From: Candidatus Thioglobus sp.
GTDB taxonomy: Bacteria > Pseudomonadota > Gammaproteobacteria > PS1 > Pseudothioglobaceae
NCBI GenBank assembly: GCA_029936515.1
Contig: JAPYSK010000003.1
Location: 1 to 64,000 of the forward strand
Length of the DNA: 64,000 bases
Direction of reading: 5' to 3'
In this document: one piece after another, positions 1 to 64,000 of the stretch
How the letters are laid out: each line of letters opens with the position of its first letter
Position numbering within the stretch: the first letter of the stretch is position 1
Position numbers and translations under genes: made by a program
The notes under the pieces: generated by a model
Told to the model about the DNA's origin: nothing
The model's input: the letters and a program-made list of their open reading frames with translations, nothing else
Databases searched by the model: none

Positions 1-90
1 ACGTGGCTAAGAAACGAAAATGATGCACTCATTCTTGATAAAGCTAATATTGATAATGTAATTAATTTCCTTCAAGAACGTGGTGCTTAA
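1..90 (+). CDS. 3' end of an unidentified CDS (partial; ...TWLRNENDALILDKANIDNVINFLQERGA*)
   Basis: Open frame 1 from the window edge to TAA at 88-90; overlaps the 3' end of murD on the opposite strand. Too short to assign. Confidence 0.4.
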   Translation, partial: TWLRNENDALILDKANIDNVINFLQERGA

Positions 91-1366
91 AAACTTCACC
101 GCGTTCATTAAAATCAACAAACATATCAAAACTTGCACAACCAGGTGAAAGCAATATTGCCCCTTCTTTGGCAATAGCTTTTGATGAGATGACTGCTTGT
201 TTCATTGATTCAACAATACTTACAGGACAACCATTAATCTGCTGAGAAAACAATGTCCCAGACTCTCCAATCAAAATGACAGCATCAATTTTCTCACTTA
301 TTAATCGAAAAAGTTTTGAGTAGTCTTCTTTTTTTGCAATACCACCAGCAATTAAAATTATCGATTTGTATTTATCTGAAAGAGCCTCAATTGCTGTGAT
401 AGTAGAAATTGCATTGGTAGATTTTGAGTCATTAAAATAATCAACTCCTTCAAGATTTACGACCCATTCCAATCTATGCTGCAAGCCCTTAAAATCTATT
501 GCAGTTCTCACCATAGACTTAAGTGATAACCCTATTTGACTCCCAAGAGATAAAGCTGCGAGAATATTTTCCACATTATGTCGACCAACGACTATCAATT
601 CATCAGATGACATTAGAATATTTTTACCATGAAATAAATTATATGAGTTCGCATCCTTTTTAGCACTAAATTCACAATTAAATTCAGACTCATCTATAAC
701 ATAACAACTATCAGATTTAATTTTATTAACTAGAGGCTCATTCAAATTAACAGTATTAATTTCACAATAGGAATAAAGTGACAATTTAGACTTTATGTAG
801 TCGTTAAAATCAGGATATCTATCCAGATGGTCGGGAGTTATATTAGTGATTACCCCAGTTAATAAATTGAGATTATTTGTATAATCTAATTGGTAACTTG
901 AAATTTCAACAATATATAGATCTGCATCATCGTTTAAGCTCTCCATAACAGGTTTACCAATATTACCGCAGATAACAGCATGTTTCCCATCACTAAGAGC
1001 CATTTCACCTAATAATTGAGTTACAGTAGACTTCCCATTCGAACCTGAAATACCAACAATTGGTGCCTTTGCATAACGGCCAAATAGTTCGATATCACTA
1101 GTAACAGGAATGTCTTGTATACGAGACCAGGCAACAATCGCCTCATTTTCTGCAATTCCAGGACTAATTATAATTTCTGTAACGCCTTCCAAGAGTGACC
1201 TATTCCAATCACCTAGATGGCAATCTGAGAGTAAATTCTCTTGCTCACTTAAGTCAAGCATAGGTGGAGATAAGCGGGAATCAGCAATACGATAAGGAAT
1301 CTTATGTAACGAAAAAAAACGGGCTACTGACAAGCCGGTAATCCCTAAACCTAAAATAAGTTTCAT
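62..1366 (-). CDS. murD: UDP-N-acetylmuramoyl-L-alanine--D-glutamate ligase
   Basis: Mur ligase features: GISGSNGKSTV P-loop, ITPDHLDRY, NDSKSTN; length 434 aa. Confidence 0.95.
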   Translation of the reverse strand: MKLILGLGITGLSVARFFSLHKIPYRIADSRLSPPMLDLSEQENLLSDCHLGDWNRSLLEGVTEIIISPGIAENEAIVAWSRIQDIPVTSDIELFGRYAKAPIVGISGSNGKSTVTQLLGEMALSDGKHAVICGNIGKPVMESLNDDADLYIVEISSYQLDYTNNLNLLTGVITNITPDHLDRYPDFNDYIKSKLSLYSYCEINTVNLNEPLVNKIKSDSCYVIDESEFNCEFSAKKDANSYNLFHGKNILMSSDELIVVGRHNVENILAALSLGSQIGLSLKSMVRTAIDFKGLQHRLEWVVNLEGVDYFNDSKSTNAISTITAIEALSDKYKSIILIAGGIAKKEDYSKLFRLISEKIDAVILIGESGTLFSQQINGCPVSIVESMKQAVISSKAIAKEGAILLSPGCASFDMFVDFNERGEVFKHHVLEGN

Positions 1367-1428
1367 GAAAACCTTGTGTTTTCGATCAAAATTGACTATA
1401 TTTTACACTTTTACTTTACTTTAATATT

Positions 1429-2082
1429 ATGCCTACAAATGTTCAAACAACCTCAAGTTCGATTGTTATAAATCGTACATTGAGAAATACCTATCAACTT
1501 CTATCAGCAACGCTTCTTTTTAGTGGCTTGATGGCATACTTATCGATGTATCTTAAGTTGCCATACTTCGGTCTATTAATAACCTTAGGTGGCTACTTTG
1601 GTTTGTTATTTTTAGTGACAAAGCTTAGAAACTCAGGCGCAGGAATTCTTGCTGTTTTTGCACTCACTGGTTTCATGGGACTAACTCTAGGGCCTATTAT
1701 TGGAGCTTATACGACTGCTTTTTCTAATGGCACAGAGCTTGTTGCAATGGCAATGACAGGGACTGCAGCTATCTTTTTATCACTTTCTTTTTATGCACTC
1801 GTCTCACAAAAAGACTTTAGCTTTTTGTCTGGCTTCTTAACGGCTGGAATTGTAGTTGCATTTTTAGCAGGTATCGCTGCATATTTTTTCCAGATACCAA
1901 TTCTGTCGTTAACTGTTTCAGCTGCATTCATTTTATTAATGAGTGGTTTGATCTTGTATGAAACAAGCAGTATCATTCATGGTGGTGAAACAAACTACAT
2001 TATGGCAACGGTTACGCTATACATTTCTATTTATAACTTGTTCCTAAGCCTGCTTCACCTATTAGGTATAGGCAATGACTAG
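1429..2082 (+). CDS. Bax inhibitor-1/YccA family membrane protein
   Basis: Seven-TM hydrophobic pattern, GPIIGAYT and C-terminal YISIYNLFLSLLHLLG typical of the BI-1/YccA family. Confidence 0.9.
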   Translation: MPTNVQTTSSSIVINRTLRNTYQLLSATLLFSGLMAYLSMYLKLPYFGLLITLGGYFGLLFLVTKLRNSGAGILAVFALTGFMGLTLGPIIGAYTTAFSNGTELVAMAMTGTAAIFLSLSFYALVSQKDFSFLSGFLTAGIVVAFLAGIAAYFFQIPILSLTVSAAFILLMSGLILYETSSIIHGGETNYIMATVTLYISIYNLFLSLLHLLGIGND

Positions 2083-2618
2083 TGATCGATAGCGATGGAT
2101 ATCGCGCTAATGTTGGTATTGTAATTACTAATAAAAAGAAACAAATACTTCTAGCAAAGCGCTTTAAACAAGATGCATGGCAACTACCTCAGGGCGGAAT
2201 TGACCAAGGTGAAACTGAGTTAGAGGCTCTTTACAGGGAATTAGAGGAAGAAGTAGGACTAGACCCAACTCAGGTGAGTCTGCTTGCTAAAACTCCAAAA
2301 TGGCTTCGCTATGATTTACCTATGGAACACATTAGGCGTCTCCAAAAACCAACCTGCATTGGTCAGAAACAAGTTTGGTTTCTATTAATGCTTGATTCAA
2401 GTGATGATAATATCTCGCTTGATTCTCACCATAAAGCTGAGTTCGATGACTGGAAGTGGGTTGACTACTGGAGACCTGTTGACGAGGTGATTAATTTTAA
2501 AAGAGATGTCTATGAAGATATGCTTAAAGCATTAGCACCTATTCTTTTCGAAAATGAACACAGCATTCCAACGAAACTTTCTAGACCTCTTCAGTTTAGT
2601 GCAATCAAACTTTATTAA
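2082..2618 (+). CDS. rppH: RNA pyrophosphohydrolase (Nudix)
   Basis: GTG start overlapping the upstream stop; Nudix box GGIDQGETELEALYRELEEEVGL; IDSDGYRANVGI N-terminus. Confidence 0.95.
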   Translation: MIDSDGYRANVGIVITNKKKQILLAKRFKQDAWQLPQGGIDQGETELEALYRELEEEVGLDPTQVSLLAKTPKWLRYDLPMEHIRRLQKPTCIGQKQVWFLLMLDSSDDNISLDSHHKAEFDDWKWVDYWRPVDEVINFKRDVYEDMLKALAPILFENEHSIPTKLSRPLQFSAIKLY

Positions 2619-3276
2619 GAAAGCTTTTTTTTATAATCTTTACTGGTGTCATAATGTGGGCTTCAATAAGCTTCTGAGCTGCTTTCGTATCTCTTTCAAG
2701 TGCTAACACCATTAGTGCGACATGCTCGTTCTGATTTACTTGTAGAGTCTCAAAGTTAGTAACATTTTCTTTTAGCCAAAGATTTCGATATCGTGTAGAT
2801 TTTTCATACAATGATTGCCTTATCTGAAAAAGTCTTGGGGAATTACAACCAGATACCAATGCTTCATGAAATGAGAAATGGCGATTTTGCCATTCATCCA
2901 TGTCAATATTTTCAGATTTAGTATATTTAGCCAATCGATGCGAAGCTGCAATTATATTTGATTCCCAATAATCATCACCTTTTTGAATAGCCATTTCAAG
3001 ACATAGTCCCTCTATTTTTGCTCTTGCCTGATAAATATCAGTTAAGTCATTGATAGATATACCACTAACGTAAAAGCCTCTTTGATTTTCAGATACAACT
3101 AAATCTTTGGCAATTAATTGAGATAAAGCCTCACGCAACGGACTTGTACCCACATTGTATCGATCTTTTAAAGTTTTTATGTGTAACTTCTGTCTAGGTG
3201 AATATTCACCTTGAATAATGTCATTGGTTAATGAATCAAGTATCTGAGCGGCTGTGTTTTGCCTAGATTTTTTCAT
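2605..3276 (-). CDS. GntR-family (FCD/FadR subfamily) transcriptional regulator, probably CsiR/GlaR-like
   Basis: N-terminal winged HTH (KLHIKTLKDRYNVGTSPLREALSQLIAKDLV) plus FCD-type C-terminus; divergent from glaH/csiD. Confidence 0.85.
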   Translation of the reverse strand: MKKSRQNTAAQILDSLTNDIIQGEYSPRQKLHIKTLKDRYNVGTSPLREALSQLIAKDLVVSENQRGFYVSGISINDLTDIYQARAKIEGLCLEMAIQKGDDYWESNIIAASHRLAKYTKSENIDMDEWQNRHFSFHEALVSGCNSPRLFQIRQSLYEKSTRYRNLWLKENVTNFETLQVNQNEHVALMVLALERDTKAAQKLIEAHIMTPVKIIKKSFLNKV

Positions 3277-3340
3277 GTAATATTTTTTGTATATTTTTCA
3301 TAATTAATAAAAAGTTGATACGATAAAAAAATATTATAAT

Positions 3341-3369
3341 TTGAATTTTAGCATAAATGTAGTTATAAT
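3341..3369 (+). promoter_or_regulatory. Sigma70-type promoter for glaH: TTGAAT-17 bp-TATAAT
   Basis: -35 TTGAAT at 3341-3346, -10 TATAAT at 3364-3369, spacer exactly 17 bp. Confidence 0.6.
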
Positions 3370-3374
3370 TTAAT

Positions 3375-3386
3375 AATGTCGACATT
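3375..3386. promoter_or_regulatory. Perfect palindrome AATGTCGACATT, candidate operator for the adjacent GntR regulator
   Basis: 12-bp perfect inverted repeat straddling the predicted +1 of the glaH promoter, between divergent regulator and glaH. Confidence 0.5.
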
Positions 3387-3408
3387 TTAAAATTAAGATA
3401 TAAATATT

Positions 3409-4380
3409 ATGACAAAAACAATAAATAAAGGTAATGTCGGCTTTGTGACATGCTCTCACCCGACTAACAAAAGGCTTCAAATAGTTACACTTAGCAAAAC
3501 TACAGTAAATAACTTTACTGAGAAAATCTCTAATTTTGATGTTCAGTCAGTCGAATACAAGCCTTTTCTTAGGTTTTTTGTTGCAAATAGTCTCAACCAG
3601 GCAACAAAAAACTCTCTTGGTAATTATTTATTAAAAACAATCAAAGATCGTTCTAATGGCGCTGTGTTACTTGAATGTGAATCGACGGATGATGCATCAC
3701 TAAATGGTATTGATTTTATTGACTTTAATATTCTTCTATCAACGGCAGTTTCTCACCTTATTGGTGTTCCCAATCTTGATTCGATGTCCGGTAAATTTTA
3801 TGCAAGATTTAGTGTCAAAAATGATGACACCAGTGATAGTTATCTTCGCCAAGCCCATCGTAGAATGGAACTTCATAATGACGGCACCTACGTTAAAGAG
3901 CTTACTGATTGGGTGATCATGCATAAGATGCTTGAAGTTAATGTTGAGGGAGGTGATTCACTCTTACTTCATGTTGATGACTGGCAAGATTTAGATAAAT
4001 TTTATCAACACCCTTTAGCCAAAGAAAATCTACAATGGGGTTCACCCGCGAGTAAAAATATCGGCTATAAGACCTACCACTCTATTTTTCTTGACGAGGA
4101 GGTCGATGGTGAACCGCGAATGTCTTTCATTGATCAATTTGTAGAACCATTAACAATGGACCAGGGAATATATTTGTATGAAATGGGTGAGTCACTTGAA
4201 AGTGAATCTAACACCTTTAATATTAAATTACTAGAGGGTAGCATGTTGATTATCAATAACTATATTTGGTTGCATGGTAGAGATAAGTTTATTGCCCACA
4301 AAAATCTTCATCGAGAACTTCTCCGTCAGAGAGGTGTTTTTGTTGAAAATACTGGTTATGATGACAACAAAAATGTGTAA
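3409..4380 (+). CDS. glaH: Glutarate 2-hydroxylase (CsiD/GlaH, Fe(II)/2OG-dependent)
   Basis: Characteristic MELHNDGTYVKELTDWVIMHKM, GGDSLLLHVDDW, MSFIDQFVEP, WLHGRDKF..HRELLRQRG as in CsiD. Confidence 0.92.
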   Translation: MTKTINKGNVGFVTCSHPTNKRLQIVTLSKTTVNNFTEKISNFDVQSVEYKPFLRFFVANSLNQATKNSLGNYLLKTIKDRSNGAVLLECESTDDASLNGIDFIDFNILLSTAVSHLIGVPNLDSMSGKFYARFSVKNDDTSDSYLRQAHRRMELHNDGTYVKELTDWVIMHKMLEVNVEGGDSLLLHVDDWQDLDKFYQHPLAKENLQWGSPASKNIGYKTYHSIFLDEEVDGEPRMSFIDQFVEPLTMDQGIYLYEMGESLESESNTFNIKLLEGSMLIINNYIWLHGRDKFIAHKNLHRELLRQRGVFVENTGYDDNKNV

Positions 4381-4418
4381 CCTTTGTTACTATTTCTTTT
4401 AGTACCTCAAATATTCAA

Positions 4419-5621
4419 ATGTATGACTATATAGTTATTGGTGGCGGAATTATAGGAGTTTCAACCGCACTATCGCTTATTACAAAACAACCTGATAAAC
4501 GCATTCTACTAGTTGAGAAAGAAAAAACTTTTGCTCAACACCAAACTGGCCACAATAGCGGTGTCATTCATGCCGGTGTTTATTATCAACCTGGAAGCTT
4601 AAAGGCTAAATTTTGCCGTGAAGGCCTTAAAGAAACAATCAACTTCTGCTCCCTCCATCAAATCCCATATCAACAGTGCGGTAAATTACTAGTAGCAACA
4701 AATGATATAGAGTTAAATCGCATGAATGAGCTTTATGAAAGATGCAGAGCCAATGAAATTGAAGTCGAAATTTTAGATCAAAATCAACTAACTGAAATTG
4801 AACCAAACGTTCAAGGAATTGGGGCACTTTTAGTGAAATCTACTGGCATTGTAAACTATAAACTGATCACTAATAAAATGTCGGAGCAATATGAAGCCAT
4901 GGGTGGTGACTATCTACTTGATACTGAAATAGTTAATCTTAAGGAATATGAAGATAAGATAAAGATCATAACAAAAAATGAAACCTTTAACTCGAAATAT
5001 CTGATCTGCTGTGCAGGCTTAATGGCTGATCGAATAACAAACCTACTTAAAATCAAAATTGACTTTCAAATTGTACCATTTCGAGGTGAATACTTTAAAC
5101 TTCCTAGCGCTCATAATGACCTTGTTAAGCACCTCATCTATCCTATACCGGATCCAAATCTTCCGTTCCTTGGTGTTCACTTAACTAAGATGATTGATGG
5201 TAGCATAACCGTTGGCCCTAACGCTGTAGTTGGATTTAAACGAGAAGGTTATAGTAATATTAACTTCAGTCCAAAAGACACACTTCAAATGCTCTTATTC
5301 AAAGGGTTTCATAGAGTAATCAAGAATCATTTCAAATCTGGCTTAATTGAAATGAAAAACTCAATATTTAAGCGTGGCTACTTGAGACAAGTTCAAAAAT
5401 ACAGTCCATCAATCAATCTTAAAGATCTTCAGCCATACCCTGCAGGAATTCGTGCTCAGGCGGTCTTAAAAGACGGAACACTAATCCATGATTTTCTTTT
5501 TGCTGAAAGTAGACGCTCGATTCACGTATGTAACGCGCCCTCTCCAGCAGCAACCTCAGCTATACCAATTGGAAGATATATCACAGACAAAGCGACTGAA
5601 GCTTGTAATAAGTTAGACTAA
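4419..5621 (+). CDS. lhgO: L-2-hydroxyglutarate oxidase/dehydrogenase (FAD)
   Basis: GGGIIGVSTALSL FAD-binding motif, HQTGHNSGVIHAGVYYQPGSLKAKFCREG signature of LhgO; directly downstream of glaH. Confidence 0.93.
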   Translation: MYDYIVIGGGIIGVSTALSLITKQPDKRILLVEKEKTFAQHQTGHNSGVIHAGVYYQPGSLKAKFCREGLKETINFCSLHQIPYQQCGKLLVATNDIELNRMNELYERCRANEIEVEILDQNQLTEIEPNVQGIGALLVKSTGIVNYKLITNKMSEQYEAMGGDYLLDTEIVNLKEYEDKIKIITKNETFNSKYLICCAGLMADRITNLLKIKIDFQIVPFRGEYFKLPSAHNDLVKHLIYPIPDPNLPFLGVHLTKMIDGSITVGPNAVVGFKREGYSNINFSPKDTLQMLLFKGFHRVIKNHFKSGLIEMKNSIFKRGYLRQVQKYSPSINLKDLQPYPAGIRAQAVLKDGTLIHDFLFAESRRSIHVCNAPSPAATSAIPIGRYITDKATEACNKLD

Positions 5622-6334
5622 TTTAAGAAGAAACGCCTAATAGTCTCTGCAAACTGATTTGATTCAACACTATCAGAATTATTATTAAGTCCAACCAAAG
5701 CAGGGTCGACAAACTCTTTTGGAATAGTTACATCTCTTCGAGCAGTAAGAAGTGCTTTTATAAAATCAACCAAAAACTCTGGATGCGCCTGCATAGTCAG
5801 CACCTTGTCTTTGATATAGAAACCAGCATTTTCACAAAATTTAGACTTCGCATAGACGGTAGCGCCCTGGGGAGGTCGTAAAACTTGATCCTGGTGACAG
5901 ATGTTTAAGGTGACCTCCTCTGACAAATTAGACATGTAATCTGGCTTATTATTGACTTGATAGGTATGCAAACCTAAACCCCAACCTTTTTTTGATTTTT
6001 CAACGTGGCCACCGAGCGCCTGAGCAATCAATTGATGACCAAAACATACACCAAAAATTGGAAGGCTGGCCTTATAGATATCATTAATTAGTTGGGAAAC
6101 AGTTGGAATCCAAGAATGTTCTTCATAAACACCATGTGGAGAGCCGGTAACAATCCAGCCATCGCACTCAAGATGATCTTTAGGAAATTCGTCATCAAGA
6201 ATATTAAATGTTTTAAATTCAAATACTTGTTCTTCAGAGTTAATTAAAGCAATCAACATTTCTGCGTAGGTGCCATACTTACCTACTAAATCTTCAGAAG
6301 CCCTTCCTACTAACAGTATTCCTATTTTCATCAT
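5618..6334 (-). CDS. Class-I glutamine amidotransferase (GMP-synthase-like stand-alone domain)
   Basis: Nucleophile elbow GVCFGHQLIAQALGG and QAHPEF (His/Glu) triad; no synthetase domain. Confidence 0.85.
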   Translation of the reverse strand: MMKIGILLVGRASEDLVGKYGTYAEMLIALINSEEQVFEFKTFNILDDEFPKDHLECDGWIVTGSPHGVYEEHSWIPTVSQLINDIYKASLPIFGVCFGHQLIAQALGGHVEKSKKGWGLGLHTYQVNNKPDYMSNLSEEVTLNICHQDQVLRPPQGATVYAKSKFCENAGFYIKDKVLTMQAHPEFLVDFIKALLTARRDVTIPKEFVDPALVGLNNNSDSVESNQFAETIRRFFLN

Positions 6335-6354
6335 ATTCTTTGAGAGTTAAATTA

Positions 6355-7323
6355 TTACTTTTGTTTCATTTTTTGTTTAGCTCTAATCACTAGATAATCA
6401 TGGGCAATGGTAGCTGCAACTATAGCTGTAATTTCAGCATGATCATAGGCAGGAGCAACTTCAACAACGTCTGCACCAATAAAATTTAAACTAACTAAAC
6501 CTCGAATAATTCCCAAGGCCTGTGCAGATGTTAGGCCTCCTGAGACAGGTGTTCCAGTTCCAGGTGCATATGCCGGGTCAAGGCCATCTATATCAAATGT
6601 TAGGTAGGCAGGTCTATCTTTAACAACCTCAATTATTTTTTTAATCACTTTATTAACACCATTCTCATGAACCCATGGTGCATCAAGAATCGTTACACCT
6701 TTAGTATTGCTATTATGCGTTCTTATTCCAACCTGTATAGTGTGTTCAGTATCGATTAAATTCTCTTTTATTGCTCTAGAAAACATAGTTCCATGATCAA
6801 ACCTTCCGTCTTCATCAGGCCAAGTATCTGTGTGAGCGTCAAAATGAACAAGCGCAACTGGGCCATACTTATCCGCATGAGCTCTTAAAAGGGGATAGGT
6901 CACGAAATGATCGCCGCCAAAAGTTAGCATCTCTGCCCCAGAATCTAATATAGTTTTAGCATGAGTCTCAATTTGAGAGACAACATTGCCGTGAAATCCA
7001 TAATCCAGTTCACAGTCACCATAATCCGTTACCGCTAAAGTTTTAAAAGGGTCTATTCCGTCTGGAAAAGCTAATAATTCTGCAAGTTGAACTGAAGCCT
7101 CTCTTATTGCTTTAGGTCCAAACCTAGCGCCAGGACGGAAGCTTGTTGCAGCATCGAATGGAATACCACTTACAGCAATATCAACACCCCTTAGATCTTT
7201 CGTATATTTTCGCCTTAAAAAACTAAGGGCGCCACCATATGTCATTTCGTTGTCTCTACCATACAGACTTTTTTTAGTGAAAGCTTGGTCGGTCGTTATA
7301 TCTTCAAAGTCATCTGTACTCAT
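6355..7323 (-). CDS. speB: Agmatinase/guanidinobutyrase (ureohydrolase) family protein
   Basis: Ureohydrolase motifs GGDHFVTYPLLRA, HFDAHTDTW, FDIDGLDPAYAPGTGTP. Confidence 0.9.
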   Translation of the reverse strand: MSTDDFEDITTDQAFTKKSLYGRDNEMTYGGALSFLRRKYTKDLRGVDIAVSGIPFDAATSFRPGARFGPKAIREASVQLAELLAFPDGIDPFKTLAVTDYGDCELDYGFHGNVVSQIETHAKTILDSGAEMLTFGGDHFVTYPLLRAHADKYGPVALVHFDAHTDTWPDEDGRFDHGTMFSRAIKENLIDTEHTIQVGIRTHNSNTKGVTILDAPWVHENGVNKVIKKIIEVVKDRPAYLTFDIDGLDPAYAPGTGTPVSGGLTSAQALGIIRGLVSLNFIGADVVEVAPAYDHAEITAIVAATIAHDYLVIRAKQKMKQK

Positions 7324-7358
7324 TAATTTTCTCTATATTTTAAAAATATCATATCCTA

Positions 7359-8627
7359 TTATAATCTGTCCAGAAGCGCATAATAAAGCATGCCGAGTTT
7401 CATACTTGGATTTCGAAGAAACCTTCCGCCAGGAAAACTTTGCCTTGGAATCTTAGCCATGATATCAAAAGTCTCTCCATCACCAGTTATCTTCTCAGAA
7501 ACTATTTTGCCAGAATAGCTTGCTAGAGCAACGCCTTGACCAGAATAGCCTTGAGCTGATAGAACTTTATCTTGATGAAGCGTTGTAAAAAATGGAAGAC
7601 GGTTCATCGTTATCGCAAGCTTACCTCCCCAAGCATAGTCAATTTTTACACCCTTAAGAAATGGATAAATCTTTTCTAAAGGATTTCTAACTATTGGAAC
7701 AATATTACTCGATAGTTCTTGTGAATAATTTTCACCGCCCCCAAAGAGTAAGCGTTTATCTGCACTCAATCGAAAATAATTAATAACAAATCTAGAGTCA
7801 GCAAATGCAATATCTTTTGGATTAATTTTTTGAACCGTCTTATCATCTAAAGTCTTGGTAGCAACGATATAGTTGTTCATTGGTAGTATTTTTGAAGTTA
7901 AGTTTTTTTCAAGATTACCAAGATAACCATTACAAGCAAGCACTACTCGATCTGCCTTAATAGAGCCTTCTTTGGTTATTACCTTCACATGGTCGTCGTT
8001 TACCTTATAACTTATTGCAGGGCTATTTTCATAGATTTTTGCACCTGCTGAGATTGCAGCTTTTGCAATTCCAAGAGCATAATTAAGTGGATGACAGTGT
8101 GCCTCACCCTCGTCATAACTGCCTCCATAATAAGTATCAGAGCCAGACGTCTCTCTCATCTCGTTATCATCTAGATACTGGATATCGTGGTAATCATAAT
8201 GTTCATTCATATGCTCAACATAATGCTGAGACTCTGAGCAATATTTTTGCTTATGATTAGGGTGAGCGATGCCTTTTTTATAGTCACACTGAATTTGGTA
8301 TTTATCAATTAAATCCTTGGCATGGTATTTTGATTTCTCACCAATTCCCCACAAAACTTTAGCATAATCTACCCCTAAAGTTTTTTCTAAATAAAATTGA
8401 TCTCTACGCATTCCGCCTGAAACTTGGCCGCCGTTAGCTCCAGATGCTCCGGAGGCCAACTTATCGGACTCAATAAGGAGAACATTAACGCCCTCTTTTG
8501 CCAAATAAAGAGCAGTCGATAAGCCCGTATAACCCCCACCAATTATGCAAACATCAGCCTCGACATCACTAACAAGATTAGGTTGATCTGTCTCTATATT
8601 GCGACTAGCTTGATAATAAGATTGCAC
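7359..8627 (-). CDS. FAD-dependent oxidoreductase, gamma-glutamylputrescine oxidase (PuuB)-like
   Basis: DADVCIIGGGYTGLSTAL, SGASGANGGQVSGG, DAO fold, 422 aa; polyamine gene context. Confidence 0.85.
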   Translation of the reverse strand: MQSYYQASRNIETDQPNLVSDVEADVCIIGGGYTGLSTALYLAKEGVNVLLIESDKLASGASGANGGQVSGGMRRDQFYLEKTLGVDYAKVLWGIGEKSKYHAKDLIDKYQIQCDYKKGIAHPNHKQKYCSESQHYVEHMNEHYDYHDIQYLDDNEMRETSGSDTYYGGSYDEGEAHCHPLNYALGIAKAAISAGAKIYENSPAISYKVNDDHVKVITKEGSIKADRVVLACNGYLGNLEKNLTSKILPMNNYIVATKTLDDKTVQKINPKDIAFADSRFVINYFRLSADKRLLFGGGENYSQELSSNIVPIVRNPLEKIYPFLKGVKIDYAWGGKLAITMNRLPFFTTLHQDKVLSAQGYSGQGVALASYSGKIVSEKITGDGETFDIMAKIPRQSFPGGRFLRNPSMKLGMLYYALLDRL

Positions 8628-8641
8628 TCTAAGAATTAAAT

Positions 8642-10015
8642 CTACTTTATAGATTTAACAGTCAAATCAAGGCACTTCCAAACCTTATTGATTATTTCAT
8701 CTATATGTTCATTGTTACAAATTAAAGGTGGTGCAATAACCATCTTGTTAGCGATTGCTCTCATTACTAAGCCATTTTCGTAGCAATAATCACGGCATCT
8801 TCCAACAATCTCTTTACTGTTTTCAAATCGCCTACAGTTATCTTTATCTTTAACGATTTCAATGGCTGCAAGCATTCCAAGACTGCGAGCCTCTCCAACC
8901 AATTCATGATCTTCCAAAGCTTTCCACTTACTCGCTAGATAAGGAGCAGTATTGTTTTTAACTTGATGCAATATGTTAGTTTTTTCCATCAACTCTAGGT
9001 TAGCCACTGCAGCTGCCATACATGTTGGGTGCCCAGAATATGTATAGCCATGTGCAAACTCTTGTTTGGCAGAGACTAATACATCTACCAGTTCGTCACG
9101 AACAATAACACCGCCAACTGGCAGATAGCCAGAGGTTACACCTTTTGCAAAAGGCATCAAATCAGGTTCAAAATTAAAGTGGCCAGAACCAAACCATTCA
9201 CCAGTTCTTCCAAAGCCACAAATAACTTCATCAGCAACCAATAATATATTTCGCTCTTTACAGATTCTACTTATCTCTGGCCAATATGTTTTTGGAGGAA
9301 TAATAACCCCTCCAGCCCCTTGAATAGGTTCGGCAATAAATGCTGCAACGCGATCTTCTCCCAGTTCATCAATTTTATTAGCCAAACTTTGGGCTACTTT
9401 TAGTCCAAATTCATCTGCATCAATTTTTCCACCTGCCTCTACGCATGCGTCGTAATAGTAGGGTTGATCTACATGCTCAATATCTGGAATAGGTAGTCCT
9501 CCCTGTGCGTGCATAGCACTCATTCCTCCTAAACTAGCGCCTGCCATTGTAGATCCATGGTAAGCATTTTTTCGACTAATGATTACAGATTTAGAAGGCT
9601 TCCCTTTCGCAGCCCAGTAATGTCTTACTAGCCTAACAACTGTGTCAATTGCCTCCGAACCAGAACCTGTAAAGTAAACTTTATCCATGCCTGGTGGCGT
9701 TTTATCTGCAATCATTTCTGATAACTTAATCGCAGATGGATGGCTCGAACCAAAGAAATTATTATAGTAAACAAGTTCCTTCATTTGCTCATTCACTGCA
9801 TCAATAATTGACTTCTGTCCATAACCCATGTTTACACACCATAGACCTGACATGCTGTCTAATATTTTCTTACCATCATTGTCATATATATAAACACCAT
9901 CTGCACGACTAATGATATGAGTTGCTTCAGGGTTATTTATGTAACTTAAATCGCTAAATGATTGAATGAGATGCTTAGCATTTTTTTGTTGAAGAGCCGA
10001 AGTACTTATAGCCAT
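8642..10015 (-). CDS. Class-III aminotransferase, putrescine/diamine-pyruvate transaminase-like (SpuC-like)
   Basis: PLP class III motifs (FTGSGSEAIDTVVRL, LLVADEVICGFGRTGEWFG, PFAKGVTSGYLPVGG). Supplied ORF runs to 10153, but the ATG at 10015 is preceded by AAAGGA and gives the conserved N-terminus. Confidence 0.9.
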   Translation of the reverse strand: MAISTSALQQKNAKHLIQSFSDLSYINNPEATHIISRADGVYIYDNDGKKILDSMSGLWCVNMGYGQKSIIDAVNEQMKELVYYNNFFGSSHPSAIKLSEMIADKTPPGMDKVYFTGSGSEAIDTVVRLVRHYWAAKGKPSKSVIISRKNAYHGSTMAGASLGGMSAMHAQGGLPIPDIEHVDQPYYYDACVEAGGKIDADEFGLKVAQSLANKIDELGEDRVAAFIAEPIQGAGGVIIPPKTYWPEISRICKERNILLVADEVICGFGRTGEWFGSGHFNFEPDLMPFAKGVTSGYLPVGGVIVRDELVDVLVSAKQEFAHGYTYSGHPTCMAAAVANLELMEKTNILHQVKNNTAPYLASKWKALEDHELVGEARSLGMLAAIEIVKDKDNCRRFENSKEIVGRCRDYCYENGLVMRAIANKMVIAPPLICNNEHIDEIINKVWKCLDLTVKSIK

Positions 10016-10215
10016 ATCCTTTCCTTTATAATAATAATATAAATCATCAATTTCAAATAACAAAAATAATGAATAAAGTTCGTCATTTGTATTTAGATGA
10101 TATAGTGTAGTCCATTTTTGCTTTTTGACAATAATTAATTTAATATATTCCATTCAAGAATTTTAATTCGACCTATTAATATTAATCAAAATAAATTATT
10201 AGTGAAAGTTAATCC

Positions 10216-11574
10216 ATGAAAAACATTGCAAAAAAATTTCTAGATTTACATCCAGAGTTGGAAAAAATTGAGTTTATATATGTAGACTTTAATGGCATAC
10301 CAAGAGGAAAAAACGCCTCACCAAAAACCCTAATAAAAGCATTCGATGGCGGTCTTAGGATGCCTATTTCAAGCTTTGTTCTGGATATCTGGGGTGACAA
10401 TCCTAAAGGAACTGGCTTGATTATGACAGGTGACGGTGATGCAATTTGTAGACCCGTTGCAAGTTCCCTTGCAGTAACGCCATGGAATTCTCGCAATACA
10501 GCTCAATGCTTAGTGAGCACGGAGGACGGTGATGGTAAACCTATTTTTGCCGACCCAAGGCATATACTTAGCAAGGTTCTGGATCGTTTTACTAAGCTAG
10601 GCCTCAAGCCGGTTATAGCTCCAGAGATGGAATTTTATCTTATTGATAATAAGCTTCAAGCTAATGGTCACCCCCAAACTCCCTTAATACCTGGCAGCCA
10701 CAGACGTTACCAGGACGTTCAATTACTCAACTTAAGCGAGATGGATGATTTTGAAGGTTTCTTTACACTCGTTGAAAAGAGCGCTCACTCGTTAGGAATT
10801 CCTGCAGAAACCGCAATCAAGGAATGCGCTCCTGGGCAATTTGAGATCAACCTGCTTCACCATGATGACGCTCTATTAATGGCTGACCAAACATTCTTAC
10901 TGAAACGCCTAATCAAAAATTGCGCTAGACAATTTAATATGAATGCCACTTTCATGGCAAAACCATTTTCTGATGAAGCTGGAAATGGTATGCATGTTCA
11001 TCTAAGTGTTGTCGATAAAGATGGCAATAATGTCTTTACTATGGATAAAAATAAGCAACCTCAGGGTCTCTTTTCTCAATCTATTGCAGGCCTTCTGAAA
11101 ACAACTCCTGACTTTTTATCTTTCTATGCCCCACACTCAAACTCTTATAGACGTCTAGTTCATAACGCTGATCACGCACCAACAACATTGAGCTGGGGTA
11201 ACGAGAATAGGACCGCCCTAATAAGACTGCCAGAAGCTTCCGCTGAAGCGACTAGGCTTGAGTTCCGTGTCGCTAGTGCCGACTCCAACCCCTACTTAGT
11301 ATTTGCATCAGTTCTTGCGAGCGTGTATGCTGGTATACAAGGTAAACTTCCGCTTGATAAAGAAACTATCGGCAATGCCCATGCACAACACCCACCATCA
11401 CTAGGTGTTACATGGAGGGAAGCCGTAGAGAAAACAAGTGTATCATCACTAGTAAAAGATTTTTTTGGAGAACAGTTTCAGCAATGCTATAAATGCGTTA
11501 AAGAGTCAGAAATAAAGAGATTTGAATCAACAATAACAGATTTTGAATATCACTCTTACTTAAGGTGTCTTTGA
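10216..11574 (+). CDS. puuA: Glutamine synthetase family protein, gamma-glutamylputrescine synthetase (PuuA)-like
   Basis: GS catalytic motifs (PEMEFYLID, GQFEINLLHHDDALLMADQ, NGMHVHLSV, NRTALIRLPEA) in a 452-aa PuuA-size protein. Confidence 0.85.
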   Translation: MKNIAKKFLDLHPELEKIEFIYVDFNGIPRGKNASPKTLIKAFDGGLRMPISSFVLDIWGDNPKGTGLIMTGDGDAICRPVASSLAVTPWNSRNTAQCLVSTEDGDGKPIFADPRHILSKVLDRFTKLGLKPVIAPEMEFYLIDNKLQANGHPQTPLIPGSHRRYQDVQLLNLSEMDDFEGFFTLVEKSAHSLGIPAETAIKECAPGQFEINLLHHDDALLMADQTFLLKRLIKNCARQFNMNATFMAKPFSDEAGNGMHVHLSVVDKDGNNVFTMDKNKQPQGLFSQSIAGLLKTTPDFLSFYAPHSNSYRRLVHNADHAPTTLSWGNENRTALIRLPEASAEATRLEFRVASADSNPYLVFASVLASVYAGIQGKLPLDKETIGNAHAQHPPSLGVTWREAVEKTSVSSLVKDFFGEQFQQCYKCVKESEIKRFESTITDFEYHSYLRCL

Positions 11575-11653
11575 TGACAACTTCTGAATCGTGGTTACAA
11601 AAGAGCCTTTTAATTAGCAATAATTAAAAGTTTAATAATAAAGGAGAAAAACG

Positions 11654-12754
11654 ATGAAAAACAAAATAAAATATCTACTCATTGCGAGTGTTCTGACCTG
11701 TTCAGCGCAAATCGCTGTAGCGGCAGCGGAGGAAAAGGTTGTACACGTCCTCAACTGGTCAGACTATATTGACGAACAAGTGTTGACGAATTTTACTGAT
11801 GCAACCGGCATTAAAGTAGTCTATGACGTGTTTGACTCTAATGAAGTATTGGAAGCTAAACTCTTAGCAGGTGGTTCAGGCTATGACGTGGTTGTGCCTT
11901 CAGCAAGTTTCTTAGCTCGTCAGATACAGGCAGGTGTGTTTCAAAAACTTGACAAGTCTAAATTAAGCAATATTGGTAATATGTGGGATGATGTTGAAGA
12001 ACGTGTTGCCCAGTTTGGCCCACTGAATGACTACTCTGTCAACTGGCACTGGGGTACAACAGGAATTGGTTACAACGAAGGCATGATCAACGAAAGAATG
12101 GAGAATGCGCCAACAGATTCTCTGGCGATGATCTTCGACCCAGACGTTGTATCTAAATTCGCTGATTGTGGTGTTCATTTTTTGAATGCGCCAACAGAAA
12201 TCATTCCTGCGGCTTTGTTATATATTGGTGAAGATCCAAAATCAACAGATACCGAAGTTATCAAAAAAGCAGAAGGCGTTCTTGCCAAAGTTCGTCCATA
12301 TATTCAGAAATTCCATTCATCGCAATATATTGATTCACTTGCCAATGGTGATATCTGTTTAGTTGTTGGTTGGTCAGGCGATATCTTTATGGCTCAATAT
12401 GCAGCCTGGGATGCTGAGAATGATGTTGAAATTGTTTATGCAATCCCTAAAGAAGGTGCAGTCATTTGGTTCGACCAATTGGCTATTCCTAAGGACGCTC
12501 CACATCCTGATAATGCCCATGAATTTATCAACTTTATAATGATTCCTGAGCAGATTGCAATAGCAACTAACTACGTTTGGTATGCCAATGGTAATTTAGC
12601 TTCTCAGGCATTTTTAGATGAAGAGCTTCTTAATGATCCAGCAGTTTACCCAACACCTGAAGTTCTTGAAGGTTTGTATACTGTACCAACATACGATGCT
12701 GCAACACAACGTGTTCTGACACGTACTTGGACTAAGATTACAACAGGATACTAA
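11654..12754 (+). CDS. potF: Polyamine ABC transporter periplasmic substrate-binding protein (PotF/SpuD-like)
   Basis: Signal peptide; VLNWSDYID, TGIKVVYDVFDSNEVLEAKLLAGGSGYDVVVPS, VVGWSGDIF, WFDQLAIP. Confidence 0.93.
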   Translation: MKNKIKYLLIASVLTCSAQIAVAAAEEKVVHVLNWSDYIDEQVLTNFTDATGIKVVYDVFDSNEVLEAKLLAGGSGYDVVVPSASFLARQIQAGVFQKLDKSKLSNIGNMWDDVEERVAQFGPLNDYSVNWHWGTTGIGYNEGMINERMENAPTDSLAMIFDPDVVSKFADCGVHFLNAPTEIIPAALLYIGEDPKSTDTEVIKKAEGVLAKVRPYIQKFHSSQYIDSLANGDICLVVGWSGDIFMAQYAAWDAENDVEIVYAIPKEGAVIWFDQLAIPKDAPHPDNAHEFINFIMIPEQIAIATNYVWYANGNLASQAFLDEELLNDPAVYPTPEVLEGLYTVPTYDAATQRVLTRTWTKITTGY

Positions 12755-12770
12755 AACTGCGCTATCATTA

Positions 12771-12806
12771 CCTCCATGGTTTTTTACCATGGAGGTATTT
12801 TTTTTT
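12771..12806 (+). terminator. Intrinsic terminator/attenuator between potF and potG
   Basis: CCTCCATGG-TTTTTTA-CCATGGAGG perfect 9-bp stem followed by TATTTTTTTTT. Confidence 0.85.
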
Positions 12807-12818
12807 ATGTTATAGGTT

Positions 12819-13949
12819 ATGACAGAGACTACTACAACTGAACCGTGGCTGGATTCAAACCAGAAACCCTACATTCAAATAGAAAACGTTACAAAAAAAT
12901 TTGGCGACTTTACGGCCATAGATAATTTATCCTTAGATATATATAAAAATGAGTTCTTCTCATTGTTAGGACCTTCGGGATGTGGAAAAACAACACTACT
13001 TCGAATGCTAGCTGGGTTTGAAAGATTTACCGAAGGTAGAGTTCTTGTTGATGGTGAAGATATCACTGAAATCCCACCCCATCTAAGACCTATCAATATG
13101 ATGTTTCAGTCATATGCACTGTTCCCACATATGACTGTTGAAAAGAATATCGCTTTTGGTTTAAAGCAAGACAAAATGCCAGAAAATCTCATCAATCAAA
13201 GAGTTGAAGAGATGCTTGAATTAGTTGAACTTACTGATTTTGCCAAACGCAAACCTAGCCAACTTTCTGGCGGTCAAAGTCAACGCGTTGCGCTCGCAAG
13301 GAGTTTAGCTAAACAACCCAAGTTGTTGCTTTTGGATGAACCGTTAGGAGCACTTGATAAGCGCCTGAGAGAACAAACCCAGTTCGAGTTAATGGACATT
13401 CAGGAAAAATTAGAAGTAACCTTTGTTATTGTCACCCATGACCAAGAAGAGGCAATGACTGTTTCTAGTAGGATTGGTGTAATGGATTCAGGGAAGTTAA
13501 TCCAAGTTGCCACACCTACACAGATTTACGAAGCACCTATAAACAGAGAGGTGGCAGACTTTATTGGTGACGTTAATATCTTTAAAGGTGTCTACAAGGG
13601 TCAAGACGAAAAGGGAACTCAATTACTCTCTGAAGATTCAAAGTCGATTATCTATGCAACTCAAAAAGTTGATGTGCCAGTTGGTAATAGAATATGGTTT
13701 GCACTAAGACCAGAAAAACTTGAAATAACAAAAAAATTACCAGAAGTTGATTGCAATATTTTGAAAGGCAAAATTGAAGATATCGGCTATGGAGGTAGTT
13801 TTTCAACCTATCACGTTAAACTCGAAAACGGTAGGCAACTTACCGCCATTCGTGCTAACCGTGAACGAACCGCTGAGCACCATTTAACCTGGGGAGATGA
13901 GGTTTATCTTCATTGGGCCCCCCATTCCGCTGTTGTTTTACTTTCTTAG
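12819..13949 (+). CDS. potG: Polyamine ABC transporter ATP-binding protein (PotG/PotA)
   Basis: Walker A GPSGCGKTTLLRM, signature LSGGQSQRVALARSL, Walker B LLLLDEPLGALD, TOBE C-terminus. Confidence 0.92.
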   Translation: MTETTTTEPWLDSNQKPYIQIENVTKKFGDFTAIDNLSLDIYKNEFFSLLGPSGCGKTTLLRMLAGFERFTEGRVLVDGEDITEIPPHLRPINMMFQSYALFPHMTVEKNIAFGLKQDKMPENLINQRVEEMLELVELTDFAKRKPSQLSGGQSQRVALARSLAKQPKLLLLDEPLGALDKRLREQTQFELMDIQEKLEVTFVIVTHDQEEAMTVSSRIGVMDSGKLIQVATPTQIYEAPINREVADFIGDVNIFKGVYKGQDEKGTQLLSEDSKSIIYATQKVDVPVGNRIWFALRPEKLEITKKLPEVDCNILKGKIEDIGYGGSFSTYHVKLENGRQLTAIRANRERTAEHHLTWGDEVYLHWAPHSAVVLLS

Positions 13950-13955
13950 TTTTTT

Positions 13956-14873
13956 ATGAATATAAAAGAAATACAAATCCCAACCTTTCTGAAACGCATT
14001 TTTAACGGAAGAAACACCGTGATCTCAATTCCATACTTGTGGTTACTTTTTCTGTTTTTATTTCCATTTATTATCGTCCTTAAGATAAGTTTTGCTCAGC
14101 CCGTCCTCGCAATGCCTCCTTATACAGATCTTCTTAAGTGGGGTGAGTCGTGGTGGCCGACAATTCAGGCTAGCTTTGACAGTTATCTTTTTCTTTTTAG
14201 TGACTCACTCTATATCCATGCCTATCTTTCTAGCCTAAAAATTGCAATCATTTCAACAATACTAACTTTAATAATTGGCTATTCAATTGCCTACAGCGTA
14301 GCAAAAGCGCCCACTCAATGGAGAGCTATATTGTTGATGCTGATTATTCTTCCGTTCTGGACCTCCTTCCTCATAAGAGTTTATGCATGGATTGGAATCT
14401 TAAAGACTGAAGGATTATTAAACTTAGCATTAACGACTATTGGAATTATCGATAAGCCTCTTATTATTATGAATACTGATCTCGCAGTCTATATCGGTAT
14501 TGTCTATTCCTATCTTCCCTTCATGATTTTGCCTCTGTATGCAAACTTAGAAAAAATGGATATGAGTTTATTAGAGGCCGCCGCTGACCTTGGTTGTCGT
14601 CCCTTAAAAACCTTTTGGACAGTGACTATACCTTTATCTCTTCCTGGAATATTAGCAGGCTGTTTTCTAGTCTTTATTCCGGTAATGGGTGAGTTTGTTA
14701 TCCCAGATTTACTTGGTGGCTCAGAAACCCTTATGATTGGCAAAGTTCTTTGGGGTGAATTCTTCTATAACAGAGACTGGCCAGTAGCTTCGGCAGTTGC
14801 TATCATATTGCTAGCAATCCTAGTGGTGCCAATTATGTTCTATCAAAAATCACAAGAAAAGGCAATATCATGA
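13956..14873 (+). CDS. potH: Polyamine ABC transporter permease (PotH/PotB)
   Basis: BPD permease EAA motif (LLEAAADLGCRPLKTFWTVTIPLSLPG), six-TM profile, operon position. Confidence 0.92.
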   Translation: MNIKEIQIPTFLKRIFNGRNTVISIPYLWLLFLFLFPFIIVLKISFAQPVLAMPPYTDLLKWGESWWPTIQASFDSYLFLFSDSLYIHAYLSSLKIAIISTILTLIIGYSIAYSVAKAPTQWRAILLMLIILPFWTSFLIRVYAWIGILKTEGLLNLALTTIGIIDKPLIIMNTDLAVYIGIVYSYLPFMILPLYANLEKMDMSLLEAAADLGCRPLKTFWTVTIPLSLPGILAGCFLVFIPVMGEFVIPDLLGGSETLMIGKVLWGEFFYNRDWPVASAVAIILLAILVVPIMFYQKSQEKAIS

Positions 14874-15655
14874 AAAAATTTGGTAACTTCAATATCGTTG
14901 CCTTAGTCGTAGGATTTTCATTTCTGTATATTCCTATCATTCTACTAATATTATTTAGCTTTAATGAATCAAGATTGGTGACTGTTTGGGGTGGTTTTTC
15001 AACAAAATGGTACGTTGAGCTGATGCAGAACCAAGGCATAAAAGATGCCGCCTGGGTTACCATTAAGGTTGCTTTTATTTCCTCTACAGTAGCGACAGCC
15101 CTTGGCACTATAGCCGGCCTTGTTATGACACGTTTTGGAAACTTTAGAGGAAGAACACTTTTCTCAGGAATGATCTATGCACCTATGGTAATGCCAGAAG
15201 TAATCATTGGTTTGTCTATCTTGCTTATGTTTGTGACCTTGGCAATTGACAGAGGTATGCTTACTGTGACACTCGCCCATATAACCTTCTCAATGTGCTA
15301 TGTCGCAGTGATTATTCAGTCAAGAATGTCAAGTTATGATGACAGTATTACTGAAGCCGCTCTCGACTTAGGGTGTACACCTTTTCACACCTTTCGACTA
15401 ATCACTCTGCCTATTATTATGCCGGCAGTGGTTTCTGGGTGGTTATTATCATTTACCCTGTCTCTTGATGATTTGGTCATCGCAAGCTTTGCCTCAGGAC
15501 CTGGTGCTACAACGCTTCCAATGAAAATATATTCAATGGTTAGACTCGGTGTAACACCGGAAATAAATGCCGTCTCAACTATCTTAGTTGGACTTGTTAC
15601 ACTTGGAGTAATCACCGCTTCAATCATTGGCAGGAGACAAAAAAACACTAATTAA
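14870..15655 (+). CDS. potI: Polyamine ABC transporter permease (PotI/PotC)
   Basis: EAA motif (ITEAALDLGCTPFHTFRLITLPIIMP); 4-nt overlap with potH. Confidence 0.92.
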   Translation: MKKFGNFNIVALVVGFSFLYIPIILLILFSFNESRLVTVWGGFSTKWYVELMQNQGIKDAAWVTIKVAFISSTVATALGTIAGLVMTRFGNFRGRTLFSGMIYAPMVMPEVIIGLSILLMFVTLAIDRGMLTVTLAHITFSMCYVAVIIQSRMSSYDDSITEAALDLGCTPFHTFRLITLPIIMPAVVSGWLLSFTLSLDDLVIASFASGPGATTLPMKIYSMVRLGVTPEINAVSTILVGLVTLGVITASIIGRRQKNTN

Positions 15656-15739
15656 AGTCTCACAAACTTAAGAATACACAACTCAATAGACTATTATAAT
15701 TAGCCTCTTAAAATATCAATCTAGAAATAAGGATAAATT

Positions 15740-17194
15740 ATGCTCAAAAATACTAAACTTCTAAAAGCGCATGGCTACATCAATGGTGAGTGGGTTGGCG
15801 ATAACACTGAATCTCGCTTTGAAGTTACTAACGCTTATACAAATGAAGTAATCAGTACGCTTCCTGAAATGGGCAAAAAAGAAACCAATGATGCCATAGA
15901 AGCAGCCAATATTGCTTGGCCAAATTGGCGAAGTAAAACCGCAAAAGAAAGATCAGTAATCTTAAAAAAATGGTTTGATTTAATTATGGAAAATCAAGAA
16001 GATTTAGCTATATTAATGACAGCAGAACAAGGAAAACCAATCGCAGAAGCTAGAGGCGAAGTAGCATATGGCGCATCATTTATAGAATGGTTTGCAGAGG
16101 AAGGCAAACGAACGTATGGCGACGTAATTCCAACCCCTTCAAATGACCGTAGAATAATAGTGATTAAGCAACCAATAGGAGTTGTAGCTTCAATTACACC
16201 TTGGAACTTTCCGATTGCTATGATTACAAGAAAATGTGCACCTGCACTTGCAGCTGGCTGTCCAGTTGTAATCAAGCCTGCTTCAGAAACCCCTCTTTCA
16301 GCTCTAGCAATTGCTGAGCTAGCAGACCAAGCAGGCATCCCCAAGGGGATTCTCAATGTTGTAGTTGGAACTCACTCTAGCGAGATCGGATTAGCATTAA
16401 CTGACAGTAAAATTGTGCGTAAACTTTCTTTTACTGGCTCAACTGCTGTTGGCAAAATTCTTACTCGTAATTGTGCTGACACAATGAAAAAGGTCTCTAT
16501 GGAACTTGGAGGAAATGCTCCGTTTATTGTTTTTGATGATGCGGACCTAGATTCTGCAGTTTCAGGTGCGCTGATATCAAAATTTAGAAATACCGGGCAA
16601 ACATGCGTTTGTAGTAATCGTATCCTTGTTCAGGAAGGAATTTATGATGAGTTTGTCACTAGGCTTGCTGATTCTGTGAAAACACTTAATGTTGGAAATG
16701 GCATGGAAGATGGCATTAATCAAGGCCCGTTAATCAGTCAAAAAGCACTCGATAAAGTTAAGGACCATATTTCTGATGCGGTAGATAGAGGTGCTGTAAT
16801 TGTTGCTGGTGGAAAACCTCATCAGAGTGGCGGAACAATGTTTGAGCCAACCGTTATTAGTAATGTAGATAGCTCAATGAAGGTAGCATCAGAAGAAACG
16901 TTTGGGCCACTTGCGCCTATCTTTAAGTTCTCTACTGAACAAGAGGCAATTGATATGGCAAATGATACTGAATTTGGACTTGCCTCATACTTCTACACAA
17001 GCAATGTGAATCGAATATGGCGGGTTTCAGAGGCTTTAGAATATGGAATGGTAGGAGTAAATGAGGGCGTTATATCAAATGAAGTTGCACCTTTTGGAGG
17101 TGTCAAGGAGTCTGGCTTAGGACGAGAAGGTTCGCACTACGGAATTGACGATTTCCTTGAGCTTAAGTATATATGTATGGGTGGCTTAAAGTAA
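15740..17194 (+). CDS. gabD: NAD(P)-dependent succinate/glutarate-semialdehyde dehydrogenase
   Basis: ALDH motifs ITPWNFPIAMITRK, FTGSTAVGK, MELGGNAPFIVFDDAD, GQTCVCSNR; GabD/DavD-like length and N-terminus. Confidence 0.9.
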   Translation: MLKNTKLLKAHGYINGEWVGDNTESRFEVTNAYTNEVISTLPEMGKKETNDAIEAANIAWPNWRSKTAKERSVILKKWFDLIMENQEDLAILMTAEQGKPIAEARGEVAYGASFIEWFAEEGKRTYGDVIPTPSNDRRIIVIKQPIGVVASITPWNFPIAMITRKCAPALAAGCPVVIKPASETPLSALAIAELADQAGIPKGILNVVVGTHSSEIGLALTDSKIVRKLSFTGSTAVGKILTRNCADTMKKVSMELGGNAPFIVFDDADLDSAVSGALISKFRNTGQTCVCSNRILVQEGIYDEFVTRLADSVKTLNVGNGMEDGINQGPLISQKALDKVKDHISDAVDRGAVIVAGGKPHQSGGTMFEPTVISNVDSSMKVASEETFGPLAPIFKFSTEQEAIDMANDTEFGLASYFYTSNVNRIWRVSEALEYGMVGVNEGVISNEVAPFGGVKESGLGREGSHYGIDDFLELKYICMGGLK

Positions 17195-17318
17195 TATTAC
17201 ATATTGTATTTATAGTTAATAAAACTCAACAACCCTAATAACATTTTTAAATAGCATTTGTAGTGAGTCTTTTTCACTGATTGGTATAATGACGCATTCG
17301 AATTTATAAAATACAATA

Positions 17319-18596
17319 ATGAAAGTTGGAATTCTTGGTCTAGGCACTGTTGGCGGTGGTGTTGTTAATGTATTACAAAAAAATAGTGCTTCTATAGAGA
17401 GACGCACTGGTGTCAAAATTGAAGTTATTTTAGCTGGCGTTCGAGATGTCACTCAAAAACGTATCTGCGACACCTCAAATATTAAACTAACTGAAGACCC
17501 ATTTGAAGTTGTTAATCACCCTGATATCGATGTAGTTTTAGAGCTCATTGGTGGTACAGGACTGACAAAAAAGTTAGTTGAAACGGCTATTAATAATGGC
17601 AAGCATGTTATTACCGCCAATAAAGCACTCATTGCTAATCACGGCAACGAATTAATTAAGCTCGCTAATAAAAAACAAGTTCGACTCCTATTTGAAGCAT
17701 CTGTCGCTGGTGGAATTCCTATCATTAAGTCACTAGAGCAAGGCCTTAGTGCAAATAATATTGAATCGCTCGCTGGAATTATAAATGGTACAAGTAACTT
17801 TATCCTTACTGACATGAAAGAGAAAGGCAGGGATTTTGATGATGCACTTAAGGAGGCTCAAGCATTAGGCTATGCTGAAGAGGACCCAACTTTTGATATA
17901 GAAGGTATTGATGCGGCTCATAAGCTTTCTATCCTTGCTGCAATTGCTTTTGGTACTGAGCTTCAATTCAATCAAGTTTATACCAAAGGCATTAGTGGAA
18001 TTACAACTGAGGACATCCTTCATGCTACAGAGTTAGGCTATACAATTAAACACCTTGGTATTACAAAAAGAACAGGCAATGGCATTGAATTACGAGTGCA
18101 CCCTACTCTTGTGTCAAACAAACAATTAATAGCGCAAGTAGATGGCGTCATGAATGCTGTCATGGTTAAAAGTAATGCCCTAGGAATTAGTCTATATTAT
18201 GGAGCAGGAGCAGGAGATGAAGCAACAGCATCTGCAGTTATTGCTGACCTAAACGATATCATTAATAACCAAACAAGTAACCACATATTGGGCTGGAAAT
18301 CACAGCAAAAGCTTGCAGTCATTGATAATGATGAAATACATAGTGAATTTTTCTTGAGGCTTATAGTTAGTGATATAAAAGGGGTTCTCGCAAAAGTTAC
18401 AGGAATATTTAATGACCATAATGTTAGTATTGAAGCGCTTATCCAAAAACAAGTCGATGAAAATAAAAATGCTCACATCGCCATTACAACTGACAAGGTT
18501 AGCACTAAAGCCATTATGAGTATTAAAGCTGCAATTGAGGCTAGCGACTTCAACCAATCGGAAGTACAAATTATTCATATTGAATTACTAGACTAA
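17319..18596 (+). CDS. hom: Homoserine dehydrogenase with C-terminal ACT domain
   Basis: GLGTVGGGVVNVL, GIINGTSNFILTDM, AEEDPTFDIEGIDAAHKLSILA, ACT domain. Confidence 0.95.
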   Translation: MKVGILGLGTVGGGVVNVLQKNSASIERRTGVKIEVILAGVRDVTQKRICDTSNIKLTEDPFEVVNHPDIDVVLELIGGTGLTKKLVETAINNGKHVITANKALIANHGNELIKLANKKQVRLLFEASVAGGIPIIKSLEQGLSANNIESLAGIINGTSNFILTDMKEKGRDFDDALKEAQALGYAEEDPTFDIEGIDAAHKLSILAAIAFGTELQFNQVYTKGISGITTEDILHATELGYTIKHLGITKRTGNGIELRVHPTLVSNKQLIAQVDGVMNAVMVKSNALGISLYYGAGAGDEATASAVIADLNDIINNQTSNHILGWKSQQKLAVIDNDEIHSEFFLRLIVSDIKGVLAKVTGIFNDHNVSIEALIQKQVDENKNAHIAITTDKVSTKAIMSIKAAIEASDFNQSEVQIIHIELLD

Positions 18597-18612
18597 CTTA
18601 CAAGATATTAAT

Positions 18613-19680
18613 ATGAGATATACTGGATTAATTGAAAAGTATAGGGACACACTACCTGTCAGTGATGACACTCTTATCATAAGCCTTGGTGAGGGAAACA
18701 CACCGCTGATTAAGCTTGAAAATATTCTGTGCGAAATGGGCACTCATGTTGAACTATACATTAAGTATGAAGGTTTAAATCCTACAGGATCGTTTAAAGA
18801 CCGTGGCATGACTATGGCAGTTACAAAGGCTGTAGAAAGTGGCTCTAGAGCAATTATTTGTGCATCTACTGGAAACACTTCAGCTGCTGCAGCCGCCTAT
18901 GCTGCAAGAGCAGGAATCAAAGCATTTGTTCTCATTCCGGAAGGCAAAATTGCACTAGGAAAATTAGCTCAAGCAATGATTCATGGATCAACTATTATTC
19001 AAATTAAGGGGAACTTCGATGATGGCATGCAGCTTGTCAAAGATGTTGCTGAGTTTGCACCAGTTTCAATTGTAAACTCTATCAATCCTTATCGCCTTCA
19101 AGGTCAAAAAACTGCTGCATTTGAAATTATTGAAGAATTAGGTTATGCGCCAAATTACCACTGCCTTCCAGTTGGTAATGCGGGAAATATTACCGCTCAC
19201 TGGATGGGTTATACTGAGTATCACGAGATGGGGAAATCAGATTCAACCCCTATAATGCTTGGTTATCAAGCTGAAGGTGCAGCTCCATTTGTTAAAGGAG
19301 CAAGAGTTGATAATCCAGAAACAATTGCCACTGCAATAAGAATTGGAAATCCTCAGAGTTGGGATCAGGCGTTAAAACTCAGCAAAGATTCAAATGGCTG
19401 GTTTGACTGTTTCTCAGATAAGGAAATTTTAGCTACTCAAAAAATGCTAACTGAAAAAGAAGGAATCTTTTGTGAACCTGCATCAGCGATATCAGTTGCA
19501 GGCGCTTTGAGGGATATAAAATCAGGTAAAATTCCTGATGGTTCCAGCGTTGTATGTACACTTACAGGCCATGGACTTAAAGATCCAGACACTGCAATCG
19601 CTCAATGCGATCAGAGTGCAATGATTAATGTCAATCCAACGCTGAATGAAGTTAAAAAAGCCATATTAGACCACATGTAG
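18613..19680 (+). CDS. thrC: Threonine synthase
   Basis: PLP Lys motif PTGSFKDRGMTMAV; follows hom. Confidence 0.95.
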   Translation: MRYTGLIEKYRDTLPVSDDTLIISLGEGNTPLIKLENILCEMGTHVELYIKYEGLNPTGSFKDRGMTMAVTKAVESGSRAIICASTGNTSAAAAAYAARAGIKAFVLIPEGKIALGKLAQAMIHGSTIIQIKGNFDDGMQLVKDVAEFAPVSIVNSINPYRLQGQKTAAFEIIEELGYAPNYHCLPVGNAGNITAHWMGYTEYHEMGKSDSTPIMLGYQAEGAAPFVKGARVDNPETIATAIRIGNPQSWDQALKLSKDSNGWFDCFSDKEILATQKMLTEKEGIFCEPASAISVAGALRDIKSGKIPDGSSVVCTLTGHGLKDPDTAIAQCDQSAMINVNPTLNEVKKAILDHM

Positions 19681-19720
19681 TTCTAGTAGGCTCTGAGTTT
19701 ATGATAAAAACCATCTATTT

Positions 19721-20620
19721 ATGAGTAAGCAGTCCTATAAAACCATTGATCAATGTGTAGGTAATACACCATTAGTTCTCCTGCAACGATTAAACCCAAA
19801 CCCCTCAAACATTATCCTTGCCAAACTAGAAGGCAATAATCCTGCTGGTTCTGTTAAAGACCGAGCAGCTCTTAATATGATTACTGAGGCAGAAAATAGA
19901 GGGGAGATTAATCCAGGAGATACTCTTATAGAGGCTACCAGTGGCAATACAGGTATCGCACTAGCTATGATTGCTGCAATCAAGGGTTATAAGATAATTT
20001 TAGTGATGCAAGAAAACCTATCTCAAGAACGAAGAGATGCGATGACCGCATATGGTGCTGAATTAATTCTGGTTTCTAAAGAGCTTGGTATGGAAGGTGC
20101 ACGCGACCTTGCCGACAAAATGAGCGCAGAAAACAAAGGATTTCAACTTAATCAATTCGCCAATCAAGATAACCCGAAAGCACATAACATTTCCACTGCC
20201 AAGGAGATATGGAATGATACAAATGGTGAAGTTACTCACTTTGTAAGCTCAATGGGAACAACAGGAACTATTATGGGAGTTTCAAAATACCTCAAAGAGA
20301 AAAACCCGTCAATACAGATAATTGGCATCCAGCCAGACGCCGACTCACACATTCCTGGCATTCGTCGATGGCCTGAAGAATACCTGCCAACAATCTTTGA
20401 TGCATCTAGAGTTGATACAATTATGGATGTTTCTCAAAAAGATGCCGAACAAGCTACCAGAGACCTTGCAATCCACGAAGGTATTTTTTCAGGGGTTTCA
20501 TCTGGTGGCGCTGTTGCTTCTGCAATGAAACTATCAAAGACTATTAATAACGCAGTGATTGTTACTATTATCTGCGACCGAGGTGATCGCTATCTTTCTA
20601 CAGGCGTTTTTAAGGGTTAA
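19721..20620 (+). CDS. cysM: Cysteine synthase B (CysM-type)
   Basis: NPAGSVKDRAALNMI, EATSGNTGIALAM, MGTTGTIMGVSKYLKE. Confidence 0.93.
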   Translation: MSKQSYKTIDQCVGNTPLVLLQRLNPNPSNIILAKLEGNNPAGSVKDRAALNMITEAENRGEINPGDTLIEATSGNTGIALAMIAAIKGYKIILVMQENLSQERRDAMTAYGAELILVSKELGMEGARDLADKMSAENKGFQLNQFANQDNPKAHNISTAKEIWNDTNGEVTHFVSSMGTTGTIMGVSKYLKEKNPSIQIIGIQPDADSHIPGIRRWPEEYLPTIFDASRVDTIMDVSQKDAEQATRDLAIHEGIFSGVSSGGAVASAMKLSKTINNAVIVTIICDRGDRYLSTGVFKG

Positions 20621-20748
20621 ACTACCCAGATCATACAAATCTCAACTTATCTATAATCAATTTTTGCTGTAACTATATAGCTAATTAGCTTTAAAAATAT
20701 GTGTACAATTATAAATTCGTAAATTATTTAATAAAAAAGGAGAAGTAA

Positions 20749-21606
20749 ATGAGTAATAAATTTGGCTTTAAAAAGTCATTAATTGTTTTTGCTGTTGCAT
20801 TACTATCATTAAACATGACTGCCAAGGCAGGTGCGGTTTATGATTATATCCAAGCAAACAATGAATTAATGATTGCAACAGATGCAAACTGGGCACCATT
20901 CTCATACATTGATGATGATGGAGTGATGCAAGGATTCGATGTCGATGTTGGTAGAGAAATTGCTAAACGTATGGGCGTAGAAGCCCGCTTTATAACTCCT
21001 GATTGGGATGTTATCACTGCAGGAAACTGGAACATGCGTTGGGACGTTTCTGTTGGCTCTATGACTCCAACTGCGAGTCGTTCTGAAGTATTGAACTTTC
21101 CAGCAACTTACTACTACACACCTGCAGCCTTTGCTGTTCACACTGATTCACCTGTGACAACATTAGCTGGATTAAATGGCAAAAATGTCTGTACAACGGC
21201 AGCGTCTACTTGGGAGATGTATCTTCAGGGTGACCTAGATATGCTTAATGCTCCAGCGTTTACTTATGACGTTACACCGGGCACAATTACCTCTTTGAAG
21301 GATGGTGCAATGTGTGCGGATGACACTCGTTTAGGTGCAGGCGTTCGTAATGATGGTTTTATTGATTCTGTTCCAATGATTCAAGGTGCAATAGAGGCTG
21401 GTTATCCAATTCGTTTCTTAGGAGATCCGGCTTTTCATGAGCCTCTTTCATTAGCGACTGATTTGGGCAATAATGACCCTGAACTAGATGCTGAACTTGC
21501 TAGAATCATAGCTGAAATGCAGAAGGACTACACCTTGAGTTTGTTGTCAATTCAGCACTTTAAAAATGCAGATGGTACTTCTGAAGACTACACTTTAGCT
21601 TACTAA
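20749..21606 (+). CDS. Amino-acid ABC transporter periplasmic substrate-binding protein
   Basis: Signal peptide; family-3 SBP: ANNELMIATDANWAPFSYIDDDGVMQGFDVDVGREIAKRMG. Confidence 0.9.
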   Translation: MSNKFGFKKSLIVFAVALLSLNMTAKAGAVYDYIQANNELMIATDANWAPFSYIDDDGVMQGFDVDVGREIAKRMGVEARFITPDWDVITAGNWNMRWDVSVGSMTPTASRSEVLNFPATYYYTPAAFAVHTDSPVTTLAGLNGKNVCTTAASTWEMYLQGDLDMLNAPAFTYDVTPGTITSLKDGAMCADDTRLGAGVRNDGFIDSVPMIQGAIEAGYPIRFLGDPAFHEPLSLATDLGNNDPELDAELARIIAEMQKDYTLSLLSIQHFKNADGTSEDYTLAY

Positions 21607-21648
21607 TAGGAATTGTTAGTTAGCTTTAGTTAGAGTTTAGACAAAGGT

Positions 21649-22614
21649 ATGTTCGTCGATACCGTTATTGAAGATAAGGCGCTGCATAAACCAGTATTCC
21701 TTATCGGTTTATCAGTAACGGTATTGGCGATTTTCTTTGCCCTTAATTTTACAAACACCCTTTTTGGTGAATTCCTTAGACCTGTTATAGGAGACCCCAC
21801 AGAAAGCGGTTTTTTTGGTCGTTTAGCAGTTTCACTTGTTCTAACAATAATATTTGTACTTAACTTATTAGCAATAAGTTTTACTAGGCTAAAAGTTCAA
21901 ATATTAATCGTTTGGGTAGAATTGCTTCTTCTTTTCCTGGCCTTTGCCTATTCTTTTGATCTCAAAATGTCGTTTATCCAGAGCAGGATTCCGCTCATGA
22001 TCTCTCGGGGGCTATTTACGACAATTTATATTTCAGCAATCTCAATCGTTATTGCGACCGTAATTGCCGTCATAGGTGCCATTGCAAAACTTTCGAATAA
22101 CGGCTTTGCTTATGCGATTTCCAGTTTTTATACTTCTCTATTTAGAGGCCTTCCACTTCTTTTGCAACTTTTCCTAATCTATAAAGGGCTACCACAACTC
22201 GGTTTTATGGTCGACGCAGTGCCTGCAGCCATCACCGCCCTGTCACTTTGTTATGGTGCCTATATGACAGAGATCTTCCGTGCAGGAATACAGAGCATAC
22301 CTAAAGGCCAATGGGAGGCTTCTAGGGCTCTAGGTTTTAAATTTAACCTTATCCTTCGCAAGATTATTTTGCCTCAAGCCATACCAATTATTATTCCTCC
22401 AACTGGAAATCAGTTTATCGCCATGCTAAAAGATAGCTCTCTTGCCTCTGTTCTTGGGGTTTGGGAGTTAATGTATCTCGCTAGAACCTTAGGTCAAAGA
22501 GATTTCAGACACATGGAAATGCTCCTAACAGCTGCAATGATCTACTGGGCTCTAACAATTGTGCTCGAGGTAATTCAGGCTCGAATTGAAAAAAAATACA
22601 AACAAAAAAGTTGA
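21649..22614 (+). CDS. Amino-acid ABC transporter permease (HisM/GlnP family)
   Basis: HisMQ motif [29 protein letters not shown]-terminal extra TMs. Confidence 0.9.
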
Positions 22615-23387
22615 TGATGGATACAAAAACTAATATCCAAAATAACACTGAAATGACTCCAGTCATTTCTCTCAAAGGAGTCAATAAGTGGTATGGAGAT
22701 TTTCAGGCTCTATCCAACATCGATCTCGAAATTAAACTCAAGGAGAAGATTGTAATTTGTGGTCCTTCTGGTTCTGGAAAATCTACCTTAATTAGATGCA
22801 TTAATCGCCTTGAAGCTCATCAAGAAGGCAAAATTCATGTTAGCGGTATAGAGCTACACGAAAGAATGAAAGATATTGATATTGTTCGCCAAGACATAGG
22901 AATGGTCTTCCAGAATTTTAACTTGTTTCCACACTTAACTGTTTTAGAAAACTGCATGGCGGGCCCAAATTGGGTTCGAGGTATCGAAAAAAATGAAGCT
23001 AAAGAAAGAGCCATTGCAATGCTAGAGCAAGTCAAGATTCCTGAGCAAGCAGATAAATATCCTGACCAACTTTCAGGCGGTCAGCAACAACGCGTAGCAA
23101 TTGCAAGAAGTCTATGTATGCAACCCAAGGTCATGCTGTTTGATGAGCCAACTTCAGCGCTAGACCCTGAAATGGTTTCAGAGGTTTTAGATACCATGAT
23201 TGAGCTTGCAAATAGCGGGATGACAATGATTTGTGTTACTCATGAGATGGGCTTTGCTCGTCAAGTTGCTGATAGGATTGTGTTTATGGCGGATGGAGAA
23301 ATTGTTGAACAAAATACTCCAGAAGAATTCTTCAATAACCCTCAACATGATCGAACTAAAGTTTTTCTTGATCAAATTCTTAAGTAA
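22611..23387 (+). CDS. Amino-acid ABC transporter ATP-binding protein (GlnQ family)
   Basis: [44 protein letters not shown]; 4-nt overlap with permease. Confidence 0.93.
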
Positions 23388-23391
23388 GAAG

Positions 23392-24465
23392 TTATTGTTT
23401 TCTGAAATAGTCTTCAAAAACATCAACAACAAACCTAATATCTTTTTCACTAACCCCTAGGTGGCATACTAGCCTACCTCTATCTAGACTAGCAATAAGA
23501 ATCTTTCTGTCAAAAAGAAAATTCTCTAAAGGTAACCGATGTTCCTTTGGACAATTAACAAAAACCATATTGGTTTGGCTCTCACCATACTCAACCTTTA
23601 ACTCTGCTATTTTTGATAGGCCAGTAGCCAACAACTTCGCATTATCGTGATCGTGTTGGAGCCTCCCAATATTATTCTTAAGGGCATACATTCCACAAGA
23701 AGCTATAACACCAACTTGTCTCATACCACCTCCTAACATCTTCCGTAAACGAATAGCTTTATTAATAATAGTTTGATCGCTTACTAAAAGAGAGCCGACT
23801 GGTGCTCCTAAACCTTTAGATAAACATATAGAGACACTATCAAAACTACCTACTAAAGCACTCAATGACAAACCTGAATGGATATGAGCATTAAATAAAC
23901 GAGCTCCATCCAAGTGAACTTTTAGACCTCGCCTATGAGCCTCAAGTACAAGCGTTTCAAGTTCATCCTGAGGTTGCACCTTTCCAGAAAAAGTGTTCTC
24001 TAAACAAAGCAGCTTGGTTACTGCATAATGCGGATCATCATCCTTTATTTGACTGAGCATATCGTTTAAATTCATACTTCCAGATTCAGACATATCAATA
24101 GGACAAATTCCAACCCCTCCTAGAACAGAAGCACCTCGAGCTTCATAGAGATTGGTATGGTAATCTCGACCAATCAATACCTCATCACCCCTCTGACAAT
24201 GGACAAGAATAGCCGTTAAATTACTCTGAGTCCCGCTAGGAAAAAATAAACTCGCCTCTTTACCCAAAAGCTCTGCTGCATATTCTTGAAGCTCAATTAC
24301 TTCTTTATCTTCTTCATAAACATCATCGCCAAGCTTTGCATTTTCAATGCATTGAAGCATTTCTTTGGATGGCAAAGTAACAGTGTCACTTCGAAAATCA
24401 ATTGGATTTTCAAGTTCACGTATTTCAGGATTATTAGTGTTTCTTTTATATTGGTTCATATCCAA
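23392..24465 (-). CDS. ltaE: Low-specificity L-threonine aldolase
   Basis: FRSDTVTLPSKEML, LHLDGARLFNA, SICLSKGLGAPVGSLL. Confidence 0.88.
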   Translation of the reverse strand: MDMNQYKRNTNNPEIRELENPIDFRSDTVTLPSKEMLQCIENAKLGDDVYEEDKEVIELQEYAAELLGKEASLFFPSGTQSNLTAILVHCQRGDEVLIGRDYHTNLYEARGASVLGGVGICPIDMSESGSMNLNDMLSQIKDDDPHYAVTKLLCLENTFSGKVQPQDELETLVLEAHRRGLKVHLDGARLFNAHIHSGLSLSALVGSFDSVSICLSKGLGAPVGSLLVSDQTIINKAIRLRKMLGGGMRQVGVIASCGMYALKNNIGRLQHDHDNAKLLATGLSKIAELKVEYGESQTNMVFVNCPKEHRLPLENFLFDRKILIASLDRGRLVCHLGVSEKDIRFVVDVFEDYFRKQ

Positions 24466-24472
24466 TTACTTC

Positions 24473-25129
24473 TTAAGGCTGATACTCTGGGTAAGCAAGA
24501 GTAGCAACCAAGTGAGTTCTTGATTCTGTACCGCCATTTAAAGCCGTATGATAACCACGCGTATCAGTGAAATAAACTGAACCATCTGCAGGTAAATGGG
24601 TGCAGTGGTGGTTAACAATAAGCAAAGCCCCAGGGTTTGTATAAATTGGAATATGGATTCTTGGCTCAGGGTCTCTATGCCAAGAATTGCAATTATAGCT
24701 ATCCTTTTCAAGTATTCGAACCCTGCCAATAGGGTATCGAGCACATAGCTCGTTATGGATAGTTTCAAAATAAGTACCTTTAAAAATATCCACGAGCTCA
24801 CTAAATAAAGTTTCATCAACTAGCTCGTCTTTTGACACCTCTTTATAGCTTTCATCTACCCGAGTATAGTATCGACCAACAAGATCTTTATCTGACTCAG
24901 CTGAGCTATCTTTTCTTCGAGTCATTGCTAGCGCATGAAAACCTGAAGCAGCAGTTTTAAATTCTGACTTAGCTTTAACCTCATCAAGTGCTTTGCGCAT
25001 TTTTTTGATATCAAACTTTAGACTCAGTTTAATAATGTGTTCATTGCCTTTAAAAGAAGCCACTGATTCAATATCAACTTTCTTATTGATATATGAATTT
25101 AATTCTTGTGTGTCATCTGAAATACTCAT
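24473..25129 (-). CDS. Aspartyl/asparaginyl beta-hydroxylase-like 2OG/Fe(II) oxygenase
   Basis: HxD (WHRDPEPRIHIPI), distal H (GYHTALNGG) and R (SRTHLV) arranged as in the Asp/Asn hydroxylase fold; 8 nt upstream of ltaE. Confidence 0.7.
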   Translation of the reverse strand: MSISDDTQELNSYINKKVDIESVASFKGNEHIIKLSLKFDIKKMRKALDEVKAKSEFKTAASGFHALAMTRRKDSSAESDKDLVGRYYTRVDESYKEVSKDELVDETLFSELVDIFKGTYFETIHNELCARYPIGRVRILEKDSYNCNSWHRDPEPRIHIPIYTNPGALLIVNHHCTHLPADGSVYFTDTRGYHTALNGGTESRTHLVATLAYPEYQP

Positions 25130-25177
25130 AAATTTAATTTTTTTTAATAAAACTATTTAGATTATATAGCTGAATAA

Positions 25178-25603
25178 TTAAAAAGGTTTAACTACAACAA
25201 GAATGATAATACCAATAAGAAGTACCACAGGAATTTCATTAAACCAACGATAAAAAGTATGCGAACGAGTATTTTTATCTTTAGCAAAAACTCTCACTAA
25301 ATAACCACAATAAAAATGGTAAGCAATTAGAATAGCAACTAAAACTAGCTTAAGCTGGAGCCAATACTGATTACTATAAGCTTCCCAGGCATAGCCCTGC
25401 AACATCCACCAACCCATTAAAGTCGTAACAATAAAGCTAGGCATCATAATACCCTTATAGAGTTTTCGCTCCATTACCTTGAAGCGCTCTATACTAATTT
25501 CATCATCAGCCATAGCGTGATAAACAAAAAGTCGCGGCAAGTAAAACATTGCAGCAAACCAAGTAATGACAGTCAAAATGTGAAAAGCCTTAATCCAAAG
25601 CAT
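25178..25603 (-). CDS. hemJ: Protoporphyrinogen oxidase HemJ (UPF0093/CopD-like membrane protein)
   Basis: WIKAFHILTVITWFAAMFYLPRLFVYHA ... ME.KLYKGIM.PS ... FRWFNE.P signature. Confidence 0.88.
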   Translation of the reverse strand: MLWIKAFHILTVITWFAAMFYLPRLFVYHAMADDEISIERFKVMERKLYKGIMMPSFIVTTLMGWWMLQGYAWEAYSNQYWLQLKLVLVAILIAYHFYCGYLVRVFAKDKNTRSHTFYRWFNEIPVVLLIGIIILVVVKPF

Positions 25604-25752
25604 GTGAACTCCAAATAGTTACATAATACCGTTTGACTACCATCTTTTTCTATGATTAATTAAAGAAGTTATATGAAACACTAGCTATTGATTTACAGTT
25701 ATCATATCGTATGACATAGTAAAATTTGCCTACCTTTTATAATTGGACTTGC

Positions 25753-26706
25753 ATGCTAAACTTTTTTAAAAAAAATAAAAGTCATGAGCCACAAAGTGAA
25801 CCAAATAAAGCTTCACTAAAAGACAGACTATTTAAATCCAAAAAACGACTTGGTGATGGCCTTTCATCTTTACTTATTGGCAAAAAGAAAATAGATGATG
25901 AGCTTCTCGAAGAACTAGAAATACTTCTAATTAGTTCAGATATAGGTATTCAGACAGCCGACAAAGTCATTGAATCTGTAAGAAAAAAATCATCTCGAAA
26001 AGAACTTAAGGATGGTGAGGGCCTTTATGAGCTGATAAAAATTGAGCTAGAATCGCTTTTGATTAAAGAGAATTTGTTGAAGCCTGAAGCAGATAAAACC
26101 TTTGTTATTCTTGTTGTTGGAATTAATGGTGCAGGCAAAACTACTACCATTGGTAAACTTGCTAAGTTATTTCAAAGTGAAGGCAAGTCTGTCATGCTTG
26201 CTGCTGGTGATACTTTTCGTGCAGCAGCTGTTGAACAACTTCAGATTTGGGGTGAGAGAAATAATATACCTGTAATTGCGCAAAAAACTGGTGCTGATGC
26301 GGCGTCAGTAGTGTACGACGCCTATCAATCTGCAATTGCTAAGGATATTGATATTCTAATTGCTGATACTGCTGGCAGGCTTCATACCCAAGATAATCTT
26401 ATGCAAGAGCTTGAGAAAATTAAGCGAGTCCTCAAAAAACATAACGAAAATGCTCCTCATGAAACACTACTTGTTATAGATGGAGGTTCTGGTCAGAATG
26501 CAATTCAACAAGCAAATGAATTTCATAAATCTATTAATCTATCAGGTCTTGCTGTAACTAAGCTTGATGGAACTGCAAAAGGTGGCGTTTTATTTGCAAT
26601 ATCAGACTCTCTTAATTTACCTATTCGTTTTATTGGTATTGGAGAAGCTATTGATGACCTCAAGCCATTTAATTCAAGAGATTTTGTTGATGCATTATTT
26701 GATTAA
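25753..26706 (+). CDS. ftsY: Signal recognition particle receptor FtsY
   Basis: NG-domain motifs GINGAGKTTTIGKLA, AAGDTFRAAAVEQL, DTAGRLHTQDNLM, TKLDGTAKGG. ORF opens at 25726; internal ATG 25753 gives the normal MLNFFKKN start. Confidence 0.95.
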   Translation: MLNFFKKNKSHEPQSEPNKASLKDRLFKSKKRLGDGLSSLLIGKKKIDDELLEELEILLISSDIGIQTADKVIESVRKKSSRKELKDGEGLYELIKIELESLLIKENLLKPEADKTFVILVVGINGAGKTTTIGKLAKLFQSEGKSVMLAAGDTFRAAAVEQLQIWGERNNIPVIAQKTGADAASVVYDAYQSAIAKDIDILIADTAGRLHTQDNLMQELEKIKRVLKKHNENAPHETLLVIDGGSGQNAIQQANEFHKSINLSGLAVTKLDGTAKGGVLFAISDSLNLPIRFIGIGEAIDDLKPFNSRDFVDALFD

Positions 26707-26745
26707 AAAAATCACTTTAATCCTCTGAAAAAAGTTTAAAGCGAT

Positions 26746-27036
26746 TCAGGATTTTATTGAATTATTGATAGTGTCAATTTTCTGTGCTAAATCAATATCA
26801 AGCTTAGTAATTCCACCCTCACTATGAGTGATTAAGTTAACTTCAACCTTATTATAAACATTTGACCATTCAGGGTGATGATCCATAGTTTCTGCAGTAA
26901 TTGCAACCTCAGTCATAAAACCAAAGGCTTGAGTAAACCCCTTAAATTTAAATTCTTTCGAAAGTCTCCCTTTTACGATATTCCAGTCATCAAGCTCTTT
27001 AAGGTTTTCATTTAATTGTTTATTAGATAATATCAA
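26746..27036 (-). CDS. phhB: Pterin-4-alpha-carbinolamine dehydratase
   Basis: TMDHHPEWSNVYNKVEVNLITHSEGGITKLDIDLAQKID. Confidence 0.92.
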   Translation of the reverse strand: MILSNKQLNENLKELDDWNIVKGRLSKEFKFKGFTQAFGFMTEVAITAETMDHHPEWSNVYNKVEVNLITHSEGGITKLDIDLAQKIDTINNSIKS

Positions 27037-27037
27037 A

Positions 27038-27982
27038 TCAAACTCCTTTTAATAACTCTCTTGCACCCATAGACAAGAGCTTATTTGCCACCATCTCACC
27101 CAACTCCTTTGGTTGTGATAATGCACCACACTCCTCTACTCTCAATATATCACCAGAATCTACATTGCCAACCATACCTCTAAGCTGTAATTCAGTCTCA
27201 TTACTAGTAGCGTAAGCTCCAATTGCAACTGAACATCCACCCTCGAGAGTAGAGTTCATAGCCCTTTCAGCACTAACTTCATTCATGCTTTGCTTATTTA
27301 TAAGGGGTTCTATAAGAGTACTTATAGATTTATCACCCTTTCTAATTTCTATACCTAGCGCACCTTGCCCAACTGCAGGTAAGAATTGTTCAACGCCCAG
27401 ATGTTGTTTAATTCTATCTTCAAAACCAAGCCTTATAAGACCTGCACATGCCAAAATAATAGCGTCATACTCACCATTATCTAGCTTTCTTAATCGAGTA
27501 TTAACGTTACCACGTAAATCCAGAATTACAAGATCAGGCCTTAAAGCTTTTAGTTGAACAATGCGTCGTAAACTACAAGAACCAACTCTAGATCCTTGAG
27601 GAAGTTCACTGATATTATTAAAATCATTTGAAACAAATGCATCAAGCGGGTTTTCACGTTCCAAAATTGCTCCAATCTCAAATTCTCTAGGCAACTCATA
27701 TGGGACATCTTTCATAGAATGGACTGCTATATCAGCCCTACCCTCTAGCATACCTACTTCTAACTCTTTAATAAATAGGTATTTACCGCCAATTTTTGAA
27801 AGGGGTGAATTCAGCATCTTGTCGCCCTGGGTACTCATTTTTACCAATTCAACCTCTAGATCGGGATAAAAATATTGTAATCGTGATTTTATAAACTCAG
27901 CTTGCCAAAGGGCTAAGGGACTTTTACGTGTTGCAATTTTAAGCACTTTATTAATGTCTCCAATTGATACTGTTACCAACAT
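27038..27982 (-). CDS. hemC: Porphobilinogen deaminase (hydroxymethylbilane synthase)
   Basis: IATRKSPLALWQAEF, VHSMKDVP, LDLRGNVNTRL, LEGGCSVAIGAY. True start may be GTG at 27946 (GGAGA 10 nt upstream). Confidence 0.95.
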   Translation of the reverse strand: MLVTVSIGDINKVLKIATRKSPLALWQAEFIKSRLQYFYPDLEVELVKMSTQGDKMLNSPLSKIGGKYLFIKELEVGMLEGRADIAVHSMKDVPYELPREFEIGAILERENPLDAFVSNDFNNISELPQGSRVGSCSLRRIVQLKALRPDLVILDLRGNVNTRLRKLDNGEYDAIILACAGLIRLGFEDRIKQHLGVEQFLPAVGQGALGIEIRKGDKSISTLIEPLINKQSMNEVSAERAMNSTLEGGCSVAIGAYATSNETELQLRGMVGNVDSGDILRVEECGALSQPKELGEMVANKLLSMGARELLKGV

Positions 27983-28169
27983 TATTTTATCGAGTGTTTA
28001 TTGATAATGTTAGCTATTGGTAACATTATTATGTTGCCAATTAACTAAATTATTGTAATATTAACTTGCCTTAAAAAGGTTTTTATATCATTTTCAGTAA
28101 CTTATCATCGATATAGTGGAATAATGTGCTGTAATTAAAAATTGTATTAATTACAGAGTAAATTTAACA

Positions 28170-29555
28170 ATGAAGTCTGAAAAAAATCATTTATGGGGTG
28201 GACGCTTTAAGGAGCCAACTGATGAATTTGTCAAAATTTTTGGTGCATCCATTTCTTTTGATAAAGTTCTAGCGCTCTATGACATTGAAGGCTCTATAGC
28301 TCATGCAACAATGCTTAGTGAGGTCAATGTATTATCCAGCGCTGAGTTAAAACTGATCCTTAAGGGTCTTGATCAAATCAAAAATGAGATAACCAATAAT
28401 CAATTTAATTGGTCTATTGATTTGGAAGATGTTCATATGAATATTGAATCTCGATTGACTGAGGTTTGTGGCGATCCTGGTAAAAAACTCCACACCGGTC
28501 GCTCTCGAAATGATCAAGTTGCGACCGATATTAGACTCTATCTTAGGGATCAAGTGCGTCTTATTATTTTAGAAGTAGAAAGGCTTCTAAATGCCCTACT
28601 TGACCTTGCGGAGCACGAAAAAGAGACTATTATGCCTGGCTTTACTCACCTCCAAGCTGCGCAACCAATTAGTTTTGGACATCATTTGTTAGCATATTTT
28701 GAAATGTTTAAGCGTGACCGAGAGCGACTTCAAGAGAGCTTTAAACGAATTAATACAATGCCACTAGGTAGCGCTGCTCTTGCTGGTACTAGCTACCCGA
28801 TAGATCGTGAACGAACTGCTGAACTTTTAGGGTTTGAGCGTATTAGTTTAAATTCAATTGATGCAGTCAGTGATCGTGACTTTGCTATCGAATTTACTGC
28901 AAATGCAAGTCTAATTATGATGCATCTTTCAAGGTTCTCAGAGGAGCTTATTCTTTGGTCAAGTGCACAATTTGAGTTTATATCTCTGCCTGATAGCTTT
29001 TGCACAGGCTCATCAATAATGCCTCAAAAGAAAAATCCTGATATCCCTGAACTTGTTCGCGGCAAAACTGGACGAGTTACTGGTAATTTAATGTCACTCT
29101 TGACATTAATGAAAGGACAACCCCTTGCTTATAACAAAGACAATCAGGAGGATAAAGAGCCTCTATTTGATAGTGTTGATACAATTTATAACTGTCTTCG
29201 TATTTTTGCTGATATGGTTCCTACTATTGAAGCCAATAAAGATAATATGTATCGCTCTGCACTTAAGGGATACACAACAGCAACTGATTTAGCTGATTAT
29301 CTTGTAAAGAAAGGTTTGGCTTTTAGGGATGCTCATAATGTAGTTGGTAAAGCTGTTTCTTACGGACTTAAAGAAAACAAAGATTTAAGCGAATTTAACA
29401 TAGAGGAGCTTAAAAGCTTTAACTCATTAATTGAAAAAGATGTTTTTGATGTAATCTCTCTAGAGGGTTCAATTAATGCTCGAAATCACTTGGGAGGAAC
29501 TTCACCAAAGCAAGTTTCGATGGCTATTAAAGCTGGACGTAAATCCATTAAATAA
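28170..29555 (+). CDS. argH: Argininosuccinate lyase
   Basis: [41 protein letters not shown]. Confidence 0.96.
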
Positions 29556-30484
29556 TGCGCATAGTTTTTGCAGGTACACCTAAATTTGCTGTCGAATCTC
29601 TATCTAATCTTCATAATTCAAATCATGAGATACTAGCTGTCTACTGTCAGCCTGATCGTCCAAAAGGTAGAGGAAAAGTATTATCAGCATGCCCTGTAAA
29701 GCTTTATGCAGAAGAAAATAATTTGCTAGTCATCCAGCCAGAAGACTTTAGTGAATTACAAAACCAAGAGAGGTTTGCATTATTAAAGCCTGATGTTATG
29801 GTAGTTGCAGCATATGGTCAAATACTGCCTAAAAACACATTGCAAACCCCAAGACTGGGATGTCTTAATATTCATGCTTCTCTTCTGCCTCGCTGGAGAG
29901 GTGCAGCGCCTATTGAAAGAGCTATACTTGCAGGTGATAAAGAGACTGGCATTTCAATTATGCAAATGAATGAGGGGCTTGACACTGGGAATGTATTGCT
30001 TGAAAAAAAGTGCACAATTTCTAATCATGAAACAGCACAAACTCTCCATGACACTTTATCAAATATAGGCGCCAATGCCATTCTTGAAACCTTAAATATG
30101 TTGCCTACATTGAAAGCTAAATCACAACAAAACAATGACGCCACTTATGCAGAGAAAGTAACAAAAGATGAGGCACAAATAGATTGGCATCAAAGTGCTG
30201 AACAAATTAGTCGTGTGATTCGAGCGTTTAACCCTCGTCCTATCTCATATACCAATGCCATGGCTAAACAATTTAAAAACAGAGTACTTAGGATTATTGA
30301 AGCAGAGGTCGTGAATAGACAAACCACTAACTCTCCAGGAGAGGTTATTAAATATGACAAAGACGTATGCTATGTTGCTACTTCTAGTGGTGTAATAAAT
30401 CTAAAGAAGGTCCAACTTTCTGGAAAAAAAGAAGTTTCCATTAAAGACTTTAATAATGCTTATCAATTAATTAAGCTCAACTAA
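29555..30484 (+). CDS. fmt: Methionyl-tRNA formyltransferase
   Basis: [51 protein letters not shown]. Confidence 0.96.
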   Translation: MRIVFAGTPKFAVESLSNLHNSNHEILAVYCQPDRPKGRGKVLSACPVKLYAEENNLLVIQPEDFSELQNQERFALLKPDVMVVAAYGQILPKNTLQTPRLGCLNIHASLLPRWRGAAPIERAILAGDKETGISIMQMNEGLDTGNVLLEKKCTISNHETAQTLHDTLSNIGANAILETLNMLPTLKAKSQQNNDATYAEKVTKDEAQIDWHQSAEQISRVIRAFNPRPISYTNAMAKQFKNRVLRIIEAEVVNRQTTNSPGEVIKYDKDVCYVATSSGVINLKKVQLSGKKEVSIKDFNNAYQLIKLN

Positions 30485-30541
30485 TACAACTTTCATGTAA
30501 ATTGATATACAACACTAGGTACTGCCATTAAAATCCAGCCC

Positions 30542-32614
30542 TTATTTAAGGTTGGGCATTTCGCGCATATACATGGCACGCTCAATTTCAATTTCAGGTG
30601 TTTCAAAGTTTTCGGCAGCTAGGTGGCCCGAGTAAATCGCATCGACAATCAAGCCAGGAGCTAATGCATCTCCGATCAATTCAATATGGTGATGTTTATT
30701 GGGAATCCCACTTTTTGTTGATGCTATGAGTTGTTCATATAGCGTGGTTTCAGGCAATCGTTCGGTTACCAGGACTAGTGTTTTACATGGAATTTGACTG
30801 ACGCGCTGTGTGTAGACACAACGAGCATCGACTAAACCTTCACGAGCATGAACAAGCGTTTTATTTAGTATTATATTTACACCTTGATTGAGAAGAGTTG
30901 TTTGTATTCGTTCCTGTTCAAGGGTGTGCACTGTCCAGGGCGATACTACACTGGCAGGTGTAACAAAAGTAATGTTGTGCCCTGCACTACTTAGGTGGTC
31001 AGCAATCACTCCTGCAAGATAGCCCTGGTCATCATCATAGATAACAATTGACTCTCCCAATGAATCTTGTTGATTAAGAACATCAGTGGGCGTAAGGACA
31101 TTAACGCTTGATAGGCCTGTGATACCATAACGATTACTACGGCCAATACCATCATTTCGCCAATGGCAACCTGTGGCAAGAAAGATATTATTGATATCGA
31201 GCTCATCGATAAGCTCCTGCGTTACGGTGCTTTTTTTATAAATATCGATGTTAGCTTTTTGTAGGATTTCATGTACCCGATTATCAGACACACGAGCCCA
31301 AGCGGAGAGGCCTTTGAGACTTGATTCAAATTGAACACGCCCACCTAGAAAATCATTCGTTTCACTTAAAATTACTTGGTAACCACGACGTGCCAACTGC
31401 ATACTGCATTCAAGTCCTGCAGGCCCAGAACCAACTACTAATGCTCTTTGTTCGGTTTTTTTTGCTTTAATTTTTTCAGGGTGCCATCCGTGTCGCCACT
31501 CTTCACCCATTGTAGGGTTTTGAGTACAACGAATAGGTATAGCTAACATATCGCAGGACACACAAATATTACAGCCAATACATTCACGAATTTCATCGGT
31601 TCGTCCTTCTTTGATTTTGTTTGGTAAGTAAGGATCAGCAATAGAGGGCCTTGCTGCACCAATAAGATCAACAATGTTTCGTTTAATTAAAGATATCATT
31701 AAATCAGGAGAAGTTAACCGACCTACAGCTACCACTGGTTTTGTAGTAATCTTTTTTACAAATTCTATATGAGGTATTTGGTAGCCCTCGTTGGGCTCGA
31801 AGCGAGTGGATATTGAATCGTTGGGCCAATCCGATACATTTACATCCCATACGTCCGGCAATTCTGATAGCAGTTCAACCACTGCGCGTCCCTCTTCATG
31901 CGATTGCATTCCATCTTTACCTTTAAGTTCGTCCACAGCAAAGCGAAATGCTATGCCGCAGGTGTCGCCAACAGCATCTTTAGTTTCTTCAAGTAATTCT
32001 CGTGTTAAACGGACGCGATTTTCTAGGCTACCGCCGTACTCATCATTGCGGGTATTCAGTTCGGGCAACATGAAATGATGCGCTAGAGTCATATTGTGAC
32101 CAGCGTAGACGTAAATAATATCGAAGCCAGCGGCTTTAGCGTTTAATGCCGCTTGACGATGCCAGCGACGAAATTCAATAATATCGACTTTGCTCATTTT
32201 TCTTGCTTGTTTTGGATAAATGGAATCCACCGACATATTTGTCGGACCCATGGGAGGAATACGTGAATAATGGTTAGTTGAGTGGTAACCATTATGTACA
32301 AGCTCAATTGCTGCAAGTGCACCATGAGTATGCACGGCATCAGTAATCAAGCGTAAAGCAGGAATATCTTTCTTGTCCCAGATTCGTTGTGTAATAAAGG
32401 GCGATATATCAGAGCTCGGATGAATTTCTGATTCTTGGGTGCTGACCACCCCCCAGCCGCCCTGAGCTTTTACCGCACGCATTGCGGCCTCGGCTTGCGG
32501 CCTTACATGTCCTAAGCCAGTACAATGAGGCACTTGATAGAAACGATTTTTTGTTGTAACCGGGCCTATTTTAACAGGCTCAAAAAGCACACTATACCTT
32601 TGATTTTGTTTCAT
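30542..32614 (-). CDS. Trimethylamine/dimethylamine dehydrogenase-family flavoprotein (OYE-like FMN domain, 4Fe-4S, FAD/ADP domain)
   Basis: NRFYQVPHC, GFDIIYVYAGH, GARPSIADPYLP, CIGCNIC..C [4Fe-4S] and TQNPTMGEEWRHGWHPEK typical of the TMADH family; substrate unknown. Confidence 0.85.
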   Translation of the reverse strand: MKQNQRYSVLFEPVKIGPVTTKNRFYQVPHCTGLGHVRPQAEAAMRAVKAQGGWGVVSTQESEIHPSSDISPFITQRIWDKKDIPALRLITDAVHTHGALAAIELVHNGYHSTNHYSRIPPMGPTNMSVDSIYPKQARKMSKVDIIEFRRWHRQAALNAKAAGFDIIYVYAGHNMTLAHHFMLPELNTRNDEYGGSLENRVRLTRELLEETKDAVGDTCGIAFRFAVDELKGKDGMQSHEEGRAVVELLSELPDVWDVNVSDWPNDSISTRFEPNEGYQIPHIEFVKKITTKPVVAVGRLTSPDLMISLIKRNIVDLIGAARPSIADPYLPNKIKEGRTDEIRECIGCNICVSCDMLAIPIRCTQNPTMGEEWRHGWHPEKIKAKKTEQRALVVGSGPAGLECSMQLARRGYQVILSETNDFLGGRVQFESSLKGLSAWARVSDNRVHEILQKANIDIYKKSTVTQELIDELDINNIFLATGCHWRNDGIGRSNRYGITGLSSVNVLTPTDVLNQQDSLGESIVIYDDDQGYLAGVIADHLSSAGHNITFVTPASVVSPWTVHTLEQERIQTTLLNQGVNIILNKTLVHAREGLVDARCVYTQRVSQIPCKTLVLVTERLPETTLYEQLIASTKSGIPNKHHHIELIGDALAPGLIVDAIYSGHLAAENFETPEIEIERAMYMREMPNLK

Positions 32615-32717
32615 GTTGATCCCTGTTTCCTTAACGCTTTGGAGATTTATTATAACCCATTGCCTAAAAGAAAAACCTGGCTAGTTAGAGAAAAACTGTC
32701 AAACCAAAAAGAGGTGG

Positions 32718-33173
32718 TCAAAACATTGCCTTAAAATTTAGCTGCCTCCATGCTTCGTACGCAACTATAGAAACACAATTAGATAGATTCAAACTGCGAG
32801 AGCCTTTTTGCATTGGAAGAGTAATACCATCATAATGATCTAGTATCTCTTTTGGTAGTCCACGTGTTTCTGGACCAAATAAAAATGAATCATTTTCTTG
32901 ATATTTTACTTTTGTATAGTTTTGACTTACTTTTGAACTAACAGCAAATAATCGTATTGGTTTTGCTTCATTTATATAATGATCAAAATTATCATACTCA
33001 AAAACTCTGGCTAATTCTTTATAGTCAAGCCCTGCTCGCCTTAGACGTTTATCAGTCATCTCAAATCCGAAAGGTTTAATTAAATGTAGGCTTACACCCA
33101 TATTGGCGGATAGTCGAATTATGCTTCCTGTATTGCTTGGTATCTCAGGCTCAAATAATACTAAATTTAACAT
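32718..33173 (-). CDS. trmL: tRNA (cytidine(34)-2'-O)-methyltransferase
   Basis: SPOUT: LVLFEPEIPSNTGSIIRLSANMG, LRRAGLDY, FGPETRGLP, RSLNLSNCVSIVAYEAWRQL. Confidence 0.93.
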   Translation of the reverse strand: MLNLVLFEPEIPSNTGSIIRLSANMGVSLHLIKPFGFEMTDKRLRRAGLDYKELARVFEYDNFDHYINEAKPIRLFAVSSKVSQNYTKVKYQENDSFLFGPETRGLPKEILDHYDGITLPMQKGSRSLNLSNCVSIVAYEAWRQLNFKAMF

Positions 33174-33327
33174 AATATTTTATTTTTACGCTTAAAATAA
33201 CTTAATCATCCCATAGAAAGTATATAAATTATTAAAATACATTAATCTCAATTCTATGATTAATACTAACTTAACCACTCAATTTCAATGTAGAGCAAAA
33301 CCAACTTGTTGATATAATAGCAACCTT

Positions 33328-34014
33328 ATGCAAGAATACTTAAAAATTAGCAAGAACGGTCTTTGGAATAACAACCAAGCATTGGTCGCTTTGTTGGGCT
33401 TGTGCCCACTTCTAGCAGTAACTAATAATGTTACTAATGCTATTAGCTTAGGCTTAGCAACAACATTTGTGTTGGTTGCTTCTAACCTTAGCGTCTCATT
33501 ATTTCGTAACCACATCAGAAAAGAAGTAAGAATTCCAATCTTTGTTTTATTGATAGCTTCTTTTGTGACGATAGTAGACCTTATTATGCAGTCATTCTTT
33601 TACGACATGTACTTAATACTCGGTATTTTTGTTCCTCTTATCGTTACCAACTGTGCAATATTGGCACGTGCTGAAGCTTTCGCTTCAAAGAACACCTGGG
33701 ATAAATCTGTTATTGATGGTTTGATGATGGGTGTTGGTTTTTCAATAGTATTAGTATTGCTAGGAGTGATGAGAGAAATTATAGGAAGTGGAACACTATT
33801 TGATCAAGCGGATCTGATTTTTGGTGATCTAGGTTCTAGCCTAAAAGTGACTTTGTTTGATCAATACCAAGGAACACTTATCGCTTTATTACCGCCAGGT
33901 GCTTTTATCGGCTTAGGTTTGATTGTCGCTCTTAAAAACTTAATCGATTCGAGACAAATGGTCCCCCAAACTGTGGCTAACTCTAAAGCAACTCTAGAAC
34001 CTCAAACAAACTAA
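33328..34014 (+). CDS. rsxE: Electron transport complex subunit RsxE (RnfE)
   Basis: GLWNNNQALVALLGLCPLLAVTNN, VPLIVTNCAILARAEAFASKN, LLPPGAFIGLGL. Confidence 0.93.
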   Translation: MQEYLKISKNGLWNNNQALVALLGLCPLLAVTNNVTNAISLGLATTFVLVASNLSVSLFRNHIRKEVRIPIFVLLIASFVTIVDLIMQSFFYDMYLILGIFVPLIVTNCAILARAEAFASKNTWDKSVIDGLMMGVGFSIVLVLLGVMREIIGSGTLFDQADLIFGDLGSSLKVTLFDQYQGTLIALLPPGAFIGLGLIVALKNLIDSRQMVPQTVANSKATLEPQTN

Positions 34015-34023
34015 AGTTACTCC

Positions 34024-34818
34024 ATGTCTGGGAGAAAAACGATTAATGATTTTCTGAGTGAAGATCTGATTGATATCACTCAGCTATTGACTTTGGTGCT
34101 TGGTCAAAATAAAGAGCAACTTTACACTTACTCAAATTATGAACTCACCAACAAAGAACTGAACAAGCTTGATGAACTTATCCAGCATAGGCAGAACGGA
34201 AAGCCTTTTGCTTATTTAAGCGGGTCACAGGGTTTTTATCATCTAGACTTCAAAGTGTCTCCCGCTACCTTGATTCCAAGACCTGAAACTGAACTTTTGA
34301 TTGATATTGCAGTTGAATTATTTAGGCCAAACCAAAAAATCCATGCTCTTGATTTAGGAACGGGAAGTGGTGTCATAGCAATTACTCTTGCCGATAAATG
34401 TCCTGCATGGCAACTAAGTGCTACCGATCAATCTAATGATGCTTTAAAAATTGCAAAGCTAAATGCCACCAGAAAAATTGACTTTTATTGTTGCAACTGG
34501 TTTAAAACATTACCCAACAAAAAATTTGACTTAATTATTAGTAATCCACCATACATAGCTGAAAATGACCCTCACCTTAAAGACCTCCAGTTCGAACCAA
34601 CAGAGGCATTGATATCAGGAAAAGACGGACTAGATGACATCAGAACAATCATTAAATTAGCGCCTCAATATCTAAATCTAGGGGGTTACATACTCCTTGA
34701 GCATGGTTACAATCAAAAAATAGAAATTACTAATTTATTAGTAAATTCTTTCACTAATATAAAAACCTATAAAGACTATAACGGAGTCGACCGTGCAATA
34801 CTTGCACAGTATTCATAA
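34024..34818 (+). CDS. prmC: Peptide chain release factor N5-glutamine methyltransferase
   Basis: LIPRPETELLID, ALDLGTGSGVIAITLA, ISNPPYIAENDPHL. Confidence 0.95.
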   Translation: MSGRKTINDFLSEDLIDITQLLTLVLGQNKEQLYTYSNYELTNKELNKLDELIQHRQNGKPFAYLSGSQGFYHLDFKVSPATLIPRPETELLIDIAVELFRPNQKIHALDLGTGSGVIAITLADKCPAWQLSATDQSNDALKIAKLNATRKIDFYCCNWFKTLPNKKFDLIISNPPYIAENDPHLKDLQFEPTEALISGKDGLDDIRTIIKLAPQYLNLGGYILLEHGYNQKIEITNLLVNSFTNIKTYKDYNGVDRAILAQYS

Positions 34819-34877
34819 AAAATTTCATTTAAATTAAAATATAATCCTAGTATGAAAAAACTATTCCAAAAATTTTG

Positions 34878-34952
34878 GCTGAAAAAATAGATACACTCGT
34901 GGTTAATAGTGGTCAGGCGGGTATAGCCATGAGTGAGCACTTAAGCAGTTAA
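34878..34952 (+). pseudogene. Remnant of flavin-containing monooxygenase-type FAD-binding N-terminus
   Basis: Frame reads AEKIDTLVVNSGQAGIAMSEHLSS*, resembling 'KIDTLVVGGGQAGIAMSEHL' of FMO-like proteins, but with the GxG degraded, no start codon and an early stop. Confidence 0.5.
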
Positions 34953-35015
34953 AAAAAAAGGTGGTAAGTTTTTGGATTGTTTAATACAATCTTTGGATTA
35001 ATGCTTTTAATAATA

Positions 35016-36347
35016 TCAAATAGGTTTTTGCCGTCCTTCGACTCTATCCTGCAATGATTTCCAAAAATAAGTCGCTGTGATGACCGGCTTCCTGAAGCTT
35101 TGAAGTTTGATCGGTTTTATCATTGTAATCGGAAGCATACCTGGGATTTGACCACCATCTGTTACAAGTTCAGCAAGCCATTGACCCATTAAAGTTGCCA
35201 TGCCAACACCTCGACCATTATAACCAAGACCACTATATACTCCTGGTGCCATTTCGTGAATGTGTGGTAATCCACTCATTGTCAGCGCGATTTTGCCACT
35301 CCAATAAAATTCAAACTGTGGTTCTGTTATCTGAGGAAACAAACTTTGTATACGTTTGACAATATGTGAGAAATCTCTAATGGATTTTCCCTCATAAATG
35401 TTGCCACTTCCACCAAGTATTAGTCTTCCTTCGTGATCGAGACGAAAATAGTTCAACAGGCGTTTGGTATCAGAAGCAACATGACCATATGGCAAAATAC
35501 TCTGCCGTAGCTTGTTACTCAATGGCTGAGTCGCAACCTGGAAGCTGTGTAGGGGAATAATGCTTCGATTGAGACTAGGCCAAAGTCCAGGATTATTGTT
35601 CAGGTCCGAATAGCCATTGGTACAAATTAAGATACGATTGGCATTAATACTAGCTTTCTGAGTGGAGGCCTGCCAACGATCTTGTAACGGTTTAATCTTG
35701 TTGACTAAAGCATTAGAGTAGATTTTAACACCTTGTCTAATCGCCGCTTTTGCCAAGCCACGGGCATAACTCAAAGGTTGCAGACTACCACCACGCTTAT
35801 CCAATAAAGCAATGAAATAACTACTAGTGCCAAGGTATTCTGCTGTTGTTTCTTTATCCAACAACTCAACTGGAGCACCGAGTTTGGATAGTAGTTCTAC
35901 ACGACTACGAATTACACCGCAGCTGGTATTTGAAAATGCAGGCTGAATAAAACCATTGCGGTTCGCTTTACAATCTATCTGATACTTTTTTATCAAGTCA
36001 AATACAAGATCGGCCGAACGATTGGTTGCATTAATGACCGCATTCCCTTTTTCGTCGCCAAGCTGCTTCCTAACTTCTTCTGGGTAGAGTTTGAGTCCCG
36101 GAATAACCTGGCCGCCGTTACGTCCCGAAGCGCCGTATCCGGGCTCAACTGCATCAACTACGACCACATCCTGCTCCAATTCACTCAAATGCAGAGCCGC
36201 AGACAATCCGGTAAAGCCAGCACCTATAATCAATATATCGCAGTCCAAATTATCTTCAAACGAATCTATTTCTAACTGAGTTGAGGTAGCTTGCCATAGC
36301 GACTTGAACTCATCACCGACACTGTTTGAAGTTTTATGGCTAATCAT
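35016..36347 (-). CDS. FAD-dependent oxidoreductase, DAO family (PuuB-like paralogue)
   Basis: CDILIIGAGFTGLSAALHL, GYGASGRNGGQVIPG, GLGYNGRGVGMATLMG. Confidence 0.85.
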   Translation of the reverse strand: MISHKTSNSVGDEFKSLWQATSTQLEIDSFEDNLDCDILIIGAGFTGLSAALHLSELEQDVVVVDAVEPGYGASGRNGGQVIPGLKLYPEEVRKQLGDEKGNAVINATNRSADLVFDLIKKYQIDCKANRNGFIQPAFSNTSCGVIRSRVELLSKLGAPVELLDKETTAEYLGTSSYFIALLDKRGGSLQPLSYARGLAKAAIRQGVKIYSNALVNKIKPLQDRWQASTQKASINANRILICTNGYSDLNNNPGLWPSLNRSIIPLHSFQVATQPLSNKLRQSILPYGHVASDTKRLLNYFRLDHEGRLILGGSGNIYEGKSIRDFSHIVKRIQSLFPQITEPQFEFYWSGKIALTMSGLPHIHEMAPGVYSGLGYNGRGVGMATLMGQWLAELVTDGGQIPGMLPITMIKPIKLQSFRKPVITATYFWKSLQDRVEGRQKPI

Positions 36348-37314
36348 TGACTAATTTAATTTGCGAGAGCATTACCCCTGTAATTACTATTATAGCACCA
36401 ACTGTTTGCTGCCAATTCCAACTCTCACCCAGCAAAAAAAGGAAAAGCATCACATAAAATGGTAAGGCATTCAAATGAAATGAAGCTATACCAATTCCAA
36501 GCCCACTTACTCCCCTTATCCAGAAAATTTGCGATATTGCGAATCCAAGCCAAGAATAAATAAGTAAAAGACCAAAGTGTCTTATTGTAATTTCAGGATA
36601 TGGCTCAATTAATTGCAATAAATAGTTACAAATAACATATAAAACGAGGGTAAAGATTGCCATTCCAAAAGTTGTTATAGTCGCTTGTCCAAGAGAGGTC
36701 ATTCCTGGAAGATTTTTTACTGTTGCACGTGACCCCCAAGCAAATATTGCTGCAGGTATAAACACAAGAAATGTCCCTAAACGAAGGCCAAAACTAGCAC
36801 CTTCATAGGTTGCTCCTGTAGCCAAAAAACCTCCAAATAAAACTAAAATAATTCCTATCAAAAACCATCGAGTGATTTTCCGACCATCAAGGATAACCTC
36901 TAAAGTCACTGCTGCCAATGGCATCGTAGCGGCAGTCAGCGCAGCGATTACGGGCGTTGTTAATGATTGAACAATAAGCAACAAAAAGGAACCAATTCCA
37001 AACCCTATTCCTCCAATCCAGAATCCTTTAATCCAATTTGCGGCTCTTAAAATACTACTGCCTTCAAGAGCAATCCAAATAAAAAATAATAAGACAAATG
37101 CAAACACATTTCTTACAGTTATAACAGTCACAACATCCCAGTCATCCAACAAATATTCTGCTGCAGGAAATCCTAATGCAAAAATACTAATAGCGGCAAC
37201 AAGGATAGCGTTCGATTTAATGATTTCAGAATCCTTATGTTTTGAGATATCTGAATGATATTTTTTCCAAAGCATTTTGTTTTTATAAGTTTTTGAAAAA
37301 TATATAAGGCGCAA
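36340..37314 (-). CDS. EamA/DMT-family membrane transporter
   Basis: Ten-TM hydrophobic profile with two EamA repeats; overlaps the start of the downstream oxidase by 8 nt. Confidence 0.8.
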   Translation of the reverse strand: MRLIYFSKTYKNKMLWKKYHSDISKHKDSEIIKSNAILVAAISIFALGFPAAEYLLDDWDVVTVITVRNVFAFVLLFFIWIALEGSSILRAANWIKGFWIGGIGFGIGSFLLLIVQSLTTPVIAALTAATMPLAAVTLEVILDGRKITRWFLIGIILVLFGGFLATGATYEGASFGLRLGTFLVFIPAAIFAWGSRATVKNLPGMTSLGQATITTFGMAIFTLVLYVICNYLLQLIEPYPEITIRHFGLLLIYSWLGFAISQIFWIRGVSGLGIGIASFHLNALPFYVMLFLFLLGESWNWQQTVGAIIVITGVMLSQIKLVND

Positions 37315-37608
37315 TATAACATTGAAAAAGTATTGATTAATTATTTTTTTTAAAAATTATTTGAGAGATTATTAACATCATATCTACTCTAAGAGATCCT
37401 TTAAAGAATAAGATAGTTAGTTGAAATAATAAAATATAGAATATGCATCCACCTCATAAGACTTTATTTGATGATTGTCATAGATTTATCCGAAGATGTA
37501 TAATCTAAATTATCAAGATAAAGGCTTTTAGAGCGCTGCCTTGAAAATAGGATTGAAGTAATAAGATATTACTTACTTTTATAGTCATAGCAAATCTGGA
37601 GGTTAATT

Positions 37609-38802
37609 ATGCTTGAAAAAAAACACATCGGCCAATCTACTAAAAGTATTTGGGGTGGAGAACAAGAACATGAACTTTATGAACGATCAACACAAGTTCC
37701 AGTTGTTCATAGTGTTTCATTTGGTTACAAAGATATTGATACTTGGCATAAAGTCGCTCTGGAAGAGGCCCAAGGATTTATATATTCTCGCAATGCTAAC
37801 CCAACAGTTCGCGCCTTTGAAGACAAGTTAAAAGAACTAGAAGGTGCCCAAGCAGCAACCAGTTTCTCCTCAGGTATGGCAGCCATTAGTAACACCTTGG
37901 CTACATTTTTAAAGCCAGGTGAGCGAATTGTTTCAATTAAAGATAGCTATGGGGGAACTAATGTCATTTTTAATGAGTTTTTACCACCACTAAATATTGA
38001 GGTTAGTCTCTGTGAAACTGGTGATTATGAACAAATAGAAGCTGAAATAGCTAAGGGTTGTAAGGTCTTATATTTAGAAACACCGACCAACCCAACCATT
38101 AAAATTACAGACATCGAGCGCTTAAGCATGGCAGCTAAAAAAGTAGACGCGCTAGTTATTGTTGATAATACTTTTGCTACACCAATTAATCAATCCCCGC
38201 TAGAGCTTGGTGCTGATATCGTTCTGCACTCTGCCTCCAAATACCTAGGTGGACATGCAGATGCGCTTGGAGGGGTAATTTGCGGCAATAAAGACTTAGT
38301 AAAGAAAGTTCATCACTACCGTGAAATAAACGGTGCTAGCCTAGCGCCAATGGATGCATATAGTCTCTTAAGAGGTATGAAAACATTAAAGCTTCGAGTT
38401 CAAAGGCAAAATGAAAGTGCAATGATAATTGCTAAATACTTACAAAGCCATCCTGCAGTTGAGCAGGTGAACTACCCTGGATTAGAGTCTCATCCTGATC
38501 ATGATATTGCCAAGAAACAAATGATTGGTGGCTATGGTGGAATGTTAAGCTTTTCTGTCAAAGGCGGCTTAGAATCAATTAAAAAATTTCTACCAAAACT
38601 TGAATACGCTCATATGGCAGCTAATTTAGGTTGCGTTGAAACTGTAGTTGGCCCTCCATTTACAACAAGCCATGTCGAATGTAGTGCAGAAGAGCGAATG
38701 GCTGCTGGAATCCCTGAAGGCTTAGTAAGATACTCAACCGGTATTGAGGATGTAGAGGACTTAATTGCTGATTTAGATCAGGCATTTAAAGCAATCTCTT
38801 AA
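37609..38802 (+). CDS. Cystathionine gamma-synthase/lyase family PLP enzyme
   Basis: YSRNANPTVRAFEDKLKELEGA, ETPTNPTIKITDI, DNTFATP, HSASKYLGGHADALGG (PLP Lys). Confidence 0.88.
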   Translation: MLEKKHIGQSTKSIWGGEQEHELYERSTQVPVVHSVSFGYKDIDTWHKVALEEAQGFIYSRNANPTVRAFEDKLKELEGAQAATSFSSGMAAISNTLATFLKPGERIVSIKDSYGGTNVIFNEFLPPLNIEVSLCETGDYEQIEAEIAKGCKVLYLETPTNPTIKITDIERLSMAAKKVDALVIVDNTFATPINQSPLELGADIVLHSASKYLGGHADALGGVICGNKDLVKKVHHYREINGASLAPMDAYSLLRGMKTLKLRVQRQNESAMIIAKYLQSHPAVEQVNYPGLESHPDHDIAKKQMIGGYGGMLSFSVKGGLESIKKFLPKLEYAHMAANLGCVETVVGPPFTTSHVECSAEERMAAGIPEGLVRYSTGIEDVEDLIADLDQAFKAIS

Positions 38803-38820
38803 GAAATTAAGGAGAATTCA

Positions 38821-39999
38821 ATGAAACAAGAAAGAAGAAGATTCAGTAAAGAAGAGTACCTTGATAGGCAATTAAAGGTTCGCAAGTCAATGGATGCTTC
38901 AAATGTGGATGTCTTAATTGTCTATGACCCTGCCAATATGTTTTGGTTGACTGGCTATGATGGTTGGTCATTTTATGTTCACCAATGCGTTGTCATTTCA
39001 ACTGACGGAGGACTTTTTTGGTATGGCAGAGGAATTGATGCAAAGGGCGCTGAACTTACGACTGACCTTGACCTAAATAATATCCTAGCATATCCAGATG
39101 AATACGTCATGAGCCCTGAGAGACATCCAATGGAGCTCCTTGCAAACATCTTAAAAGAAAAGGGCTTAAATAAAAAAAGAATCGGCCTAGAAAAAGATAA
39201 TTATTATTTTTCAGCTAGAGCTGCTGAATCGTTATATAGCAGTCTACCTGATGCAGTATTTAGCGATCAGACAGGTCTCGTAAACTGGCAAAGAGCAGTA
39301 AAATCTGAAACCGAGATCACCTACATGAAAAGAGCCGGAAAGGTCATTGAAGGTATCTATGAAAGAGTTATGGAGGTTGCAGAGCCTGGAATGAGAAAAA
39401 ATGACTTGGTTGCTGAAATAATGCATGCAGGTGCTCACGGTCATCAAGGCCATTATGGTGACTACACTTCTTTTGTTCCTCTTATTGGCGCTGGGGAAGA
39501 AGCTGCAGCGTGTCACATGACATGGAATGATGAGCCATTAAAAAATAATGAGGGTATGTTTTTAGAGTTAGGAGGGGCATACGCAAGATATCATTGTCCT
39601 TGCTCAAGAACTTTATATTTAGGAAAACCGCCTCAACAATATTTAGATATCGAAAAGGTTATAAATGAATGCATAGAGAATGCAATTGAGATGTTTAAGC
39701 CGGGCAATACTTGTGCCCAAATTTCAGACAACTTTACAGCAACTCTGAAAAAGCATGGTTATGAAAAAAATAATCGCTGTGGTTACCCTATCGGCTGTAG
39801 TTATCCTCCTGATTGGGGCGAGCGTACGATGAGTTTACGCGGAACAGATCAAACTGTACTTGAAGAAAACATGACATTTCATTTTATGCCTGCTATTTGG
39901 TTTGATGACTGGGGTTTTGAAATGACGGAGAGTATTCGCGTCGCTCAGAGCGGCGGCGAATGCCTCTCAAGCGTACCTAGACAACTACTAGTTAAATAG
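38821..39999 (+). CDS. M24-family, ectoine-hydrolase-like (DoeA/EutD) protein
   Basis: WLTGYDGWSFYVHQ, VNWQRAVKSETEITYMK, MRKNDLVAEI, YPIGCSYPPDWGERTMSL, TFHFMPAIWFDDWGFEMTESI, as in the DoeA/EutD group. Confidence 0.8.
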   Translation: MKQERRRFSKEEYLDRQLKVRKSMDASNVDVLIVYDPANMFWLTGYDGWSFYVHQCVVISTDGGLFWYGRGIDAKGAELTTDLDLNNILAYPDEYVMSPERHPMELLANILKEKGLNKKRIGLEKDNYYFSARAAESLYSSLPDAVFSDQTGLVNWQRAVKSETEITYMKRAGKVIEGIYERVMEVAEPGMRKNDLVAEIMHAGAHGHQGHYGDYTSFVPLIGAGEEAAACHMTWNDEPLKNNEGMFLELGGAYARYHCPCSRTLYLGKPPQQYLDIEKVINECIENAIEMFKPGNTCAQISDNFTATLKKHGYEKNNRCGYPIGCSYPPDWGERTMSLRGTDQTVLEENMTFHFMPAIWFDDWGFEMTESIRVAQSGGECLSSVPRQLLVK

Positions 40000-40020
40000 A
40001 AGTTAAAAAACTATCAAGAC

Positions 40021-40512
40021 TTACTTGGATACGCTTGATCGTCTAATCAAACTATCCGGAACCTTATCGGTATCCTTAATTCTGTCTAGGACTGCATAAC
40101 TAAAATAACGTCTGAGCCCAATATCTGCCTTTAAGATTCTTTTAAGGAAATCTTGGTAGTCTGCAACATCTTTGACAAGAACTTTTAAAATGTAATCAAG
40201 TCCTCCACCAACGGACCAGCATGAAAGCACTTCATCAAAGCCCATTATTGCTTCTTCAAACCGAGCAAACTGGCCTTGCTTATGACTCTCTAACTCAACT
40301 TCAGTAATTACAAGATGGAAATTACTTAAAAATGGAGATGACAGCTTTGCACCATAGCTTTCAATGATTCCAGCTTCCTCTAGTCTTTGAAGTCTGTCCC
40401 AAGAAGGAGTAAGCGATAGATTGAGTTTATCAGCCAGCGCAGTTTTAGTAATCCTACCCTCACTCTGAAGGATGGAAAGTATCTGAATATCTCTTTCATC
40501 AAGCTTGTACAT
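40021..40512 (-). CDS. Lrp/AsnC-family transcriptional regulator (DoeX/AsnC-like by context)
   Basis: LDERDIQILSILQSEGRITKTALADKLNLSLTPSWDRLQRLEEAGII HTH plus RAM domain. Confidence 0.9.
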   Translation of the reverse strand: MYKLDERDIQILSILQSEGRITKTALADKLNLSLTPSWDRLQRLEEAGIIESYGAKLSSPFLSNFHLVITEVELESHKQGQFARFEEAIMGFDEVLSCWSVGGGLDYILKVLVKDVADYQDFLKRILKADIGLRRYFSYAVLDRIKDTDKVPDSLIRRSSVSK

Positions 40513-40620
40513 AGAGATATTATCGCCCTAAATAAAATACAAATTAGCAATAAAATTCAAATTAATGTGAATTTTTCAGAATAATCATGACTTTATAGGC
40601 TTTATTAGGCCTAAGAACTT

Positions 40621-41355
40621 CTAGTTATTTCTTTTAGCTATTATCTGAGAAATCTGATCAAAAGTAGCCTGGTTTGAGGTAAAGACAGGTTTACCAATAG
40701 CGGCTTCTATTTCAGGAATAATTTCTGCAGATCTCATTGCAGTGCATGAAATAAAGAGCGCGTCAGCTTCATCATGAGTTGCCGCCTTGGCAGCTGAAAT
40801 AATCTCATTTGGAGGAAGCATAGCTACGTCTCTGTCGTCACTCATATCCATATACATTGAAGATACTATCTCAACACCATTTCTTTGTAAATAGTCTCTC
40901 AGCAGGGAGGACACCTCTTCACTATATGGAGTTAGAATACTGACCTTTTTAAAGCCTCTTGCTTTAAAGTTTTTAACAACTGCTTGAGAGGTAGTTAAAA
41001 CTTTTGCAGTTGGCTTACTTTCTTGAATTGCAAGCTCGATTGCCTCATCTCCGACAATAGAAGATGAAGAAGTACAATTAAAGACAACCAAGTCAAGATC
41101 ATAATTGGGAAGTATTCCAGCTGAAACTTCAGTCAAATCATCTCCAATTGCGGCTAAAGACTCTGGCGTCATTGGATTAGCAAAATGAATTCGATTGAAA
41201 TAGAAATCATAGTCTGGATTTTGATCCGTATACATTCTTACAAAGTCACGCTCAAAAGTAAAATCTGTATTTAAAACAATCAGTCCTACAGAGGGTCTCT
41301 CACTATTTCTAGTTAAAGTATCTGAGATATGATATTTTTTTGATTCAATAGTCAT
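40621..41355 (-). CDS. Asp/Glu racemase / arylmalonate decarboxylase / maleate isomerase superfamily protein (EutA-like)
   Basis: VVFNCTSSSSIVG and ADALFISCTAMRSAEIIPEIE, the two Cys-containing motifs of the superfamily. Confidence 0.8.
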   Translation of the reverse strand: MTIESKKYHISDTLTRNSERPSVGLIVLNTDFTFERDFVRMYTDQNPDYDFYFNRIHFANPMTPESLAAIGDDLTEVSAGILPNYDLDLVVFNCTSSSSIVGDEAIELAIQESKPTAKVLTTSQAVVKNFKARGFKKVSILTPYSEEVSSLLRDYLQRNGVEIVSSMYMDMSDDRDVAMLPPNEIISAAKAATHDEADALFISCTAMRSAEIIPEIEAAIGKPVFTSNQATFDQISQIIAKRNN

Positions 41356-41361
41356 AAGTAA

Positions 41362-41691
41362 TTAATGTTTAATAGAGGTAGAAAATAGATGCATCACTAC
41401 GACGCCTGATATTATTAAACCCATTCCAACAAGTGATGCAAGATCTGGCATCTCTTTGTACACAAATGCACCAACGACTGCAACTAAACAAATACCTAGA
41501 CCAGACCAAACAGCATACACGACCCCCAATGGCAATTCTCTTAGTGCAAGCGTCATGAGCCAGAAAGAAATAAGGTAAAAAATTACTAGAAATGTGGTTG
41601 GTACTAGCTTTGTAAACTCTTCTGTAGCCTTTAAAAGGCTTGTCCCTGCTACCTCAGCTGAAATTGCAAGTGCCAAGTAAAAATAGGTCAT
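41362..41691 (-). CDS. Small multidrug resistance (SMR) family transporter
   Basis: 109 aa, four TMs, YFYLALAISAEVAGTSLLKATEEFT, AYAVWSG-type motif VVYAVWSGLGI. Confidence 0.9.
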   Translation of the reverse strand: MTYFYLALAISAEVAGTSLLKATEEFTKLVPTTFLVIFYLISFWLMTLALRELPLGVVYAVWSGLGICLVAVVGAFVYKEMPDLASLVGMGLIISGVVVMHLFSTSIKH

Positions 41692-41794
41692 AACGATTTA
41701 AAGTTACCTATAAAAAGCACAGTATAACCCTAAGAAATAATCTTTACAAAAAATTTAAAACTAATTAAATTACAGCAATTAAAAAAACTAGTAA

Positions 41795-42150
41795 AAAAGT
41801 TGAAGTTGGCCTATAAGCCGGGTTCTGTTTAACCTAAGCCATGATAGTCATTCATCTACGATACTTGTCACCAAGCACCTCTAGCACTCTACCCGAAGAC
41901 AACGCGAGCAGCGCCAATGCCTTCCTATTTGAGCTTGCTCCAAGTGGGGTTTACCATACCAAACTTATCACTAAGTTCGCGGTGCGCTCTTACCACACCA
42001 TTTCACCCTTACCTATCAAGATAGGCGGTTTATTTTCTGCTGCACTTTCCGTCGCATCACTGCGCCTAGCCGTTAACTAGCACTTTGCTCTATGGAGCCC
42101 GGACTTTCCTCCCAGTGCAATTGCACTCGGCGACTATCCGGCCAACTTCA
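41795..42150 (-). ncRNA. rnpB: RNase P RNA, bacterial class A
   Basis: Reverse complement has GAAGTTGGCCGGATAGTCGCCG...GGGAGGAAAGTCCGGGCTCC...AGGCGCAGTGATGCGACGG...; 10-bp P1 closure GAAGTTGGCC/GGCCAACTTC, then T6. TATAAT at 42163-42158 upstream. Confidence 0.93.
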
Positions 42151-42215
42151 ATGGAAAATTATACGCTAGGAATAGGAGGTTTAAATACAGTGCAATTAAT
42201 AACTAGGGTCTTTAC

Positions 42216-43712
42216 TTAACTCGAATAAATCACAGGAATACTATCAAATACTTTATGGATATTTTCTCCATCAGTATCAACCGCAACAGTAACAGGCATA
42301 TCTTTAACTTCAAGCTCATAGATCGCCTCCATCCCCATCTCCTCAAAAGCAACAATTTTTGCCTTCTTAATGGATTTAGAAATTAAGTAAGCAGCGCCAC
42401 CAACTGCAATCAAGTAGCTAGCTTTATGCTTTTTAATACTTTTAATGGTTGATTCACCGCGCTCAGCCTTACCAATCATGCCAAGAATTCCTGTGTTTTC
42501 AAACATCATGTCCGTAAATTTATCCATTCTTGTCGCGGTTGTAGGTCCAGCAGGTCCAATTACTTCATCACGAACAGCATCAACGGGTCCAACATAATAT
42601 ATAAATTTATTATCAAAATTAACGCCCTTTGGCAAACCTTCACCACTATCAATCATTGTTTTTAAGCGCTTATGTGCACTATCCCTTCCAGTAATAATTG
42701 TTCCAGATAAGAGTAATGTGTCACCAATATTCCAATTATCCATTTGAGATTGAGTTAAGCTATTTAAATCAACTTTTTTGTATTTAGAAACATCCATCTC
42801 CAAATCTGGATAGATACTCATATCAACTTCTGGCAATTCAGCAACGCCGCTTCCATCAAGAGTGAAATGAACATGTCTAGTTGCTGCGCAGTTTGGAATC
42901 ATCGCAACCGGAAGAGAAGCTGCATGTGTCGGATAATCCTTAATCTTAACGTCTAGAACCGTTGTTAGCCCGCCCAAACCCTGAGCACCAATACCGAGCT
43001 CATTGATTTTATTAAATAAGTCAATTCTAAGAGTTTCTATCTCAGTATGCTCACTTTTGTCTTTTATTTGATTAATATCTATAGGGTCCATTAATACTGA
43101 TTTTGCCATTAGCATTGCTTTTTCAGCAGTCCCGCCTACCCCAATTCCAATTATTCCTGGAGGGCACCAGCCAGCACCCATTGTTGGTATTGTATTAAGG
43201 ATCCAATCCGTTAGGTTATCATCAGGATTAAGAACTGTAAATTTTGACTTGTTCTCAGAACCACCTCCCTTAGCCGCAACAATAACCTCTAACTTATCAC
43301 CTTTAACAAGTTTTGTGTTAATCACAGCAGGAGTATTGTCTTGTGTATTTTTTCTACTAAATAGTGGATCACTTACTATCGAAGCCCTTAAGCGGTTATC
43401 AGGCTCATTGTATGCCCTCCTAACACCTTCATTAATCATATCTTCAAGAGAAAGCTTTGCCTCCCACTGAACATCCATCCCAACTTCAACAAAAACATTA
43501 ACAATTCCAGTATCCTGGCAAATTGGCCTTTTACCTAACGCACACATTTTTGAGTTTATTAACATCTGTGCTATTGCATTTTTTGCACTTTGATTGGTTT
43601 CTCTTTCATAAGCCAAAACCATTGCACTAATAAAATCAGGTGAGTGATAATAAGAAATATATTGCAGTGCAGAATGAATACTTTGTACTAAATGTTCTTG
43701 TTTAATGATCAT
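42216..43712 (-). CDS. fumA: Fumarate hydratase class I (Fe-S)
   Basis: CALGKRPICQDTG, GGGSENKSKF, GAGWCPPGIIGIGVGG, GPAGPTTATRMDKFTDMM. ORF opens at 43784 but MIIKQEHLVQ at 43712 fits better. Confidence 0.92.
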   Translation of the reverse strand: MIIKQEHLVQSIHSALQYISYYHSPDFISAMVLAYERETNQSAKNAIAQMLINSKMCALGKRPICQDTGIVNVFVEVGMDVQWEAKLSLEDMINEGVRRAYNEPDNRLRASIVSDPLFSRKNTQDNTPAVINTKLVKGDKLEVIVAAKGGGSENKSKFTVLNPDDNLTDWILNTIPTMGAGWCPPGIIGIGVGGTAEKAMLMAKSVLMDPIDINQIKDKSEHTEIETLRIDLFNKINELGIGAQGLGGLTTVLDVKIKDYPTHAASLPVAMIPNCAATRHVHFTLDGSGVAELPEVDMSIYPDLEMDVSKYKKVDLNSLTQSQMDNWNIGDTLLLSGTIITGRDSAHKRLKTMIDSGEGLPKGVNFDNKFIYYVGPVDAVRDEVIGPAGPTTATRMDKFTDMMFENTGILGMIGKAERGESTIKSIKKHKASYLIAVGGAAYLISKSIKKAKIVAFEEMGMEAIYELEVKDMPVTVAVDTDGENIHKVFDSIPVIYSS

Positions 43713-43804
43713 ATTTATTTGGGCTTTGGTATTGTCTATTGAAAGCAAGCAGGTTATATTATATCTTCTAAACATTTTAATCAATTTTTTGCTAGGAATC
43801 TCTT

Positions 43805-44836
43805 ATGTTGAATATATTCAAAGGCCAAAACCTTTCTGTCGATCTTGGAACTGCTAATACACTTATTTACATGGATGAGAAAATAGTCTTAAATGAACCT
43901 TCTGTAGTTGCATTAAGGCATGAAAAAGGCGCTACTGAGTCAACCGTTATAGCAGTAGGTCAAGAAGCAAAAAATATGCTGGGCAGAACGCCAGGCTCCA
44001 TTGAGGCTATAAGACCAATGAAAGATGGCGTAATTGCAGACTTTAAGGTGACTGAAAAAATGCTTCAATATTTTATGAAAAAGGTCTTGAAATCTGGTTT
44101 TTTCTCACCAAGCCCGAAAGTACTAATTTGTGTTCCATGTGGCGCTACTCAAGTTGAGAGACGTGCAATTAAAGAGAGCGCAGTAGGTGCAGGAGCTAGA
44201 GATGTCTATTTAATAGAAGAGCCAATGGCTGCTGCTCTTGGAGCTGGCATGGCAATTGAAGAAGCATCAGGTGCAATGGTTCTTGATATTGGTGGCGGTA
44301 CAACTGAAATTGCAATCCTATCACTAAATGGAATTGTTTATTCTGACTCTTTAAGAGTAGGTGGGGATGTTTTTGACGATACCATTGTTAAATTTGTACG
44401 AAGAGTACATGGAATTATTATTGGAGAAGCTACTGCAGAACAAATTAAGGAAGAAGTCGGTAGTGCTTTTGAATCAAAAATAGTCAGAAAAAATGAATTT
44501 AGAGGTCGCGCAGTTTCCACAGGATTACCTGTAAGTTTTGAGATTACTAATTCTGAAATACTAGAAGCCTTAAGTGAACCTCTTGGTATGATTATTAGCG
44601 CTCTAAGAACAGCTCTAGAGCAAACTCCACCTGAACTTTCATCAGATATTGCACAAAACGGACTAGTAATTACTGGAGGCGGAGCTCTTTTAGATGGGAT
44701 TGATCAATTGATCAATAATCAAACAAACTTACCAGTTACTATTGCTGATGACCCTCTTACTTGTGTTGCTAGAGGTGGTGGTCTCGCTTTAGATATGATT
44801 AATCAACATGATATGGGATTTTTAGCTGCAGAATAA
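43805..44836 (+). CDS. mreB: Rod shape-determining protein MreB
   Basis: [32 protein letters not shown], actin-fold motifs. Confidence 0.97.
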
Positions 44837-44861
44837 CTATTACTGAGTCGAAATCTTTATA

Positions 44862-45665
44862 ATGCGACTTTTAAAACTTTTTTTACCAATACTTATTTCA
44901 ATAATACTTATTGTGTTGGATACTCGTTTTTCGTACTTAGATAATTTTAAACGCTTCACTTTAACGCTTCTTTCTCCGATTTATTTTGTTGTTGATTTAC
45001 CTAATCATGTTATTGATTGGGTTAACGATAAAGGCAGTGAGAATGCAAAATTAGTTAGTGAAAATGAATACTTAGAGGGCAAACTGACTGAACTCAAAGC
45101 TAGACTTCAAACCTATAATAACCTAGTCTTGGAAAATCAAAAAATATCAGGTTTACTCGATTCAAGCTACGCTATTCCAGAACATCAAATCAAACTAGCG
45201 CATGTTAAATCAATTTCACAATCAAGACTTAAAAAACAAATAATTATTGATAAAGGCTTTAATGATGGGGTTACTTTATCTCAGCTAATAGTTGGCTCTA
45301 ATGGTGTTGTTGGTCATGTTACCCAGGTTACACCTTTATATTCAACTGTCCAACTTATAACAGACCCTACTCAACATATGCCTGTTAAGAACTCTAGAAA
45401 TGGCATCAGAGGAATTACGAAGGGCTTAGCATCCAATGAAAAAGGCATGATTGTTGAATACGTACCATTAGAATCTGATGTGAAATTAGGTGACGTTTTT
45501 GTAACAAGTGGAATTGGAAATTCCTACCCAGTTGGCTATCTTGTTGGAAGGGTGACTGAAATTAATACTCTTTTAAACGATTCTTTCTTATCAATTACAC
45601 TTCAACCTCTTCAAAATATGAATAAATTAGAGCTAGTACTCATCATCTCAGAAAAAAATGACTAA
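44862..45665 (+). CDS. mreC: Rod shape-determining protein MreC
   Basis: N-terminal TM, coiled coil, VVGHVTQVTPLYSTVQLITDP, operon position. Confidence 0.93.
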   Translation: MRLLKLFLPILISIILIVLDTRFSYLDNFKRFTLTLLSPIYFVVDLPNHVIDWVNDKGSENAKLVSENEYLEGKLTELKARLQTYNNLVLENQKISGLLDSSYAIPEHQIKLAHVKSISQSRLKKQIIIDKGFNDGVTLSQLIVGSNGVVGHVTQVTPLYSTVQLITDPTQHMPVKNSRNGIRGITKGLASNEKGMIVEYVPLESDVKLGDVFVTSGIGNSYPVGYLVGRVTEINTLLNDSFLSITLQPLQNMNKLELVLIISEKND

Positions 45666-46125
45666 CCAAAACCATATGTTACTTCTTAGCAAAATATCAA
45701 TTATTGCATTGATTATTGGTGCAATTTCGTTGCCTTTAGTTATTGAGCTATCTTCACCATTATGGATGCTAGTTTGTTTTGTTTACTGGGTGATTTATAC
45801 TGATGGTAAATGGATATATCTCTCTGCTTTGATACTTGGACTATTAATGGATGTGCTTCAGGGAGGTATTCTAGGTCAGAATGCTTTTGCACTAGTCATA
45901 AGCTCAGCGTTCATTTTTAATGTTAAAAAATCATTTTTTGTTTCAAACTTAACAACTCAACAGGTCTATATTTTTATAGGCTCTCTCATTTACTTAATTA
46001 CTTTTTTATTAACCCACATATTAGTTCAAGGTTTTGATTTTAGCTGGTTGATATTAATTTCACCATTTTCTAGTGCAATTATGTGGCCTGTTATTCGCTT
46101 TTTACTGGCAAAACTTAAACATTAA
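45658..46125 (+). CDS. mreD: Rod shape-determining protein MreD
   Basis: Small multi-TM protein with GLLMDVLQGGILGQNAF; between mreC and mrdA. Confidence 0.9.
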   Translation: MTNQNHMLLLSKISIIALIIGAISLPLVIELSSPLWMLVCFVYWVIYTDGKWIYLSALILGLLMDVLQGGILGQNAFALVISSAFIFNVKKSFFVSNLTTQQVYIFIGSLIYLITFLLTHILVQGFDFSWLILISPFSSAIMWPVIRFLLAKLKH

Positions 46126-46138
46126 GTAGAAAGCTAAT

Positions 46139-47992
46139 ATGGAAAAAATTGCAAATACTAAACGAGAGAGAAAAGTATTTAAATCAAGAATAATGATTGC
46201 TTATTTATTTATGATAGCAATGACTTTTATTCTAGTTTTAAGGCTATTTAACCTACAAATAACTAAGTATGAATACTACACTGAAGAGTCATTTGGAAAT
46301 CAAATGCAGACTCTTCCTATTACTCCAATACGAGGAAAGATACTTGATCGCAATGGCAAGGTTTTAGCTACCAATGAGTTCTCATATAGATTAACGATTA
46401 CTCCCGAGAAAATTAATGATTTAAATGGCACTTTTTTAGAATTACAGACAGAAAATTTAATTAATGAAGATGATATTGCTAAGTTTAATAAAAATTTGAA
46501 CCACTATAAAAAATTTCATAACATACCAATCAAATACAATCTATCTGAATCAGATGCTGCATCATTCCTTGTTAAAAATCAACTACCTGGAGTAGAAGTT
46601 GAGCCGTATTTTCATCGGGTTTACCCTAATGGAATTTCTAGCGCTCACCTTATAGGCTATGTCTCATCTATGAGCAAAGAGGATAAAAGCTATTATGATA
46701 AAAAAAATTATACTGGTACTAGCTTTGTTGGAAAAACAGGCATTGAGAAACAGTATGAAGATCTACTTCATGGTCAGTCGGGTGAGAGACAAATTGAAAG
46801 AAATGTTGCAGGCCGTGTTGTAGATTCTACTATCATTAAACCCTCTATTCCTGGTAAGGATATTTATCTGAATGTTGATATAGATCTTCAGATGACTGCT
46901 GAATCTCTATTGGGTGATAATCGAGGCGCAATAGTCCTTATTAATGTAAAAGATGGCTCAATATTGACCCTAGTCAGTACCCCCACTTTCAACCCAAACT
47001 GGTTTGTTAATGGAATTTCATTTGATCAATATAATGAGCTTTACAACGACGAAAATTTACCACTTTTTGATCGAAGTATTAAAGGTCTTTACCCGCCAGG
47101 ATCAACGATTAAACCAATGGTAGCTTTGGCTGGACTGGAATTAGGCAATATTACTATTAAAGACCAAATTTTTTGTCCGGGTTTTTATAAGCTTGCAAAT
47201 TGGTCAAGAAAATTTAATGACTGGAAGCGTTATGGTCATGGTCATGTTGATGTGATTGAGGGCATTGCACAATCTTGTGATGTATTTTTTTATGATTTAG
47301 CATACAAACTAGGAATTGATAAAATTCATGATAGCCTTGATCTATTTCAATTTGGGAAAAATACAAATATTGATTTACCTGGCGAACTAGGCGGGGTCTT
47401 ACCTTCAAGAGAATGGAAAAAAATTAACAAAGATGAGCCTTGGTATGGAGGTGAAACTCTGATTACAGGAATTGGACAAGGTTTTATGACAGCCAGCCCA
47501 CTTCAATTAGCATTAGCAACTGCAGCTATTGCCAATAAAGGTCAGCTATTAACGCCGCAAGTAATGATGCACTCTCAAACAAAAAATGGCGATGTATCAC
47601 AGGACCAAAAAAAAGCTTCACGGCAAATACCTATCAAAGATATTAATAATTGGGAAACAATCATTGAAGGCATGAAACAAGTTATTTATGGAAAACTAGG
47701 TACTGCAAGAAGATTAAACAATAAACTAAAATATACCTTAGCAGGCAAGACCGGAACCGCTCAGGTTTTTGGCCTGGACCCAGAAGAAGAATATATTGCT
47801 GACAATATTGATGAAAAATTAAGAGACCACGCGCTATTTACTGGATTTGCCCCAATTGAAGACCCACAGGTTGCTATAGCCATTATTGTAGAAAATGCAG
47901 GTAGCGGAAGTTCAAAGGCCGCACCACTTGCGAGAACTCTATTAGATGAATACTTTAGTAAAAATCCAGGTGTAACAGAAACAGTAGAATGA
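46139..47992 (+). CDS. mrdA: Penicillin-binding protein 2
   Basis: PGSTIKPM (SxxK), SQSCDVFFYD-type SxN region, KTGTAQ; PBP2 dimerisation domain. Confidence 0.95.
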   Translation: MEKIANTKRERKVFKSRIMIAYLFMIAMTFILVLRLFNLQITKYEYYTEESFGNQMQTLPITPIRGKILDRNGKVLATNEFSYRLTITPEKINDLNGTFLELQTENLINEDDIAKFNKNLNHYKKFHNIPIKYNLSESDAASFLVKNQLPGVEVEPYFHRVYPNGISSAHLIGYVSSMSKEDKSYYDKKNYTGTSFVGKTGIEKQYEDLLHGQSGERQIERNVAGRVVDSTIIKPSIPGKDIYLNVDIDLQMTAESLLGDNRGAIVLINVKDGSILTLVSTPTFNPNWFVNGISFDQYNELYNDENLPLFDRSIKGLYPPGSTIKPMVALAGLELGNITIKDQIFCPGFYKLANWSRKFNDWKRYGHGHVDVIEGIAQSCDVFFYDLAYKLGIDKIHDSLDLFQFGKNTNIDLPGELGGVLPSREWKKINKDEPWYGGETLITGIGQGFMTASPLQLALATAAIANKGQLLTPQVMMHSQTKNGDVSQDQKKASRQIPIKDINNWETIIEGMKQVIYGKLGTARRLNNKLKYTLAGKTGTAQVFGLDPEEEYIADNIDEKLRDHALFTGFAPIEDPQVAIAIIVENAGSGSSKAAPLARTLLDEYFSKNPGVTETVE

Positions 47993-47999
47993 GACCTAA

Positions 48000-49118
<1,119 letters not shown>

Positions 49119-49139
49119 CTAATTAGGTTTTTAAGGTTA

Positions 49140-49565
49140 TTAGAATGCTTGATTAATTTCATCAAAACCAAAGCCCCTCGACTGCAAAAAACGCTTTTGT
49201 TTTGCTTGGTCTTTGAAATCTAGGGATATACCATGTCCAAATTTTTTTATCCTAACTTCTTTTGCTAACTTAGACCAATCAAAAGCAGTTAAATTAAATT
49301 TGTTAATGCCTCTTGCTTTAAGCTCAAATGCAATTTTCAAAGGACCTTTCCCTTGGTTATACCTCATGAGAATAAAGGCCTCAGAAAATCGTTCATCACT
49401 TTGAAAGTTTTGCTCAGCTAAAAGTGAGATTGAGTTATTAATGATTGCATCATCAAAAGCCTTAAGTTGTAATTTTTTTAATAATTCTAATTGAGAATAC
49501 TCACGCCTCATCAACATCTTTAGCGCAGCTGAGTAGCATCTATTCTGTTGACTCTGGTTCGTCAT
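49140..49565 (-). CDS. recX: Regulatory protein RecX
   Basis: [48 protein letters not shown]; overlaps recA 3' end. Confidence 0.9.
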
Positions 49566-50559
49566 GATCGCTACTCAATAATTTTTCACGAATTTTCCCC
49601 TCAAGCATTTGACTCATCTTAGTGTGGTCTTTTAAATAATCTCTTGCATTATCCTTGCCTTGGCCAATTCTTTCGCCTTCAACACTGTACCAAGCTCCAG
49701 CCTTTTCAACAAGACCAAGCTCGACACCTAAGTCAATTATTTCACTCTCTCTTGAAATACCTTGATTGTATAAAATTTGAAATTCTGCCTTTTTAAATGG
49801 AGGCGCGACTTTATTTTTCAAAACCTTAACTCTGGTTTCATTACCAAGAATTTCATCGCCTTTTTTAATGGCACCAATTCTACGAATATCTAATCGAACT
49901 GACGCATAAAATTTAAGTGCATTTCCACCAGTTGTTGTCTCAGGATTACCAAACATAACTCCTATTTTCATGCGAAGTTGGTTAATAAATATAACCATGG
50001 TGTTAGTTCGTTTTATATTAGAGGTTAGCTTTCTGAGCGCTTGAGACATCAATCTCGCCTGCAACCCCATATGAGAAGCACCCATTTCACCTTCAATTTC
50101 AGCTTTTGGAGTTAATGCAGCGACAGAGTCTATAACAACAATGTCTACACTTCCTGAACGAACAAGCATATCTGTAATTTCTAGGGCTTGCTCTCCAGTA
50201 TCAGGCTGTGAAATTAAAAGGTCATCAGTATTTACCCCTAGTTTCCTTGCATAAGTAGGGTCGAGCGCATGTTCAGCGTCAATAAATGCTGCTGTTCCAC
50301 CTATTTTTTGCATTTCTGCAATAACATGTAAGGTCATTGTTGTTTTTCCTGAGGACTCTGGTCCATAAATTTCAATAACCCTACCTCTAGGCAAGCCACC
50401 TATTCCAAGTGCAATATCAAGGCTTAGACTACCTGTAGAAACCACCTCAATATCTGTTCTTGCCTCTTCGTCGCCCAAGAACATAACAGATCCTTTTCCA
50501 AACTGTTTTTCGATTTGGCCAAGGGCTACTTTTAGGGCTTGTTTTTTCTGTTCATCCAC
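49540..50559 (-). CDS. recA: Recombinase RecA
   Basis: [64 protein letters not shown]. Confidence 0.98.
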
Positions 50560-50607
50560 ACCGCTCTCCCGAGTAAAATGTTAAGTAATTTATATACAAT
50601 TATTATA

Positions 50608-51651
50608 ATGGCTTTCACTCAACAAGATACAGAATGTATGTCTCTTGCTCTCAAACTTTCTGAGCTTGGTCGAGCAAGTGTTGGAGCAAATCCAATGGTG
50701 GGCTGTGTGATAACTCGTGACAATGAAATTATTGCTCAAGACTTTCACCGTCAGTATGGTGAAGGGCATGCTGAGATTAATGCTCTAGATCAAATTAATC
50801 ATGAAGCTAAGAATACTTCACTCTACGTAACTCTTGAACCATGCTCTCATCAAGGTAAAACGCCTCCGTGTGCAGATGCACTAATTAAAGCTGGAGTTAA
50901 GAAAGTTATTATTGCAATGCTTGACCCCAACCCTTTAGTGTCTGGAGGGGGAGTTAAAATGCTACAAGATGCCAACATTCAAGTTGAAGTTGGTTTGCTT
51001 GAAGATGAAGCAAGTGAGCTCAATCGAGGATTTGTTAAAAGGATGCGAACTGGGATGCCATTTGTCACCTCAAAGATTGCTATGAGTTTAGATGGTAGAA
51101 CAGCAATGAAAAATGGAGAAAGTAAATGGATTACTTCAGATGCTGCTAGAAAAGATGTACATAAACTTCGCAGTGAAAATCAAGCAATCATGACTGGATC
51201 AGGTACTATCATAAATGATAACCCGATGATGACAGTCAGGCTTAATGAGATAGATTCAAATCCACTCAGAGTAATTATTGATAGTGGTAATGTTATCAAT
51301 GATAAGTCACTTAATATTTTTTCATCTAATGCGGATACACTTGTACTTAATAGTGATAATTCAAAAACTCTTTCAAATGGAAAGATAGATTTAAAATCAG
51401 CCCTTACAAAGCTTGGAGAGATGGGGGTCAATAACTTGCTCCTTGAAGCTGGAAGTGGTCTCAACGGTGCAATGTTAGAGGCATGTCTAGTTGATGAGTT
51501 TATCATTTATACTGCACCATTAATTCTTGGAAATGATGCCAGACCAATGATTGATATTCCCTTAAAGACAATGTCTGAAAAAATCGAATTGAGTATTATT
51601 GACATTAGACATGTTGGGACTGATATCAAAATTAGAGCCACCCTTAAATGA
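50608..51651 (+). CDS. ribD: Bifunctional riboflavin biosynthesis deaminase/reductase
   Basis: GANPMVGCVI, GEGHAEINAL, TLEPCSHQGKTPPCADAL. ORF opens at 50539 inside recA; ATG 50608 is the likely start. Confidence 0.94.
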   Translation: MAFTQQDTECMSLALKLSELGRASVGANPMVGCVITRDNEIIAQDFHRQYGEGHAEINALDQINHEAKNTSLYVTLEPCSHQGKTPPCADALIKAGVKKVIIAMLDPNPLVSGGGVKMLQDANIQVEVGLLEDEASELNRGFVKRMRTGMPFVTSKIAMSLDGRTAMKNGESKWITSDAARKDVHKLRSENQAIMTGSGTIINDNPMMTVRLNEIDSNPLRVIIDSGNVINDKSLNIFSSNADTLVLNSDNSKTLSNGKIDLKSALTKLGEMGVNNLLLEAGSGLNGAMLEACLVDEFIIYTAPLILGNDARPMIDIPLKTMSEKIELSIIDIRHVGTDIKIRATLK

Positions 51652-52841
51652 ACACGCTAACAAATAAACGAGTTTTGTTAGGAGTTAGCGGCTCAATTGC
51701 AGCTTACAAGTCTCCAGATATTGTTAGGCGCCTACAGGATTTAGGTGCTGAAGTTAGAGTAGTCATCACCAATGGCGGAAGGGAATTTGTTAGCGAAAGA
51801 TCGCTACAAACAATTTCAAAAAATAAAGTTCATGACAACCTTTGGGATAAAGACGCTGAACTTGCTATGGGCCATATAGAGTTAGCAAAATGGGCAGATG
51901 TAGTAATCATTGCTCCGGCCTCTGCAAACACTATAGCTAAGCTTTGCCATGGTGAAGCGGATGACTTACTCTCTACTGTAATACTTGCAACAAGCGTCAC
52001 TGTGATGATAGCGCCATCAATGAATCAACAGATGTATGCTTCACTTGCAATGAAAGAGAACCTTCAATTACTCAAAAATCGTAACGTAATTATCATAGAG
52101 CCAGGTTTTGGTGAGCAGGCTTGTGGCGATGTTGGAGAAGGAAGACTGGCTGAGCCAATTGATATTGCACAGCAAGCTGCAGAACTTTTTTTGAGCAACT
52201 CACTAAGTGGTAAAAAAGTTTTAATAACAATAGGTGGCACTATTGAAGCAATAGATCCAGTTAGATTCATATCTAATCACAGTAGTGGAAAAATGGGTAT
52301 GTCACTAGCTCATGCCTGTATCCAGGCCGGTGCAAAAACAACACTGGTAGTTGGCTCAATTTCTATTGATGTTGAAAGGAGAGCTGAAACTATTTTTGTA
52401 ACTAGTGCAAGTGAAATGTATGACGCAGTAATGAATAACATTACTAGCCAAGACCTATTTATTAGCTGCGCTGCAGTTGCAGATTATAGACCTTCAAAAG
52501 TAAGCCTTAATAAAATAAAAAAAACAAGCAAAATAAAATCAATTCAACTTACAGAGAACAAAGATATTCTAGCTAGTGTCTGTAAATTAAAAGACAAACC
52601 AATCTGTATCGGTTTTGCAGCAGAAACTGAAAATTTAATTTCTAATGCGAAACAGAAATTAAAAAATAAGAAGTGTGATGCTATTATTTTAAATGATATC
52701 TCAAATAGTGAGATTGGTCTTAAGTCTGATAAAAACGAAGTTCACTTCATATCTGAAAAGAACTCTGAAAAAATAGATAAAAATAGCAAGCAAATTATTG
52801 CTGAAATTATCATTAATAAAATTGCTAAATATTTTTTCTAA
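51648..52841 (+). CDS. coaBC: Bifunctional phosphopantothenoylcysteine decarboxylase/synthetase
   Basis: VLLGVSGSIAAYKSPDIVRRL, APSMNQQMY, VLITIGGTIEAIDPVRFISNHSSGKMG, AAVADYRP. Confidence 0.95.
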   Translation: MNTLTNKRVLLGVSGSIAAYKSPDIVRRLQDLGAEVRVVITNGGREFVSERSLQTISKNKVHDNLWDKDAELAMGHIELAKWADVVIIAPASANTIAKLCHGEADDLLSTVILATSVTVMIAPSMNQQMYASLAMKENLQLLKNRNVIIIEPGFGEQACGDVGEGRLAEPIDIAQQAAELFLSNSLSGKKVLITIGGTIEAIDPVRFISNHSSGKMGMSLAHACIQAGAKTTLVVGSISIDVERRAETIFVTSASEMYDAVMNNITSQDLFISCAAVADYRPSKVSLNKIKKTSKIKSIQLTENKDILASVCKLKDKPICIGFAAETENLISNAKQKLKNKKCDAIILNDISNSEIGLKSDKNEVHFISEKNSEKIDKNSKQIIAEIIINKIAKYFF

Positions 52842-53279
52842 GTGTTAAAAATGCCTATAAATCAAGGCTTAATGGACTTACTCACAAAACTGTGGATAAC
52901 TCTGGTGATATCTCTTAATACTACCATAAATCATGCGCTAGACTAGCAAATTCTATGGTTTTGGTTAATAAATAATCATAACCATTTTTTATATATAAAT
53001 CAATGAGTTATGTTTTTATAGATTTGTGAATATATTTCAACTATGTCATGAATACTAGTTAATTGTCAGATAGCGGATAACTTTTATAGATTTCCCTTTT
53101 AAATAAGGCTTTTCAGGGTAAATATGATTTTTTATTAAAAAAAGTTTATCTACATTTAGATTTTAATATTAAATAGAAAGAGATAAATTAAAATGGTATT
53201 AATATATGTTCATTTTTCTTTAACTTATAGCTGTTATTAACCGCTTAATGCTGCTATTTGTCTAAGAATTATATTTTAA

Positions 53280-56200
53280 CTAATACTGAATTTTGTATTT
53301 TTTAGGGCCAAAATTCTTCTCGATTGTATCTAAGAGTTCTCTATTAAGTGAGACATCGTATTCTTTTGTGAGAGGAATTTTTCCTAAAGTATTATTAGAT
53401 TGATATTCAATAATCACTGGACATTTTCCATGAAACTCTTGAAGTAAATTACATAGCTCTACATACGCATTTTTATCTTCTTCACTTAATTTTATTTTGA
53501 GATATTTAGCATATTTCAACTGTACCTTTTCAACTGGGTCTATTCGATCAACTACTATCTGCCATTGTTCTCTAAAATCCTTATTTACTTTACCTGAAAT
53601 AACGACGACTTCGTCTAGAACAATTTGATCACTATTTACCCCAAGAGCTTGTGAAAAAACTGCTGCATTAACTTTCTTTTCACCATCTTCAATTGTTAAA
53701 CTGGCCATCTGTCCTTTTCGAGTATTACGATAGTTAATATCAGAGATCAAAGATAGAATACGTACTTCTCTATTATTTCGAAAAACAAGATCCTTTGGCA
53801 AAGTGCAAACTATTGACTTTAAATCACCCTTATACCAATCTGTAGGATGTCGGTTAAGGTAATAACCCATAACATTTTTCTCAAACATCAGTATTTGCTT
53901 AAATGATAAGTAGGAACCTTTTTTATACATTTTTTCGTATTCAATATGGCTATCAACTTCTGAAAAAAGACTACTTTGACCTTTTGATAAGTCATTTTGT
54001 CTCTGCTCAGCCTGACTCCTAGCGCTTGGATAAGTGGCAATAAGGGTAGCCCTTTTTATGCCAAAAATATCAAATGCGCCAGCATATATAAGTGCCTCTA
54101 ATGCTCTTCGATTTAGATTCCTCTTTTCTATTCGCAAACAAAAATCAAAAATATCAGAATAATCTCCATTCTTCTCACGCTGTAAAACTATTTCTCTCAC
54201 TAAGGCTTCACCAACTCCCTTTATAGCACCTAGTCCATATACTATTGTCGTGTTATCTATAATACTAAACTCATATTCAGATTGATTTATATCTGGTGCA
54301 ATAAATATGACACCTTTCTTCTTAGATTCTCCAACTGTAAATGCAATCCGATCCGTATCATCCATCACAGAAGACAATACTGCAGCCATAAAGGGAGCCG
54401 GAAAGTGGGCTTTAAGCCAAGCAGTTTGATAAGAAATATACGCATAAGCAACTGAGTGAGACTTATTAAAGCCATATCCTGAAAACTTATCAATAAGATC
54501 AAAAATTTCATTTGCCTTATCTTTTTCAATATTTTTTTTAGAGGCTCCTTTTACAAACACTTCTCTTTGTTCTGCCATTTCTTCAGTTTTTTTCTTACCC
54601 ATTGCTCGTCGCAATATATCTGCCCCACCCAAAGAATAGCCTGCCATAACTTGCGCAGACTTCATAACTTGTTCTTGATAAATAAATACACCATTTGTTG
54701 GTTTCAAAATTTCTTCTAGTATTTTATGCGGATATCGTACTATAGCACCATGCTTAACTTGAATATAATCATCTACCATTCCTGACTCTAATGGCCCAGG
54801 TCTATATAAAGCCAACATAGCAACAATATCTTCAAAACAATCAGCCTTAAGTTTTTTTAAGTAGCCTCGCATACCATCCGATTCAAGCTGAAAAACTCCA
54901 GTTGTATCACAATCTTGAAGTAATTGATATACCTTTGGATCATCTAAGGAAAGCTTATTAATATCTATCAAACCATCACTTAATCCTTTTTTTGCAATAA
55001 TTTTTACAGCTTTATCTATAACAGTTAGATTTGACAAACCAAGAAAGTCAAATTTAACAAGGCCTACAGCCTCAACATCATCTTTATCAAACTGTGACAC
55101 TACTACATCTGACTCATCAGATCCTTTATAGATTGGGCAAAAATCACTGATCTTACTCGGTGCTATAATCACACCACCAGCATGCGTTCCAACATTTCTA
55201 ATCAAGCCTTCTAAATCTTGAGATAAATCAATAAGTGTGGAGACACTTTCTTCAGAATCATAGCGTGATTTAAGCTCTGAAGAGTCCTCTAACGCTTTGC
55301 TTAAGGTAATTTTTAATTCGTTAGGTATCATCTTAGAAATCTGATCACTAAAACCATATGGATGCCCTAATACTCTCCCTACATCTCTAACAACCCCCTT
55401 TGCTGCCATTGTGCCATAAGTAATAATTTGAGAAACTTTATCAGTTCCATACTTGCTAGCAACATATGCAATAACCTCATCTCGACGATCAGTACAAAAA
55501 TCAATATCAAAATCAGGCATTGAGATACGTTCAGGATTAAGAAAACGCTCAAACAAAAGATCATGCTCAATAGGATCAACATTTGTAATAGAAAGTGCCC
55601 AGGCAACTAAAGATCCAGCCCCTGAGCCTCTTCCTGGACCAACAGGGATACCATTCTCTTTAGCCCACCTTATAAAATCTGAAACAATCAAAAAATATCC
55701 CGGATAGTCCATCTCTAGAATCACAGACAACTCAAAATTTAACCGCTCATAATAAATCTCTTCATTAACACTGATTCCTTTAAGTCTCTCTTTAAGGCCT
55801 GACATTGACTCTTCATGAAAAAACTCAGAAATTGATTTTCCTTTTGGTGTTGGGAAAATAGGAAGATAATTCTTCTCAAATAATTCAAAATGCAAGTTAC
55901 ATCGCTTTGATAATTCAACAGTATTTTTTAAAATATTGGGGAAGTCAGAAAATAAATCTGACATTTCACTAGGAGTTTTTAAATACTGAGTTTCACTGAA
56001 ATTTTTAAGTCTTCGAGCATCGTCTAAAAGACCGCCTTGGGCAATACAAATTCTAGCTTCATGGGCTTCATAATCATTTTTTGTCAAAAACTGTACATCA
56101 TTAGTTGCTACTACTGGAATTTCTAATTGCAATCCAAGGTCTATAGTGAGATTAAGTAAATTCTCATCTAAAGACCTATTAGTTCTTTGAACCGAAATAT

Positions 56201-56690
56201 AGTATCGATCATTAAAAATAGATTTCCAACCAATAGCTTTTGTTTCTGCAAGACTATGCTCATTAGATAAAAGTAGTTGTGCGATATCAGATCTCACTGC
56301 AGTTGCGACCATAATTAAACCTTTCTGGTGTGAGATGAGTTGCTCTTCAGTAACGCTTACACTTGAAATTCCCTGCTCATTTAAGTAAGCTTTAGATATA
56401 AGCTCAGAGAGATTGAGGTAGCCTTTTTGATTTTGGCATAATAACAAGATATCATAATTACCCAATTCAAAAGTTACTGTTATTTTGGCTCCAATAATAG
56501 GCTTGATGCCAGCTGAAATTGCCTTTTGATAGAATTTTATTGCTGAAAAAAGACTCATATCATCTGTCAAGGCAATGCTAGTCATCCCTGCCTCTTGGAC
56601 ACTTTCAATAAGTTTTGATACACGAATTAAACTATTCTTTACAGAATACTCGCTTTGACATTGGAGATGAACAAAATCTGATGCGCCCAT
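53280..56690 (-). CDS. dnaE: DNA polymerase III subunit alpha
   Basis: PHP domain, GPGRGSGAGSLVAWALSITNVDPI, MPDFDIDFCTDRRDEVI, 1136 aa. Confidence 0.97.
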   Translation of the reverse strand: MGASDFVHLQCQSEYSVKNSLIRVSKLIESVQEAGMTSIALTDDMSLFSAIKFYQKAISAGIKPIIGAKITVTFELGNYDILLLCQNQKGYLNLSELISKAYLNEQGISSVSVTEEQLISHQKGLIMVATAVRSDIAQLLLSNEHSLAETKAIGWKSIFNDRYYISVQRTNRSLDENLLNLTIDLGLQLEIPVVATNDVQFLTKNDYEAHEARICIAQGGLLDDARRLKNFSETQYLKTPSEMSDLFSDFPNILKNTVELSKRCNLHFELFEKNYLPIFPTPKGKSISEFFHEESMSGLKERLKGISVNEEIYYERLNFELSVILEMDYPGYFLIVSDFIRWAKENGIPVGPGRGSGAGSLVAWALSITNVDPIEHDLLFERFLNPERISMPDFDIDFCTDRRDEVIAYVASKYGTDKVSQIITYGTMAAKGVVRDVGRVLGHPYGFSDQISKMIPNELKITLSKALEDSSELKSRYDSEESVSTLIDLSQDLEGLIRNVGTHAGGVIIAPSKISDFCPIYKGSDESDVVVSQFDKDDVEAVGLVKFDFLGLSNLTVIDKAVKIIAKKGLSDGLIDINKLSLDDPKVYQLLQDCDTTGVFQLESDGMRGYLKKLKADCFEDIVAMLALYRPGPLESGMVDDYIQVKHGAIVRYPHKILEEILKPTNGVFIYQEQVMKSAQVMAGYSLGGADILRRAMGKKKTEEMAEQREVFVKGASKKNIEKDKANEIFDLIDKFSGYGFNKSHSVAYAYISYQTAWLKAHFPAPFMAAVLSSVMDDTDRIAFTVGESKKKGVIFIAPDINQSEYEFSIIDNTTIVYGLGAIKGVGEALVREIVLQREKNGDYSDIFDFCLRIEKRNLNRRALEALIYAGAFDIFGIKRATLIATYPSARSQAEQRQNDLSKGQSSLFSEVDSHIEYEKMYKKGSYLSFKQILMFEKNVMGYYLNRHPTDWYKGDLKSIVCTLPKDLVFRNNREVRILSLISDINYRNTRKGQMASLTIEDGEKKVNAAVFSQALGVNSDQIVLDEVVVISGKVNKDFREQWQIVVDRIDPVEKVQLKYAKYLKIKLSEEDKNAYVELCNLLQEFHGKCPVIIEYQSNNTLGKIPLTKEYDVSLNRELLDTIEKNFGPKKYKIQY

Positions 56691-56811
56691 TTATAGGAAA
56701 ATTATATGAATAATATATCTTTATTTTACAAACAAATTTATAGCCATCTTAGGGCATTTCTATAAATTTAATAGCCTAATACTAAACTAAATAAATCAGA
56801 TCGAAATTTAA

Positions 56812-58266
56812 TTATATATTTTGCGCTGCCCTGATTAAGGCTTGAGCTTTATCCATAGTTTCTTGCCACTCCATTTCAGGTAATGAATCATAAACTATAC
56901 CTGCCCCTGCTTGTACATAAAGTACTTCATCTTTAATTACTGCTGTTCTAATTGCAATTGCTAGGTCCATACCACCATGCCAAGATAAATTTCCAATAGC
57001 GCCAGAATAAATATTACGCTTCAAGCTTTCAACTTCATTAATTATTTCCATAGCCCTTACTTTGGGTGCGCCACTCAAAGTGCCAGCTGGAAAAGTAGCT
57101 TTTAATACATCGATAGAACTCATGCCATCTTTTAATTCACACTCAACGTTTGAAACAATATGCATAACATGAGAGTATCTCTCAATAAACATTTTATCAG
57201 TAAGGGTCACACTTCCTGTTTTTGCAATTCGTCCTAAATCATTACGACCCAAATCAATTAACATTAAATGTTCAGCAATCTCTTTTTCATCAGTCAAAAG
57301 GTCCTTTTCAAGCTGCAGGTCCATTTTAGTTGTTTTACCTCTTGAGCGTGTACCAGCTAATGGCCTTATAGTTGCAATATTATTATTATCTACGCGCGTT
57401 AAAATTTCGGGTGAAGAGCCAACTATTGAAAATTCATCTAGATTAAGAAAATACATATATGGCGAAGGGTTCAGTATTCTTAACTGACGATAAAGCTCTA
57501 TTGGTTTGGCCTTAAAGGAGCAGCTTAAGCGCTGTGAGGGAACAACCTGCATAACGTCACCTGCAATAATATATTTCTGTACATTATCAACAGCTTTTAA
57601 AAAATCTTTCCTACCAAAACTTGAGACAAAGTCTTCAGCTTTTATATTTTCAGAAGGAGCAGGTAAATGATTAAATGGTTTCTTAATATTTTCCTCAATC
57701 AAGCTAAGTTTTGAAATAGCATCTTCGTAAGATTCAACACTAGGATTAATGTGAGTAATTATGTGGACTTTACTTGATAAATTATCAACAACTAAAAGGT
57801 CGTTAGAAACCATTAATAAAATATCAGGAACGTTTAATTCATCAGTTTTATTTATACCTGACAATTTTGGCTCTATATAGCGAATAATTTCATAACCAAA
57901 ATAACCCACCAAGCCTCCATTAAAATCTGGCAAGCTTTCCAACTTCGGAACTTTGAATTTATTTTGGTAATCTTCAATCCATGCAAGAGGATCTTCAACA
58001 TCATATTGTTCCAATAACTCACCATTTTTTTCAATAACAATTTGATAGTCATATACTTTAATAACTGTCTCTGCTGAGAGTCCAATAAATGAGTATCGCC
58101 CCCATTTTTCCCCTCCTTGAACTGACTCTAGAAAATAACTATATGGATTATTGGCTAACTTAAGATACAATGCCAAAGCAGTATCAGTATCCACAACAAC
58201 CTCTCTTGAAAAAGGAATATGGTTATAACCTTGTTCAATGAGATTGGTGAACTGTGAGTTTTTCAT
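56812..58266 (-). CDS. trpE: Anthranilate synthase component I
   Basis: PSPYMYFLNLDEFSIVGSSPEILTRV, RPLAGTRSRGKT, SYSHVMHIVSNVE-type motif, FPAGTLSGAPKVRAMEII. Confidence 0.94.
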   Translation of the reverse strand: MKNSQFTNLIEQGYNHIPFSREVVVDTDTALALYLKLANNPYSYFLESVQGGEKWGRYSFIGLSAETVIKVYDYQIVIEKNGELLEQYDVEDPLAWIEDYQNKFKVPKLESLPDFNGGLVGYFGYEIIRYIEPKLSGINKTDELNVPDILLMVSNDLLVVDNLSSKVHIITHINPSVESYEDAISKLSLIEENIKKPFNHLPAPSENIKAEDFVSSFGRKDFLKAVDNVQKYIIAGDVMQVVPSQRLSCSFKAKPIELYRQLRILNPSPYMYFLNLDEFSIVGSSPEILTRVDNNNIATIRPLAGTRSRGKTTKMDLQLEKDLLTDEKEIAEHLMLIDLGRNDLGRIAKTGSVTLTDKMFIERYSHVMHIVSNVECELKDGMSSIDVLKATFPAGTLSGAPKVRAMEIINEVESLKRNIYSGAIGNLSWHGGMDLAIAIRTAVIKDEVLYVQAGAGIVYDSLPEMEWQETMDKAQALIRAAQNI

Positions 58267-58375
58267 GAGTATATTTTATCATTACCCAGATAATGATAGT
58301 TTTGGATTAATCTTCCAAACAATTATCCTTATATTAATGAATAATTGAACTAGCTCTATTAATTATTAAACCTTA

Positions 58376-58407
58376 GGCTTCTCAAATAATAAATAATTTG
58401 AGAAGCC
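58376..58407. terminator. Intrinsic terminator hairpin between rpoC and trpE
   Basis: GGCTTCTCAAAT-AATAAATA-ATTTGAGAAGCC, perfect 12-bp stem just downstream of the rpoC stop. Confidence 0.8.
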
Positions 58408-58426
58408 CTTTTATATCATTTAAATC

Positions 58427-61400
58427 TTATTCTTCAGCTTCAACCTCACTAAGTTGAGCAGATAACTCCTGCTCTGCCTCGCTTGGTTGCATTAAGATTT
58501 CTCGGCTTCTTCTTTTTTCTTGATGATGGGAAAATCCAGTACCCGCAGGTATCAAACGCCCTACAATTACATTCTCTTTAAGGCCTCGAAGATCATCAAC
58601 TCTTCCAGTAATTGAGGCTTCAGTTAGAACCCTAGTGGTTTCTTGGAATGATGCAGCAGAAATAAATGACTCAGTTGATAATGATGCTTTAGTAATACCC
58701 ATCAATAATCTCTGGTATTCAATAACTGACTTGCCCTGAGTATTAAGTTGCTTATTTTTCTCAATAACATGAGCATATTCTGCAGTTTCACCATTAACGT
58801 ATTTAGAATCTCCACAATCTAAAATTTCGACTTTTCTTAGCATCTGTTTTACAACTACTTCGATGTGCTTATCAGATATTTTAACTCCCTGAAGGCGATA
58901 AACATTCTGAACTTCGTTAACAATATAGTTTGCCAAAGCCTCAATACCCAATAAACGCAGGATATCATGAGGATTTGAAGGACCATCAGAAATAACATCA
59001 CCTTTCTCAACAGTTTCACCGTCAAATACATTAATAGCTCGCCATTGATGAATCATCATTTCAGTGATCTCACCATCTTCACTTGTAATAAGTAAACGAA
59101 CCTTTGATTTTGTCGGAGTACCAAGACTTATAATTCCCGAACACTCTGCAAGAATTGCATGGTCTTTGGCTTTTCGAGCCTCAAACAAATCAGCAACTCG
59201 AGGCAAACCACCAGTGATATCACTTGTTTTAGAAACCGCTTTTGGCATTTTAGCAAGTATCTCACCAGCAGCGATTAACTGGCCATCTTCCAAGTTAATT
59301 TTTACTCCTGAAGGTAAGTAATGAGTTGACAGTACAAGTTTTTTATCTTTTTTGTCAACTAGCTTAATCATTGGCTTCATATCCTTAGCGGCTGAAGTTC
59401 TTTCTGCTTCTTCAATCATTTCAAAGAAATTTAAGCCTGTTAAAGGATCAGAATTTTTTAATACAGTTAACCCTTCAACAAAATCAATAAATGATACACG
59501 GCCAGAATTTTCAGCAATAATAGGATGGGTATGTGGGTCCCAGTCCGCAATCTTATCTTTAGCTTTAACTTCGCCACCATCTTTAAAGTGAACAACTGCC
59601 CCATAAGGTAATTTATACCTCTCTTTTACTTGACCTAATTCATTTCTAATAGATGCCTCAGTAGACCTTGAAATAACTACAAAGTCTCCATTAGAGTTAG
59701 TTATAGATTTCATATTTTCAAAGTGTACAATACCATCTGTATTAATAATAATACTATTGACAGCTGTAGATGAACTTGCAGCACCACCAATATGAAATGT
59801 ACGCATCGTTAACTGAGTTCCTGGCTCACCAATTGACTGTGCAGCGATTACTCCAACTGCCTCGCCAACACCAATTTTATGACCTCTTGCCATATCATTA
59901 CCATAGCAGGATGCACAAACGCCATATGAAAGTTCACAAGTAATGGCTGATCGTACTTTGATCAATTCAACTCCTATTTCATTGATCTGATCAGAATCAG
60001 ACAAAGTTATTAAATGATCTTTTTCTAAAAGAATTTCTTTAGAATTTGGTAATAAAACATCTTCGGCTAGAATTCTACCCAGCACTGCAGTGCCCAATGT
60101 TTGAACAACATTACCGCCATCAATAACAGCCTTCATAACTAAGCCATTTTGTGTGCCACAATCTTCTTTTGTGATCACTAAATCTTGACCGACATCAACA
60201 AGACGACGAGTTAAGTAGCCTGAATTAGCAGTCTTTAATGCAGTATCAGCCAAACCTTTTCGAGCTCCATGCGTTGAAATAAAGTATTGCATATTATTGA
60301 GACCTTCCCGGAAATTACTTGTGATTGGAGTCTCAATAATAGAACCATCTGGTTTAGCCATTAGCCCGCGCATGCCTGCTAATTGACGAATTTGCGCTGG
60401 CGAGCCTCTAGCGCCGGAATCTGCCATCATAAAGATTGAGTTAAATGATGGTTTTTTTTCAGTATTGCCATCTGCATCAGTTACAGTGTCATAACCTACT
60501 TTATCCATCATGGCTTTTGCAACTTCTTCAGAAGTACGCGACCAGATATCAATGACTTTATTGTAGCGTTCACCATTAGTTACAACTCCAGAAGCAAATT
60601 GCTTCTGTACATCTTTAACTTGTGTATTAGCCTTATCAATCATAGCCGTTTTCTCATGAGGTATGATCATATCATTTGAGCAAAAAGAAATACCCGATTT
60701 GGTTGAATATTCAAAACCCATATACATCATTTGATCAGCAAAAATAACTGTTTCTTTGAGTTCCTGAGAACGGTAGCAAACATGAATTAAATTCGAAACT
60801 ACTTTTTTTGATAACGCTTCGTTGATTAGATCAAAATTCAAGCCTTTAGGCAAAATTCTAGAAAATATTGATCGACCAACAGTCGTGTCAACTATGCGAG
60901 AGTTACTAGGCATGAATCCAGATTCTGTTTTAGAATAATCTTGTACTCTTAATTTAACTTTTGCATGAAGACTAACTAAATCTTCACCATAAGCAGTAAG
61001 GGCTTCATTAGTATTTGCAAAAATCATACCTTCACCTTTCTGATTCACCATTTCCCTGGTCATATAATAGAGGCCTAATATTACGTCTTGAGAAGGAATA
61101 ATAATTGGATCACCACTAGCCAAATGAAGAATATTATTTGATGCCAGCATTAAGGTTCTCGCCTCTAACTGAGCTTCTTCTGAAAGTGGAACATGAACTG
61201 CCATCTGGTCACCATCAAAGTCTGCATTAAATGCAGTACATACAAGAGGGTGAAGTTGAATTGCCTTACCTTCTATTAAGAGCGGCTCAAACGCTTGAAT
61301 ACCAAGTCGGTGAAGGGTCGGTGCACGATTTAAAAGAACAGGATGCTGGTGAACAACCTTTTCAAGGATATCCCATACTTCAGGAATTTCACTTTCAACC

Positions 61401-62602
61401 ATTTTCTTAGCAGCCTTAATTGTTGAAGCTAAGCCATTAGCCTGAAGACGATTATAAATAAATGGCTTAAAAAGTTCTAGCGCCATCTTTTTTGGTAATC
61501 CACATTGGTGAAGCTTTAGATATGGACCACAAACAATTACTGATCGACCCGAATAATCTACCCTCTTTCCTAATAAATTTTGACGAAAACGTCCTTGCTT
61601 ACCCTTAATCATATCTGCAATTGACTTAAGTGGGCGTCTATTATTACCCATAACTGCACGTCCTCGTCGACCATTATCAATTAATGAATCAACAGCCTCT
61701 TGAAGCATACGCTTTTCATTACGAACAATAATCTCAGGTGCATCAAGCTCTAATAGTCTTGCAAGTCGATTATTTCTATTGATCACTCGGCGATACAAAT
61801 CATTTAAATCAGAGGTTGCAAAACGACCGCCATCTAATGGAACTAATGGTCTTAGGTCAGGCGGAAGAATAGGTAATACATTTAATACCATCCATTCAGG
61901 CTTGTTACCTGATTTGATTAATGAATCAACCAACTTTAGACGCTTATTAATTTTCTTAAGTTTAGTTTGTGATTTTGTAGTAAGTGCTTCCTCACGTAAA
62001 TTTGCAGCCTCTTTTTCAAGTTGCATTTCAGAAAGTACGTCTTGAATAGCCTCTGCCCCCATTTTAGCAACAAACTCATCATCGCCATATTCATCCAAAG
62101 CATCAAAATACATTTCTTCTGTAAGGAGTTGTTTTTTAATTAAAGGAGTATTACCTGAATCTGTTACTAAAAAAGCCTCAAAATAAAGAACTCTCTCAAT
62201 ATCTTTTAATGTCATATCCATTAACAAGCCAAGCCTTGAAGGTAGTGACTTCAAATACCAAATATGAGCAACTGGGGCAGCAAGATCAATGTGGCCCATT
62301 CTTTCTCGCCTTACTTTAGAAAGGGTAACTTCTACACCACACTTTTCACATACCACATTGCGAAACTTCATTCGTTTATATTTACCACATAAACACTCAA
62401 AGTCTTTCATAGGACCAAAAATTTTTGCACAAAACAAACCCTCTCTTTCAGGTTTGAAGGTTCTATAGTTGATAGTTTCAGGTTTTTTAACTTCACCAAA
62501 AGACCATGAACGAATTTTTTCAGGAGACGCTAAACCAACTCTAATTTTATCAAAATCTTGGTCTTTATTTTGCTGTTTTAAAATTTGTAATAAATCTTTC
62601 AA
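58427..62602 (-). CDS. rpoC: DNA-directed RNA polymerase subunit beta'
   Basis: [16 protein letters not shown], Zn-finger [23 protein letters not shown], 1391 aa. Confidence 0.98.
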
Positions 62603-62616
62603 GGGATTCTCCTTAT

Positions 62617-64000
62617 TTAATTTTGTTCAAGTTCAACATCAATACCCAATGCACGAATTTCTTTCACCAGAACATTAAACGATTCTGGCATAACCGACTC
62701 GGTACGATACTCACCGTCAACTATATTTTTATACATTTTTGCTCTACCGGTAACATCATCAGATTTAACAGTTAACATTTCACGAAGCGTATAAGCCGCA
62801 CCGTATGCCTCAAGTGCCCAAACTTCCATTTCTCCAAATCTTTGTCCACCAAACTGAGCTTTACCGCTAAGTGGCTGTTGAGTTACTAATGAATATGGCC
62901 CAGTCGAACGAGCATGCATCTTATCATCCACTAAGTGGTTGAGCTTAAGCATATGCATATATCCTACAGTTATATCACGATCAAAAGGATCGCCAGTTCG
63001 TCCATCATATAATTGTATTTGACCACTCTCAGGTAAATCAGCCATCTTAAGTAATAACTTAATATCTTCTTCTTTAATACCATCAAATACTGGTGTAGCC
63101 ATTGGCACACCTGAACGAAGATTATTTGCTAACTCAAGTATTTCATCATCACTGAAAGACTTTATATCTTCTGTCTTTCCATAACTGTTATAAATAGTAT
63201 CAAGCATTGAACGTATTTTTTTAATAGTATCTTTTCGATGCTCATCAAGTAAGTTACCTATCTTATAACCTAGGCCTTTAGCAGCCCAACCTAAATGAAC
63301 CTCTAATACCTGTCCAACATTCATACGCGATGGAACGCCAAGCGGATTAAGAACTACATCTACCGGGGTACCATCTACTAAGTGTGGCATGTCTTCTACA
63401 GGAGACACACGAGAAATAACGCCTTTGTTTCCATGGCGTCCAGCCATCTTATCACCAACCTGAAGCGTTTTTCTTGTAGCCACATAAACTTTGACCATCT
63501 TCTGAACACCGGGTGGTAAATCAGCGCCTTCTTGAATTTTTGCTCTTTCCACTTCAAAGAAAAGTTCAAATTCTTCCTGCTTGGCTTTAGATTGTTTAAC
63601 CAGTACAGCGACTTCCTTATTAATATCAGCATCTTTAACTTTCAATTTTGCTATTTCATTATTTTCAAGTGTTTTTAGATTTGTAGAGCTAAGCTTGTCA
63701 CCACTTTTTATGCTACCAATATTACTGCTAGAAGTATTACCAGAAAGTTTTAAGCGAATACGGCGAAAGATATCACCATCAATAATACCAAACTCATCAT
63801 CGATATCTTTTTTAATATTCTCTATTCGTTCTTCATCAATCACAAGTGCGCGTGAGTCTTTTTCAACCCTATCTTTAGTGAAGATTTGAACATCGATTAC
63901 AACTCCTGACTTTGAAGCTCCCATTCTGAGAGAGGTGTCTTTTACATTGTTAGCTTTTTCTCCGAAAATAGCTCGTAATAACTTTTCTTCGGGAGAAAGA
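62617..64000 (-). CDS. rpoB: DNA-directed RNA polymerase subunit beta (C-terminal part; gene continues past window edge)
   Basis: [40 protein letters not shown]. Frame stays open to 64000 ([34 protein letters not shown]), so M at 63924 is not the start. Confidence 0.97.

Follow-up and report, generated by a model that had tools for sequence, protein, structure and literature searches.

A 2-oxoglutarate oxygenase paired with an aldolase in marine bacteria hints at cleavage of trimethyllysine-like amino acids

In the 64,000-nucleotide stretch of DNA analysed here (the window), which comes from a marine bacterium of the SUP05 clade, a gene for an Fe(II)/2-oxoglutarate (2OG) oxygenase, HYD, lies immediately upstream of a gene for a PLP-dependent aldolase, ALD. 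The pair, whose earlier observation we confirm, is found again in unrelated marine bacteria next to genes for betaine degradation, a hint at trimethyllysine-like food molecules. HYD and ALD likely function as hydroxylase and aldolase, while the original interpretation as an import-hydroxylate-cleave pathway gains partial support. Should trimethyllysine or a related compound be the substrate, which is doubtful, the pair would belong to a new bacterial import and degradation route that supplies glycine and one-carbon metabolism in SUP05 and further marine bacteria. The hydroxylase-aldolase logic is already known from carnitine synthesis and guanitoxin; the HYD oxygenase family is uncharacterised, and the open-access literature searched yielded no description of this family, its catabolic setting, or its joining with an aldolase.

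Results and Discussion

HYD resembles Cpz10 and AspH

The pair and its flank comprise the following features:

24473..25129, minus strand: HYD, 218-aa Fe(II)/2OG oxygenase with Cpz10/AspH-like double-stranded β-helix; predicted amino-acid β-hydroxylase
24671..24679, minus strand: HYD H151-R152-D153, HxD iron ligands, corresponding to Cpz10 H115/D117
24518..24550, minus strand: HYD H194 (third iron ligand, Cpz10 H160) to R204 (2OG carboxylate, Cpz10 R170)
25178..25603, minus strand: hemJ, upstream flank of HYD
23392..24465, minus strand: ALD, PLP-dependent L-(allo-)threonine aldolase/GntG-family protein, 355-357 aa; predicted to convert a β-hydroxy amino acid into glycine and an aldehyde

HYD displays the hallmarks of the Fe(II)/2OG oxygenase superfamily, i.e., HxD...H, the 2OG-binding Arg, and the double-stranded β-helix. 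H151, D153, H194, and R204 are invariant in an alignment of 45 homologues; they make up the HxD...H motif and distal Arg noted originally. The proposed Asp/Asn-hydroxylase fold is supported by an AlphaFold2 model (pLDDT 83, pTM 0.85), for which Foldseek retrieved the caprazamycin β-hydroxylase Cpz10 (7v4f, E 1e-11), L-proline cis-4-hydroxylase (4p7x, E 4e-5), and, more weakly, AspH (E 2.3e-3). Cpz10, also the best PDB relative of HYD (E 1.6e-15), uses H115/D117/H160 as Fe ligands and R170 for 2OG binding (PMC9814697). Fold, iron ligands, and 2OG Arg are thus common to both proteins at about 25% identity by structure alignment, whereas the N-terminal region of HYD falls outside the sequence alignment and Cpz10 is part of an antibiotic pathway. 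The substrate of L-proline cis-4-hydroxylase is a free amino acid, but this enzyme is a longer protein with 15% identity to HYD; we know of no aldolase partner for it.

In the suggested profile check, PF05118 (Asp_Arg_Hydrox) scored HYD at 18.4 bits (E 0.002), under the Pfam gathering score of 22.6. Likewise, TIGR02410 (trimethyllysine dioxygenase; curated cut-off 268.3 bits) gave no match to HYD at E<=1. Judged by sequence, HYD belongs to a 2OG-oxygenase family other than TIGR02410, and it is probably a β-hydroxylase acting on an imported amino acid. Its nearest solved relative, Cpz10, has no free-amino-acid substrate, and opp-type peptide transporters are common beside HYD, so that HYD might target a residue attached to a peptide or carrier, or else a specialised metabolite, in the way that Cpz10 modifies a nucleoside-antibiotic intermediate. 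We consider this quite improbable, since the window and the neighbours examined contain no biosynthetic assembly genes and the neighbours look catabolic.

HYD-linked aldolases form a dedicated clade

ALD starts at either a TTG (23392-24465, 357 aa) or an ATG codon (to 24459, 355 aa), and the gap to HYD is therefore 7 or 13 nt; gene order, shared strand, and ORF coordinates agree with the original prediction, which gave a gap of 8 nt. ALD exceeds the curated cut-offs of two NCBIfam models, namely low-specificity L-threonine aldolase (NF007825, 369 bits versus 312), in line with its proposed identity, and the GntG family (NF041359, 388 bits versus 230). K215, which we take to be the PLP lysine, as well as H101, H144, D184, R187, and R329, to which active-site roles are presumptively assigned, are conserved to at least 97% in linked and unlinked copies. 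For GntG of the guanitoxin pathway, a retro-aldol step has been reported (PMC10367076). The match of ALD to the ordinary threonine aldolase model and its catabolic-looking setting set it apart from GntG, and no other guanitoxin genes were recognised beside HYD-ALD.

The HYD-linked aldolases group in a single clade, separate from the remaining aldolases that HYD genomes encode. On the aldolase tree, the linked and unlinked labels require 2 changes, and none of 500 shuffles was equally low. Three Kiloniella copies are the only unlinked ones inside the clade. No residues separating the clade from other aldolases emerged under the criterion used (at least 80% in linked copies and at least 70% in unlinked copies). 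Away from HYD, the Kiloniella aldolases of this clade (L162, L163, L176) adjoin phosphonate-uptake-type genes, i.e., a phosphonate-binding solute-binding protein (SBP) and DUF1045 (domains tested in L163).

The pair is conserved in Pseudothioglobus and recurs in distant lineages

HYD was found in 23 of 29 Pseudothioglobus genomes, the window's own among them, and the same search returned a single weak match (E 5e-5) from a different genus. Of 22 loci with a sufficiently long contig, 21 have ALD next to HYD; in the exception (L015, or L035 in the other collection), the genome's ALD lies on another contig. In G009 (L009/L030), ALD and hemJ are each split into two ORFs by assembly error or decay, with HYD intact. 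Four genomes (G003, G016, G020, and G025) possess ALD without a HYD match. In G003 and G016, HYD is cleanly absent between ALD and hemJ while the rest of the locus is intact; ALD therefore persists there without HYD.

A genome scan returned 205 relatives, and 80 were kept. Among 61 divergent loci, 28 have ALD directly downstream of HYD in the same orientation, including distant alpha- and gammaproteobacteria. In 11 of these 28 pairs, the genes overlap by 4 bp (gap -4), which together with the dedicated aldolase clade supports an operon pairing across lineages. The recurrence in Pseudothioglobus and in distant alpha- and gammaproteobacteria argues that the pairing is not due to chance. Persistence of ALD where HYD was not found, and its being the only close aldolase match in G000 and in the Pseudothioglobus genomes searched, would suit a mere housekeeping threonine aldolase in SUP05 with HYD as an unrelated neighbour. 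This is highly improbable given that the genes are adjacent, and often overlapping, in such distant lineages, and that G086 holds both aldolase kinds, a linked one and an unlinked second copy outside the clade.

Of 296 evenly sampled Rhodobacterales genomes, seven contain HYD, with ALD adjacent in 7/7 (G087 corresponds to locus L101). The remaining 33 of the 61 divergent loci have no adjacent aldolase; the original concern that the oxygenase might occur mostly without an aldolase neighbour thus receives a mixed answer, as adjacency holds for about half of the divergent set and for nearly all Rhodobacterales and Pseudothioglobus loci examined. In 385 genomes from the class of a Kiloniella genome, HYD was found in nine: four have ALD adjacent (L214, L215, L217, and L218), two Kiloniella carry the clade aldolase elsewhere in the genome, one has only a short contig, and two that are small and AT-rich (1.2-1.3 Mb, 28-30% GC), taken to be SAR11-like, harbour 45-47% identical HYD homologues without ALD. 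L211-L213 are loci of small AT-rich alphaproteobacterial genomes with HYD homologues at this identity and no aldolase; in L211, HYD lies near genes for serine hydroxymethyltransferase and porphobilinogen synthase. Among 369 gammaproteobacterial genomes, HYD was found in two, that of the window and a second one, and the plasmid collection searched gave one weak Streptomyces match only. Many HYD homologues of Rhizobiaceae, Granulosicoccus, and SAR11-like genomes are without an adjacent aldolase. HYD genomes that have no adjacent ALD mostly possess another aldolase; no close aldolase match was found in G058, G060, G061, G070, and G072, which are mostly draft genomes.

Neighbouring genes suggest quaternary-ammonium catabolism

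As controls for 47 HYD loci, we used 16 loci around further aldolases from the same genomes. The commonest HYD partner is an MmgE/PrpD family protein (e.g., L049, L084, L194, and L195), found near HYD in 22/47 loci versus 0/16 controls (p=3e-4), followed by the opp transporter (17/47 versus 0/16, p=0.003) and MttB (15/47 versus 0/16, p=0.006). GbdR, aldehyde dehydrogenase (ALDH), Rieske, and sarcosine-oxidase-like enzymes are rarer; taken alone, GbdR (p=0.27) and DAO19 (p=0.30) recur without significant enrichment over the control loci. Because of these neighbours, the HYD-ALD surroundings suggest quaternary-ammonium catabolism, and the betaine-like context envisaged at the outset is upheld by MttB, GbdR, ALDH, Rieske, and DAO/Sox genes.

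Two loci illustrate this arrangement. L195, from the same genome as L047 but longer, contains MmgE, an FMN oxidoreductase, MttB, GbdR, ALDH, ALD, HYD, LysR, and an SBP-permease-ATPase transporter orthologous to that of the window. In L194 (L050 genome), soxA- and soxB-like genes come next after HYD-ALD-MttB-DAO19, and its DAO19 and soxB-like genes match a second locus of Pseudothioglobus G001 (L126), which also contains ALDH and a Rieske gene. In L047, the ALDH gene comes after the pair in the same orientation; in L046, it is next to the pair but in the opposite orientation. The ALDH subfamily was rejected as proof of betaine-aldehyde oxidation; the best model for L047 is BADH, with a score well under the cut-off. 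The Rieske oxygenase of L072 is nearest to carnitine monooxygenase. MttB-superfamily matches, some partial, number one to ten per genome in 23 Pseudothioglobus genomes (G000-G022), with four in G000. Glycine-betaine and methylamine catabolism modules (MttB, Rieske oxygenase, soxA/soxB, GbdR) have neighbour genes in common with some HYD loci, but to our knowledge contain no hydroxylase-aldolase front end.

MmgE/PrpD does not fit into a trimethyllysine route and counts against our best explanation. HYD might instead act on a betaine or other non-α-amino acid, or hand its product to MmgE/PrpD for dehydration, epimerisation, or decarboxylation, the aldolase being frequent but secondary. The position of MmgE/PrpD directly after HYD in those Rhizobiaceae loci that have no aldolase, the absence of a close aldolase match in G058, G060, G061, and G070, and loss of the SBP residue D161 outside SUP05 (see below) speak for this reading. 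We nevertheless judge it unlikely in view of ALD adjacency and stop/start overlap in many lineages, the dedicated aldolase clade, and the coexistence of MmgE with ALD in several HYD loci.

A convergent ABC transporter may supply the substrate

The predicted complete amino-acid ABC transporter (20749-23387) is indeed present, all three components being encoded convergently with ALD:

20749..21606, plus strand: SBP, family-3 solute-binding protein
21649..22614, plus strand: PERM, polar-amino-acid ABC permease, 321 aa, the sole permease gene
22611..23387, plus strand: ATPase of the amino-acid ABC transporter, TTG start called

SBP_bac_3, an HEQRo-type permease domain, and the ATPase in one operon identify a polar amino-acid ABC transporter, and the stops of ATPase and ALD are 4 nt apart. 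An orthologous transporter near HYD-ALD also occurs in Oceanospirillaceae and Amylibacter. Co-occurrence of transporter and HYD was discarded as evidence in Rhodobacterales, where the transporter is found in 3/296 genomes, one with HYD, which is too few. This convergent transporter would import the HYD substrate.

Residue roles in SBP are assigned by analogy to LAO, whose reference sequence was confirmed. SBP keeps the equivalents of D11 (side-chain Asp) and R77 (carboxylate Arg) and has Trp at both side-chain-stacking positions (LAO Y14 and F52). The LAO Q122 position is aromatic in the SBPs (Trp, Phe, or His), with Trp in the window. The α-amino-binding D161 is not conserved outside SUP05, the alignment being uncertain there.

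Retention of Asp11 would also fit a route in which the same two steps convert a free amino acid that is not methylated, such as lysine, ornithine, or arginine, with the betaine genes as separate neighbours. Further, the window contains a polyamine/GABA-type block (5618-17194) with agmatinase, aminotransferase, a PotFGHI-like transporter, and succinate-semialdehyde dehydrogenase (15740-17194), which could absorb 4-aminobutanal/GABA. Trp at both stacking positions and the enrichment of MttB and MmgE near HYD in other lineages make a non-methylated substrate unlikely. A glutarate dioxygenase gene, GlaH (over cut-off), followed by an lhgO-looking gene (3409-5621), adjoins this block.

A putative import-hydroxylate-cleave-oxidise-demethylate route

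In our best explanation, the ABC transporter would import an L-amino acid, which HYD would hydroxylate at the β-carbon, converting 2OG and O2 into succinate and CO2. PLP-dependent ALD would then split the β-hydroxy amino acid by retro-aldol cleavage into glycine and an aldehyde. As judged from the recurrent neighbours, an aldehyde dehydrogenase may oxidise the aldehyde to a carboxylate with a methylated ammonium group, which MttB- or Rieske-type and DAO/Sox-type enzymes would demethylate. For this catabolic route as a whole, we see roughly even chances. Cationic and probably quaternary-ammonium α-amino acids are the leading substrate class, and a quaternary-ammonium amino acid as the actual substrate is plausible, at slightly less than an even chance.

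With N-ε-trimethyllysine, the route would yield glycine and 4-trimethylaminobutyraldehyde, and thereafter γ-butyrobetaine. Free trimethyllysine occurs in seaweeds (PMC3890275), cleavage of its 3-hydroxy form by threonine aldolases is reported (PMC8085414), and γ-butyrobetaine dioxygenase homologues exist in the genus; trimethyllysine is therefore the leading single candidate, if a tentative one. Equally doubtful, though worth stating, is a bacterial route for importing and degrading trimethyllysine, or a quaternary-ammonium amino acid related to it, whose hydroxylase differs in family from the eukaryotic enzyme.

Carnitine biosynthesis (TIGR02410 enzyme plus hydroxytrimethyllysine aldolase) follows the same chemistry, i.e., β-hydroxylation by a 2OG oxygenase and PLP-dependent retro-aldol cleavage to glycine and an aldehyde. 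The parallel drawn originally holds for this logic only, whereas the enzyme family differs, HYD lying outside TIGR02410. Moreover, HYD and ALD are gene-linked in bacteria and lie beside demethylation genes, and are therefore probably catabolic.

Homologues of the carnitine enzymes proper, all over the NCBIfam curated cut-off, include:

L227 9089-10204; L229 337-1464; L276-L280: trimethyllysine dioxygenase homologues, Pseudothioglobus
L226 8442-9539: γ-butyrobetaine dioxygenase homologue

Trimethyllysine dioxygenase homologues, which are of eukaryote type, occur in 12 of 25 Pseudothioglobus genomes searched, the L227 copy between clpA- and lptG-like genes, and γ-butyrobetaine dioxygenase-related matches are found in other genomes of the genus besides that of L226. 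Nine genomes contain both HYD and a trimethyllysine dioxygenase homologue, so HYD would be redundant there if trimethyllysine were its substrate too. A complementary distribution of the two oxygenases was rejected as not significant in view of this coexistence. G003 and G016, which are without HYD, both carry the dioxygenase homologue, which is not significant but compatible with a function common to both oxygenases. G000 gave no γ-butyrobetaine-dioxygenase-sized match and no curated trimethyllysine dioxygenase match. G006, counting ALD and ALDHs, encodes homologues of every carnitine-synthesis step from trimethyllysine. A carnitine operon around its γ-butyrobetaine dioxygenase homologue was dismissed, as the nameable neighbours are housekeeping genes; two others, at 9617-10534 and 14940-15833, matched no named family.

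Elsewhere in the window, 37609-41355 encodes a DoeA-like ectoine hydrolase (577 bits versus a cut-off of 613), EutA-like genes, and a cystathionine-γ-synthase-family gene.
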